In this document: one piece after another, positions 1-38,785 of the stretch
Layout: each line of letters opens with the position of its first letter
How positions within the stretch are numbered: the first letter of the stretch is position 1
Origin: a virus
Length of the DNA: 38,785 bases
IMG/VR virus record: IMGVR_UViG_3300032116_000552
Coordinates: 1-38,785 of that record
Reading direction: 5' to 3' (one strand)
Notes under the pieces: generated by a model
The model's database searches: none
Seen by the model: only the letters and a program-made list of their open reading frames with translations
Told to the model about the DNA's origin: nothing
Made by a program: the position numbers and the translations under genes

Positions 1-1
1 A

Positions 2-781
2 GAAGTTGACATCTTGATCCAGTCAGTGAACGTCACAGCCACAACCCGCAAGCTACGTGCTCGCTGGTCGCCAGAAATGGCTCAGGACTTGACAGCTTAC
101 TACTCGATCGACGTGGAAGCTGAGATGACCAACATCTTGTCTGAGCTCGTGACACTTGACGTTGACCGTGAAATCCTCAACGACCTGTTGACACAGGCTG
201 GTGCAGCGAACTTCTTCTGGAGCCGTGCCTCTGGTAGATTCGTCAACAAGCTCACCGGTACCGAGATTGCTCGCACCAACACAACCTACCCAGGACCATC
301 GTTCACAGGTACAGTTCGTGAGTGGTACGAGACCCTCATCGAGACCGTGACAGACGCTGCCAACATGATCTACAAGAAGACACTCCGTGGCTCTGGTAAC
401 TTCATCGTGTGCTCACCAGAAGTGGGAACCATCCTTGAAGCAACCATCGGCTACCGTGCTTCGTACAAGATCGACGGCGACGGACAAGTCCGTGACGGTA
501 TGAGCGTAGGCGCAGATGCAGTGGGAACCATCAACGGTCGCTACTCAGTGTTCGTTGACCCATACTTCCCAGCCAACAAGATCCTGATTGGTTACAAGGG
601 CTCGACCTTCCTCGAAAGCGGATACATCTACGCCCCATACGTACCTCTCATCCTTACCCCAGTCATCTACGGTCCAGAAGACTTCACACCTCGTAAGGGC
701 CTGATGACAAGATACGGCAAGAAGATGGTAAGAAGTGACTTCTTCGCTACGGTCACCGTTCTCGATATGAACATCATCTGA
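2..781 (+). CDS. Major capsid protein, T4 gp23-like (C-terminal part)
   Basis: This is the 3' part of a gene that begins before the window; the frame is open from base 2. About 259 residues remain. The segment RKLRARWSPEMAQDL followed by a Y-x-IDVEAEMTNILS stretch is the pattern seen in T4 gp23-type capsid proteins (KAKWS-like, QDLxA, D-x-E-x-E-L-x-x-ILS). The protein forms the hexameric lattice of the head. The C-terminal part has typical capsid-fold segments (GNFIVCSPEVGTIL, then a P-Y-V-P-L block near the end). A terminator-like hairpin follows the stop. Codon choice is biased as in highly expressed genes (GAC, ATC, AAC, TTC). Identification is confident; the N-terminus and any propeptide lie outside the window. 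Confidence 0.9.
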   Translation, partial: EVDILIQSVNVTATTRKLRARWSPEMAQDLTAYYSIDVEAEMTNILSELVTLDVDREILNDLLTQAGAANFFWSRASGRFVNKLTGTEIARTNTTYPGPSFTGTVREWYETLIETVTDAANMIYKKTLRGSGNFIVCSPEVGTILEATIGYRASYKIDGDGQVRDGMSVGADAVGTINGRYSVFVDPYFPANKILIGYKGSTFLESGYIYAPYVPLILTPVIYGPEDFTPRKGLMTRYGKKMVRSDFFATVTVLDMNII

Positions 782-810
782 ACAGTTTCCCTGTGAAAAC
801 GGGGACTTAG

Positions 811-842
811 AAGGGAGAGTTGCCGAGAGGTGGCTCTCCCTT
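811..842 (+). terminator. Hairpin after the capsid gene
   Basis: AAGGGAGAG at 811-819 pairs with CTCTCCCTT at 834-842 (9 bp, 14-base loop). No T tract follows, so it may be a weak terminator or a 3'-end stabilising hairpin for the abundant gp23 mRNA. It separates gp23 from the homing endonuclease. Confidence 0.5.
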
Positions 843-856
843 CCGCATTCAATTCC

Positions 857-891
857 TTGAAAACATGTCCTTTTCATGCTATGGTAAGCCT
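857..891 (+). promoter_or_regulatory. Early sigma-70-like promoter of the first GIY-YIG gene
   Basis: TTGAAA (857-862), a 17-base spacer, TATGGT (880-885), then exactly six bases before ATG at 892. Initiation would fall on or next to the start codon, giving a leaderless mRNA. The same geometry recurs at other early genes in the window. Confidence 0.65.
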
Positions 892-2457
892 ATGTTGAAT
901 AGGCAGAAGCGTTCATACACAAAGACTGGCTTGTGCAAGAAGCCTGGTATATACAAGATAATCAACCTAGCCAACGGGAATTATTACGTTGGCAGCAGTT
1001 GGAATCTTGCGAAGCGTTGGTGGGAACACAGGAAACAGCTGCGAAACGGTACCCATAGCAACGTTCACCTGTTGAATGCATGGAAGAAGTATGGAGAAGA
1101 GTCCTTCAAGTTCGAAGTGTTGGAGATGTGTGACGCTGGAATTCCACGAGACGAGTTGTTTCGGAAAGAGCAGGCTGTTCTAGATGAGAACATAGGGAAG
1201 CCTGAGTGCTACAACATGGCGGGACTTGCTCACGTTCCTTATCAAGACCCAAGCTCGTTTCGTCCTGTTCGACAACTCAGCTTGAAAGACCGAACCTTTA
1301 TTCGAGAGTGGGCAAGCATGGCCGAAGCTGGTAGAGTTCTGGCTATCGACAGCACTTGCATAATGAACTGTTGTAAAGGCAAACTGGGGAGCATTGGTGG
1401 TTTCACATGGGAGTATGCAGAACCAGCGCTAGCTTCCCAGTATATCCATCATTCAACCAAACACGGTGGACACAACAAGCGTGAAGTTGTGGAGATAGAT
1501 GCTGAAGGAAAGGTTGTCGCCGAGTTCTCTTGTCTCGCAGAAGCAGAGAAGATAACGGGCATTCCTTTTCCCATGATTATCGGTGTGTGTTCTGGTCGGA
1601 GGAACACAACAAGGGGTAGACGGTTCAGGTACAAGGAAGCCCTAGAGAGTAGATGGAAGGCTCAACCCAGGTCACCGTGTGTTGATGAGTTTGAATTGTT
1701 TCTTGCCTCTGTTGCCCCCTTCAAGCTCGAACAACCATGTGTTTGGACAAGCGAAGAGATGGAGGTTCGGTTGCACGACTTGCAGAACCACAATCTACCC
1801 CCACCCTCCAGCGATATCAAGAGCTACTTGTTCTTCAAGGATGAGTGGGAGAACAAGAGGGCCATCGTTGAATCCATGGTTAGGAACGGTGTTGGGTCTA
1901 CGGTTCAGTCTGTCAACGCCAGGGACACAACCGTGAAGCAACTGGATATGCGAGAAGCGAGGGTGTTCTTCGAAGAGAACCACATAGCTGGGTATACTGG
2001 TTGTCGTGTGTCATTTGGACTCGTTGATAAGGAAGAAAGGGTTGTGGCGGCCATAAGTCTTAGACTTCCAGGATACCTTCAACGAAAGAAGGCAGAGGGT
2101 GGGATGGAGATTGCCAGGTTTGCTAGCATCTTGAACACAAGAGTAAGAGGAGGATTCTCGAAGTTGTTGAAGCACGTTTCGAACTGGTGTTGCAACAACG
2201 GATTCAACAAGATTGTCACATATGCAGACAACCGGTTTGGAGGAAGTACAAGAGCTGGTGCTGTGTATGCGAACTCAGGGTTCAAGACAGATGGAGAAAC
2301 CGACCAGCCTTCGTTCTGGTATACGGATGGACAGAGAAGATATCCCAGGCTGAAGTTCAAGGCGCAACCAGGAAAGTCCGAAGCTGTGGTAGCTCAAGAG
2401 AACAACGTGTGGAGAGTATATGGCTCAACCAACAACCGGTTTGTTCTTGAACTGTGA
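892..2457 (+). CDS. GIY-YIG homing endonuclease with NUMOD repeats and GNAT-like C-terminal domain
   Basis: A 521-residue free-standing homing endonuclease. The N-terminal GIY-YIG nuclease shows GIY at residues 19-21 and YVG at 32-34, then conserved R, H and E positions (KRWWEHR, HSNVHLL, KEQAVLDEN, CYNMAG). Two NUMOD1-like DNA-binding repeats follow (VRQLSLKDRTFIREW... and VVEIDAEGKVVAEF...). The last ~200 residues match a module I know from other phage homing endonucleases: an FFKDEWENKRAIV segment, an ENHIAGYTG segment and a YADNRFGG segment, an acetyltransferase-like fold of uncertain role. The open frame extends to a TTG at 820, but ATG 892 fits the promoter (6 bases after TATGGT) and the GIY domain border. 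ATG 865 is the alternative. It lies just after gp23, whose gene is its likely cleavage target in relatives lacking it. Confidence 0.85.
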   Translation: MLNRQKRSYTKTGLCKKPGIYKIINLANGNYYVGSSWNLAKRWWEHRKQLRNGTHSNVHLLNAWKKYGEESFKFEVLEMCDAGIPRDELFRKEQAVLDENIGKPECYNMAGLAHVPYQDPSSFRPVRQLSLKDRTFIREWASMAEAGRVLAIDSTCIMNCCKGKLGSIGGFTWEYAEPALASQYIHHSTKHGGHNKREVVEIDAEGKVVAEFSCLAEAEKITGIPFPMIIGVCSGRRNTTRGRRFRYKEALESRWKAQPRSPCVDEFELFLASVAPFKLEQPCVWTSEEMEVRLHDLQNHNLPPPSSDIKSYLFFKDEWENKRAIVESMVRNGVGSTVQSVNARDTTVKQLDMREARVFFEENHIAGYTGCRVSFGLVDKEERVVAAISLRLPGYLQRKKAEGGMEIARFASILNTRVRGGFSKLLKHVSNWCCNNGFNKIVTYADNRFGGSTRAGAVYANSGFKTDGETDQPSFWYTDGQRRYPRLKFKAQPGKSEAVVAQENNVWRVYGSTNNRFVLEL

Positions 2458-2553
2458 GCTCTATACGCCATTGTAGAGCCCGTTCTCGAAACCCACTCAC
2501 GTTGACCCGTTGAAGCTGTTCTCGGGCTCTGGTGAGGCTTGCAGAGGCTCGAA

Positions 2554-3675
2554 CTAGGCTTTGGCGAAAGCACTGTCTAGACCACGGATGATAAAGGTTC
2601 CCGTGATTTTGAAAGGCTTGGGGGTCAAGCCTCTTATGACGATACCTTCTTGGGAGCCGACGGGACCGAGCTCGCTGTCAAGAGAGTTCAGCAGTGCTTC
2701 TCCCAACTTCATGGTTGCGAGATAGACAACGAAGCCATCAACGGCTGCCTTGACGTTCTGGGGCAGTGGTTCAGCTAGGTAAGAGGACACCGGTGTTCCA
2801 TTCATGATGTTCTGAAACACGTCCTTGCTTATGGCTTCGACTTTCTTTCCGGTTGATAGCTTCAGGGACATGTTCCTAGGAAGCATGCTCACACCTTGGA
2901 GCCATGCCTTTAGAGGTTTTGTCTCTTGTACGTCAGGAGAGATGTTTACGGTGTAGGACTTGTTTAGTTCTGCCTTGAAGTCTGGAAGCTTAGACTGCAT
3001 AGGAATAACGGCATGCAGAACCTTGAAGCCTTGCTTGTTTGCATATGGCTGTAGTTTCACCAGGAGCCTTTCTAGGGCATCCTTGTTGAAGGATGTCTCT
3101 GTGGCTGTTCTCTTGGTTGGACTGACCTGCATAATCTCCAGGAGCCCATGGATGGCAAGGAAGTTGTCCTGGTACTCTTGAACGTTCGTCTTGCCACCAG
3201 CAACATATTCCATGTTGAACATCACGTTGGGGTTGTTGAGCATTCCGAGTTCTTGTAGTTCTGGCTTTATGGCCGGTAGAGCAGAGTTGAAGATATCTAG
3301 AACCTTGCCTCCACGTTCTATCATGCCATGGCCAGGACCGAATCTGGATTCGAGGTCGGCCTTGGTTACTCCTCTTACGTCAAGTGGCTTGTTCGAACCT
3401 CTGTCAATAACGAACTGCTTGACACCATCAACTGTTGCGAGCCTTATGCTTGCGTTGATTCCGTCTATCTTGACGCTGGCGTGTGTTGGGTTCTTGGCGA
3501 GGTAGATGGCTGCTCTGCCAAACAGTTCGACCAAGTCTTTACCGGACTTGACCGATTCAACATCGAAGGGATGAGCCATGTGGCCAGCTGCACCACCTTC
3601 AGCTAGTTGTTGAAGGTGTTCTACCACAAGGACTCTGGTCAAGAGTCTTATGAGTTTGTGTGTTCTGTCATTCAT
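2554..3675 (-). CDS. DNA/RNA ligase-like nucleotidyltransferase
   Basis: A 373-residue protein with the signature of covalent nucleotidyltransferases (ligases and capping enzymes): motif I VKIDG (Lys69, Asp71, Gly72), a motif III-like FNMEYV (153-158, Glu156), motif IV EGIVI (343-347) and a motif V-like FKITG (355-359). Such enzymes form a lysyl-AMP intermediate and seal or cap nucleic acid ends. The early GHMAHPFD segment and this motif set recall the DUF6267-type proteins of T4-like cyanophages, though I cannot confirm the family. It is transcribed divergently from the nucleotidyltransferase gene, and its ATG lies only five bases from a late-promoter octamer in the shared palindrome. There is no Shine-Dalgarno site, so the mRNA is probably leaderless. 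The exact substrate is unknown. Confidence 0.65.
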   Translation of the reverse strand: MNDRTHKLIRLLTRVLVVEHLQQLAEGGAAGHMAHPFDVESVKSGKDLVELFGRAAIYLAKNPTHASVKIDGINASIRLATVDGVKQFVIDRGSNKPLDVRGVTKADLESRFGPGHGMIERGGKVLDIFNSALPAIKPELQELGMLNNPNVMFNMEYVAGGKTNVQEYQDNFLAIHGLLEIMQVSPTKRTATETSFNKDALERLLVKLQPYANKQGFKVLHAVIPMQSKLPDFKAELNKSYTVNISPDVQETKPLKAWLQGVSMLPRNMSLKLSTGKKVEAISKDVFQNIMNGTPVSSYLAEPLPQNVKAAVDGFVVYLATMKLGEALLNSLDSELGPVGSQEGIVIRGLTPKPFKITGTFIIRGLDSAFAKA

Positions 3676-3680
3676 GAGTG

Positions 3681-3697
3681 ATAACTAGGCTAGTTAT
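3681..3697. promoter_or_regulatory. Palindromic bidirectional late promoter
   Basis: ATAACTAG-g-CTAGTTAT is a perfect 17-base palindrome centred on 3689. Each arm reads CTAGTTAT towards one of the two divergent genes: five bases then ATG 3675 on the minus strand, four bases then ATG 3702 on the plus strand. The octamer is the one found before other late genes here. This is inferred to be two back-to-back late promoters. Confidence 0.65.
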
Positions 3698-3701
3698 GGC
3701 C

Positions 3702-4550
3702 ATGACTAAGTCTGCAGTGAAGAAGATTGGGCTGTTCCCTGGTTCGTTCAAGCCTATGCACATAGGACACTTTTTGAGTGTGTTGGCGGCGAAGGAATCC
3801 GTTGACAAGCTATATCTGTTTCTGTCTGAACAAGACAGAGTGCGTCCTGGGGAGTTTCCTCTCAGCGGCAAAGTAGCGAAGGAATACGTTCAGAAGTTCA
3901 TCCAGCCTGTGCTTGAGAGCAAGGGTGTCGAAGTGGTGTTTGTTCCTGGCTCTCCTGTTGGTACCACCTTCCAGTTTATCAAGGACAACATGGACAAGCC
4001 TGTGGACTTTTATCTGTTCGCTGGTCCCGAAGACATTGAAGGCAGGTACAGCCTGGACAAGCTTCAGAAGCTCTATCCAACACTTGCAGCAGAAAGCCGT
4101 ATTCACCCTGTAGCGCTGAAGGAAGTGCAGCTACCATCTGGCAAGCGCATCTCTGGAACCATGGTAAGACAAGCTCTTACGAACGGTGATGCGAAGCTGT
4201 TTGCTTCGCTGCTGCCTGATATTCCCGAGTTGAAGAAGGCCGCTTCAACCATCATGCAGTCGTTCGTCGCTGCTAGCAAGGAACTTACAGCGAAGGCAGA
4301 GAAGCCAAAAGCACCGAAGGTCAAGAAGTTGGCAGAAGTGGTTTCTCGGGTTCTGTTCGAGGAAGTGGGCAGGCTTGTTGTTGAAGGTAAGTTTCCTGCC
4401 AAGTGGGAGAAGGTTATTCTTGCACTCAAGGATGAGTACGGAGACCCAGCGAATGCGAAGACCCCGGAAGAGCGTCAACGCCTAGGAGCTCTGGTGTATG
4501 GAACGGTTCACAGACTCATGAAGCGTGGCAAGAAGAAGGCGAAGAAGTAG
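3702..4550 (+). CDS. HxGH-type nucleotidyltransferase (cytidylyl/adenylyltransferase-like)
   Basis: A 282-residue protein. Residues 8-23 carry KIGLFPGSFKPMHIGH, the HxGH signature of the nucleotidylyltransferase superfamily (NMN/pantetheine-phosphate adenylyltransferases, cytidylyltransferases). ISGTMVR at 150-156 matches the second signature, ISxTxxR. These enzymes transfer a nucleotide from an NTP to a phosphorylated or carboxylated acceptor. A Lys-rich linker near 194-210 leads to a C-terminal tail of about 70 residues with an EYG...LGALVYGTVHRLMK segment that is not part of the catalytic fold. The frame is open to GTG 3678, but ATG 3702 lies four bases after the late octamer; ATG 3696 is inside the octamer and GTG 3717 is a further alternative. 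It is paired divergently with the ligase-like gene. The natural substrate cannot be told from sequence. Confidence 0.75.
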   Translation: MTKSAVKKIGLFPGSFKPMHIGHFLSVLAAKESVDKLYLFLSEQDRVRPGEFPLSGKVAKEYVQKFIQPVLESKGVEVVFVPGSPVGTTFQFIKDNMDKPVDFYLFAGPEDIEGRYSLDKLQKLYPTLAAESRIHPVALKEVQLPSGKRISGTMVRQALTNGDAKLFASLLPDIPELKKAASTIMQSFVAASKELTAKAEKPKAPKVKKLAEVVSRVLFEEVGRLVVEGKFPAKWEKVILALKDEYGDPANAKTPEERQRLGALVYGTVHRLMKRGKKKAKK

Positions 4551-4570
4551 ATTCCTAGGAAATACTGGCG

Positions 4571-4578
4571 CTAGTTAT
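4571..4578 (+). promoter_or_regulatory. Late promoter octamer CTAGTTAT
   Basis: A perfect copy of the octamer, ending 11 bases before ATG 4590, with no Shine-Dalgarno sequence between. By T4 spacing (start about 6 bases downstream) the leader would be about six bases. Confidence 0.6.
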
Positions 4579-4589
4579 GTGCATCCATC

Positions 4590-5855
4590 ATGGCGTCAAC
4601 CTTCAACACAACTCTCCATCCAACACCGTTTGGCTTCTACGACAAGTACACTCTGTTCCAGAGTGATGCTGACAGCCTTGTTACGTTCGTGTTCAGGCGT
4701 CTTGGAGAAGACGTTCTGGGTGTTGAGCTGACCAAGCCTATGGTTTGGTCATGCTTTGAGGAAGCAACAAGAGAGTTCAACAGCAAGATGATTGAGTACC
4801 AGAACATCTCGAACTTGGCGAACCTCATGGGAATGCCAACCGGTTCGGTTGACTCCAACGGAGTCAACAACATCAACATCACCAACATGTACGTTCAGCA
4901 GAACCTTGAGTTCCTGAACTCTCTTGCTGCCCCATACGCAGGTATCATCGGGTACAGTCAGACTGAACAGACTTATCTTGGTTACATGAACCTCACAGGC
5001 AGCAGGCAGGACTATGACTTGTACACAGAGCTGTTTGATGGAAACGGAACTGGACAAACGTTGTTCGCCCTGCAGCCTTCAGGCTCTGTCGGAACCATGG
5101 AAGTTGTCGAGGTGTTCCACAACGCCCCAGTGCAGTACATGTTCAACTCGAACCTTGCTTCGAACTTCGTTGCTTCAGGACTTCCTGTTGAAAGCTATAT
5201 CCCAGACACAAGGTTCTATGTGCTGCCGCTGTTCGAAGACGTTCTGCGTTCAAGCATGTTGAAGACAGCGCAGAAGATGAGAAGGTCTCACTTCAGTTAC
5301 AAGATAGTTGGAAGGACTATTCGCATTTATCCAACTCCTAGCGTAATCACTCCCAACTACAACAGCAGGTTCTGGATAAGAGTGAGATACGGCAAGTCTC
5401 CTTTTCCAACCATCGCTTCAACACTTGTTGCAAGTGGTTCCAGCTACTACACAACTGGTGCCGGAGTCTCTGGTTCTTATCAGGATGACAAGATTTATGG
5501 CGTCAACGGTCCATTCAACGCTCCGTTCGGTCCACTGAACTACAACTCACTGAACATCTGGAGTAGGAACTGGATTGCTCAGTACACTCTAGCTCTTGCA
5601 ACAGAACTCCTAGGAAGAGTGAGAAGCAAGTTCAAGGAGATTCCTGTGCCCGGTACGTCTATATCCCTGAACGGTGAAGACCTTGTAACTGCCGGTAGAG
5701 AAGATAAAGAGAAACTCTTGACGACTCTCAAGGAAACGCTCGACAACCTTACATATGACAAGATTGCTGAGCGTGAAGCTACGAAGGCTGAGAACACTGT
5801 AAAAATGCTCGGATACACGCCTATGAGTCCGAAAGTGGCCCTAACAATGTATTGA
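4590..5855 (+). CDS. Neck / head-completion protein, gp13-like
   Basis: A 421-residue structural protein. Its place between gp23 and the gp14/gp15-like genes, its size and its layout fit a gp13-type neck protein that joins the portal to the tail. Visible features are an N-terminal TPFGFYDKYTLFQSDADSL segment, a helical acidic/hydrophobic block ELTKPMVWSCFEEATREF, a NIWSRNWIAQYTLAL segment, and a charged C-terminal helix (EDKEKLLTTLKETLDNL). A gp13 assignment rests partly on gene order, so it is less certain than the sheath and tube calls. A perfect late octamer precedes the start, with no ribosome binding site. The downstream gp14-like gene is separated from it by an inserted homing endonuclease gene. 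Confidence 0.6.
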   Translation: MASTFNTTLHPTPFGFYDKYTLFQSDADSLVTFVFRRLGEDVLGVELTKPMVWSCFEEATREFNSKMIEYQNISNLANLMGMPTGSVDSNGVNNINITNMYVQQNLEFLNSLAAPYAGIIGYSQTEQTYLGYMNLTGSRQDYDLYTELFDGNGTGQTLFALQPSGSVGTMEVVEVFHNAPVQYMFNSNLASNFVASGLPVESYIPDTRFYVLPLFEDVLRSSMLKTAQKMRRSHFSYKIVGRTIRIYPTPSVITPNYNSRFWIRVRYGKSPFPTIASTLVASGSSYYTTGAGVSGSYQDDKIYGVNGPFNAPFGPLNYNSLNIWSRNWIAQYTLALATELLGRVRSKFKEIPVPGTSISLNGEDLVTAGREDKEKLLTTLKETLDNLTYDKIAEREATKAENTVKMLGYTPMSPKVALTMY

Positions 5856-5878
5856 TTTGTTTACCGTTCGAATAGTGG

Positions 5879-5890
5879 TATGCTTGTTCG
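5879..5890 (+). promoter_or_regulatory. Possible -10 element for the second GIY-YIG gene
   Basis: TATGCT (5879-5884) and then six bases before GTG 5891. The geometry equals that of the other leaderless early genes here, but no convincing -35 lies 17 bases upstream (TTTGTT). Weak on its own. Confidence 0.3.
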
Positions 5891-6856
5891 GTGATATTCA
5901 ACAGCAATGAACACGGTCACTTGGGTGGCATTTACCAAATCACCAACACGCATACGGGCAGAGTGTATATTGGGCAAACGAATCGGTTCAGAAACCGTTG
6001 GCAGAATCATTGTCGTGACCTTATGGGTGGTAACCATTCGAATCGATTCTTGCAGGCCGATTATAACAAATGTGTCACGCTCTTAGGACACGACAACTTC
6101 CTTCTGTTCTGCGTACTGGAGGTTATGGTTGGGGCGTCGAAAGAAGAAAGAAACGCCGCCGAAGAGCGACGTATCTCAAACGTATACCGACTTATCTTAG
6201 AGGATGGAACACGAGCATGCTACAACTGCACCGAAATAATCCGAGGAGAATGGCGGGCATGTCATTCGAAGACGCCAACGGAAACAAGTGCCAAGCAAAG
6301 CGAAGCCATGAAGAAAAAGTGGCAAGAACCCGGTTTCAAAGAGAAAGTGGCCATCAAACGAATGGCGGCCATGGATACGCCGGAATATAAGGCGAAAGCT
6401 TCTAAACATGCCAAACGGCTATGGGAAAGCGAAGAACATCGTGCAGCCATGTCCGTTCTAATGCAAGAACGAATGAAAGACCCTAACCAAAGGAAAGTTG
6501 CTATAGCGGCTCTCAGCGATCCAGCAAATCAGGCAAGGCGGACCAAAGCTATCAACGAAAGAATCGCATCAGACCCAGTGTTCAGGGCCAAAAAGCAAGA
6601 ACAGGCCCGAAAGAACATCGCCAACAGAAATAGCACGCAGCCGGTAAAGACATATGGCTCGCTGTTGGCGCCTGATGGCACGATATATCACAACATTTCA
6701 CATGTGCCAACGTTCGCCAAGGAACATGGGCTTTACAAGCAAGGGCTTTACGCCCTGCTTCATGGAAGGCTGAAAACCCACAAGGGCTGGAAGCTCCTTG
6801 TTGCTTCCGAAGAAGTGGGCCACGAATCATCCATAGTTATCATCACAGAAAGCTAG
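5891..6856 (+). CDS. GIY-YIG homing endonuclease inserted between neck genes
   Basis: A 321-residue protein with GIY at residues 13-15 and YIG at 26-28, a NRFRNRW catalytic-Arg segment, NHSNRF, EERRISN and CYNCTE, all in GIY-YIG order. The middle carries tandem basic NUMOD3-like repeats (SEAMKKKWQEPGF, SKHAKRLWESEEH), and the C-terminus a NUMOD1-like segment (VKTYGSLLAPDGTIYHNIS). The start is GTG; there is no earlier ATG in frame. The last eight codons contain the late octamer ATAGTTAT, so the reading frame runs through what looks like the native promoter of the next gene. The amber stop is in frame with the following gp14-like coding sequence, 9 bases before its proposed AUU start. A free-standing element is likely; its probable target is this neck-gene junction. 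Confidence 0.85.
   Translation: MIFNSNEHGHLGGIYQITNTHTGRVYIGQTNRFRNRWQNHCRDLMGGNHSNRFLQADYNKCVTLLGHDNFLLFCVLEVMVGASKEERNAAEERRISNVYRLILEDGTRACYNCTEIIRGEWRACHSKTPTETSAKQSEAMKKKWQEPGFKEKVAIKRMAAMDTPEYKAKASKHAKRLWESEEHRAAMSVLMQERMKDPNQRKVAIAALSDPANQARRTKAINERIASDPVFRAKKQEQARKNIANRNSTQPVKTYGSLLAPDGTIYHNISHVPTFAKEHGLYKQGLYALLHGRLKTHKGWKLLVASEEVGHESSIVIITES
6833..6840 (+). promoter_or_regulatory. Late octamer ATAGTTAT inside the end of the homing endonuclease
   Basis: Matches the late octamer at seven or eight positions and lies 25 bases before the proposed AUU start of the gp14-like gene. It probably belongs to that gene and was overrun when the homing endonuclease frame was inserted upstream. 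Confidence 0.5.
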
Positions 6857-6865
6857 GGTATTCCC

Positions 6866-7594
6866 ATTCCACGCCTCTTTGTCGGACAACGTGAGATACA
6901 GTTCATCAACGACATCACGAAAGAAGTGATAAAGGACGTTGTTGGACAGACAATCCAGTATTACCCCTTGAGCACTGTCAAGAGTGCTGTTCACGCTGTT
7001 TACAACGAAGCGGTGAAGAAGGTGTTTGAGCGTCCGATAAGACTAAACGCTCTTGTGGGCCAGCCAGAATGGTCCAGCAAGACAACAGCGTTTGGTCCGG
7101 ACCAGGAGGCGAAGCTTGAGGTTCTAATCCAGTACAAGGACTTGGTTGACAAGGGGTTCTATCCATCCGAGGGTGACATGTTCTCCTACGGTGACGTTCT
7201 GTTCGAGGTTCTTACCTTCACCAACATGAACAACATCTTCGGACTTGAAGAGCACGACAACTCTTGGAAGATAACGGCAAGAACAGCAAGGCTTGGACAG
7301 CTTGACCCGAACAGTTTCCCATTGCCCACCAAAGCCGCTGGAGGGGGTGCGCAGACGATCTTTGAGCAGCAGAGAGGTCTTCCTGTGTCTAGCACAGGGG
7401 AAGCCACTGGAGACGTTCGTGAGCTCAGGAACAGGCTAGGACATCAGATGCCTGACATTGCTCTTGGAACAGGAGCGAAGAGGGTAGAACCTGGGAATGA
7501 CGCTTCACCTTCAGGAGACTTCATTCAAGAGGATGCTGCAAGCTCTTTCAACAACGATCCTATGCCAGCGAAGAAGGGAATATATGACGAATGA
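6866..7594 (+). CDS. Neck / head-closure protein, gp14-like, with probable AUU start
   Basis: A 242-residue head-completion protein that would sit under the portal and close the filled head. The core segment from IKDVVGQTIQYYPLS through GDMFSYGDVLFEVL resembles gp14-type neck proteins (E-x-I-x-x-x-G-x-x-IYYLP pattern). The first ordinary start codon is GTG 6926, but the coding pattern clearly continues upstream (PRLFVGQREIQFINDITKEV, the usual gp14 N-terminus) up to the homing endonuclease stop at 6856. In that stretch the only plausible initiators are ATT 6860 and ATT 6866. AGGG at 6855-6858 lies seven bases before ATT 6866, and a late octamer lies at 6833. I therefore favour AUU 6866. Alternatives are GTG 6926 with a shortened N-terminus, or a base error. 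The C-terminal ~80 residues are Gly/Pro/Asp-rich. The stop overlaps the next ATG (ATGA). Confidence 0.65.
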   Translation: MPRLFVGQREIQFINDITKEVIKDVVGQTIQYYPLSTVKSAVHAVYNEAVKKVFERPIRLNALVGQPEWSSKTTAFGPDQEAKLEVLIQYKDLVDKGFYPSEGDMFSYGDVLFEVLTFTNMNNIFGLEEHDNSWKITARTARLGQLDPNSFPLPTKAAGGGAQTIFEQQRGLPVSSTGEATGDVRELRNRLGHQMPDIALGTGAKRVEPGNDASPSGDFIQEDAASSFNNDPMPAKKGIYDE

Positions 7595-8799
7595 CAACAA
7601 GACAGAACGTTCCCTATCGTGAAGACAAGGGACAGGTTGATACTGGGTATGACACTCTCGGAAATGATCCGTCAACGTTTTATGTTCCTTCCTGTGGAAT
7701 TGAAGACGTTGACATAGCCGTGCATTCTCTGTTCGACAAGGATATCAAGTTCCAAAACAAGGCTATAACAACAGGAAACAACGAACAGATAAACGTACGC
7801 AAGCCTTTTGTTCTTATGGCTACGGGTGAGAGGTTTGCTCTTGCTAAGAGACTGAAGCCGTTCAGAGACAAGAATGGTGTGTTGATACTTCCAGCCATCT
7901 CTATTCGTAGAACAGGCATTGAACAGCAAGGTGGGGACTTGTTTCCTGGAGAGTTGGTCATCAAGAGAAGGTATGACGTGACAGATGGAGACTACCAGTC
8001 TCTTATCAACACACTAAATTTGAAACACATGTCAACACCTCCAACGTCTCTACGGGGGAACGTTGGATCGGCAGCAGAACTACCGTCACTGAAGGAAGGC
8101 ATGTTGTTGGATGACAAGCCTGGGACACTACGAAACAACCACGTCTACGAAGTCATCTCCATACCATTCCCACAGATGTTCACGGCGACGTATGAGATCG
8201 TGTTCTGGACGGCTTATACACAGCACATGAACTATCTGATTGATACGCTACTAGCGAACCAACTGTCTCCAGGCAAAGGGTTCTATCTCAAGACTGACAA
8301 GGGTTATTGGTTTGGGTCTACTCTGGACCCGACACTTTCAGCGCAGGACAACTTCGAAGACATCACAGACCAAGAGAGAATTATCAAGTACAGTGTAACC
8401 CTGACAGTAAGAGGTTACCTGCTTGCTCCTCAAGGCGAGGGACAGAGAGTGCCATTCAAGAGATACTTGTCGGCACCAACAGTGTCATTCGAAGTCTCGG
8501 ACCCAGGTGACAGCTTCGTTGGGGAAACACGTAACCAAGACAACTTCAACGAAACCAAGGATGGGTTGGTGGACACCAATCCGTTTATTCTTTCCGACTT
8601 GGAACTAGACCCTGCAACGAAACCAAAACCAACCACACAGCAAAAGTACCTCTACAGAAGAGAATACACGGACAGAAACGGCAACAAACAGTCGAAGGTC
8701 ATCTCCCAGACCAGCAGGTATCAGAAGAACGGTGAAACCGAGTACACCGCCTCTGATGAACAGTCTCTTATGGAGTTCTTCAACGGCACAAGGAAATAG
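7591..8799 (+). CDS. Tail completion / tail terminator protein, gp15-like
   Basis: A 402-residue protein whose start overlaps the gp14-like stop (ATGA), so it is translationally coupled to it. The central region (IPFPQMFTATYEIVFWTAYTQ, LLANQLSPGKGFYL, then IIKYSVTLTVRGYLLAP) has the beta-strand pattern of gp15/gp3-like tail terminator proteins, which cap the tube and sheath and dock the tail to the head. Gene order (gp13, gp14, gp15, sheath, tube) supports this. The C-terminal 120 residues are charged and look flexible. It is longer than T4 gp15 (272 aa). The assignment is by position and pattern, with no search done. Confidence 0.6.
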   Translation: MTTRQNVPYREDKGQVDTGYDTLGNDPSTFYVPSCGIEDVDIAVHSLFDKDIKFQNKAITTGNNEQINVRKPFVLMATGERFALAKRLKPFRDKNGVLILPAISIRRTGIEQQGGDLFPGELVIKRRYDVTDGDYQSLINTLNLKHMSTPPTSLRGNVGSAAELPSLKEGMLLDDKPGTLRNNHVYEVISIPFPQMFTATYEIVFWTAYTQHMNYLIDTLLANQLSPGKGFYLKTDKGYWFGSTLDPTLSAQDNFEDITDQERIIKYSVTLTVRGYLLAPQGEGQRVPFKRYLSAPTVSFEVSDPGDSFVGETRNQDNFNETKDGLVDTNPFILSDLELDPATKPKPTTQQKYLYRREYTDRNGNKQSKVISQTSRYQKNGETEYTASDEQSLMEFFNGTRK

Positions 8800-8850
8800 G
8801 TACATAGTTTCCTAGGAATATCACAGGACCAGGAAACAGGCCACCTATCT

Positions 8851-8858
8851 CTATTTAT
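8851..8858 (+). promoter_or_regulatory. Late octamer variant CTATTTAT before sheath gene 1
   Basis: One mismatch from CTAGTTAT, 41 bases before ATG 8900; GAGGA serves as Shine-Dalgarno site. A short inverted repeat (AGGAAA 8791-8796, TTTCCT 8808-8813) at the gp15 stop may end the upstream transcript. Confidence 0.4.
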
Positions 8859-8899
8859 CCCGTAGAACTTTCACACAGCTCAAAAAGCGAGGATAAATC

Positions 8900-11800
8900 A
8901 TGGCAGAAATCGTATTGAAGGCTCCGAACTACTTCGACAGGGAGTTTGACCTTACAGAGAGAGAGACTCCGGTGGGTGGTGTTCCTGCCACTGTGATTGG
9001 GGCGGCAGAGAAAGGCCCAGCCTTCATTCCAGTGAGTCTTGGAAGCTACACTGATTTCGCTGACAAGTTTGGTTCAGTTGACCCCAAGTTCGTTGGTGGA
9101 TATGCAGCTCAGAAGTTCCTTGAATCCAAGGGTTCAGAGCTAGCATCGGTGAACTACATCCGTGTTCTCGGCTGTGGTGCCAACAGCTCATCTGCAGACA
9201 TCTCGAACACCATGGTAAGTGGAACGGTTGTCAATGCAGGCATGAAGGTCGTAGGTAATGGAACAGAGTTCGCTGGTGGCGCACTGCAAGGCGTTGTACA
9301 GTTCCTTGTAGCAAAGCACTCAGTGCAGACAAACGAAGTCTACGGATATCCTGACTTCACCAACAACGACAGCTACGATGTAGATGGAAGCGCTCCTGAC
9401 AACGCACACCTTGTAAGAGCCGTGTTGTTTACAACCCCGGACTCAAGGTTTCTTGTGCTCTCTGGTGCTGGTGGAGCAGTGTTTGATGCGTCAACCATCT
9501 CGGCAGGCACACAGAACTATCAAGCAGCCAAGGCTGGAACGACAGGCATCCTTCAGGACATGTTCAAGCTTGTGTTGAGCACAAGCGCTGGCTCAACCTT
9601 TGCAAGCGATGACGGTCTTGCTGGAATCAAGGTGTTCTCAGCATCCCTTGACCCAAGCAGCGACAAGTACGTGGGCAAGATTCTAAACACCAACCCAGAA
9701 TACTTCGTTGAGAAGAAGCACTTGTTGTACGTCCACTATCCAGTTGACGCACAGGTTGCCGCTCTTCAGACAAGTGCCGACCTTCCAACCGTAGCAGTGC
9801 TCTCCGGCTCCAGCAACGCCAACAGCCTTGGCCTTCAGTACAGAGATGTGTTCGGCTGGTACAACACACGCTACAAGGCACCGAAGTCTCCATACTTCAT
9901 CTCACAGCCGTTCGGTAATATCGAGTATGACTTGTTTTATACCGAAGCACTAGATGATGGTGCGTACGCTGGAAACAAGATCAAGGTAAGCATCTCGAAC
10001 CTGCTTGCTTCCACGAACCCAAACACACAGTTCGGAACCTTTACGCTGACAGTGAGAGCTTTCGAGGACAGTGATGCAGACCCACAAGTCCTTGAAGTGT
10101 TCAACAACCTGTCGCTCGATCCACAGAGTGACAACTATGTGGCCAAGGTCATTGGTGACAAGAAGGCTGTGTTCAACTTCGACGCTGTTGAGGTTGAGGA
10201 CCGTGGAGCGTTGGTTACAGGCAAGTACGGCAACCGTTCGAAGTATGTTCGTGTTGTGACCAGTGCCCAGCTTGATGCTGGAGAAGTGCCAGAGAAGGCT
10301 CTGCCATTCGGTTTCCATGGTCACCAGATGCCGCTTACGAACGTAGCATTGACTGACCAAACAGGCAGCGTAGCTCTTGGAAGCACAAGAATCACAAGCG
10401 TGTCGTGTTCTGCTGGTGGAGCGCCGAACCTTTCTGGTTCGATTGTTCCTCCAGTTCCATATCGCTTCACCATCACACGCAACTCTCTTGCCACAAGCGG
10501 CATTGCAGGCAGCCCAGGAACACAGACCATTCTGGATAGCAGGATGTACTGGGGCGTGAAGTTCGAGAGAAACAACGGTAGCGTTCTGAACGTCAACGTG
10601 AATGACGAAATCAACCCTATCGTTGAGAACTTCTCGAAGTTCGTGGGAATTCAAGAGCTTGGTGTTATCACCACAGGCTCGCAGTCCGACACCTTGAACA
10701 ACAACAAGTTCTCGCTTGCCAAGGTTGCTCTGTCGAACACATCCCTTGCTGGAGTGACAGCCAGTGCAGCAACACACATGCGTGAGGCTGCTTACTTGAG
10801 GAACGCCACAATCGATCCAACAAGCTATGTCGCTTCGAACTACAGCAACCGTGTGACACTTGCAACCCTGCTCAACAGCAGCAGCGCAACGACATTCAAC
10901 ACATACTCTCAGTTCGCCAAGTTCACAACGTTCTTGCAAGGCGGCTGGGATGGTGTAAACATCTTCGACAGGCAAGCCGCTAGGTTCAGCGATCGTTCGA
11001 CATCGGACGACGTTGGCGCCAACAGCACATATGGCCTTGCAAACGCCAGCTATGTCTCTCCAGGAGCGCCAACAAGCGTGAACTACACTGGTGCTGGTAC
11101 AGCGAACAGCAATGTTGTTGCTTACAAGACAGCTGTAGATGTTGCAACCAACCCATCGATTGCCAACAACAACATCCTCGTTATCCCTGGACAACGTGAC
11201 CCACTGGTGACGGACTATGCTCTGGAGAAAAACCTAGAGTTCGGCCTTAGCTTCTATCTCATGGACATCCAGCAATATGACCAGTCCGGTACAACCTCTG
11301 GTCGTATCTTTGATGGAGAGACAGGTAAGACCATCTCTATCACACAGACAACCAACGCATTCGTCAACCGTGCGCTGGATAACAACGCAGCAGCAGCGTA
11401 CTTCCCATCGGTTGTTGTGGAAGACACAGTGAACACCAGGAAGGTTACTCTTCCCGCCTCTGTGGCTGCTGTGGCAGCTCTGGGATACAACGACAGAGTG
11501 AAGTTCCCTTGGTTCGCACCTGCAGGCTTCGACCGTGGTTCCTTGAACTTCGTGTCGATGACAGCAATCAGAGTAAACCAAGTCGACAGAAACTCGTTGT
11601 TCGATGCGAACATCAACCCAATCGTCAAGTTCCCAACGGCAAACTATGTGTTCTTCTCGCAGAACACGCTCCAGCAGAATGACACGGCTCTACGTTCCAT
11701 CAACGTCAAGCGTATGGTTCTGGAAGTCAAGCGTCAGATGGTGGCCGTAGGAAACCGTATCTTGTTCGAACAGAACACACCAGCACTACGTCAGAGAATG

Positions 11801-12007
11801 ATTGACGAAGCCTCATTGATTCTAAGCTCTGTTCAACAGAAGCAAGGTATCGAGAAGTTCGCTGTTATCTGTGACAGCAGAAACAACACAGCCGAGGATG
11901 TCAGAAGCAACCGTATGAACGTACAAATTCGTTTGCTCCCAACAAGGGCTATCGAATATGTCATCATGGACTTCATTGTGACACCGTCTGGCGTGCAGCT
12001 CGGCTGA
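8900..12007 (+). CDS. Tail sheath protein 1, gp18-like (1035 aa)
   Basis: A contractile-tail sheath subunit. The N-terminus has the usual sheath pattern (RETPVGGVPATVIGAAEKGPAFIP, with GPA typical), and the C-terminus has the sheath C-terminal domain (INVKRMVLEVKRQMVAVGNR, then a segment ending IEYVIMDFIV). At 1035 residues it is much longer than T4 gp18 (659 aa); the extra length lies in the middle, in Ser/Thr/Asn/Gly-rich, probably surface-exposed domains. The start has a GAGGA site eight bases upstream. A strong terminator follows. Together with the second sheath gene it makes an unusual tandem pair. Confidence 0.92.
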   Translation: MAEIVLKAPNYFDREFDLTERETPVGGVPATVIGAAEKGPAFIPVSLGSYTDFADKFGSVDPKFVGGYAAQKFLESKGSELASVNYIRVLGCGANSSSADISNTMVSGTVVNAGMKVVGNGTEFAGGALQGVVQFLVAKHSVQTNEVYGYPDFTNNDSYDVDGSAPDNAHLVRAVLFTTPDSRFLVLSGAGGAVFDASTISAGTQNYQAAKAGTTGILQDMFKLVLSTSAGSTFASDDGLAGIKVFSASLDPSSDKYVGKILNTNPEYFVEKKHLLYVHYPVDAQVAALQTSADLPTVAVLSGSSNANSLGLQYRDVFGWYNTRYKAPKSPYFISQPFGNIEYDLFYTEALDDGAYAGNKIKVSISNLLASTNPNTQFGTFTLTVRAFEDSDADPQVLEVFNNLSLDPQSDNYVAKVIGDKKAVFNFDAVEVEDRGALVTGKYGNRSKYVRVVTSAQLDAGEVPEKALPFGFHGHQMPLTNVALTDQTGSVALGSTRITSVSCSAGGAPNLSGSIVPPVPYRFTITRNSLATSGIAGSPGTQTILDSRMYWGVKFERNNGSVLNVNVNDEINPIVENFSKFVGIQELGVITTGSQSDTLNNNKFSLAKVALSNTSLAGVTASAATHMREAAYLRNATIDPTSYVASNYSNRVTLATLLNSSSATTFNTYSQFAKFTTFLQGGWDGVNIFDRQAARFSDRSTSDDVGANSTYGLANASYVSPGAPTSVNYTGAGTANSNVVAYKTAVDVATNPSIANNNILVIPGQRDPLVTDYALEKNLEFGLSFYLMDIQQYDQSGTTSGRIFDGETGKTISITQTTNAFVNRALDNNAAAAYFPSVVVEDTVNTRKVTLPASVAAVAALGYNDRVKFPWFAPAGFDRGSLNFVSMTAIRVNQVDRNSLFDANINPIVKFPTANYVFFSQNTLQQNDTALRSINVKRMVLEVKRQMVAVGNRILFEQNTPALRQRMIDEASLILSSVQQKQGIEKFAVICDSRNNTAEDVRSNRMNVQIRLLPTRAIEYVIMDFIVTPSGVQLG

Positions 12008-12036
12008 TAACATCAACCACCTGTATTCTGCCTGAG

Positions 12037-12067
12037 AAACTCCCATGTGTTCCATGGGAGTTTTTTT
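12037..12067 (+). terminator. Rho-independent terminator after sheath gene 1
   Basis: AAACTCCCATG (12037-12047) pairs with CATGGGAGTTT (12053-12063), 11 bp with a TGTTC loop, ending in seven T. A classical intrinsic terminator that separates the two sheath genes. Confidence 0.9.
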
Positions 12068-12075
12068 GTGTCGTC

Positions 12076-12083
12076 CTAGTTAT
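12076..12083 (+). promoter_or_regulatory. Late promoter octamer CTAGTTAT before sheath gene 2
   Basis: A perfect octamer between the terminator and the second sheath gene, 37 bases before ATG 12121, followed by an AGGAAGG ribosome binding site. The placement between a terminator and a gene is strong support for a promoter. Confidence 0.7.
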
Positions 12084-12120
12084 CGAACGACAACCTTTAT
12101 AGGAAGGCAGAATAACCAAC

Positions 12121-15100
12121 ATGGCAAGTACGTTTAGAAGCCCCGGTGTGATAACCAACGAAGTTGAGGTTACTGGGCCAGCAGTAAAAACTCCGTCAGG
12201 CACACCAGCGTGTGTTGTGTCTCCAACAGTGAAGGGACCAGCGTTCGTACCAACAACCGTCACGTCCTTGCCTGAGTTCGTTGCAACGTTTGGTGGTGCT
12301 AGCACGGACACGCCCAACGGCTATCTTGCCGCAAGGGAATGGTTCACCAACACTTCCGTTCCACTAGTTCAGATCAGAACACTTGGAGCTGGAACTGGTG
12401 CAACACGTAACGGTGACGGAACTGTTTCTGGTTCTGGATTCGTTGTTGGTGCTCAGCAGCCTGTTGAGAGCAGCGGTGGTGCCCTAGGGCATAACCCGTA
12501 TGCAAACACAGGAAACGTGACAGGTTCTGTTTACGTTCTCGGTTGCTTTATGTCGGAGAGTGCTGGCAGCACTATCTTCTCTGACGCTAGCCTTCAGACG
12601 ACCACAGGATCGGTTCCAATCGTCCGTGGCGTGTTGTTCGCACCATCGGGTGTCATTCTGAGACTGAGCTCTGCTGCGTCTCCTAGTGCGGCTCCTGCGT
12701 CTTACTTCGTGCCTACCGAAGCTGTGTTCTCTGGTGCCTTCACTGGTTCCGTTGATATCTCTAGCGGCAAGCAGTCGTTCGTTCTGTTGATGAACGGACA
12801 CAAGGGAACGGACACGAGATATCCAAACGTGTTGACGGCCAGCTTCGATCCACAGGCTGTGAACTACTTTGCAAACGTGTTCAACACGGACCCACTGAAG
12901 ACACAGGAAGCTGGACACCTTCTTTACAGCGCATTTGATGTGTACTCAGCACTTGCAGTTCCTACCGGTTCTGGTGTTATCGTTGCTGCTTCGGGTTCTG
13001 CCTTCGGTGCTGTTCAGAACATTGCGTTCTTGACACCCACCTCTGGTGCTGCTGCTACCCACACATCAAACGTTGGAAGCTCAATCACACCGAACTACGA
13101 GAACTTCGAAGATCGTTACGGCCATGCTTTCTCTCCGTGGGTTATCTCCCAGAACTTCGGTGGTACGTACTACAACCTGTTCAAGTTCCATCACAGGAGC
13201 GACGGTGAGGCAAGCAACTCGGATGTGAAAATCTCCATCATGAACATCCAGCCAGGAACAGCAACTCAGCCATATGGCAAGTTCGACGTTCTTGTTCGTA
13301 GGCTTACCGACAGGGATGAGACCGGAGCTTCTGTAATCCTTGAGACGTTCTCGAACTGCTCTCTTGACCCAGAAAGCCCAAACTACATTGCCAAGAGAAT
13401 CGGAACCGAGAACTCGTACTTTGACTTCGACACTGACACAGCCTCTCAGAGAGTTGTCACTGTTGGTGCAGAGTCTAACCGCTCACGTTATGTGAGAGTT
13501 GAGATGGCTGACATCGTTGAAAACATGGATATCGACAGCTCTGCTGTTCCATTCGGTTTCCGTGGTCCACAGCACTTGGTTACCGGTGGATCTTCTTCTC
13601 TTGTTGACCTTCGCCAAGGCGACCTGATCAACACAGGGAACCCATACTTTGCAACCAACATCCTTGGACACAAGCCGCTCTACAAGGCTGCTCAGCCTCC
13701 TATCCCAATGCGCTTGAACTTGAAGAAGGCAGCTGCTAGCGCAGGTGTCGACACCAACCTGTTCTGGGGTGTTCAGTTCCAGAGGCAGACAAGCGTAACC
13801 GACATCAACGGCAGCGCACTGTTCAACCCAAGCATCTTGGGATACAGCAAGTATTACCCGAACCTAACAGGCTCATCGAACGTGCAGATGGCTGTGTTCG
13901 ACAACACAGGAACAGCTGCAACAGCGGCAAGCAACATTCTTGATTCCGACGCTTTCAACAACAACCTGTTCTGCTTGGACAAGGTGAAGGTTGTGACTGG
14001 AAGCAATGGTCTTCCAGACGTAAGTGCAACAGCCGTGTTGAGCTGGAGCTACGTGCGTGCAGGCAACATTGTTGCAAGTCACGCAACAAAGACAAGAGCG
14101 TTGGCCGTAAACGACCTTACAGGCAGCGCATCTATCCAGTCCCTTGCCAAGTTCTCGTTCTACCTCGAAAGAGGATTCGACGGTGTTCGTATCTTCAACA
14201 GCGACACACGCTACATGAAGAACGCCGCCATCACACAAGAACTCGACAACACAAGCCGTGGTCTGACCAACGGTGCGACTGTCCAGTCTTACCTCAAGGC
14301 TCTTGAAGTGGTAAGCGACGTGAACGACCTAGACGTTCAAGTTCTTGCCGTCCCAGGAGTGAGAGCAAGATATGTTACAGACAACGCTATCAGCACTGTT
14401 GAACAGGACCGTTTCGACTGCTTCTACATCATGGATGCAGAGCAGTACGACGCTCTTGGCAACAACCTCACTGGTTCGTACACCAACGTGTCCGTAACAC
14501 AGACAGCCCAGCAGTTCAACACAAGAGCAGTCAATAGCTCGTTCGCTGCAACCTATTTCCCAGACACCAACATCCGTCTAGACAACGGAACAGTGTTTGA
14601 GAAGGTTCCACCATCAGTTGCAGTGCTTGGAGCGTTCGGCAAGAACGATGCCGTTGGACAGCCCTTCAACGCTCCTGCAGGCTTCACCAGAGGCACGCTG
14701 GCAAACGTCTCAGACTTCTCCGTTGCTCTCAACAAGTCGACCTCTGACACCCTTTACGTGGCAAGAATGAACCCTCTTGTCAGCAAGCAGGGAGTTGGAC
14801 CAGTTGTGTGGGGACAGAAGACCCTGTTGAACAAGGACAGCTTGCTAAACAGAGTGAACGTGAGAAGACTTCTTATCGCTCTTCGCAGAGAGATTCGTCA
14901 AGTTGGAAACAGGTTCATGTTCGAGCCAGCAAGAGAAGCGACACTGGAAGCCTTCCAGGCGGCAGTGAAGCCTATCGTGTCCAGATACCAAGCACAAGGT
15001 GGTGTTGAGAAGTTCCTCGTGAAGATCGACACTTCCACAACCACTCAGTCTGACCTCGACAACAAGACCATCAAGGGTAAAATCTTCATCGTTCCAACAA

Positions 15101-15165
15101 CTTCCCTTGAGTTCTTGAGCATCGAATTCACTGTCAGCAACAGGGCAAACTTCGTCACCGGTTGA
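12121..15165 (+). CDS. Tail sheath protein 2, gp18-like (1014 aa)
   Basis: A second full-length sheath protein. N-terminus: FRSPGVITNEVEVTG, the usual 'xxPGVxxxE' sheath start, and TVKGPAFVP. C-terminus: VNVRRLLIALRREIRQVGNR and a segment ending LEFLSIEFTVS. It shares layout with the first sheath (GPAF segment, SNCSLDPESPNYIAK versus NLSLDPQSDNYVAK in the middle, RALAV/FYLERGFDGVRIF versus FLQGGWDGVNIF), so the two are diverged paralogues rather than a recent duplication. It has its own promoter and terminator-separated unit, so the two may be made in different amounts. Neither is truncated. Confidence 0.92.
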   Translation: MASTFRSPGVITNEVEVTGPAVKTPSGTPACVVSPTVKGPAFVPTTVTSLPEFVATFGGASTDTPNGYLAAREWFTNTSVPLVQIRTLGAGTGATRNGDGTVSGSGFVVGAQQPVESSGGALGHNPYANTGNVTGSVYVLGCFMSESAGSTIFSDASLQTTTGSVPIVRGVLFAPSGVILRLSSAASPSAAPASYFVPTEAVFSGAFTGSVDISSGKQSFVLLMNGHKGTDTRYPNVLTASFDPQAVNYFANVFNTDPLKTQEAGHLLYSAFDVYSALAVPTGSGVIVAASGSAFGAVQNIAFLTPTSGAAATHTSNVGSSITPNYENFEDRYGHAFSPWVISQNFGGTYYNLFKFHHRSDGEASNSDVKISIMNIQPGTATQPYGKFDVLVRRLTDRDETGASVILETFSNCSLDPESPNYIAKRIGTENSYFDFDTDTASQRVVTVGAESNRSRYVRVEMADIVENMDIDSSAVPFGFRGPQHLVTGGSSSLVDLRQGDLINTGNPYFATNILGHKPLYKAAQPPIPMRLNLKKAAASAGVDTNLFWGVQFQRQTSVTDINGSALFNPSILGYSKYYPNLTGSSNVQMAVFDNTGTAATAASNILDSDAFNNNLFCLDKVKVVTGSNGLPDVSATAVLSWSYVRAGNIVASHATKTRALAVNDLTGSASIQSLAKFSFYLERGFDGVRIFNSDTRYMKNAAITQELDNTSRGLTNGATVQSYLKALEVVSDVNDLDVQVLAVPGVRARYVTDNAISTVEQDRFDCFYIMDAEQYDALGNNLTGSYTNVSVTQTAQQFNTRAVNSSFAATYFPDTNIRLDNGTVFEKVPPSVAVLGAFGKNDAVGQPFNAPAGFTRGTLANVSDFSVALNKSTSDTLYVARMNPLVSKQGVGPVVWGQKTLLNKDSLLNRVNVRRLLIALRREIRQVGNRFMFEPAREATLEAFQAAVKPIVSRYQAQGGVEKFLVKIDTSTTTQSDLDNKTIKGKIFIVPTTSLEFLSIEFTVSNRANFVTG

Positions 15166-15181
15166 ATATCGCAGGAAACAT

Positions 15182-15189
15182 CTAGTTAG
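15182..15189 (+). promoter_or_regulatory. Late octamer variant CTAGTTAG before the tube gene
   Basis: One mismatch from CTAGTTAT, 25 bases before ATG 15215, with AGGAG as ribosome binding site. It gives the tube gene its own late start. Confidence 0.5.
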
Positions 15190-15214
15190 CATACAAGCAG
15201 GAGAATAACACACC

Positions 15215-15706
15215 ATGGCTCAGACACTCGACACACCAGAGATGCTTCCAGCTCCATTCACACCACTGATGAAGCGTCAGTTTATCTTCACAATCGAAGG
15301 TATCGATGCGTTCTTGGTGAAGACAGCTGCAAGACCAGAGATTACAACCGAAGAAGTTACAATCAACTGGCTGGGTAGCACAAGATACATCGCTGGAAAG
15401 ACAACCTTCGGAACACTGTCGGTTACACTCCACGATCCAATCATGCCTTCGGGCGCTCAGCAAGTCATGGAATGGTCAAGACTCTGCTTCGACTCAGTGT
15501 CGGGCAGAGGCGGCTATCCAGACTTCTACAAGCGTGACATTCAGATCAAGATGATTGACCCAGTAGGAACAGTAGTTCAGCTCTGGGACATCAAGGGCGC
15601 TTTCTGCACAAGCATGAACTTCGGCGACCTGTCATATGACAGCACTGCTGATATGGCAGAAATCACACTAACAATCCGCTTCGACAACATGGCAATGCAG
15701 TTCTAG
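15215..15706 (+). CDS. Tail tube protein, gp19-like
   Basis: At 163 residues it has the same length as T4 gp19. It forms the inner tube around which the sheath contracts. Features: PFTPLMKRQFIFTIEGIDAF at the N-terminus, EEVTINWLGSTRYIAG, a segment starting GTLSVTLHDPI, and SYDSTADMAEITLTIRFDNM at the end. This last pattern (D-x-A-x-I-x-LTIRFD) is typical of T4-type tube proteins. It follows the sheath genes, as in T4. It has a good AGGAG site and a late octamer variant upstream. The HNH homing endonuclease gene sits directly behind it. Confidence 0.92.
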   Translation: MAQTLDTPEMLPAPFTPLMKRQFIFTIEGIDAFLVKTAARPEITTEEVTINWLGSTRYIAGKTTFGTLSVTLHDPIMPSGAQQVMEWSRLCFDSVSGRGGYPDFYKRDIQIKMIDPVGTVVQLWDIKGAFCTSMNFGDLSYDSTADMAEITLTIRFDNMAMQF

Positions 15707-15756
15707 TCCCTGGTTTTTCCAAGCCAAGCGTTTTCTCTTCGCACATACTCGAATGG

Positions 15757-16608
15757 ATGGAAACGATTTACAGTTGCCCAGAACCAGAGTGTCTCAAGTC
15801 TTTCTCTTCAATGGTTTCCCTCTCGGCTCACTATCGAAAGGGACATGGAAGGACATCCAAGCTGTTGTATATGGCGTTGCATACTGGTGGGGCACCAAAG
15901 TGCTGCGAGTGTGGCTGTGGAGAAGAGACGAAGTTTCTCGACATAACGAGAGGGTTTAGTAGCTATAAGGTTGGCCATAGTTCTCGTATTGTCAACAACT
16001 TCCAAACAGCGAAGTCTGTTGAGAACTCCCTGAATACCAGAAGAGCCATGATTGAAACGGGAGAATGGAAACCGTTTGTTTCTAACGACACGGGCCAACG
16101 CTGGTCGAAGGGAAAGACGAAAGAAACTGACGACCGAATCAAAAAGGCCGTAAAAGACATTTCACCCGAAGAAAAGTTGCGACGCTCTGAAACTATGAAA
16201 CGGGCCTGGAAGGAGGGACGCATAACGCCTCTTGTTGGTGCTCAACATCCTGGATGGAAGGGTGGCGTTTCTGGTCTCGTTACAAGTTGCCATGCGAACC
16301 GAAGACTTTACACGGAATGGAAGTATCCGTTGTTGGTTGCTGCCGGGTTCGCATGTTCTCATTGTGGGGTCAATAGAGGTCCATTCGAAGTTCATCATGA
16401 CAAGGAACGTATGGCTGCCATCGTTCATAAAATAGCCATGGCACATGGATGGAATGACTATTATGCTCTAGCACCCGCTGAAGAGTCCCACGAATTGAAG
16501 TCGACCATCGTTGAAGCTGTCGCATTCCATCACATAGCTAACAAGGTAAGTGGCCTTGTGTTGTGTGAAGGGTGCCACGAACAAGAGCATAACAAATACA
16601 ATTTCTAG
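15757..16608 (+). CDS. HNH homing endonuclease with N-terminal C2H2 zinc finger
   Basis: A 283-residue protein. Residues 7-30 form a C-x4-C-x12-H-x4-H zinc finger (Cys7, Cys12, His25, His30). A second Cys cluster CCECGCGEETKF follows at 49-60. The middle has a NUMOD3-like basic repeat (SPEEKLRRSETMKRAWKEG). The C-terminal HNH nuclease shows CSHCG (200-204), EVHHD (211-215) and LCEGCHEQEH (269-278). It cuts DNA near its own insertion site; placement after the tube gene suggests gp19 or its flank as target. ATG 15757 keeps the zinc finger; an overlapping ATG 15753 is in another frame. No clear promoter was found, although CATACT stands seven bases before the start. Confidence 0.85.
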   Translation: METIYSCPEPECLKSFSSMVSLSAHYRKGHGRTSKLLYMALHTGGAPKCCECGCGEETKFLDITRGFSSYKVGHSSRIVNNFQTAKSVENSLNTRRAMIETGEWKPFVSNDTGQRWSKGKTKETDDRIKKAVKDISPEEKLRRSETMKRAWKEGRITPLVGAQHPGWKGGVSGLVTSCHANRRLYTEWKYPLLVAAGFACSHCGVNRGPFEVHHDKERMAAIVHKIAMAHGWNDYYALAPAEESHELKSTIVEAVAFHHIANKVSGLVLCEGCHEQEHNKYNF

Positions 16609-16633
16609 TCACTATAGTGTTGTACGGTTGATG

Positions 16634-16653
16634 ACAGCCTGTTCGGGCTGTTT
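16634..16653 (+). terminator. Short terminator-like hairpin after the HNH gene
   Basis: ACAGCC (16634-16639) pairs with GGCTGT (16646-16651), six-base loop, then TTT. A small stem with a short T run; plausible weak terminator. Confidence 0.45.
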
Positions 16654-16670
16654 CCTGTGCAACATAATGG

Positions 16671-16699
16671 TTGAATATCCCATCAATAACCGCTATAAT
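16671..16699 (+). promoter_or_regulatory. Early sigma-70-like promoter TTGAAT-N17-TATAAT
   Basis: A consensus -10 with a near-consensus -35 at ideal spacing. Seven bases separate TATAAT from ATG 16707, so the mRNA may begin at the start codon. This is the best early promoter on the plus strand. Confidence 0.7.
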
Positions 16700-16706
16700 G
16701 TTCTCT

Positions 16707-17102
16707 ATGAACAATGAAGCGCTGGAAGATGGGTCTATGGTGTGTGTCGCTAGCGATGAGTTGACTCCGGAAACGGAGCTCAACCCGTTTGACTGGCGTG
16801 GGTTTTCTCGTGTTGACTTGTGGAGACACAAGGTGGCAGCACTAGTTCAGAAAGCCAAGTGCTATCTGCTCGGGTATGGGCATCGATGGGAAGTGGTTGT
16901 CAGACCATGGAATCTGTCGAGGATTCAGTCCGTTGAGGACTACAGGAAGTACCGAGCAGGAAGACTTCGGTGTGTATGTTGTGGAGAGATGTACTTCGTC
17001 AAGGACGCTGACTTGACCGAACAAGAAGGTGTGCTGTACAAATTCAGAACGAACATCCTGTACAAGTATTACCCGAACTATAGTTCTAAGCAGAACAAGT
17101 AG
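16707..17102 (+). CDS. Unknown early protein with CxxC pair
   Basis: A 131-residue protein I do not recognise. It contains one CVCCG pair (near residue 97) that could be half of a zinc site, several Trp/Arg-rich segments (LWRHKVAALVQKAKCYL, GHRWEVVVRPW), and a basic Tyr-rich tail. The frame is open back to TTG 16671, but that codon is the -35 box of the promoter. ATG 16707 is seven bases after TATAAT and fits the leaderless pattern. ATG 16737 has a GGAAG site and is the alternative. It is the only gene in this late stretch with a strong sigma-70-like promoter, so it may be expressed early. Confidence 0.6.
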   Translation: MNNEALEDGSMVCVASDELTPETELNPFDWRGFSRVDLWRHKVAALVQKAKCYLLGYGHRWEVVVRPWNLSRIQSVEDYRKYRAGRLRCVCCGEMYFVKDADLTEQEGVLYKFRTNILYKYYPNYSSKQNK

Positions 17103-17120
17103 CGTTTCGTTGAGCCTCTT

Positions 17121-17128
17121 GTAGTTAT
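17121..17128 (+). promoter_or_regulatory. Late octamer variant GTAGTTAT
   Basis: 28 bases before ATG 17157, with AGAGG as ribosome binding site. One mismatch from the best form, at the variable first position. Confidence 0.55.
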
Positions 17129-17156
17129 TGACTACATACACAAGAGGTATCAACAG

Positions 17157-18035
17157 ATGAAACAGAAGAAGTCGGCCAACAAGCTCGTTCAAGACGGCAA
17201 GCTCAGAGCTGCCAAAGGTTTTGAGCCTGTGCTTGTTGAAGCCAAGAAACTATCTAGAGTGCTAGCTGAAAGCAAGACAGCCAAGCCAGAAGCTATGTTG
17301 GCCGCCAGCAGAAAGTCTTTGAAGCTGCTCAGGGAGTACAACAAGCTTACCAACAGGTACGTGGGTTATCTCATTCTGGAGTTCTATTCTCCAGAGGAGA
17401 AAGAAAAGGTCATGGCGTTCGGCAAGGCGATTGCTGAAGTGTTCAAGGCCAACAGAGACAACGTCTTGGGAAGATATCTGAAGGGCCTCCAGCTCGGTCA
17501 AGCTATGCAAGCCATGAGGGACATTGATGGTATCTCTTCGAAAGAGCAGGGAGCACAGGGGGGCACTGGCGCTCTTACATCCGACAGACAAGGCAAGATG
17601 GACCTTATCGCTGATGTGCTTGCTGGAGCCACAAGGTTCTTCACAGGCTATCAAGCTTTGTTCGGTTCAGAACAGTCCGCAGAAGCTCTGAAGAAGGCAG
17701 CAACATCGAAGGGTGGAATGTTTGCTAAGCTTCGTGGCAAGGATTTGAAGGGCATTGTAGCATCGGCGTTCAAGGGCCTAGACATCGATCCAGGTATTCT
17801 TGCTTCTGAGATTGCTGAAGACCCATCGCTTGTTGATCGGAACTTGGCCGTTCAAGCCAGAGTGTTCTCTGCCCTTGAAGGTGTCCCAGAGATGGCCGCC
17901 ATGGCTCGTAAAGGGCTCAAGAAGTCAGTTGGACAGATGCTAGCAGGAATCATCGGTGGTGCTTCGTATGCACCCGCAAGCCGCTCTGGCTTCGGAATGT
18001 CCGAAGCTAGCAAACCCAGCAACGGCAAGAAGTGA
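17157..18035 (+). CDS. Unknown late protein, helical, probably structural
   Basis: A 292-residue, Lys/Ala-rich, mostly helical protein of unknown function. It starts with a strongly basic stretch (MKQKKSANKLVQDGKLRAAK) and has a central DGISSKEQGAQGGTGALTS linker and a Gly/Ser/Pro-rich tail. No signal peptide or membrane segment is clear. It carries a late octamer and a good ribosome binding site, so it is expressed with virion genes. The next gene follows after seven bases. It could be a tail, tape-measure-associated or internal head protein; the sequence alone does not decide. Confidence 0.6.
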   Translation: MKQKKSANKLVQDGKLRAAKGFEPVLVEAKKLSRVLAESKTAKPEAMLAASRKSLKLLREYNKLTNRYVGYLILEFYSPEEKEKVMAFGKAIAEVFKANRDNVLGRYLKGLQLGQAMQAMRDIDGISSKEQGAQGGTGALTSDRQGKMDLIADVLAGATRFFTGYQALFGSEQSAEALKKAATSKGGMFAKLRGKDLKGIVASAFKGLDIDPGILASEIAEDPSLVDRNLAVQARVFSALEGVPEMAAMARKGLKKSVGQMLAGIIGGASYAPASRSGFGMSEASKPSNGKK

Positions 18036-18042
18036 TATCACC

Positions 18043-18369
18043 ATGACAACAGTCAAGAAAATCACAGGAGTTGAGCTGCAGAAGCTTGTGCGTTCCATCG
18101 TGAAAGAAAGCATGGACGCTACGATGCTTACAGCTGGAGAGGATGGTAAGCTTCGTGCTTACTTGAAGAAGGTAGAGTCGTTGATGAACGAGACCTTCGA
18201 GAAGGCTGACAAGCTGGCTGAAGAGGGTGAGGCTCTTATTGTGGAGAACTATCTCAGCAACCCCACAGCAGCAGAACGAAAGCGTGTTGTCATGACAATG
18301 ATTGGTTATCTACGTCAGGTCAGAAACAACATGGGAGACATTCTCAAGCTCAAGAAGCTTGTGGGCTGA
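18043..18369 (+). CDS. Unknown late helical protein
   Basis: A 108-residue, mostly helical, charged protein (VELQKLVRSIVKESMD, KKVESLMNETFEKADKLAEE). Its start seven bases after the upstream stop suggests co-transcription with the 292-residue protein. The open frame extends back into the previous gene, but ATG 18043 is the natural start. There is no strong Shine-Dalgarno sequence, so coupling to the upstream gene is likely. Small helical partners of this sort often act as chaperones or minor virion proteins; this is a guess only. It converges with the membrane protein gene on the minus strand. Confidence 0.6.
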   Translation: MTTVKKITGVELQKLVRSIVKESMDATMLTAGEDGKLRAYLKKVESLMNETFEKADKLAEEGEALIVENYLSNPTAAERKRVVMTMIGYLRQVRNNMGDILKLKKLVG

Positions 18370-18389
18370 TTGTTGCACAAACCTTCAGT

Positions 18390-18779
18390 CTAGTTGACTG
18401 ATTGTGTGTCGTCGCCCTTGTCCCGAGCACTAACCTTGAGAGCAAGGTTTTCAATGTAGTCAACAAGCCGTCCAGCAAGACCCTTGACTTGGTGCTCCCC
18501 TTTTATTTTCAACTTGTCGACTACGCTCTCTCCACGGGCGACCGCACCACTTGCAAGTCCATGACCAACGGTGTAAGAAAGCAAGTGTATCACAAGAACC
18601 AAGTACGCAACCTTCGAAAAGGTTATGTGTGCCGTGCTTGGCAGAAAGGTCAACTGGATAAGGTGCAGCATGAGGGACACATAGAGCCAACTGGCCAAGT
18701 CCTTCACTGCATGAACTATGCCGATGATGAGTAGGGACTGCTTGAGGGCTGCTTTATCTTTTTCTTCTGGGTTTGCCAT
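18390..18779 (-). CDS. Membrane protein with two or three transmembrane segments
   Basis: A 129-residue protein with hydrophobic segments LLIIGIVHAV, LYVSLMLHLIQLTFL and VAYLVLVIHLLSYTVGHGL, then a charged tail of about 45 residues. It is isolated on the minus strand between plus-strand late genes, close to the lysis genes. The open frame reaches ATG 18815 (12 more residues). I prefer ATG 18779 because TATTGT stands six bases upstream, as at other leaderless starts here, although the -35 is poor. Neither start has a Shine-Dalgarno site. Possible roles are an antiholin or a superinfection-exclusion protein; neither is shown. Confidence 0.6.
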   Translation of the reverse strand: MANPEEKDKAALKQSLLIIGIVHAVKDLASWLYVSLMLHLIQLTFLPSTAHITFSKVAYLVLVIHLLSYTVGHGLASGAVARGESVVDKLKIKGEHQVKGLAGRLVDYIENLALKVSARDKGDDTQSVN

Positions 18780-18828
18780 GGCTCTACAATAGCGTTCGGA
18801 TAAAGACAAACCCATGAGTTTTTGACTA

Positions 18829-18836
18829 GTAGTTAT
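18829..18836 (+). promoter_or_regulatory. Late octamer GTAGTTAT five bases before a start codon
   Basis: The octamer ends five bases before ATG 18842 (GCCAT between). With T4-like spacing the transcript would begin exactly at the ATG. Confidence 0.55.
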
Positions 18837-18841
18837 GCCAT

Positions 18842-19135
18842 ATGAGCAGGACGAAGCGTTCAGCAGCCCAGGGCGAGTTGTTTGTTGTTGAGAATAAGCC
18901 TGGAATGGACGGCGTGGTTGTTGGACAGCTCTACAAGCTCTCCGATATATGGCAGCTATCTCATAGAACCATGGGAAAGCCGTTCCTTGTGCTGAGCATC
19001 GAGCGGGACTACAAGGTGTCGATGTTCAGAAGGGAATCACAAACGCATGTGTGTGCATGCACGATTCTGAACGTTGAAGGCGCTGTGGTAACGATTCTGT
19101 GCTGTCCTGGCGATCTTGTGCCTGTTGAGACGTAG
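18842..19135 (+). CDS. Small PGxLYR-family-like protein
   Basis: A 97-residue beta-rich protein. It shares a layout with many small proteins of the early cluster: a V-x-GQLYKL strand near residue 27, a hydrophobic PFLVLSIE strand, a D/N-x-EG turn near residue 83 (ILNVEGAVVTILCC), and a C-terminal V-x-T ending. I infer an SH3-like or small-barrel fold of unknown function. It is probably leaderless, since ATG is five bases from a late octamer. The 19146 gene downstream is a second member, so the family occurs in both early and late units. Confidence 0.55.
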   Translation: MSRTKRSAAQGELFVVENKPGMDGVVVGQLYKLSDIWQLSHRTMGKPFLVLSIERDYKVSMFRRESQTHVCACTILNVEGAVVTILCCPGDLVPVET

Positions 19136-19145
19136 GAGAAGGTAT

Positions 19146-19529
19146 ATGTCCTTGAGTGTGCATCGACACTTGATACCGGGAGTCCTCTACAGAGTCATGT
19201 ACGTGGGTCAACCGAAACATGTGTGTGAAGGGGCTAGATGCACGATTCCAGGATGTTTCGGTTGGCCTCTTCACAAGCAGATATACGTAAGCAAGACGCT
19301 TGGTGACGATATCGATGACCTGGGCTTTACCCTTGATGATGGTTCCTGCCTTGTGTTCTTGTCGGCTGAGAGCTTGGTAAGGACATACGTCGGACACTGG
19401 TCCATGGACCTTGAAGACATAGACGCTTGCTATGAAAGAGAGACCGTCGTATACTTCAGGTTCTTGTACCAGGACACGTTCATCTACATCCGAGAAACAG
19501 AAAGTTGTGAATATGTACGTATCCAGTAG
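19146..19529 (+). CDS. PGxLYR-family protein
   Basis: A 127-residue protein. LIPGVLYRVMYVG near the N-terminus matches the family motif of the early cluster (PGKLYRYVG in the gene ending at 27437). Later segments KQIYVSK, DDGSCLVFLSAE and a Tyr/Phe-rich strand block follow. The open frame starts at 19116, but ATG 19146 has a GGAGAAGG site just upstream and fits the motif position. It lies 10 bases behind the 18842 gene and overlaps the 39-residue membrane protein gene at its end. Function unknown. Confidence 0.6.
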   Translation: MSLSVHRHLIPGVLYRVMYVGQPKHVCEGARCTIPGCFGWPLHKQIYVSKTLGDDIDDLGFTLDDGSCLVFLSAESLVRTYVGHWSMDLEDIDACYERETVVYFRFLYQDTFIYIRETESCEYVRIQ

Positions 19530-19632
19530 CATCCACGCCATTTATTCGGCTAGCACCATAGTTGTTCTTACCATGGTTCTGGCTCTTGTCATATGGGCAG
19601 AGTACAGAGCGTTAGGAAAGAAGAGCGTATAA
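19513..19632 (+). CDS. Small single-pass membrane protein (possible holin-type)
   Basis: A 39-residue protein with one strong hydrophobic helix (STIVVLTMVLALVIWAEY) and a basic end (RALGKKSV). ATG 19513 lies inside the end of the previous gene (17 bases overlap), and the stop is four bases before the endolysin gene. Small membrane proteins just upstream of an endolysin are often holins, antiholins or release proteins. The ribosome binding site is weak. A longer frame from 19432 would add a Ser/Thr/Arg-rich shadow sequence and is less likely. Confidence 0.5.
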   Translation: MYVSSSIHAIYSASTIVVLTMVLALVIWAEYRALGKKSV

Positions 19633-19636
19633 CACC

Positions 19637-20422
19637 ATGCCAGAACTTACCGATGCAGAACTAGCCAACCATCCTGTTCCTTCGTGGCTTGACCTGTCCA
19701 CAGAAATCAAGACACCTGGACAACCAGAAGCTTACAAGAAGCTTGGCAACAATCCCAAGGCGGCAAGGTTCATTGCCTACTGCATGGGTCAACTCCTGAA
19801 CAACGGGCTTGTTGATACACCAGAGCAAGCCTTCGAAGTCGTTGGAAACTTGATAGCTGAAACAGGTTGGGGTAGGTCATGGAACGGCTGGAACTTCGGT
19901 GGCTGGAAATGTGTTGAAGCATGGGCCAAGGCTTACAAAAAGAAGAACGGCGTCGGAGCTCCATGGTTTCGTGCTAGAGGACATGTGAAGAGCGGAGATA
20001 CACCTGTAGTCTTTTATAGAGGGTTCTCTAGTGGCAGCGAGTTCATCGAACAGTGGATTGCTAAGTTCGTGCCCGTCGAAGGCACTGTTGCCCCCACAGA
20101 GCGCTATTACAAGACAGGCAAAGCATTCTGGGCCGGTGGTGACTGGTTCAGAGAACTGTGCCTGTCGGGCTACAAGGGTGCTGTCACCCAGAAAGCCCCA
20201 GACAAGTCCGTTCAGGCTCATGTTGCTATTGTAAAGAGAGCGAAAGTCATGTACGCACAGTGGTCACTTGGCCTAACAGCTGATGGCATGTGGGGCAAGC
20301 AGTCAAAAGAAGCGGCAAAACAACGCATGCTCACGCTCGATCCCGTCACTGGTTTCTTGACCGCAGGAAGCCTCGAACAGCTAGTGTTGAATTCCGTCAG
20401 GCAAACACCAACTCAGCTGTGA
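19637..20422 (+). CDS. Endolysin: lysozyme/glucosaminidase-like domain plus peptidoglycan-binding domain
   Basis: A 261-residue protein. Residues 70-91 carry GNLIAETGWGRSWNGWNFGG; the E-T-G-W-G...N-x-G-G pattern is that of lysozyme-like muramidases and glucosaminidases, with Glu75 the likely catalytic acid. A second aromatic block (GFSSGSEFIEQW) fits the same fold. The C-terminal ~50 residues (LTADGMWGKQSKEAAKQ) match a peptidoglycan-binding repeat. No signal peptide is seen, so export would need a holin. The 39-residue membrane protein just upstream fits that. It could instead be a tail-associated lysozyme. An amidase-type endolysin lies at 35063, so the phage carries two wall enzymes in this window. 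Confidence 0.75.
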   Translation: MPELTDAELANHPVPSWLDLSTEIKTPGQPEAYKKLGNNPKAARFIAYCMGQLLNNGLVDTPEQAFEVVGNLIAETGWGRSWNGWNFGGWKCVEAWAKAYKKKNGVGAPWFRARGHVKSGDTPVVFYRGFSSGSEFIEQWIAKFVPVEGTVAPTERYYKTGKAFWAGGDWFRELCLSGYKGAVTQKAPDKSVQAHVAIVKRAKVMYAQWSLGLTADGMWGKQSKEAAKQRMLTLDPVTGFLTAGSLEQLVLNSVRQTPTQL

Positions 20423-20426
20423 GCCA

Positions 20427-20434
20427 CTAGTTAT
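20427..20434 (+). promoter_or_regulatory. Late promoter octamer CTAGTTAT
   Basis: A perfect octamer ending 12 bases before ATG 20447, with a C/A-rich stretch and no Shine-Dalgarno site between. It is immediately behind the endolysin stop. Confidence 0.6.
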
Positions 20435-20446
20435 TTCACACACACC

Positions 20447-20749
20447 ATGGCAATACACAAACAACTACTACACGAGATGAAGGCCCCAGCGGAGATTCTA
20501 GAGGAAGCTGCAGCTGCAAACACATACGTCAAGCACTATCCAGCTTTCTATAGACGAAACGATGTGCAAGACGACTTCGTGTCCATCTCAAGGTTCTTGA
20601 GAATGATGCTTCCGGAAGCCAAACTCTTGTCCCAACATGTTGGCCCCAACATCTCGACAATGAGATTTGACGTGTCTCAGAGCAAGGAAGTTGTTCTAGA
20701 ACAGCTGCTTGCAAAGCACGGCTACGTCAAGTACAGAAAAACCAAGTGA
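20447..20749 (+). CDS. Unknown late protein
   Basis: A 100-residue protein I do not recognise. The first half is helical and acidic (LHEMKAPAEILEEAAAANTYVK), the second has SISRFLRMMLPEAKLL and a basic end. It is preceded by a perfect late octamer 12 bases from the ATG without a ribosome binding site, so translation probably starts on a very short leader. No membrane segment or metal motif is seen. It lies in a late unit of its own between the endolysin and a Gln-rich protein gene. Confidence 0.55.
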   Translation: MAIHKQLLHEMKAPAEILEEAAAANTYVKHYPAFYRRNDVQDDFVSISRFLRMMLPEAKLLSQHVGPNISTMRFDVSQSKEVVLEQLLAKHGYVKYRKTK

Positions 20750-20769
20750 AGCATGCTTGTGTGCTATGT

Positions 20770-20777
20770 GTAGTTAG
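20770..20777 (+). promoter_or_regulatory. Late octamer variant GTAGTTAG
   Basis: 35 bases before ATG 20813, with AAGGT as ribosome binding site. Two mismatches from CTAGTTAT, so weaker than most. Confidence 0.4.
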
Positions 20778-20812
20778 AGTTATACTCCTCTACAACACAT
20801 AAGGTACACATC

Positions 20813-21754
20813 ATGACAACCCAGAAACTCAAGACCAGACAAGCTCTCATCGAAGAGCGCTTTGGTCGTGCAAGACAAGGAAGTGTTCAACAAAACACTG
20901 CCGCCACAATCAACGACCCTTACATCAAGAGCATCGTTGAGAAGTATCAGCATGCTCCTCATTATGGGCCTGCCCATGCCAATGGTTCAACGGACCCCAG
21001 GGTTGCAAGCAACACAGAGATTGAAGTTGACATGGCCATGCTTCAACAAGCAATCATGAGGAAGCAGCAAGAGTTCCAGAGCCAGACGGGAGCCAGCTTG
21101 ACAGCTGACGAAGCCCTAGGCTCCGTTCCTCCTCAGTTTCGAGCAGCTGCAGCCTCCATCGCTTCAGGACAGTTCGCTTCGAACAACTCCATGAAACCTG
21201 CGCAACCAACACAACCCTTTCTCCCTGGAACGGGTCAGCGCCAAGATTCAATGCCGCAAGCCATGCAACAAACTGCTCCTCTCCCCGGCATGCCTCAACC
21301 ACACCAGCAAGCACAACAGTCTAGACAAGTCCAACTCAAGGAAGGGTTCACTGTCTACCACGTTGTTCAGCAAGGATTCGGAAGTGGTCTTGCTCTTGTG
21401 AAGCCCGTTGGCTCCGTTTCAAGACAGCTAGCAGAACAGATTCTGATTATGCAGTCCATGGTTGACGCTTATGTGGTTCACCCACACCAACAGTCCATCA
21501 ACCTTCAAGAAGCAGAACGAAACAAAGTCAAGATGTTCTCTATCGCTGTGCCTCCCATGATATCCCCATACCCGCTGCTGGTCGAACAAGCAGCCATCGT
21601 GGCTGGGGGACAACAACCCCAACAAAATGGAAGGCAGCTCATCACAGACTCCAGAGCGTATAGGCAACCGCAACCCCAGCGACCACAGCCTCAACATGTC
21701 GAAGCAAGGCCCAACCAACCCGGAATGCTTCGAGAAACACCTTGGAGAAGATGA
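20813..21754 (+). CDS. Gln/Pro-rich late protein, probably structural
   Basis: A 313-residue protein. The N-terminal third is charged and helical. A central linker (about residues 125-175) and the C-terminal ~50 residues are very rich in Gln, Pro and Met and look disordered. Between them a globular domain (EGFTVYHVVQQGFGSGLALVK, then ISPYPLLVEQ) is seen. I do not recognise it. The stop overlaps the next start (ATGA), so the two products are probably made together and may interact. Late octamer upstream; a virion or assembly protein is the likeliest class. Confidence 0.6.
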   Translation: MTTQKLKTRQALIEERFGRARQGSVQQNTAATINDPYIKSIVEKYQHAPHYGPAHANGSTDPRVASNTEIEVDMAMLQQAIMRKQQEFQSQTGASLTADEALGSVPPQFRAAAASIASGQFASNNSMKPAQPTQPFLPGTGQRQDSMPQAMQQTAPLPGMPQPHQQAQQSRQVQLKEGFTVYHVVQQGFGSGLALVKPVGSVSRQLAEQILIMQSMVDAYVVHPHQQSINLQEAERNKVKMFSIAVPPMISPYPLLVEQAAIVAGGQQPQQNGRQLITDSRAYRQPQPQRPQPQHVEARPNQPGMLRETPWRR

Positions 21755-22416
21755 AGGCCGTCGTCGCAAACCAGCCCATAGCCGTTGGCATCGAAGACCA
21801 AGAACTAGTGCAGCTCTTGGAACAAGTCGACACGTCAACTTCGAAGGTCGTTGTAAGAATAACAGACGACCAAGGATATGGCATATGTCTTCCTGGCGCC
21901 ATCCATGAACAAGCTATCGTGTTCTGTATCCCTGAACCCCTGTGCTTGCTCGTCCCAGAACAACCTTATACCCTAAAAGCTGTTTTGGAGATTGGTGACG
22001 GCCAGCAACTTCCTCTCCTAGAACATACTGTTGCTCTCTCAGGAAGGGGGCAAGAGAGGCAGGAAACGGTTTCAACGGAAGAAGATAGCCTCGATGTTGA
22101 TGAAGCCTTGGATAAGGCTTATAGACATGTTCAGAATGAACAACAGCTAGCTGTTCCGGAAGACGTGCTTGAAGAGATTATGAGCGTGTCAACGGCATCG
22201 GCTGAACCGAAGGTGACACGGCAACAAGTTGTTCCTGTTTATCAACCAGAAGAGTTGATTGAGATGGTGGAACAGGACATTGAAGCTGCAAAGCAGAAAC
22301 AGGCAGAAGCTCGTAAAAGAGCCCTGCCTGTTGTTCCCCCCGTTATCCCTCTAAGTTCGACAGCTCAGACAATCAAGGTGAAGTTGAAACAAGCCTTGAA
22401 GGCAGCGCTGGGTTAG
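21751..22416 (+). CDS. Unknown late protein coupled to the Gln-rich protein
   Basis: A 221-residue protein. N-terminal ~95 residues form a beta-rich domain (SKVVVRITDDQGYGICLPG, PYTLKAVLEIGDGQQ); the rest is acidic and helical (DVDEALDKAYRHVQNEQQ, EELIEMVEQDIEAAKQKQAEA), ending in a basic helix. ATG 21751 overlaps the upstream stop (ATGA), with GGAG close upstream; the frame itself extends to TTG 21742. It is the last gene of the late unit and converges tail to tail with the minus-strand early cluster, two bases away. Function unknown. Confidence 0.6.
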   Translation: MKAVVANQPIAVGIEDQELVQLLEQVDTSTSKVVVRITDDQGYGICLPGAIHEQAIVFCIPEPLCLLVPEQPYTLKAVLEIGDGQQLPLLEHTVALSGRGQERQETVSTEEDSLDVDEALDKAYRHVQNEQQLAVPEDVLEEIMSVSTASAEPKVTRQQVVPVYQPEELIEMVEQDIEAAKQKQAEARKRALPVVPPVIPLSSTAQTIKVKLKQALKAALG

Positions 22417-22418
22417 GG

Positions 22419-22868
22419 CTAGCGAACAAATGTTTCCGTGATGGTGACGAAATGAAAGTCTCTGCTGTAAATCGTCGGCGAATCTCTTCTGGGTGGAGAT
22501 ACGTCAACCCTCCTATATGTGACGTTGGTAGGCACGCCATATACGAAGCAGCCCGCATTTCTGGCCACATCAAGAGTGATTCGTAGTGATGCTGAAGTTA
22601 TTCTTAGAGTGTCCTGGTAGTTGAGTGGGCTGTCACAATAAACATGTGACCTGACACCACACTCTTCTCCACAAGCCGTCAAGTCAAATGTTCGTTCCGG
22701 GCAGCCCTCGAATGTCGCCGCTACGCTATCGTTGCCAACCAACCGGACCTCAACCCAAGGTGTTTCTTGAAGACTAGTTGTTCTCTCGAACGATGGTGGA
22801 GGCATGCCCACGCAAGCCATGAGACAAAGGGCCATGGACGACAGTGCAACCAACTTGAGAATTCTCAC
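22419..22868 (-). CDS. Predicted small lipoprotein
   Basis: A 149-residue protein. From GTG 22868 it starts VRILKLVALSSMALCLMAC: a short basic n-region, a hydrophobic core and an LMAC lipobox, so it is probably lipidated on the Cys and exported to the envelope. The mature part has two Cys pairs (TACGEECG, and single Cys further on) that could form disulfides. The open frame reaches TTG 22928, overlapping the upstream gene by eight bases, which is the alternative start. It is the last gene of the minus-strand early cluster. Envelope lipoproteins made early by phages often block superinfection; that role is only an inference. Confidence 0.6.
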   Translation of the reverse strand: MRILKLVALSSMALCLMACVGMPPPSFERTTSLQETPWVEVRLVGNDSVAATFEGCPERTFDLTACGEECGVRSHVYCDSPLNYQDTLRITSASLRITLDVARNAGCFVYGVPTNVTYRRVDVSPPRRDSPTIYSRDFHFVTITETFVR

Positions 22869-22920
22869 GATTCTTAGCTTTCTTGACGGGTTTGTGAACG
22901 ATGTATGCCTATCGATACTT

Positions 22921-23634
22921 TCAATCAACCTCGATCATGCTGGCATCCGTCAGCTGCTCAGCATGCACAGCCGTGTCGAACTGGAACACGTTCTTGTTCG
23001 TCAAGCCATGAAGGGTCATCAGAAGTCGATCGTTCTCGTACGTGAACTCAGCCACCGACCACTCACCGGTAAAGTCACCGGTCTTCGTGGCCAGCTTCAA
23101 CTTGAGTCCAGGATTCTCCTGGCACAGCGGACCGAGAATGCTGGCAACCTTCTTGCCAATCTCAATCGTACGTGAAGCTCGGGCAGAAGTCGTTGCTTGA
23201 CGCTTGGTCTCTCGCTTCTGCTTGGGCTGCTTGGGCGTTGGTGGCGTGGCTTCTGTCGGAGTCGTAGCAGTCGTGGTCGCCTCGGGTCGAGCGTTCTTCC
23301 TGCGACGAGTTCCGGTTGCGCTCTCGGTCTTGCCTTCGTCATAGGTGATGCCTCCAACCGTGAAGCTCTCGATGTACTCCGACACAGCCGTGCCAAGAAG
23401 ACGCTCTCCCGTGTTGCTGGAGTTACGAGTCCCAGGAAGAACCTGAAGGACCGCACCAGTGGTGAGATTCGTCGCCTCGATCACTCTCGAACCGCCTCGC
23501 CCCCTTCCCATCTTGTTCACGTCAATTCGATAGTGGCCGCTGTACTGGTCGAATCCAGAAGTGAACTTGATGTCAACCTCCGTGCCAACCAGCGCAGAAG
23601 ACTCTAGAACCGAATGCAGAATCGCCTTATCCAT
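22921..23634 (-). CDS. Unknown early protein with two similar domains and a basic linker
   Basis: A 237-residue protein. Residues about 15-70 and 170-225 look alike: a D/K-x-K-F/L strand, then a Y/F-S/T-G-x-Y/W turn, then an x-x-L-T-T/N-x-x-V-x-Q-V/F strand. This points to an internal duplication. Between them lies a Thr/Pro/Lys/Arg-rich linker (about 105-150), likely disordered and possibly nucleic-acid binding. It may start from its own weak promoter (TTGAGT upstream) or be read from the 23974 unit; GGAG lies 15 bases before the ATG. Function unknown. Confidence 0.6.
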   Translation of the reverse strand: MDKAILHSVLESSALVGTEVDIKFTSGFDQYSGHYRIDVNKMGRGRGGSRVIEATNLTTGAVLQVLPGTRNSSNTGERLLGTAVSEYIESFTVGGITYDEGKTESATGTRRRKNARPEATTTATTPTEATPPTPKQPKQKRETKRQATTSARASRTIEIGKKVASILGPLCQENPGLKLKLATKTGDFTGEWSVAEFTYENDRLLMTLHGLTNKNVFQFDTAVHAEQLTDASMIEVD

Positions 23635-23695
23635 GTGTACCGTTACTCTCCGTGTATATGTTTTTGTTGTGGGTGTTGAAACTCAACCGCTGGTA

Positions 23696-23974
23696 TCAGT
23701 CACCAACAGTGTAGACTTGCTTGTATCGAACGTGTCTTGGAGGCTCCGCTCCAACCGTAACGTCATGAACCTCTGTGTCGTTGACCCAGCACTTCGTGCC
23801 GAACAGCTTGAAGTACGCCGAACCGTCAGGAGCACGCATCGACTTGCTGATCCTCACCAGCGCGCCTTGCTCAAACCGAGCATCCAACGCCTCAGAGTTC
23901 ACTGCCTTACTCAACACCGCTGAGCCAATGACAACCTCCGCTGGCTTCTGTGCCCGTCTCGCTCTCTTCATCAT
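23696..23974 (-). CDS. Unknown small early protein
   Basis: A 92-residue basic-start protein (MMKRARRAQKPAEV). The middle, FEQGALVRISKSMRAPDGSAYFKLFG, has an SH3-like strand pattern similar to that of neighbouring small proteins. ATG 23974 stands six bases after the -10 TAGAGT of a TTGATA-N17 promoter, so the mRNA is probably leaderless; the second ATG is the next codon. No ribosome binding site is visible. It begins its own transcription unit at the left end of the early cluster. Confidence 0.65.
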   Translation of the reverse strand: MMKRARRAQKPAEVVIGSAVLSKAVNSEALDARFEQGALVRISKSMRAPDGSAYFKLFGTKCWVNDTEVHDVTVGAEPPRHVRYKQVYTVGD

Positions 23975-23980
23975 GTTTCT

Positions 23981-24009
23981 ACTCTATCAGAACCCTTGTG
24001 CAATATCAA
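23981..24009 (-). promoter_or_regulatory. Early promoter TTGATA-N17-TAGAGT
   Basis: On the minus strand: -35 at 24009-24004, 17-base spacer, -10 at 23986-23981, then six bases to ATG 23974. Typical of the set. Confidence 0.6.
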
Positions 24010-24036
24010 AGGGTTTATCGTTTTCTTGACCGTTAT

Positions 24037-24597
24037 TCAGCACTCGAACGTATACGTGCGAACCGCAACAACGTTCATAAGCTCGTCGGAAGTGAACGTA
24101 CGCTCGAAAGAGCCGTACTTGAACGAATCCGCCTTGAAGGTAGCCATCCAATGCACAAGACGGCCCGAATATTCGATCTTTCTCACAGAAACCACGTCGG
24201 CAGAGTGAACGTCATCCGTATACGGGCTCGAAACCTCCACACGATCGCCAGCCTTCAGCTCGGAAACATGCCGCCTCTCCTGAACGGGAATGTGTGGGTT
24301 GCAAAGCTCCAGAAGCTCAACCAAATCGTCGTTGTGCTTGCCACCGAAGACAGCCGAAAGCCGGAAGCTAAATCCCTGGGTGCAATATGCCTGAAGTGCC
24401 GGTCTGCACTGCACCGCAGTGATACACACACCAGCAGCGACCAACGCCGCATCCTTCACAGCGGAAGGCTCAATGCCATCAAGAACAGCCTGAAGTCGTG
24501 CAAGCTCAGCGCTGTAGTTGGCAACGCTCCAGTTCGAGGGCACGAAGAACGACTTGACAAGGTTCTTCTGCCCGTCAGTAAAAGTGCTGAGATCCAT
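24037..24597 (-). CDS. Unknown early protein
   Basis: A 186-residue protein. The first half is helical (TFTDGQKNLVKSFFV, YSAELARLQAVLDGI, DAALVAAGVCIT) with three Cys; the second half is beta-rich (ELKAGDRVEVSSPYTDD, VSVRKIEYSGRLVHW, VVAVRTYTFEC) and suggests a small barrel. I do not recognise it. AAGGA lies five bases upstream of the ATG. A TTGCAA-N17-CATAAT promoter is 26 bases upstream, so this is one of the few early leaders with a normal ribosome binding site. Confidence 0.65.
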   Translation of the reverse strand: MDLSTFTDGQKNLVKSFFVPSNWSVANYSAELARLQAVLDGIEPSAVKDAALVAAGVCITAVQCRPALQAYCTQGFSFRLSAVFGGKHNDDLVELLELCNPHIPVQERRHVSELKAGDRVEVSSPYTDDVHSADVVSVRKIEYSGRLVHWMATFKADSFKYGSFERTFTSDELMNVVAVRTYTFEC

Positions 24598-24623
24598 ATT
24601 CCTTCGTCTCTCTTTCTATAACC

Positions 24624-24652
24624 ATTATGCCAGTTGAGGGTCGTTATTGCAA
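24624..24652 (-). promoter_or_regulatory. Early promoter TTGCAA-N17-CATAAT
   Basis: Minus strand: -35 at 24652-24647, -10 at 24629-24624. Directly upstream is AGAATAATCG, shared with the promoter at 28455 and nearly with that at 25608, perhaps an UP-like or activator site. Confidence 0.65.
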
Positions 24653-24683
24653 CGATTATTCTACTTGGGAATTCTCAGGGGTT

Positions 24684-25031
24684 TCACGTCAGGTGAACCA
24701 CCGAGTGTTGGCGTTCTCTTGCCGCCCAGGACTTTTCCCATTCCGAGCGGCTCAAGTTCCCGATGTTCAAAGCAAGGCTTCCATCGATGCCACCCGGAAG
24801 CCGAACCAGCAGTTTTCTTCCCTCCACATCAAGGCACTCCAGCCAGAAACCACCGTAATGCATGTCAGCAAACGCATCGACAAGAAGCAGGGTGTAACCG
24901 TGCTCAATCTGCACGGTGGTTGCAGTTCCAACGGTAGAAACCACAAACGCTTTCAGTTTCATTCCTTGTGCCGGTTGGATAAGCGACCCAGCCGGAATAT
25001 GGAACGATGGCTTGTCTTCTTCATCACTCAT
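24684..25031 (-). CDS. PGxL-family small early protein
   Basis: A 115-residue protein. After an acidic start comes FHIPAGSLIQPAQ, the family motif ([PV]-x-G-[ST]-L), then a hydrophobic strand HGYTLLLVDAF, and a later DVEGRKLLVRLPGG turn at the place where relatives have x-DG. It is co-transcribed with the 25338 gene (13 bases apart). The C-terminus is basic. The fold is inferred to be small and beta-rich; no function is known. Confidence 0.6.
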   Translation of the reverse strand: MSDEEDKPSFHIPAGSLIQPAQGMKLKAFVVSTVGTATTVQIEHGYTLLLVDAFADMHYGGFWLECLDVEGRKLLVRLPGGIDGSLALNIGNLSRSEWEKSWAARERQHSVVHLT

Positions 25032-25044
25032 GGCATACTGCTTT

Positions 25045-25338
25045 CTAGCTCACCAGCTCAAAAGCCTGTGCCAACCACGCAGCTGGTAGCTCGGTGCATT
25101 CGACCGTGACAAACTTGCCGTTGAAAAGAAGAAGATCGATGCACACCAACTGGCCATTGTCGTTCCTGTACACAGCCAGCAGAAGGAATGGCTCACGGCA
25201 TACTATCGCTCGATTGTAGATGGTAACCCACGCTCGTGCCCCAATCAGGAGATAGTTTTCATCGCCGCCAGAGCTGTCATGTGCATACAGGGTGTTGGAC
25301 CCTGCAACCCTGAGAAGACTACCAACGGGATGTTTCAT
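25045..25338 (-). CDS. PGxL-family small early protein
   Basis: A 97-residue protein beginning MKHPVGSLLRVAG, the family motif at the very N-terminus. A hydrophobic strand EPFLLLAVYRNDNGQL and the LLLFNGKFVTVEC segment follow at the family positions; the end AFELVS resembles the ERFELVSG end of the 26001 gene. It starts 13 bases after the 25567 gene stop; no clear ribosome binding site is seen, so coupling is possible. Function unknown. Confidence 0.6.
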   Translation of the reverse strand: MKHPVGSLLRVAGSNTLYAHDSSGGDENYLLIGARAWVTIYNRAIVCREPFLLLAVYRNDNGQLVCIDLLLFNGKFVTVECTELPAAWLAQAFELVS

Positions 25339-25351
25339 GGGCTATGCCGAG

Positions 25352-25567
25352 TCAGTCCCAGAACCAAGAATCTTCGCCGTGCTGGACCTTGGTGGGGAAC
25401 ACCACGCCATCGAAGTTGCTGAAGTCCTTCCGAACCTCCAGCATCGCTTCACGCTCAACACGACGGAAGGTTCGACGAGCGAGCCCCTTGAAGAAAGGGG
25501 CAACCGGAAAGTATCCGGCCTTGAGCTCGGTGGGAGCCTTGAACTCTCGCTGGTGATTCGTCTTCAT
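25352..25567 (-). CDS. Unknown small basic early protein
   Basis: A 71-residue, basic, aromatic-rich protein (FKAPTELKAGYFPVAPFFKGLARRTFRRVEREAM). No family motif is visible. ATG 25567 lies 12 bases after the -10 of a TTGAAA-N17-TATATT promoter, giving a leader of about six bases. It is the first gene of a unit that continues into the 25338 and 25031 genes. A small basic host-takeover protein is possible but not shown. Confidence 0.6.
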   Translation of the reverse strand: MKTNHQREFKAPTELKAGYFPVAPFFKGLARRTFRRVEREAMLEVRKDFSNFDGVVFPTKVQHGEDSWFWD

Positions 25568-25579
25568 CTCTATGTACCT

Positions 25580-25608
25580 AATATACCATCCCCAAGACGT
25601 TATTTCAA
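25580..25608 (-). promoter_or_regulatory. Early promoter TTGAAA-N17-TATATT
   Basis: Minus strand: -35 at 25608-25603, -10 at 25585-25580. Preceded by AAGATAATCG, similar to the upstream element of two other early promoters. Confidence 0.65.
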
Positions 25609-25647
25609 CGATTATCTTATCAGCGTTTTTGCATGGTTTTATCTACA

Positions 25648-26001
25648 TCACCCGGAAACCAGCTCGAATCGCTCACGAGCGAACGTGTACATGATGGCGA
25701 CTTCTTCGGTTCCGAAGCTTCTGGGAGCCCATGGTACCCACAGCACAACACCGGTTGTCAACAGAACACGAAAGCCATACCCGCCACCATAGTGCCCTGG
25801 AGACAGCTCTTCGCTGATTTTCTCCCATTCGCTCAACAACATCATGGTAGCGCTCTCTTGGCGGTCAAAACCAATGCGATGCAGCGCCGTCCTTTCCCCG
25901 TTACACTTCAGGTATTCAAGGTAGTATGCAACCTTCGTGGACAAGATAGAGCCAACGGGCCAGGGAAGACACAGCATTCCTGGAGGAATATTACCGCTCA
26001 T
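25648..26001 (-). CDS. PGxL-family-like small early protein
   Basis: A 117-residue protein. LPWPVGSILSTKVAYYLEYL carries a family-type motif; an ATMMLLSEWEKI strand and a GFRVLLTTGVVLW segment follow at expected positions, and it ends with RERFELVSG, close to the end of the 25338 gene product. ATG overlaps the stop of the upstream gene (ATGA, 25998-26001), so it is translationally coupled. It is a more diverged member. Function unknown. Confidence 0.6.
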   Translation of the reverse strand: MSGNIPPGMLCLPWPVGSILSTKVAYYLEYLKCNGERTALHRIGFDRQESATMMLLSEWEKISEELSPGHYGGGYGFRVLLTTGVVLWVPWAPRSFGTEEVAIMYTFARERFELVSG

Positions 26002-26303
26002 CGCTCTACATCTCCAGCTCGTGAACTATGAAGAATAGTCTCTTTCCAGTGTTCTCGTGTCGGACAGAGAGCGTACTGGTTTCCATCCGGACCAAGAAGT
26101 TTTTCCCAGCCAAAGCAATTGACACCGTGATATGGTCCCAGGCTCAGAAACACCCAGTCCGAATGCGCATGCAGGTAAACGGGCATGCCACCGCCTAGGC
26201 CACCACTGATATGGTAGAGACGGCATTGGTCCGATGGGTTGAGACGCTGTGCTGGAGGCTCCAAAGGCCCTATGAACTCGTAAAGTCTTCCTGGAATGAA
26301 CAT
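25998..26303 (-). CDS. PGxLYR-family small early protein
   Basis: A 101-residue protein beginning MFIPGRLYEFIG, then WVFLSLGPYHGV and GWEKLLGPDGNQYAL. These three blocks line up well with the 27164 and 27697 gene products (PGKLYRY, VFLSLGYHG, GWERVMAPDG). It therefore belongs to the core of the family. The start is one base after the stop of the upstream gene. The order of strands and turns suggests a small SH3-like barrel; no catalytic residues are apparent. Confidence 0.65.
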   Translation of the reverse strand: MFIPGRLYEFIGPLEPPAQRLNPSDQCRLYHISGGLGGGMPVYLHAHSDWVFLSLGPYHGVNCFGWEKLLGPDGNQYALCPTREHWKETILHSSRAGDVER

Positions 26304-26304
26304 G

Positions 26305-26589
26305 TTAGAGCTTCGCCTTCTCGAATTTCAACCACCAGTTCTTTTGTGACCGGTCATGCACAACCTGTTTCTTCAGGCCATCCGGACCCAACAATATCAC
26401 ACGGTATTCGTAGAAACTCCTCCACTCAACGCCTAGGAACACGTAACAGCTGAGCAGCGACAATGACTCCCAACCCCAACCATCATCTGCTACAACGGAA
26501 GTAATATATGCCTTCGGGCGCAACAGCGTTCCTACTGGAAACGGCGGTGTTGGGGGCGTGTCTTCCCCCGCTACCCGGTATGCAGTCAT
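26305..26589 (-). CDS. PGxL-family small early protein
   Basis: A 94-residue protein. PPFPVGTLLRPKAYI, SCYVFLGVEW and YRVILLGPDGLKKQVV reproduce the three family blocks (PxGxLxR, hydrophobic FLG strand, L-x-PDG turn), followed by a basic, Trp-rich end (NWWLKFEKAKL). It starts three bases after the upstream stop and ends one base before the next start, so the genes form a tight operon. Function unknown. Confidence 0.65.
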   Translation of the reverse strand: MTAYRVAGEDTPPTPPFPVGTLLRPKAYITSVVADDGWGWESLSLLSCYVFLGVEWRSFYEYRVILLGPDGLKKQVVHDRSQKNWWLKFEKAKL

Positions 26590-26592
26590 ACG

Positions 26593-26904
26593 TCAGAACC
26601 CAACTTTCTTGGGACAATATGTGCTTGTGCATTCTTCCTGCACGATTCCGTTGAGCTCCCGTTCTTTTGCCATATCCATATGGACCACAAGAGCCAAGCT
26701 ATCTGCCCAGTGTTCGTTGTTGTCCGTGTTCGGGTCATACTCCTCCCCGCAAGCCACACACCGAACCAAGTGCTTGTGAAAGCAAGCGAACTGTACGTCT
26801 CTATGGCCGAACACGCTGCACTTCAGCTTGACCCAACGATTCTTCCATGAAGTGTTGGCCGTGCTCTTGTCTTCGACAGGCTTCTGAATCTCACGGTAAC
26901 TCAT
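26593..26904 (-). CDS. Small zinc-binding protein candidate (DUF1660-like)
   Basis: A 103-residue protein. KLKCSVFGHRDVQF...HLVRCVACGEEY has the C-x3-GH...C-x2-C pattern I associate with DUF1660-type phage zinc-ribbon proteins, probably one zinc site. A later CTSTYCPKK near the C-terminus gives two more Cys. ATG 26904 overlaps the upstream stop (ATGA). A similar K-x-K-C-FFGFHLW...C-x2-C protein is encoded at 28672-29121, so the cluster has two of this type among the PGxLYR proteins. Confidence 0.6.
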   Translation of the reverse strand: MSYREIQKPVEDKSTANTSWKNRWVKLKCSVFGHRDVQFACFHKHLVRCVACGEEYDPNTDNNEHWADSLALVVHMDMAKERELNGIVQEECTSTYCPKKVGF

Positions 26905-27164
26905 GATTCTACCTCAACCCAAAACCGTTCAACATTCCTTACGAACGTGTAGTATGCAAGACCATCGGAAGCCAAAACCACTTCCCAGCCGGTCTCTGTG
27001 GTACGGTATCCTTGATTATGGTGTCCCAAGTGCAGGACCACGTTGTCAGTGTCACCGACATTCTTGATCAATGAGCCACCATAGCCGTAAGTGCTGCAAG
27101 AATACATCGTAACCATGCCTGCAGCTGCACATCCGATGTATCGGTATAGTTTTCCTGGAGTCAT
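26901..27164 (-). CDS. PGxLYR-family small early protein
   Basis: An 87-residue protein and the closest relative of the 27697 gene product: MTPGKLYRYIG versus MKPGKLYRYVG, VVLHLGHHN versus VFLSLGYHG, GWEVVLASDG versus GWERVMAPDG, and a shared WxEVES end. Such even similarity over the full length points to tandem duplication within the cluster. It starts six bases after the upstream stop. Function unknown; probable small beta barrel. Confidence 0.7.
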   Translation of the reverse strand: MTPGKLYRYIGCAAAGMVTMYSCSTYGYGGSLIKNVGDTDNVVLHLGHHNQGYRTTETGWEVVLASDGLAYYTFVRNVERFWVEVES

Positions 27165-27170
27165 CGTGTG

Positions 27171-27440
27171 CTAGCTTTCTACGACAGAGATATATCTCGG
27201 GAGTTTCTCAACGTGAATACGCACGCCCGCTTCGACTAGTTCTCTTGTGAGAAGGACAAAGATAACATGACCTTTGTCCGGGTCGAAACGAGAACGATGC
27301 ACCATGAACAGCGCACCAATATCGGCCTCTGTGCTACCGGAAGCGGTGACGATTATGAATGGCAGCTGTGCCCGAAGAAGTGTTCCTGGTGTAAGGAATG
27401 GTTTGACTGCCTCCGGTAGTTCGAACTTCACGATCTTCAC
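27171..27440 (-). CDS. PGxL-family small early protein, GTG start
   Basis: An 89-residue protein. FLTPGTLLRAQLPFIIV carries the motif, HVIFVLLTREL the middle strand, and the product ends VVES like its neighbours. The open frame goes up to ATG 27497, which would overlap the upstream gene by 60 bases. GTG 27440 instead forms a GTGA overlap with the upstream stop and has AGAGGT six bases before it. The second half diverges from the family and lacks the DG turn. Function unknown. Confidence 0.65.
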   Translation of the reverse strand: MKIVKFELPEAVKPFLTPGTLLRAQLPFIIVTASGSTEADIGALFMVHRSRFDPDKGHVIFVLLTRELVEAGVRIHVEKLPRYISVVES

Positions 27441-27697
27441 GATTCTACCTCTTCCCAGTATATCCCGTTCTTTCTCAGATAGAGAAAGTGTATGCAACCG
27501 TCAGGAGCCATGACCCGTTCCCAACCCGAATTGGGGATGTCACCATGGTATCCCAAGGATAGGAACACGTCAGCATCGCTATCAACTTGGCGGATTGTGG
27601 CACCGAGCTCGCCGTCAGGACGATACGTGTAGAGAAAGGCTGTGCCTGCTTTCTCGAAGCCCACGTATCGATATAGCTTTCCGGGTTTCATGAGCAT
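27437..27697 (-). CDS. PGxLYR-family small early protein (best motif match)
   Basis: An 86-residue protein that serves as the reference for the family: KPGKLYRYVG at residues 4-13, DVFLSLGYHG in the middle, GWERVMAPDG about two thirds along, WEEVES at the end. ATG 27697 follows a GAAGG/TAGG region; ATG 27691 is an alternative. It is tightly packed with its neighbours on both sides. Function unknown. Confidence 0.7.
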   Translation of the reverse strand: MLMKPGKLYRYVGFEKAGTAFLYTYRPDGELGATIRQVDSDADVFLSLGYHGDIPNSGWERVMAPDGCIHFLYLRKNGIYWEEVES

Positions 27698-27701
27698 GTT
27701 C

Positions 27702-28013
27702 TTAGCCTACCTTCTCGAAGAGATCCGAGGCTGGCACAGGAGTGTCTGTGTGTTCCATAGCATGAAAGTTGAACGTATGCAACACGACGTATATCGTTTC
27801 TCCGTCCGATGCAATCAACTCGATGCAGGGCACTCCTGCCTGATATGCTGGATGACCAGGGTCTGCTATGTAGATGCCGACAACGAAGTATACGCAGATA
27901 TCGCCCGGATACATGTAAGCGTGGTGAACAACGCCTATGATGTCCTTGGTGTCATATGGAAAGGTTGCCTTGGCTCTCACAAGGTCTCCGGGCTTCACAG
28001 CGTCGTCGTTCAT
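27702..28013 (-). CDS. PGxL-family small early protein
   Basis: A 103-residue protein: AVKPGDLVRAKATF at the N-terminus, CVYFVVGIYI in the middle, and CIELIASDGETIYVVL at the DG position. This matches the family order. The frame extends to TTG 28034 inside the upstream gene end; ATG 28013, fourteen bases after the upstream stop, is the simpler start, though no strong ribosome binding site is seen. Function unknown. Confidence 0.65.
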   Translation of the reverse strand: MNDDAVKPGDLVRAKATFPYDTKDIIGVVHHAYMYPGDICVYFVVGIYIADPGHPAYQAGVPCIELIASDGETIYVVLHTFNFHAMEHTDTPVPASDLFEKVG

Positions 28014-28027
28014 TGTGCTATCTAGAC

Positions 28028-28420
28028 TCAGCAATCCGCATAGTGGTTCACCATCTCTCGGTGAGCATCCATCCAGCGGAAAATGTCTTTCCTGGTCATG
28101 ACCATAGGAACGTTCGAGAGCTCGCCGCCCTTGGTTGCATCCTTGATACGAGCCCGCAAGTCAACCACTTCGTCGCCGTCGAAGAATCCCGACACAACGA
28201 TCTTGGTTCCGGTCTTCGGGGAAGTGATGGAAGGTTCGTCGTACATTCCGTAGAACCCCTCACAAACGCCAAAGGTTCCAGGGGTAATCGTGTAGTTCAC
28301 GATGACGGTATGAACACGCTCTTCTGCAGCGTCAGCGTTGGGATTGAAACCATCGCCGTGCTCCCCAGCAAGAACCGGAGACACATCAGCAGCCTTGTTG
28401 CTGTTCCCGTCGTTCATCAT
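28028..28420 (-). CDS. Unknown early protein, probably leaderless
   Basis: A 130-residue acidic-start protein (MMNDGNSNKAADVSP). It has a beta-rich middle (HTVIVNYTITPGTFGVCEGFYG, TKIVVSGFFDGDEVVDL) and a helical end. I do not recognise it. ATG 28420 lies six bases after TAAGAT of a TTGATA-N17 promoter, so the transcript should start on the start codon. It heads the longest small-protein operon of the window, running through to 25648. Confidence 0.65.
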   Translation of the reverse strand: MMNDGNSNKAADVSPVLAGEHGDGFNPNADAAEERVHTVIVNYTITPGTFGVCEGFYGMYDEPSITSPKTGTKIVVSGFFDGDEVVDLRARIKDATKGGELSNVPMVMTRKDIFRWMDAHREMVNHYADC

Positions 28421-28426
28421 GTATAC

Positions 28427-28455
28427 ATCTTACCAGTTGGGGGAACGAATATCAA
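28427..28455 (-). promoter_or_regulatory. Early promoter TTGATA-N17-TAAGAT
   Basis: Minus strand: -35 at 28455-28450, -10 at 28432-28427, then six bases to ATG 28420. AGAATAATCG stands directly before the -35, identical to the promoter at 24652. Confidence 0.7.
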
Positions 28456-28491
28456 CGATTATTCTACGTGGAAATTCCCAGGTTCAAAACA

Positions 28492-28659
28492 TCAGAGCAG
28501 GATAAGAACCTCCTGGTTTTCGTCGACAACCAGTTCCGAAACCTCCCGAACACGGTCGCAGTAATGGCCGTAACACTCCGGCTGCAACGTAACAGCTTCT
28601 TGCTGCAACTGTTCGTCAGTGAGCTTGTTCAACATATCTCGCAACTCTCGTAGTGTCAC
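28492..28659 (-). CDS. Small unknown protein (55 aa), GTG start
   Basis: A short gene below usual length cut-offs. GTG 28659 has AGGAGG five bases upstream, and the product reads MTLRELRDMLNKLTDEQLQQ, then ECYGHYCDRVREVSEL, ending QEVLILL. The L-R-E-L...L-T-D-E-Q-L start resembles small acidic T4-like phage proteins that begin with a helix of this type and end in a V-L-I-L strand. It follows the 29121 gene, 12 bases after its stop, and fills an otherwise unexplained 230-base gap. Function unknown. Confidence 0.6.
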   Translation of the reverse strand: MTLRELRDMLNKLTDEQLQQEAVTLQPECYGHYCDRVREVSELVVDENQEVLILL

Positions 28660-28671
28660 ATGTACCTCCTA

Positions 28672-29121
28672 TCACGCTGGGATGCGATGTTCGTCCCCGC
28701 CTGCGCAGGGCATTGGGTGATCCAGTGCATGAGACGGATGGAGCCATTCCCACGTCCAACCGGACGGGAATCCCACACGTTTGTGTGCGACCAACGTATC
28801 CCAGAACCAGTAGTTGATGCCGTTTTCGAAACACTCCCATTCACAGGAGGTTGCCTTTATCAGCAGAGACACCGACACATCTTTTGTTGTCTTCGTGTTG
28901 ACTCGACTGTGGCAGTGTCGACACTCGAAAACCCACTCATGAAAAACAACGACCTTCAGTCCCGAAACGTGTCTGTACAAGCGGTCATCGAGTGTTGGCC
29001 CCCACAAGTGGAAACCAAAAAAGCACTTGAGCTTGTCGCTCAGCGTTGTGATTCGAACTGGCTTGACGGGCTCGGTGTACGTTGCCTGCCGGTAGTGCTG
29101 CAGCTCGTTTCCCTTGCTCAT
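28672..29121 (-). CDS. Zinc-binding protein candidate (DUF1660-like)
   Basis: A 149-residue protein. KLKCFFGFHLWGP near residue 31 and VFECRHCHSR near 65 give a C-x3-F-H...C-x2-C zinc-ribbon pattern, like that of the 26904 gene product. A Trp-rich C-terminus (NYWFWD, GWTWEWLHP) follows. ATG 29121 lies six bases after TAGGAT of a CTTGACT-N17 promoter; no ribosome binding site is present, so the mRNA is probably leaderless. Function unknown. Confidence 0.6.
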   Translation of the reverse strand: MSKGNELQHYRQATYTEPVKPVRITTLSDKLKCFFGFHLWGPTLDDRLYRHVSGLKVVVFHEWVFECRHCHSRVNTKTTKDVSVSLLIKATSCEWECFENGINYWFWDTLVAHKRVGFPSGWTWEWLHPSHALDHPMPCAGGDEHRIPA

Positions 29122-29127
29122 GTATGC

Positions 29128-29156
29128 ATCCTATCAGGTGATAGGACAGAAGTCAA
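29128..29156 (-). promoter_or_regulatory. Early promoter TTGACT-N17-TAGGAT
   Basis: Minus strand: -35 at 29156-29151 (with preceding C, as CTTGAC), -10 at 29133-29128, six bases to ATG 29121. Closest of the set to the alphaproteobacterial consensus. Confidence 0.7.
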
Positions 29157-29170
29157 GGGATTTATTCTTT

Positions 29171-29488
29171 TCAGTCAACTCGTGTATTCCACGACCAGCC
29201 CAGATAAGGGCTTAGGTCATCGGAAATATACTCTGAACGCCAGTAGTCTTCTGTATCGACCCACGATTTTTTCATCAGGTCGAAAGACCTTGGAATTTCC
29301 CTTTCGTATTCCTTTCCAAGCGAAATAAGCTCGGAAATCAGCTCGTTGGTTACCGTTGGGTATTTCTCTTCGAGCTTCTCGATTTCGTCGAGAAAGTTCC
29401 AAAAGTAGTTCATTGTGGCTAGGTGCCCAACACGGAACCAAATACGTTCACTGCCGTTTTCGAAATCAACGTAAACGTCTGATGACAT
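29171..29488 (-). CDS. Unknown early acidic protein
   Basis: A 105-residue protein starting MSSDVYVDFENGSERIWFRV, followed by acidic helices (FWNFLDEIEKLEEKYPTV, ELISLGKEYEREIP) and a Tyr/Trp-rich tail. The frame is open to 29584, but ATG 29488 has AAGGGA seven bases upstream and lies just after the upstream gene stop. I do not recognise it. It is co-transcribed with the 29969 gene. Confidence 0.6.
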   Translation of the reverse strand: MSSDVYVDFENGSERIWFRVGHLATMNYFWNFLDEIEKLEEKYPTVTNELISELISLGKEYEREIPRSFDLMKKSWVDTEDYWRSEYISDDLSPYLGWSWNTRVD

Positions 29489-29498
29489 ATATTTCCCT

Positions 29499-29969
29499 TT
29501 AGGTTGGAAACGCTTGCTTGAGCTTGTACCAGTGATTCTTCCGACGAACCGACGAATCGTAGTCAGGGTGAAGAACCTCAACATTCACGCTCTCGCTGTA
29601 GTACCCGTTCGAGGAACCGAGCCATCGAACGTCGACCGTTCCCTTGTTCGTTCTGAACGTGTAGAACGTCCAGGTGTAGGAGTCATCATGATACTTAGGC
29701 TCAGCAGGCTCGGGAACATTTGTTCGCTCCTCTGCAACAACGATAGGAACGCCAACAAGGTCGTTCAAGTCTCCACAGACATCATCGATGGTGACGCTCT
29801 CGCAGCAGTCTTGCTCATGATAGAACAGGACTTGAAAACCATCCTCTGCCGTGAAGACTAGCCTGTCCGCATCTGCCTTCACAGACACGAAAACACAGCC
29901 TCCCATAAGCTCCTGAAGGTTGGATGCGTCGTGAACTTGCTCGATTGTTTTTTGTCTTGCGTAGTACAT
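29499..29969 (-). CDS. Early protein with HEQDCCESV motif (DUF7448-like)
   Basis: A 156-residue protein. FYHEQDCCESVTIDDVCGDL followed by NDLVGVPIVVAEE matches a pattern I know from widespread phage and bacterial proteins of unknown function (DUF7448-type: H-x-Q-DCCE-x-V-x-I-x-D-I-x-GDL-x-DL). The His, Asp and Cys pair suggest a metal site or an active site. The C-terminal half is Tyr/Trp-rich beta structure. The open frame reaches 30005, but those bases are the -35 box; ATG 29969 lies seven bases after the -10, so the mRNA is probably leaderless. Confidence 0.65.
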   Translation of the reverse strand: MYYARQKTIEQVHDASNLQELMGGCVFVSVKADADRLVFTAEDGFQVLFYHEQDCCESVTIDDVCGDLNDLVGVPIVVAEERTNVPEPAEPKYHDDSYTWTFYTFRTNKGTVDVRWLGSSNGYYSESVNVEVLHPDYDSSVRRKNHWYKLKQAFPT

Positions 29970-29976
29970 GGTCGCT

Positions 29977-30005
29977 ACCTTATCAGGGCACTCTGGAAGA
30001 GTCAA
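29977..30005 (-). promoter_or_regulatory. Early promoter TTGACT-N17-TAAGGT
   Basis: Minus strand: -35 at 30005-30000 (CTTGACT), -10 at 29982-29977, seven bases to ATG 29969. It fixes the start of the DUF7448-like gene. Confidence 0.7.
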
Positions 30006-30020
30006 GGGATAAAACGTGCG

Positions 30021-30284
30021 CTAGTCGATAATATCGATACTGTCTGGTGCTGCCACGTCCAGTAGAATACTGTTGGTGTTGTAGTCGAAGCTAACCTCTA
30101 GAGGTATGTGCCATGCCTGATGTGATTCACGGGCCTGCATAATGCCTTGTAGCTCCAGCAACCGTACCTTCACATGGTGTTGGACCAGGGGTGTTAGGGG
30201 CTTGTAGAGGAAGTCTTGCGCTAGTCGTTCTGAGTACCACTTGATGACTCGGAACATCTCTGCCTTAGTGACTTTTGGTTTCAT
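30021..30284 (-). CDS. Unknown early protein
   Basis: An 87-residue protein: basic helical start (MKPKVTKAEMFRVIKWYSERLAQ), an HHVKVRLLELQG segment, then a beta-rich acidic end (ISLEVSFD-like strand and SILLDVAAPDSIDIID). The open frame reaches 30425, but ATG 30284 gives the natural domain start. AGGA is 13 bases upstream, rather far. No promoter of the common type was found. It is the first gene of the minus-strand cluster, divergent from the superoxide dismutase-like gene. Confidence 0.5.
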   Translation of the reverse strand: MKPKVTKAEMFRVIKWYSERLAQDFLYKPLTPLVQHHVKVRLLELQGIMQARESHQAWHIPLEVSFDYNTNSILLDVAAPDSIDIID

Positions 30285-30364
30285 GGTTGTTGGTATATCC
30301 TTCTGAGACAAGGATATGGGGTAATAACGGTCCAGATGTCCAATGCAGGGGTATATCGTTGACC

Positions 30365-30397
30365 CTGGTAATTCTCTAGCCAGTGGAACATTACCAG
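30365..30397. repeat. Inverted repeat in the divergent intergenic region
   Basis: CTGGTAAT (30365-30372) and ATTACCAG (30390-30397) with a 17-base spacer. It lies in the 232-base gap 30285-30516 between the early cluster and the plus-strand late genes, which holds no convincing gene. It could be an operator or an RNA hairpin. Confidence 0.35.
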
Positions 30398-30496
30398 AGA
30401 GGGTGCTTAGGGTTGGGGCATACACATCACATAATGGTTATAGGGAAGGTATAGTGATATGGCATGTAGAGAGGGACACCTATCGAGCGGGTTGGT

Positions 30497-30504
30497 ATAC
30501 TTAT
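30497..30504 (+). promoter_or_regulatory. Possible late octamer variant ATACTTAT
   Basis: Two mismatches from CTAGTTAT, ending 12 bases before ATG 30517 without a ribosome binding site, the same geometry as at 4571 and 20427. Weak by sequence alone. Confidence 0.3.
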
Positions 30505-30516
30505 GTGTACTGAACT

Positions 30517-31386
30517 ATGACGAAACAACAACTACCGGGTATAACAGCGGGTCTTGAGGGAGCTATCAAGGAGGCTGTGGGTTCCGTTCTCCAGATGGGA
30601 GCAACAAAACCACAGGAGCAGCGGGTGTCTGTGCAGGAGCAGAAGGCCCCTGTAGCGAAGAAGGTTATCAGCGAAGCTGTGATACTGATGCCTAGGACAT
30701 TCCTTATGCGTTCTGAGAACCAGTCAGCAACAACAAAAGAGAACCACGAGGATCTGTATAACACGTACGTGAAGAGCTTCAACCGTATCAGTGCGAAGCT
30801 TGACACTGTGTCAAGGGCTGATGCTGACAACTCAAATGATTCGGAGTACAGGAGACTGAAGCTTGATGAGGTTCACAACATGAACGGTGTGAAGCTTCAC
30901 GAGCTGTACTTCACGAACGTCGGTGATCCGAAGAGTGAGATTAGGGCTGACAGCATTCCGTTCATGAGACTGTCAAGGGACTGGGGCACGTTTGATGCTT
31001 GGCAGCTGGACTTCAGAGCGTGTGGGATGGCTGCTCGTGAGGGTTGGGCTGTGTGTTACTTCGACCCGTTCAAGAACCAGTATTTCAACTGCTTTGTTGA
31101 GCAGCACACGGCGAACGTTCCTGTGATGGGCATTCCTGTGTTGGTTGTGGACACATGGCATCATGCATGGTTCTATGACTTCCCTGGAGACAAGATGGAG
31201 TACATGAACAAGAGCATGAGGGAAATCAACTGGGAAGTGGTTGAGATGAGGATGATGGCGGCAGAGATGTCGAAGCTCAACCAAGTCTATGCTATCCAGC
31301 CTGTTGCCTCCATCGACAAGGAAAAGACGGTTGGCTTCTCTCCAGCTAGTTCGGCACCGGTAGCTGTCCTTGGGGACAGGAAGTGA
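30517..31386 (+). CDS. Fe/Mn superoxide dismutase-like protein
   Basis: A 289-residue protein with an SOD fold from about residue 55. All four expected metal ligands can be placed: His77 (ENHEDLYNTYV, like the H-x-K-HHxxYV helix), His128 (LHELYF, like HNLYF), Asp212 and His216 (VDTWHHAWFYDF, like LDVWEHAYYLDY). DWGTFDAWQLDF (155-166), GWAVCYFD (176-183) and INWEVVEMRM also fit. It would convert superoxide to peroxide and oxygen with Fe or Mn, if active. The N-terminal ~55 residues are extra, and the second-shell His/Gln positions are changed, so activity is uncertain. It lies at the head of a late-oriented plus-strand unit, which suggests a virion or late role. Confidence 0.75.
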   Translation: MTKQQLPGITAGLEGAIKEAVGSVLQMGATKPQEQRVSVQEQKAPVAKKVISEAVILMPRTFLMRSENQSATTKENHEDLYNTYVKSFNRISAKLDTVSRADADNSNDSEYRRLKLDEVHNMNGVKLHELYFTNVGDPKSEIRADSIPFMRLSRDWGTFDAWQLDFRACGMAAREGWAVCYFDPFKNQYFNCFVEQHTANVPVMGIPVLVVDTWHHAWFYDFPGDKMEYMNKSMREINWEVVEMRMMAAEMSKLNQVYAIQPVASIDKEKTVGFSPASSAPVAVLGDRK

Positions 31387-31395
31387 TAGGCCATC

Positions 31396-32235
31396 ATGAC
31401 AACTCCAAAGAAAACAACCAGTTCAACACGCTATCACCTGTTTGAGAGCATCAAGAGAAGGACTCGCAGCAGCGAGTTCGCTGTGTTGCTTGAGCAAGAG
31501 GACGACGAAGAGGGCAGCGAGGCAGCTGACGTAGCATACACTCCGCCGAGGGACAGGTTGCTTGCTGCTCCAGACGTATCGGACAGTGTTACGGAGAAGG
31601 ATGCCAGTGTTGATGAAAAGATTGACAGCTACATCATTCGATATGAACGTGATGCCGTTGGTCTTGGCAGCGACAAGGAAAAAGAAGAAGAGCTCCAGAT
31701 TGGTACCGCCCAGCCCATTGCCGAACATACCCGTAGTATTCCTGTGAGCCTCTACAGTGCCTTGTTCGAACAAGCAACGCCTCCTAGTCCTCCTGGTGGT
31801 GCCGATGCCTCTCTTGGGGCTCCTGGTGACACTGGCGGTATGCCTGACATGGGCATGGGAGGCATGCCTGACTTGGGTGGTGGTATGGATGCAGGAGCTG
31901 GAGGGGAACCGAAGCCTGCCGACGTTGCTCCTGTGCCGAAGATAAACATTAGGAGATTTGCCGAGGGTATTGCAAGGCTAGCGATGAACTACCAGTCGTT
32001 GATTGACCCACAGACCATTATCCTGAACAGGGCCATGTTTTATGTGGCTAAGAACTACTCTCCTAGGCTTGCAAGGGAGCTTATGAGCATACTGGAGAGA
32101 GACTTCGACTTGTCTCCGAAGACACCTTCGCAGAAGAGAGCAGAGATTCCAGCTGCGCCTAGGGCTGGTGGTTCTGGTCCTGAAGACGGTGGTGGAGTTC
32201 CATCCGGCGGTGGTGGTGGCGTTGGTGGAGACTGA
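31396..32235 (+). CDS. Unknown structural-type protein with Gly/Pro/Met-rich linker
   Basis: A 279-residue protein. An acidic N-terminal half (EQEDDEEGSEAADV) and a linker of GGMPDMGMGGMPDLGGG type (about residues 130-172) lead to a helical domain (INIRRFAEGIARLAMNYQSL, AMFYVAKNYSPRLARELMS), then a Pro/Gly tail. The helical domain pattern, F-A-x-x-[IV]-A-R-L...NY, resembles conserved hypothetical virion proteins of T4-like phages as I remember them. It follows the SOD-like gene by nine bases, so the two are co-transcribed. Confidence 0.55.
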   Translation: MTTPKKTTSSTRYHLFESIKRRTRSSEFAVLLEQEDDEEGSEAADVAYTPPRDRLLAAPDVSDSVTEKDASVDEKIDSYIIRYERDAVGLGSDKEKEEELQIGTAQPIAEHTRSIPVSLYSALFEQATPPSPPGGADASLGAPGDTGGMPDMGMGGMPDLGGGMDAGAGGEPKPADVAPVPKINIRRFAEGIARLAMNYQSLIDPQTIILNRAMFYVAKNYSPRLARELMSILERDFDLSPKTPSQKRAEIPAAPRAGGSGPEDGGGVPSGGGGGVGGD

Positions 32236-32237
32236 AG

Positions 32238-32245
32238 CTAGCTAT
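32238..32245 (+). promoter_or_regulatory. Possible late octamer variant CTAGCTAT
   Basis: One mismatch from CTAGTTAT, 58 bases before ATG 32304, just after the upstream stop. A transcript from here would contain both arms of the 32262-32323 hairpin. Confidence 0.35.
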
Positions 32246-32261
32246 AGCTGACAGCCACACA

Positions 32262-32323
32262 GGTTCCTTCGGTTCAGCTACATTATGTCAAGGTACACAA
32301 GCGATGAGCGAACCGAAGGAACC
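32262..32323 (+). promoter_or_regulatory. 14-bp inverted repeat enclosing a ribosome binding site and start codon
   Basis: GGTTCCTTCGGTTC (32262-32275) is perfectly complementary to GAACCGAAGGAACC (32310-32323), which is codons 3-7 of the next gene. The 34-base loop holds AAGG and ATG 32304. A strong mRNA hairpin is expected that displays or restricts the start site. Confidence 0.55.
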
Positions 32324-32645
32324 ACAAGATAAGCCTGACAAGCCAACAACGGCGGTCATAACGAAGAAAGAGCAGCGTCACACACTACACTTCGATGTAG
32401 ACGTGCCGTTCGACTCTTTTATCGCTTGCAGGAAGTATCTGTTTGAAAACGGGTTATCCTTGCAAGAGTTTTTCTCCAGGGTCATGATCATGCTGGAGAA
32501 CAAAGATCCGGCCATGAAGGCTGCTGTTGAGATGGCGAAGAAGAACAAGGTGGCGAACGCCCCTATCAAGTACGTGTTCTCCAACCCCAAGTCTCTATAT
32601 GCAGCGCTTGAACACAGAAACCCCTTGAAAAGCAAGGAGGAGTGA
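32304..32645 (+). CDS. Unknown small charged protein
   Basis: A 113-residue protein: a Lys/Pro/Glu-rich start (EPKEPQDKPDKP), then LHFDVDVPFDSFIACRKYLF and LSLQEFFSRVMIMLENKD, which look like the core of a small helical fold, possibly ribbon-helix-helix-like (strand, then two helices). That fold would make it a DNA-binding protein, but this is speculative. Its start lies in the loop of a 14-bp hairpin, so its translation may be controlled. Confidence 0.55.
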   Translation: MSEPKEPQDKPDKPTTAVITKKEQRHTLHFDVDVPFDSFIACRKYLFENGLSLQEFFSRVMIMLENKDPAMKAAVEMAKKNKVANAPIKYVFSNPKSLYAALEHRNPLKSKEE

Positions 32646-32654
32646 GGTATTACT

Positions 32655-33113
32655 ATGTCAGTGAAGCGAGAACAAGAGGAAGCACCAGAGTTCATCGAAG
32701 AACAACGCAGTTCGGTTGTTCCAACCACACAACAGCAACCAGAAGAAGAGTCGGTCATTACGACGATCAACAACACACACCTCACCGACATCCTTGAGCG
32801 CTTGACACAGTTTGAGAGCCAAGTGGTTGTAGAGAGGCTTTCTGCGCTTGAGTCTGGCATATCTTCATTGAAGAAAGAGCTTGCCATCCTGAAGCTGTTG
32901 ATTCACGACATCAAGGGACTTGTGACGAACATCTCTGTTACTCAAGAAGAGTTTGTTTCCGACATGGAAGCAGACGGCGAGTTCAACGTTGTAAAAGAGC
33001 AGGAAGAAAAGCAAGACATGCTCAAGGCTCTTGAAGGGCTTGATGACATGGACGATGAGCTGACTGATGCAGAGCTACGTCAGTCGATAGGAGACAAGAA
33101 ATCATGGAACTGA
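32655..33113 (+). CDS. Coiled-coil protein
   Basis: A 152-residue acidic protein with a long heptad-type stretch (LTDILERLTQFESQVV through LKLLIHDIKGLVTNI) and an acidic end. No signal peptide or membrane helix is seen. It has a GGAGG site at 32636-32640, a little far from the ATG, and overlaps the next gene by 10 bases. Placed before the spanin-like genes; whether it belongs to the lysis group is not known. Confidence 0.55.
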   Translation: MSVKREQEEAPEFIEEQRSSVVPTTQQQPEEESVITTINNTHLTDILERLTQFESQVVVERLSALESGISSLKKELAILKLLIHDIKGLVTNISVTQEEFVSDMEADGEFNVVKEQEEKQDMLKALEGLDDMDDELTDAELRQSIGDKKSWN

Positions 33114-33544
33114 TGTGGATAAAGGTGAAGTTGTTCTTTGCAAAGGTGTGGGGATTCTTGAAGCTGTTCGGTGGATACCTGCTGTTTGGCTTTATGGTTA
33201 TTGTCTCGGTCTTCTTCTATTCACAGCTGAATGGCCGCCTTGAACGTATGCGGCAGGGCATGCTGGACAAAGAGAAGGCACACAGGGACAACCTCGACAG
33301 ATTGCAAGCAGAGATTGACGCACAACTCAAGGCAAGGCAAGAGATAGAGAAGCTCTACACAGACTTGATGGCGAAAATCAAGCGTGAGCATTCCGAAGGT
33401 GTTCAACAGATAGCTGAAACACGGGACAGAGAAGTCCGAGAGATTATCACCCGAAACAGAGAGAACCCAACAGCTATGGCCACAGCCATGAACAGCTTGT
33501 TTGGTGTTCCGGTTATCGCACTTGAAGAGGTACCAAAATCATGA
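33104..33544 (+). CDS. Inner-membrane coiled-coil protein, i-spanin-like
   Basis: A 146-residue protein with one N-terminal transmembrane helix (about residues 20-41, GGYLLFGFMVIVSVFFYSQL) and a long charged coiled coil after it (RQGMLDKEKAHRDNLDRLQA onward to about 120). This is the Rz (i-spanin) layout: inner-membrane anchor with a periplasmic coiled coil that joins an outer-membrane partner and fuses the membranes in the last step of lysis. The next gene, a signal-peptide protein, overlaps by four bases, as in many spanin pairs. Alternative: any small anchored coiled-coil protein. Confidence 0.55.
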   Translation: MELMWIKVKLFFAKVWGFLKLFGGYLLFGFMVIVSVFFYSQLNGRLERMRQGMLDKEKAHRDNLDRLQAEIDAQLKARQEIEKLYTDLMAKIKREHSEGVQQIAETRDREVREIITRNRENPTAMATAMNSLFGVPVIALEEVPKS

Positions 33545-34140
33545 AGACGTTGATGTGTTGGGTATTCCTGTTCCTCACGTTGGTTCAGGGTTGTGTGAGG
33601 CAAGCGAACGCACAGACAGTTCGAACGTTTCCAGCAGAACCAGAGCCAACAGTAACAGCCATTGACCTTGGCCGTTATGCTCCACCGCCACAACCCGACC
33701 TGACTCAGCCGGTTCGACTGTCATCTATAGCAGCCGATGCTGGAGCTACAGGGGCTCAAGCGGTCGTTGTAAGGCAAGGTGCTAGGTATGACATGCCATT
33801 CAACGCCATCTGCCTGAATGAACCAGCCCAGGCTCTTGTGGAGGCTGCGTTCTATGAACAACACAGAACACTGGTAAACGACTCCAGAAGAGCACAAGCA
33901 GAACTAGGAGCTCAAGCAATAAGAGACATCCAACTTCTTCACACCGACATCAACATTTTGAGGGCTGTGTATGGCTCTAGAATCAGAGCCAGAGACATTG
34001 AACTCCAGAGTGCGAACAGAGTTATTCTTGAGCTGAACGGACAGTCAGCTTCAAGAACTTGGCAGACTGTAGGTTTGGTCACACTTGGAGTTCTTACTGG
34101 TGTTGGCATAGGCAGCCTGCTGCTTCTCACAAGACCCTAA
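33541..34140 (+). CDS. Exported protein with C-terminal membrane helix; u-spanin or o-spanin candidate
   Basis: A 199-residue protein. N-terminus MKTLMCWVFLFLTLVQGC is a signal sequence with a possible lipobox ending at Cys18 (V-Q-G-C); an ANA-Q site shortly after would suit signal peptidase I instead. Residues about 105-160 are helical. The C-terminus has a clear transmembrane helix (TVGLVTLGVLTGVGIGSLLLL). An outer-membrane lipid anchor plus a C-terminal inner-membrane helix is the layout of unimolecular spanins (T1 gp11 type). It overlaps the i-spanin-like gene (ATGA) and is followed by a holin-like gene. Confidence 0.55.
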   Translation: MKTLMCWVFLFLTLVQGCVRQANAQTVRTFPAEPEPTVTAIDLGRYAPPPQPDLTQPVRLSSIAADAGATGAQAVVVRQGARYDMPFNAICLNEPAQALVEAAFYEQHRTLVNDSRRAQAELGAQAIRDIQLLHTDINILRAVYGSRIRARDIELQSANRVILELNGQSASRTWQTVGLVTLGVLTGVGIGSLLLLTRP

Positions 34141-34157
34141 TAATCCATTCTTGTGCT

Positions 34158-34165
34158 GTAGTTAC
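34158..34165 (+). promoter_or_regulatory. Late octamer variant GTAGTTAC
   Basis: 16 bases before ATG 34182, with AGGAG between. Two mismatches from CTAGTTAT. Confidence 0.4.
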
Positions 34166-34181
34166 TCAGTAGGAGACAAAT

Positions 34182-34442
34182 ATGGCCCTTCTACTAAAAG
34201 ACAGCGATGGAAAGCCAAGCGTAAGCTTCACGATGGTGTTTACCACTTTCTGTGTGTGCTTGCTCTGGCTCACCGTGTCCATCATCAACATTCAACACAT
34301 CAGAGCGTTTGACGTTACAACCGCTTCAGGTTTCCTTTCGCCACTTCTAGCACTCTACTTCGGTAGACGCTGGACCAAGGATGGCAAGCTTGAAACCACG
34401 ACACCAGCAGGTACCTCACCTTCACAGCCACCAACACAGTGA
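34182..34442 (+). CDS. Small membrane protein, holin-like
   Basis: An 86-residue protein: polar start (DSDGKPSVSF), transmembrane helix TMVFTTFCVCLLWLTVSIINI, a loop, a second hydrophobic stretch FLSPLLALYFGRRW, then a Thr/Pro/Ser-rich tail. The two-helix layout, size and position between spanin-like genes and an amidase gene fit a holin. The GF-x-x-P-LLALYFGRRW end is a pattern seen in many small phage and bacterial membrane proteins whose holin activity is unproven. AGGAG lies before the start. Confidence 0.55.
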   Translation: MALLLKDSDGKPSVSFTMVFTTFCVCLLWLTVSIINIQHIRAFDVTTASGFLSPLLALYFGRRWTKDGKLETTTPAGTSPSQPPTQ

Positions 34443-34501
34443 GTATTCCCTGTAAAATAACAGGTGATTCTCTGGGGGTATGATTATATGAGTGATGGTG
34501 C

Positions 34502-34509
34502 ATAGTTAT
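34502..34509 (+). promoter_or_regulatory. Late octamer ATAGTTAT
   Basis: 28 bases before ATG 34538, with GGAGG as ribosome binding site. A CAGCC-TTGAA-GGCTG hairpin (34513-34527) lies between octamer and start and may stabilise the 5' end. Confidence 0.5.
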
Positions 34510-34537
34510 TTGCAGCCTTGAAGGCTGGAGGAATACT

Positions 34538-34984
34538 ATGTCAGTCAAAACTACACTCAACTCAACATTCGGCATTGTGAATGTCAACGATCAGAGTGGC
34601 ATCGTTGTCGAGAAGGATTCATCGAACGCAGGCTTCGCACCATTCAAAGTGCACACCAGCGGAGCATATGCTGCTGCTGCAACGCTTACAAATGGTGATG
34701 CAGGCGTGACCACCGTCGCTGGTGGCTCGGCAACCACACTTGTGATGCCACTTGCTTCAACCGTCATGGGATCGACGTTCTGCTTCCGTTCGACCAGCGC
34801 TCAGGCTCACGCTCTGACCTGCTCGCAGGAAACCAACGGAACGAAGGCATTCACAGACGGTACAAGCAACGGTTCGAAGCTTGCGCTTCCGAACATTGCT
34901 GGCAGCGCTGTGACCTTGTTCTGTGATGGTGTGAACTTCCTTGTCATCGGCAAGTCTGGTTCGTTGACCATCAACGGAACCTGA
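34538..34984 (+). CDS. Decoration- or fibre-like structural protein
   Basis: A 148-residue protein, rich in Thr, Ser, Gly and Ala, with few Lys, all beta in pattern: GIVVEKDSSNAGFAPF, GGSATTLVMPLAS, FCFRSTSAQAHALT, then GSAVTLFCDGVNFLVIGKSG. This GS-x-VTLFCDG-x-x-WxVIG-type ending is common in phage head decoration and fibre proteins. It has an excellent GGAGG site, strongly biased codons and a terminator after it, consistent with an abundant virion protein. The exact role, head decoration or tail fibre, cannot be told. Confidence 0.6.
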   Translation: MSVKTTLNSTFGIVNVNDQSGIVVEKDSSNAGFAPFKVHTSGAYAAAATLTNGDAGVTTVAGGSATTLVMPLASTVMGSTFCFRSTSAQAHALTCSQETNGTKAFTDGTSNGSKLALPNIAGSAVTLFCDGVNFLVIGKSGSLTINGT

Positions 34985-35025
34985 GAACACACGCCCACAC
35001 AGCATCCAGCTTCAACGTAAACGCC

Positions 35026-35062
35026 AGCCTCTTGCTATCTATCGACAGCAAGAGGCTTTTTT
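35026..35062 (+). terminator. Terminator whose 3' arm carries the ribosome binding site of the next gene
   Basis: AGCCTCTTGCT (35026-35036) pairs with AGCAAGAGGCT (35047-35057), 11 bp, loop of ten, then a run of T to 35062. The amidase ATG is the next base, 35063. AAGAGG (35050-35055), seven bases from that ATG, is inside the stem. Confidence 0.85.
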
Positions 35063-35878
35063 ATGTCTATCATCATCAAAGACACATCATATGAAATCCC
35101 CGGAGTCAAGACGGTTTCTTGGAAGGACTCTGAAGGGCAGGCGTTGAAGGTCAAGGAAGTAACAGACAAGAATCCAAGAACCACTTGGATTCGTGGTATT
35201 GTGTGCCATACGGTTCATGGCAAGTTGGGCAAGCTTCTACCTGGAGTTGGACCTAACACAAACATGGATGTTACGTATGCCAAGTATCAGACCAATACTG
35301 ACAGGAGTGTTTCCTGGGACTATACCTGTGACTTGAATGGGGACTGGCTTGTTCAGAACGACCCAACAAAGAACTATACGTGGCACGCTGGGGCCGTGAA
35401 TCAAATCACATGTGGATTTGAACTGGTCCAGCTTGACAACGGGGACTTGTACGAAGGACAGATAGCGAAGGCTGTGGAGTTTATAGACTTCATAACGGCG
35501 AAGCTTGGAATCCAGAGGCAGATTCCTTGGGACAAGACTCTTGACAGACCCAAGCGTGGGATTGTGCAGCGTATTGCTGGTCCTGGAGCTGGGAGAGATG
35601 TTGTTGGAATATACAACCATCACCACCAGACAACCAACAGAGGGCTGGGAGATCCAGGACCATGGCTCCCGCTTGCTCTACGTGACGCAGGGTACGAGTT
35701 GTTTGACTATGATGCAGAGGAAGACCTCAAGGCATGGAAGGAACGACAGATAACCGTCCTGGGGCTTTCTGGAGCACAAGCTGACGGCATTCCCGGCCCT
35801 GGCACGGTGCAACAGTTGAAGAACAAGGGATATAAACACGGTCTGTGGATTCCCAGGCCCATGGACAGCTTGCTCTGA
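35063..35878 (+). CDS. N-acetylmuramoyl-L-alanine amidase endolysin with peptidoglycan-binding domain
   Basis: A 271-residue protein of the amidase_2 / PGRP family. IRGIVCHTVHG gives zinc ligand His49, TWHAG (106-110) is the typical strand after the substrate loop, NHHHQT (185-190) gives the second His, and GLGDPG (194-199) carries the Asp ligand. It cuts the bond between MurNAc and L-Ala in peptidoglycan. Residues about 227-258 (ITVLGLSGAQADGIPGPGTV) resemble a peptidoglycan-binding repeat. No signal peptide is present, so a holin is needed. The start codon directly follows a terminator whose stem contains the only ribosome binding site, so translation may be repressed on full-length transcripts. 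Confidence 0.8.
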   Translation: MSIIIKDTSYEIPGVKTVSWKDSEGQALKVKEVTDKNPRTTWIRGIVCHTVHGKLGKLLPGVGPNTNMDVTYAKYQTNTDRSVSWDYTCDLNGDWLVQNDPTKNYTWHAGAVNQITCGFELVQLDNGDLYEGQIAKAVEFIDFITAKLGIQRQIPWDKTLDRPKRGIVQRIAGPGAGRDVVGIYNHHHQTTNRGLGDPGPWLPLALRDAGYELFDYDAEEDLKAWKERQITVLGLSGAQADGIPGPGTVQQLKNKGYKHGLWIPRPMDSLL

Positions 35879-35902
35879 ACAACGACTGTTTCCGTTGATA
35901 AT

Positions 35903-35922
35903 CTCATGATATACACATGAGA
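35903..35922 (+). repeat. Small inverted repeat over a start codon
   Basis: TCTCATG (35903-35909) and CATGAGA (35916-35922) can pair; ATG 35917 lies in the right arm. It may hide the start codon of the 81-residue gene. Confidence 0.35.
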
Positions 35923-36162
35923 ATCTGGTCAACGATCGAACGCAGTTATCACAAGAGAAACGACGGCTTGTACCTTGAGCTTATCTCCCACTACGTCCAC
36001 TTCGAAGATGGAGCTGGGAACATCCAGACGAAGCTTGACAAGTCTTCGTGGGGCAAGGTATACCGAGAGAACAACACACACAACTCATTTGAGGGTGCTG
36101 TAACCATCACGGAGAATGGCGTAGAGAAGAGACTGGTCGTCTCAGAAATCGTTGTCAGGTGA
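35917..36162 (+). CDS. Unknown small protein
   Basis: An 81-residue beta-rich protein (MRIWSTIERSYHKRN, LYLELISHYVHFEDG, AVTITENGVEKRLVVSEIVV). I do not recognise it. It has no Shine-Dalgarno site, and its ATG lies in the stem of a small hairpin. It is the last plus-strand gene before the minus-strand block and overlaps the end of that block by eight bases, tail to tail. Confidence 0.5.
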   Translation: MRIWSTIERSYHKRNDGLYLELISHYVHFEDGAGNIQTKLDKSSWGKVYRENNTHNSFEGAVTITENGVEKRLVVSEIVVR

Positions 36163-36538
36163 TGATCTTACCACCGGTGCTCTGACCGTTGTCTACAGTC
36201 AACACCAGCGTGTGCTTCGGTTGTCCTGTGTCGATCATAGGTGCGTCTTCAATGGTGTCCTTGCTGTCTGCAACAGCTCTGGAAATCTTGAGCATGCTTT
36301 CACGGTTCTCAAGCTCTAGAGCTAAGAGGTAGATCAAGAACAACTTCTGCCGCTGAGAAATGCCGAACTGGTTGATGGTTCTGACAATTCCTCTGCATTC
36401 CATTTTCTTGTCCTTGGACAACTTGGTTTCGACGTAGCTGGGTGTGACATACTGCACACCTTCTTCTTTTTCGGTTTCATCCGTGAGCATGGAATCAAAA
36501 CCTTCCATGCTGCTCTGGTCGTCCGCTGGTCCTGTCAT
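36155..36538 (-). CDS. Conserved-looking phage protein of unknown function
   Basis: A 127-residue protein. After an acidic N-terminus comes KKMECRGIVRTINQFGISQRQ and KLFLIYLLALELENRESM, a helical pattern I recall from hypothetical proteins of cyanophages and pelagiphages. The start at ATG 36538 has GGAGG six bases upstream and overlaps the upstream stop (ATGA); the frame extends further to 36571. It is the last gene of a four- to five-gene minus-strand unit. Function unknown. Confidence 0.6.
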   Translation of the reverse strand: MTGPADDQSSMEGFDSMLTDETEKEEGVQYVTPSYVETKLSKDKKMECRGIVRTINQFGISQRQKLFLIYLLALELENRESMLKISRAVADSKDTIEDAPMIDTGQPKHTLVLTVDNGQSTGGKIIT

Positions 36539-36993
36539 ATATCCTCCGTTGAGAAGCCGTCTATCTTCCACAGTGTCTTTCCCACAAGCAACAGATACTT
36601 GCCGTGTGTTTCTCCATCCTCAGTTTCCTTGTCCAGCACAACAGGCTTCCCCCACTGCTCGTTGTCGTATAGAAACCTAATCTCTTGCCATGTGGAAACG
36701 TCAAGAGTGTACTTCTCAAGTAGGGTTACCAGCTTCTCTGGAAGCCCTGTCTTCAACTCTTCTATATCCGGAAGGGTCGGAGAGCTTTCTTTCTTTAGTT
36801 TCTCAGCAACGCCCACCTCTGTGACTCTGTGAATACCTTGGCAGTTGTTGCACTTAGCATAGCTGGGCTTGACATCCCCATTGTCATCAACCACCGAGAA
36901 CACAACGAACTTGTGCCACACGGTTGGTTGTATGGCCTCAAACTGCTTGAGAACACAGTTGCATTCAATCAAGTGCTTTACATATGCAGGCAT
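36535..36993 (-). CDS. Conserved-looking phage protein with four-Cys zinc motif
   Basis: A 152-residue protein: HLIECNCVLKQF near residue 7, then HKFVVFSVVDD, and AKCNNCQGIHRVTE near residue 46. The C-x-C...C-x2-C set, with His near by, suggests one zinc site. I recall this arrangement (ECNC...KFVVFSV...CNNC-x-x-HKV) in T4-like cyanophages and pelagiphages, where its function is unknown. The C-terminus holds LVTLLEKYTLDVSTWQEIRF and GKYLLLVGKTLWKI. It is coupled to the next gene (ATGA). Confidence 0.6.
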   Translation of the reverse strand: MPAYVKHLIECNCVLKQFEAIQPTVWHKFVVFSVVDDNGDVKPSYAKCNNCQGIHRVTEVGVAEKLKKESSPTLPDIEELKTGLPEKLVTLLEKYTLDVSTWQEIRFLYDNEQWGKPVVLDKETEDGETHGKYLLLVGKTLWKIDGFSTEDI

Positions 36994-37049
36994 AGAAACA
37001 CCACCGCCAGTATACCAAGAACAATCAGCAGGGAAAGCAGAACACTCAC
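36978..37049 (-). CDS. Possible 23-residue membrane microprotein
   Basis: GTG 37049 follows the upstream stop by two bases and opens a frame for an almost purely hydrophobic peptide (SVLLSLLIVLGILAVVFLCL) ending at TAA 36978, overlapping the next gene by 16 bases. There is no Shine-Dalgarno site, but stop-start coupling is possible. It fills a 58-base gap. Chance cannot be ruled out. Confidence 0.3.
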   Translation of the reverse strand: MSVLLSLLIVLGILAVVFLCLHM

Positions 37050-37051
37050 AC

Positions 37052-37405
37052 CTATTCGATGTTGACGGTTACTTTTTTTGCTGGCTTCTTCTGACCCGAG
37101 GGCTCTTGCAAGCCCTCGGTTTTGTCCAAAGGGCCAACAGCCTCACTGTCAACGGTCAGATCGCCAACGTATGCGTCAAGTTCCTTCTTGACGTTCTGGT
37201 GAAACTGATCAATGTTCATGAGTTCGAATTCGTGAATGGTTGTCTGCATCGTTCCCAGCAACACGTTCAGTGTCTGTGGGTCGATAGGCAGTCCCTGCTT
37301 TCGAGAAAACATCTGAAGCCTGTCATAAGCACCTTCACTGATGCACTTGACAAGCTTATGCACTTCCCGTTCAATCTTCGTATCCAGTTCAACTCTTGAT
37401 GCCAT
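37052..37405 (-). CDS. Unknown helical protein with hairpin-covered ribosome binding site
   Basis: A 117-residue protein, helical (VELDTKIEREVHKLVKCISE, TLNVLLGTMQTTIHEFELM, DQFHQNVKKELDAYV), with a Lys/Pro-rich tail. No known family is recognised. AGAGGT lies six bases before ATG 37405 and is inside the 3' arm of a perfect 10-bp hairpin, so translation is probably blocked when the full leader is present. It lies within the minus-strand unit led by the 38658 gene. Confidence 0.6.
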   Translation of the reverse strand: MASRVELDTKIEREVHKLVKCISEGAYDRLQMFSRKQGLPIDPQTLNVLLGTMQTTIHEFELMNIDQFHQNVKKELDAYVGDLTVDSEAVGPLDKTEGLQEPSGQKKPAKKVTVNIE

Positions 37406-37409
37406 TTGA

Positions 37410-37444
37410 TACCTCTATCGCTATGATATTCATGGATAGAGGTA
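37410..37444 (-). promoter_or_regulatory. 10-bp hairpin covering the ribosome binding site of the 37405 gene
   Basis: Minus strand: TACCTCTATC (37444-37435) pairs perfectly with GATAGAGGTA (37419-37410), with a 15-base loop. AGAGGT lies in the 3' arm, and ATG begins four bases after the stem. Confidence 0.7.
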
Positions 37445-37464
37445 GATTGTATCAGTTGAACTGG

Positions 37465-37962
37465 TTATTTGCTGTGTCGGTTGGCGATACCCGAGCTACA
37501 GAAGCTCCATGGCTTTTCAAAACCTTCGAACCCGTAAGCACTGACATAGCCCTTGAGTTGGTCACAGAACGCAGCTGTCAGTTCCTTGCTGCCTGGAGGG
37601 CTAGCGTCAATATGCACAACAGCCTTGTGTCCTGTGTGTTCTAGGAGGTTCGACGCCAACTGAACTGACAAGTCGACTTCATGAAACAGTCTTGCTCTTA
37701 CTTTAGCGTTATAGGCACCCTTGAACTTGGTTCTTGGCTCCCATGTGCTTGTGTAGTAGTATTGACCACCACGACCCTTCTTGTAGATACACACAACTTC
37801 AATGAACTTGTATTCACGTCTGTGTGCGTGCGAGTCGGCACCAACGATGAGCTCATGACCGTTCCACAAGTCGTTCTTGTGGCTGTTCACCCACTCATAT
37901 AGCTCTGCGCTGGTGATTGATGGTTCGTTTGGCGTGTGCCACTTCCTTGCTAACTCTTCCAT
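37465..37962 (-). CDS. RNase H-like protein of the YkuK (DUF458) family
   Basis: A 165-residue protein. IVGADSHAHRREYKFIEVV (Asp43) followed by CIYKKGRGGQYYYTST, a LFHEVDLSVQLASNLL helix, and VVHIDASPPGSKE match the YkuK/DUF458 family, which has an RNase H-like fold (Asp at the first strand, D after the HI strand). The end GYVSAYGFEGFEKPWSFCSS also fits. The biochemical role of the family is not established; a nuclease acting on RNA or structured DNA is inferred. It overlaps no neighbour and lies 15 bases behind the YkgJ-like gene. Confidence 0.75.
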   Translation of the reverse strand: MEELARKWHTPNEPSITSAELYEWVNSHKNDLWNGHELIVGADSHAHRREYKFIEVVCIYKKGRGGQYYYTSTWEPRTKFKGAYNAKVRARLFHEVDLSVQLASNLLEHTGHKAVVHIDASPPGSKELTAAFCDQLKGYVSAYGFEGFEKPWSFCSSGIANRHSK

Positions 37963-37977
37963 GATATTTCTCTGTTC

Positions 37978-38658
37978 TTATCTTGCTTTTACATACCGGT
38001 TTGGGTGTGCTTTCAACTTCACCATGAAGTTGGTTACGATGTGTTGGCAGTAGTAGTCTCGACACATGTTCGGTCGCTGTTCGTAGATGCCACACTTGAA
38101 TGTCTCAGGGTTCAGAAACTTGCAGCCGAACCTAGGCCCTATCACTTGCATCCTCAGAATGGGATAAGCAGTCTTCTGCTCAAAGATGCTCTTGTTCTCT
38201 GAACCTTGAAACAAGGTTCTGCCCATTCGCTTTCCCTCTTCGAAGTCTATCACAAGATCAGCCCTCGTGATATAGGTTCCTTTCTTGACACGAAACCACC
38301 GGATAGTCTCTTCTATCCAGTCTTCATCAATAGGCCCAAGGACATGTTCTAGATGTTCCGGGTCAACGAGACAGCATGCTCCCTTCAACCCTTCGAAACC
38401 ACAACAGTTTCCCAGACAGGTCTTCTCCGCCAGTTCTGGTGTGAGATGCTTGCGCTCACTAAGTGGTTGAGACGCCCACTCTTCCTTGTGGTTGAGATGT
38501 AACACAGGTAGATAGTACCGGTCCTTCTTGATTCTCTCTCGTTCTTCCTCCCTGGAGTTGGGAGCGTCATGTTCAGCAGTACCCGCTCCTGAGTCGACGC
38601 TCTCTAGTGTGGCGAGCTCATCCAGACTGATTGTCCTTGTGGTCTGCTTTATCTTCAT
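37978..38658 (-). CDS. YkgJ-type zinc- or iron-binding Cys-cluster protein
   Basis: A 226-residue protein with CLGNCCG...GACCLVD in the middle and GCKFLNPETFKCGIYEQRP followed by NMCRDYYC near the end. The C-x-F-x(5)-C-x-IY-x-x-RP-x-x-CR-x-Y-x-C pattern is that of YkgJ/UPF0153 proteins, thought to bind zinc or an iron-sulfur cluster. The N-terminal ~60 residues are charged and non-conserved. ATG 38658 lies 11 bases after TATTAT of a TTGTCA-N17 promoter; the frame extends to TTG 38670, which is inside the -10. It heads the minus-strand unit that runs to 36155. Substrate unknown. Confidence 0.7.
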   Translation of the reverse strand: MKIKQTTRTISLDELATLESVDSGAGTAEHDAPNSREEERERIKKDRYYLPVLHLNHKEEWASQPLSERKHLTPELAEKTCLGNCCGFEGLKGACCLVDPEHLEHVLGPIDEDWIEETIRWFRVKKGTYITRADLVIDFEEGKRMGRTLFQGSENKSIFEQKTAYPILRMQVIGPRFGCKFLNPETFKCGIYEQRPNMCRDYYCQHIVTNFMVKLKAHPNRYVKAR

Positions 38659-38669
38659 GTTCAAGACCA

Positions 38670-38698
38670 ATAATACAGGAGGATTATCGAAATGACAA
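38670..38698 (-). promoter_or_regulatory. Early promoter TTGTCA-N17-TATTAT
   Basis: Minus strand: -35 at 38698-38693, -10 at 38675-38670, 11 bases to ATG 38658. It faces away from the plus-strand gene at the window edge. Confidence 0.65.
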
Positions 38699-38763
38699 CA
38701 CGTTTATGTTTGCCACATGGATTCCTAGTTATGCTCACACATACACAGGGAGTGTCACAGTGA
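38692..38763 (+). CDS. Possible 23-residue leader peptide
   Basis: ATG 38692 has a good AGGAGG site (38677-38682) and opens a 23-codon frame ending in TGA at 38761-38763, which overlaps GTG 38760 of the next gene (GTGA). It may be a leader peptide on transcripts entering from upstream. The late octamer lies inside it. Could be chance. Confidence 0.3.
   Translation: MTTRLCLPHGFLVMLTHTQGVSQ
38725..38732 (+). promoter_or_regulatory. Late promoter octamer CTAGTTAT at the right edge
   Basis: A perfect octamer, 27 bases before GTG 38760, with AGGGAG as ribosome binding site. Confidence 0.6.
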
Positions 38764-38785
38764 CAACAACCAAGAGTAATCAGAC
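38760..38785 (+). CDS. Start of a late gene, cut by the window end
   Basis: GTG 38760 opens a frame (MTTTKSNQ...) that continues past the edge. AGGGAG lies seven bases upstream, and a perfect late octamer 27 bases upstream. Only eight codons are visible, so no product can be named. Confidence 0.5.

Follow-up and report, generated by a model that had tools for sequence, protein, structure and literature searches.

Bacterial SH3 domains (SH3_3, PF08239; SH3_4, PF06347) usually occur within larger proteins, where they act as cell-wall or extracellular modules, and in SH3 domains the RT loop is a specificity loop. To our knowledge, phages seldom carry large families of paralogues other than homing endonucleases. 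The early T4 protein MotB, encoded in a non-essential region of T4, binds DNA, has a predicted N-terminal KOW (SH3-like) domain and copurifies with H-NS (PMC7827196). The 38,785-nt window, i.e. the whole stretch of DNA analysed here, is a fragment of a T4-like phage (a bacterial virus), probably a jumbo phage, and encodes a family of small PGxLYR proteins. With bacterial SH3 domains this family shares the strand pattern 'vvlLe..yyKvLt.dGkiGWi', an AlphaFold/Foldseek match of a relative's model and, in the related phage contigs G007 and G024, SH3_3 matches that fall on family members only, but it scores below the curated cut-off, its proteins stand alone and its relatives carry a long insert at the RT-loop position. 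Eukaryotic SH3 domains (HCK, Pex13/Pas20, EPS8) resemble it in the fold of a relative's model and provide the best PDB profile match, whereas sequence similarity is not significant and no Pro-rich ligand pocket was identified in the phage family. A conserved scaffold with one hypervariable site also recalls the targets of diversity-generating retroelements; however, the variation in the phage relatives is a GC-rich in-frame insert and not adenine-directed point change. A retroelement was rejected as the source of this variation, as no reverse transcriptase (RVT_1) was found in G007, G024, G021 or the window, all of which may be incomplete. No database family was found that corresponds to the PGxLYR proteins, Pfam and PHROGs searches with islet members gave nothing convincing and literature searches found no description.

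Most members lie in a minus-strand islet of 18 genes at about 24.0–30.4 kb. Its variable part (23975..30020) sits between conserved flanking genes at 23696-23974 and 30021-30425/30517. The flanking genes are present in five related contigs (G003, G005, G007, G009 and G015), in which nearly all of the genes between them were not found, supporting fast turnover of the contents between stable flanks. The islet DNA showed no similarity to annotated phages. Family members also occur in the corresponding islet of G015, one of them fused to a pentapeptide-repeat protein. Within operons the gene junctions measure only -4 to +14 bases. Six strong sigma70-like extended -10 promoters are predicted in the window, and five of these belong to the islet and run along its coding strand. 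The five include TTGATA-17-TAAGAT (28427..28455), which heads genes 28028 down to 25648, TTGAAA-17-TATATT (25580..25608), which heads genes 25352 down to 24684, and TTGCAA-17-CATAAT (24624..24652), which heads gene 24037, all on the minus strand. The element TAATCGTTGAAATAACG at the second of these (0.08 expected by chance) recurs at the third with one mismatch. A search for T4-type late promoters found none. Because the strong host-type promoters cluster here, the islet is most likely transcribed early in infection.

The first-pass annotation had proposed at least eight tandem genes sharing three ordered blocks. Block 1 (P.?G.[LI][YLVI][RKEQ]) occurs in eight of the 18 islet ORFs (24684, 25045, 25998, 26305, 26901, 27171, 27437 and 27702), compared with a mean of 0.06 and a maximum of 2 in shuffled sequences and with 2 of 271 other window ORFs; 25648 joins them under a slightly looser pattern. 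All three blocks in strict form and order were found in five of the 18 (25045, 25998, 26305, 26901 and 27437; shuffles: mean 0.00, maximum 1). The enrichment test is partly circular, since the block pattern was derived from the same sequences.

Homology of three core members, all on the minus strand, is secure at the sequence level. The 86-aa protein of 27437..27697 (MLMKPGKLYRYVGF...VFLSLG...GWERVMAPDG...WEEVES) and its nearest paralogue, the 87-aa protein of 26901..27164, align end to end with 39% identity (BLASTP E 9e-19), just as had been claimed for this pair. The third, of 101 aa (25998..26303), matches 27437 with a BLASTP E-value of 3e-5 and 26901 with 0.004; its phmmer E-value is 3.5e-7. 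For the other claimed pairs BLASTP and phmmer detected no similarity; as pairwise BLAST was too weak, held-out profiles were adopted as the membership test. Each profile was built without the tested protein, whose score was then compared with those of 1000 shuffles and of other phage ORFs (p-values are given in this order), and the test was repeated with enlarged leave-one-out profiles. A first alignment of all claimed members (A1) was of poor quality and was left out.

Held-out profiles support membership of the 117-aa protein of 25648..26001 (PVGSIL...; p=0.001/0.003) and of 27702..28013 (about 103 aa from ATG 28013; KPGDLVRA...LIASDG; p=0.002/0.003, 0.002-0.004 over both runs), both on the minus strand. 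Two further minus-strand ORFs carry the three blocks. With a correction for the approximately 11 tests of the series, the first, 26305..26589 (94 aa; PVGTLLR...YVFLG...LLGPDG; p=0.002/0.003, 0.007/0.007 with enlarged profiles), becomes borderline, and the second, 25045..25338 (97 aa; PVGSLLR...FLLLA...LFNGK; p=0.008/0.009, range 0.008-0.01, 0.002 using all rows), is non-significant and marginal. Two carriers of block 1 only, 24684..25031 (PAGSLIQ; p=0.46/0.52, 0.08 at best) and 27171..27440 (TPGTLLR...VVES; p=0.27/0.38, 0.08 at best), had no significant score and are possible members by their motif; the latter most likely starts at GTG 27440, with a 4-base overlap with 27437, and not at TTG 27497. 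The first gene of the longest operon (28028..28420) has only a TPGTF motif and matched no profile, leaving its membership unsupported. The family is thus genuine, with a homologous core and further members backed by held-out profiles, but not all of the proposed members are proven, and 24684 and 27171 enter it by their motif. When the profile was built without window sequences, 27437 ranked first among the window ORFs (E 1.4e-5), 26901 second (E 0.002) and 25648 third. The secure member 25998 ranked only fifteenth, so low profile scores do not rule membership out.

Two additional members had been placed in the late region; both genes lie on the plus strand. One of them, 19146..19529 (127 aa; LIPGVLYRV...LVFLS...YFRFLYQD), is supported by the held-out profile (p=0.001/0.003) and has counterparts in the equivalent neighbourhood of G005, G003 and G015, near the tail-tube gene, as well as similar proteins in G016 and L010. 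The other, 18842..19135 (VGQLYKLSD...FLVLS...NVEG), is marginal: its held-out scores (p=0.022/0.021; 0.06/0.04 with enlarged profiles) are non-significant after correction, and it was the fourth window ORF by the enlarged non-window profile (E 0.05). As 19146 sits among late genes, members of the family need not all be early.

AlphaFold gave confident models. That of 27437 is all-beta with seven strands (pLDDT 84.3, pTM 0.74), in agreement with the small beta-rich proteins first proposed; distant relatives formed part of the underlying alignment and may have biased the model toward one fold. In the PDB this model matched SH3 chains weakly (best E 0.43, prob 0.57). For the model of a G007 member, SH3 domains make up most of the top 50 PDB matches, mostly with prob 0.9-0.99. 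The best match of a PDB profile search was the Pas20/Pex13 SH3 domain (E 0.15). Pfam SH3_3 gave 12 matches in G007 and G024, every one of them to a family member (E 0.002-0.12); the gathering cut-off of 27 bits was not reached in the relatives (best 16.8 bits), and the window gave no match. The relative subfamily is clearly predicted to form an SH3-type barrel, and the window family, whose own all-beta model resembles SH3 chains weakly, is predicted, with some support from these comparisons, to form a divergent SH3-like barrel whose pattern is close to that of bacterial SH3 domains.

A survey of related phages, as had been suggested, identified homologues in independent phages. The expansion seen as tandem genes in the window is far larger in G007 (260 kb, about 40 members) and G024 (123 kb, 29 members); G021 contains five, and the family is also present in G015 and G016. 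The distant relative G012 (309 kb) gave no family match at E<=1. Profile-profile comparison by hhalign of the window trio with the short G007 members gave 93.7% over the whole domain. One relative subfamily carries a GC-rich helical insert at the RT-loop position, with 20% identity in the insert compared with 60% in the scaffold; the inserts differ in length and are all in frame. No such insert was found in the window members. Searches of viral contigs found no close relatives of 26901 or of the core alignment, and searches of annotated phages with 27437, a G007 copy and a G021 copy found none that were meaningful. Bacterial genomes yielded a single weak match, located at the terminus of a contig assigned to Halieaceae by binning; this match was left out of the analysis.

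We favour, with a probability of roughly 0.5, the reading that these are early proteins on a divergent SH3 scaffold which bind host targets through loop-set specificity and are encoded by a T4-like phage in an islet with rapid turnover; the early timing, the loop as binding site and the host targets are inferred. Each copy would be a single-domain binding module, in which the conserved strands (GxLYR; F-L-x-L-G; vLxxDG; C-terminal ExVE) may form the barrel. The RT-loop region between block 1 and the F-L-x-L-G strand, variable in length and sequence, would set the target, presumably a host protein of takeover or defence. Duplication followed by loop divergence could then generate a binding repertoire. 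The many copies and the variable loop in relatives suggest, without proving, such a set of proteins used against the host cell, and the arms race with hosts evoked by the first-pass annotation is a reasonable inference rather than a result. PADLOC defence models gave no convincing match, only weak single-member matches (E 0.003 for a Cas3HD model, and 0.02). Dozens of one-scaffold copies per genome would be a ready source of candidate host-binding or counter-defence proteins and would offer a testable model of how one fold can be turned by a phage into a repertoire of binders. A bolder version, which we regard as speculative, is an antibody-like repertoire: 30 to 40 SH3-scaffold copies per genome, of which many would carry their own in-frame, GC-rich helical insert in the specificity loop and which would have diversified by a non-retroelement route, with the window holding a smaller, insert-free branch.

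The rival that survives best, although we consider it unlikely, is that the family consists of nucleic-acid-binding KOW/SH3-like modulators resembling MotB, which would act early, bind DNA and disturb host nucleoid proteins rather than one protein each. The properties described for MotB (PMC7827196) and the small predicted SH3-like fold fit this, and 27437 finds among its best fold matches in viruses T4 MotB.1, which like MotB is an early protein of a dispensable region (P39415, recognised as MotB.1 from its place and its length of 119 aa; rank 1, prob 1.00, E 0.03), as well as, at rank 4 (prob 0.99), a MotB-type protein of phage Sf25. The fold E-values are not significant, however, the members lack the extra OB-fold domain of MotB, and the hypervariable insert fits protein binding better than nonspecific DNA binding. 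Profile comparison (hhalign probability 0.1%) ruled out MotB/MotB.1 as the family itself.

Less probable still, the copies could be mostly dispensable passengers, multiplied by recombination-driven tandem duplication in an islet that tolerates them, each copy having little function under selection. This would agree with the rapid islet turnover, with family matches at the extreme contig ends of G021 and G022 and with promoters duplicated together with the genes in G007. Against it, about 70 copies on two contigs have kept their open frames, inserts of differing length are always in frame and operon spacing is tight; moreover, all close pairs examined have a scaffold dN/dS (0.14-0.78) lower than 1, indicating purifying rather than positive selection.

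We find it improbable that 25998, 26901 and 27437 are the sole family and that the weak members share a short motif through chance or convergence. The missing pairwise BLAST signal of the weak members and the failed profile tests of 24684, 27171 and 28028 would be expected in that case, but the excess of block 1 in the islet, the held-out scores of 25648, 27702 and 19146 and the low non-window rank of the secure 25998 argue otherwise. Least probable is a role as SH3b modules that bind the cell wall, or as parts of the virion, of the kind known from endolysins and tail proteins: the SH3_3-like pattern and the proximity of 19146 and some arrays of relatives to late genes point that way, but these are single domains without a lysin domain, in an islet with its own host-type promoters, and it would be unusual for a lysin or a virion component to exist in several dozen differing copies.

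Two other minus-strand genes of the islet were excluded from the family. The Cys-rich (CxxC) gene at 26593..26904, within an operon (p=0.32/0.09), weakly resembles 16671-17102 (phmmer E 0.03), and 25352..25567, which opens the second operon (p=0.25), has a homologue in G024 (tblastn 35%, E 1.6e-5).

Small beta-rich proteins of the PGxLYR type are encoded in the islet, a variable minus-strand gene block of the window (about 24.0-30.4 kb), and are named here by the lower coordinate of their ORFs. The pair 26901 and 27437, which the first-pass annotation had claimed as close paralogues, is homologous (39% identity, E 9e-19 in an ordinary search), and 25998 is homologous as well. The first motif block, near the N-terminus, is present in 8 of 18 islet ORFs, where 0.06 would be expected, and in 2 of the 271 other window ORFs, a count that is partly circular because the pattern was derived from the same sequences. 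Held-out profile tests, with shuffles and other phage ORFs as controls, supported 25648 and 27702, left 26305 borderline and 25045 marginal, and gave no support to 24684, 27171 and 28028; the motif family of at least eight genes proposed earlier thus stands for the homologous trio, 25648 and 27702, but lacks profile support for 24684 and 27171. As to the two members placed in the late region, 19146 was supported by the same tests and 18842 was marginal. A profile built from non-window sequences ranks the secure member 25998 just fifteenth among window ORFs, which shows the limits of the method. Two genes within the array, 26593 and 25352, are not family members.

Profile searches found about 40 members in viral contig G007, located around 50, 107 and 110-131 kb; a further 29 were found in the 123-kb contig G024 and 5 in G021, whose contig end falls within the array. 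Since G024 yielded no structural-protein match to the window over its 123 kb, the family, as judged from sequence, extends beyond the window's close relatives. Both this survey of related phages and a profile-profile search, proposed as checks, came out in favor of the family: the trio profile aligned with the short G007 members over the whole domain at 93.7% probability. In G015 one family member forms the C-terminal domain of a pentapeptide-repeat protein in the same islet (L084:15439-16056).

AlphaFold, run with the family alignment, predicts 27437 to be all-beta with seven strands (pLDDT 84.3, pTM 0.74). Using Foldseek, this model gave weak matches to FCHSD2 SH3 domains in the PDB (E 0.43) and to T4 MotB.1 in a viral library (E 0.03, probability 1.00). 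A clearer picture comes from the model of a G007 member: SH3 domains make up most of its top 50 PDB matches, mostly at probability 0.9-0.99 and none with an E-value below 0.05. Over whole records, Pfam SH3_3 matches family members only (8 in G007 and 4 in G024, all below the model's cut-off). Taken together, these models and matches indicate that the family likely has a divergent SH3-like fold, which the window members probably share. The suggestion of small barrel proteins therefore agrees with the predicted folds, although 27437's own SH3 matches are weak.

The G007/G021 subfamily (MQLGKMYLVKEWFWFLYPTKELA...) carries a 13-27-residue in-frame segment between the first strands that is different in each copy. 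Abundant in Ala, Arg and Gly, this insert has 73% GC vs 35% in the rest of the gene, and G007 copies share 20% identity in the insert vs 60% in the scaffold, where close pairs give dN/dS values of 0.14-0.78. It is modeled, at lower confidence, as a helical arm at the RT-loop position. Insert-bearing tandem paralogues lie in G007 at 110-131 kb (L037/L097) and 49-54 kb (L034) and in G021 at 47-48.6 kb (L094). Window members are without the GC-rich insert; by eye, they vary most at the equivalent place. The insert codons are of two types, G-ending and C-ending, which suggests a triplet-repeat origin. No reverse transcriptase was found in G007, G024, G021 or the window. G024 also carries similar inserts, around 41-42 kb.

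The islet is flanked by genes conserved in relatives, 23696-23974 on one side and 30021-30425 and 30517-31386 on the other. The flanks were detected in G003, G005, G007, G009 and G015, while nearly all window islet genes between them were not found in these contigs, the exception being 29499, matched in G007. Most of these relatives instead hold an adenylosuccinate-synthetase-like gene and small ORFs, and the G015 islet contains two genes with the family domain. With flanks kept and contents differing, sequence comparison identifies the block as a turnover site. The synthetase-like gene, absent from the window, keeps its GDEGKGK motif in G003, G007, G009 and G015. Outside the islet, 19146-19529 has the tail-tube gene on one side and 20447 on the other; same-type genes occupy the matching neighborhood of G005, G003 and G015, similar proteins occur in G016 and L010, and it looks like an older member at a conserved position. 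Islet gene 25352-25567 (minus strand) is matched by a homologue in G024, an otherwise unrelated contig (35%, E 1.6e-5). A similar CxxC stretch (RCVCCGE, RCVACGE and ECRHCHS) in the small proteins 16671-17102, 26593-26904 and 28672-29121 makes a second small paralogous family possible.

Of six strong sigma70-like promoters of the extended -10 type in the window, five are on the minus strand between 24.0 and 29.2 kb. Three promoters, each heading a separate operon, have a AATCGTTGA-type upstream sequence in common, and gene junctions within operons measure -4 to +14 bases. T4-type late promoters are absent, which is weak evidence as a divergent phage may use another motif. This promoter clustering, the tight operons and the missing late motif make early expression of the islet likely. 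The evidence best supports a set of early binding proteins, each a single domain with a diversifying loop, that would act on host proteins; how such a fold would lead to binding of a target is inferred. The T4 early protein MotB carries a predicted SH3-like domain and is able to act on the host nucleoid (PMC7827196). Profile comparison with MotB.1 gave no sign of kinship to the family, and MotB is therefore an analogy only. Neutral turnover of copies, a nucleic-acid binding role, and a cell-wall or virion role remain as rival explanations to host-directed binders. No entry describing the family was found in Pfam, PHROG, PADLOC or the literature. Its fold is already known, and the novelty lies in how far the family has expanded and in the hypervariable insert.

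The 38.8-kb window, a fragment from IMG/VR, starts within the gene of a T4-type major head protein (phrog_138, E 8e-51) and contains tail sheath and tail tube genes; the head protein is no more than 48% identical to annotated phages. Its phage is probably jumbo-sized because tail-tube relatives in IMG/VR include G007 (260 kb), G005 (119 kb) and G012 (309 kb). By eye, two GIY-YIG-like genes (820-2457 and 5891-6856), matched in several relatives, lie among the structural genes, a probable HNH-type gene with Cys motifs (15757-16608) adjoins the tail tube gene, and an RNA-ligase-like gene (2554-3675, minus strand) adjoins a nicotinamide-nucleotide-adenylyltransferase-like gene (3678-4550, plus strand). 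In G007, a relative-conserved gene appears by eye to be broken by an intein-like stretch (L042/L043, 214825-216135).
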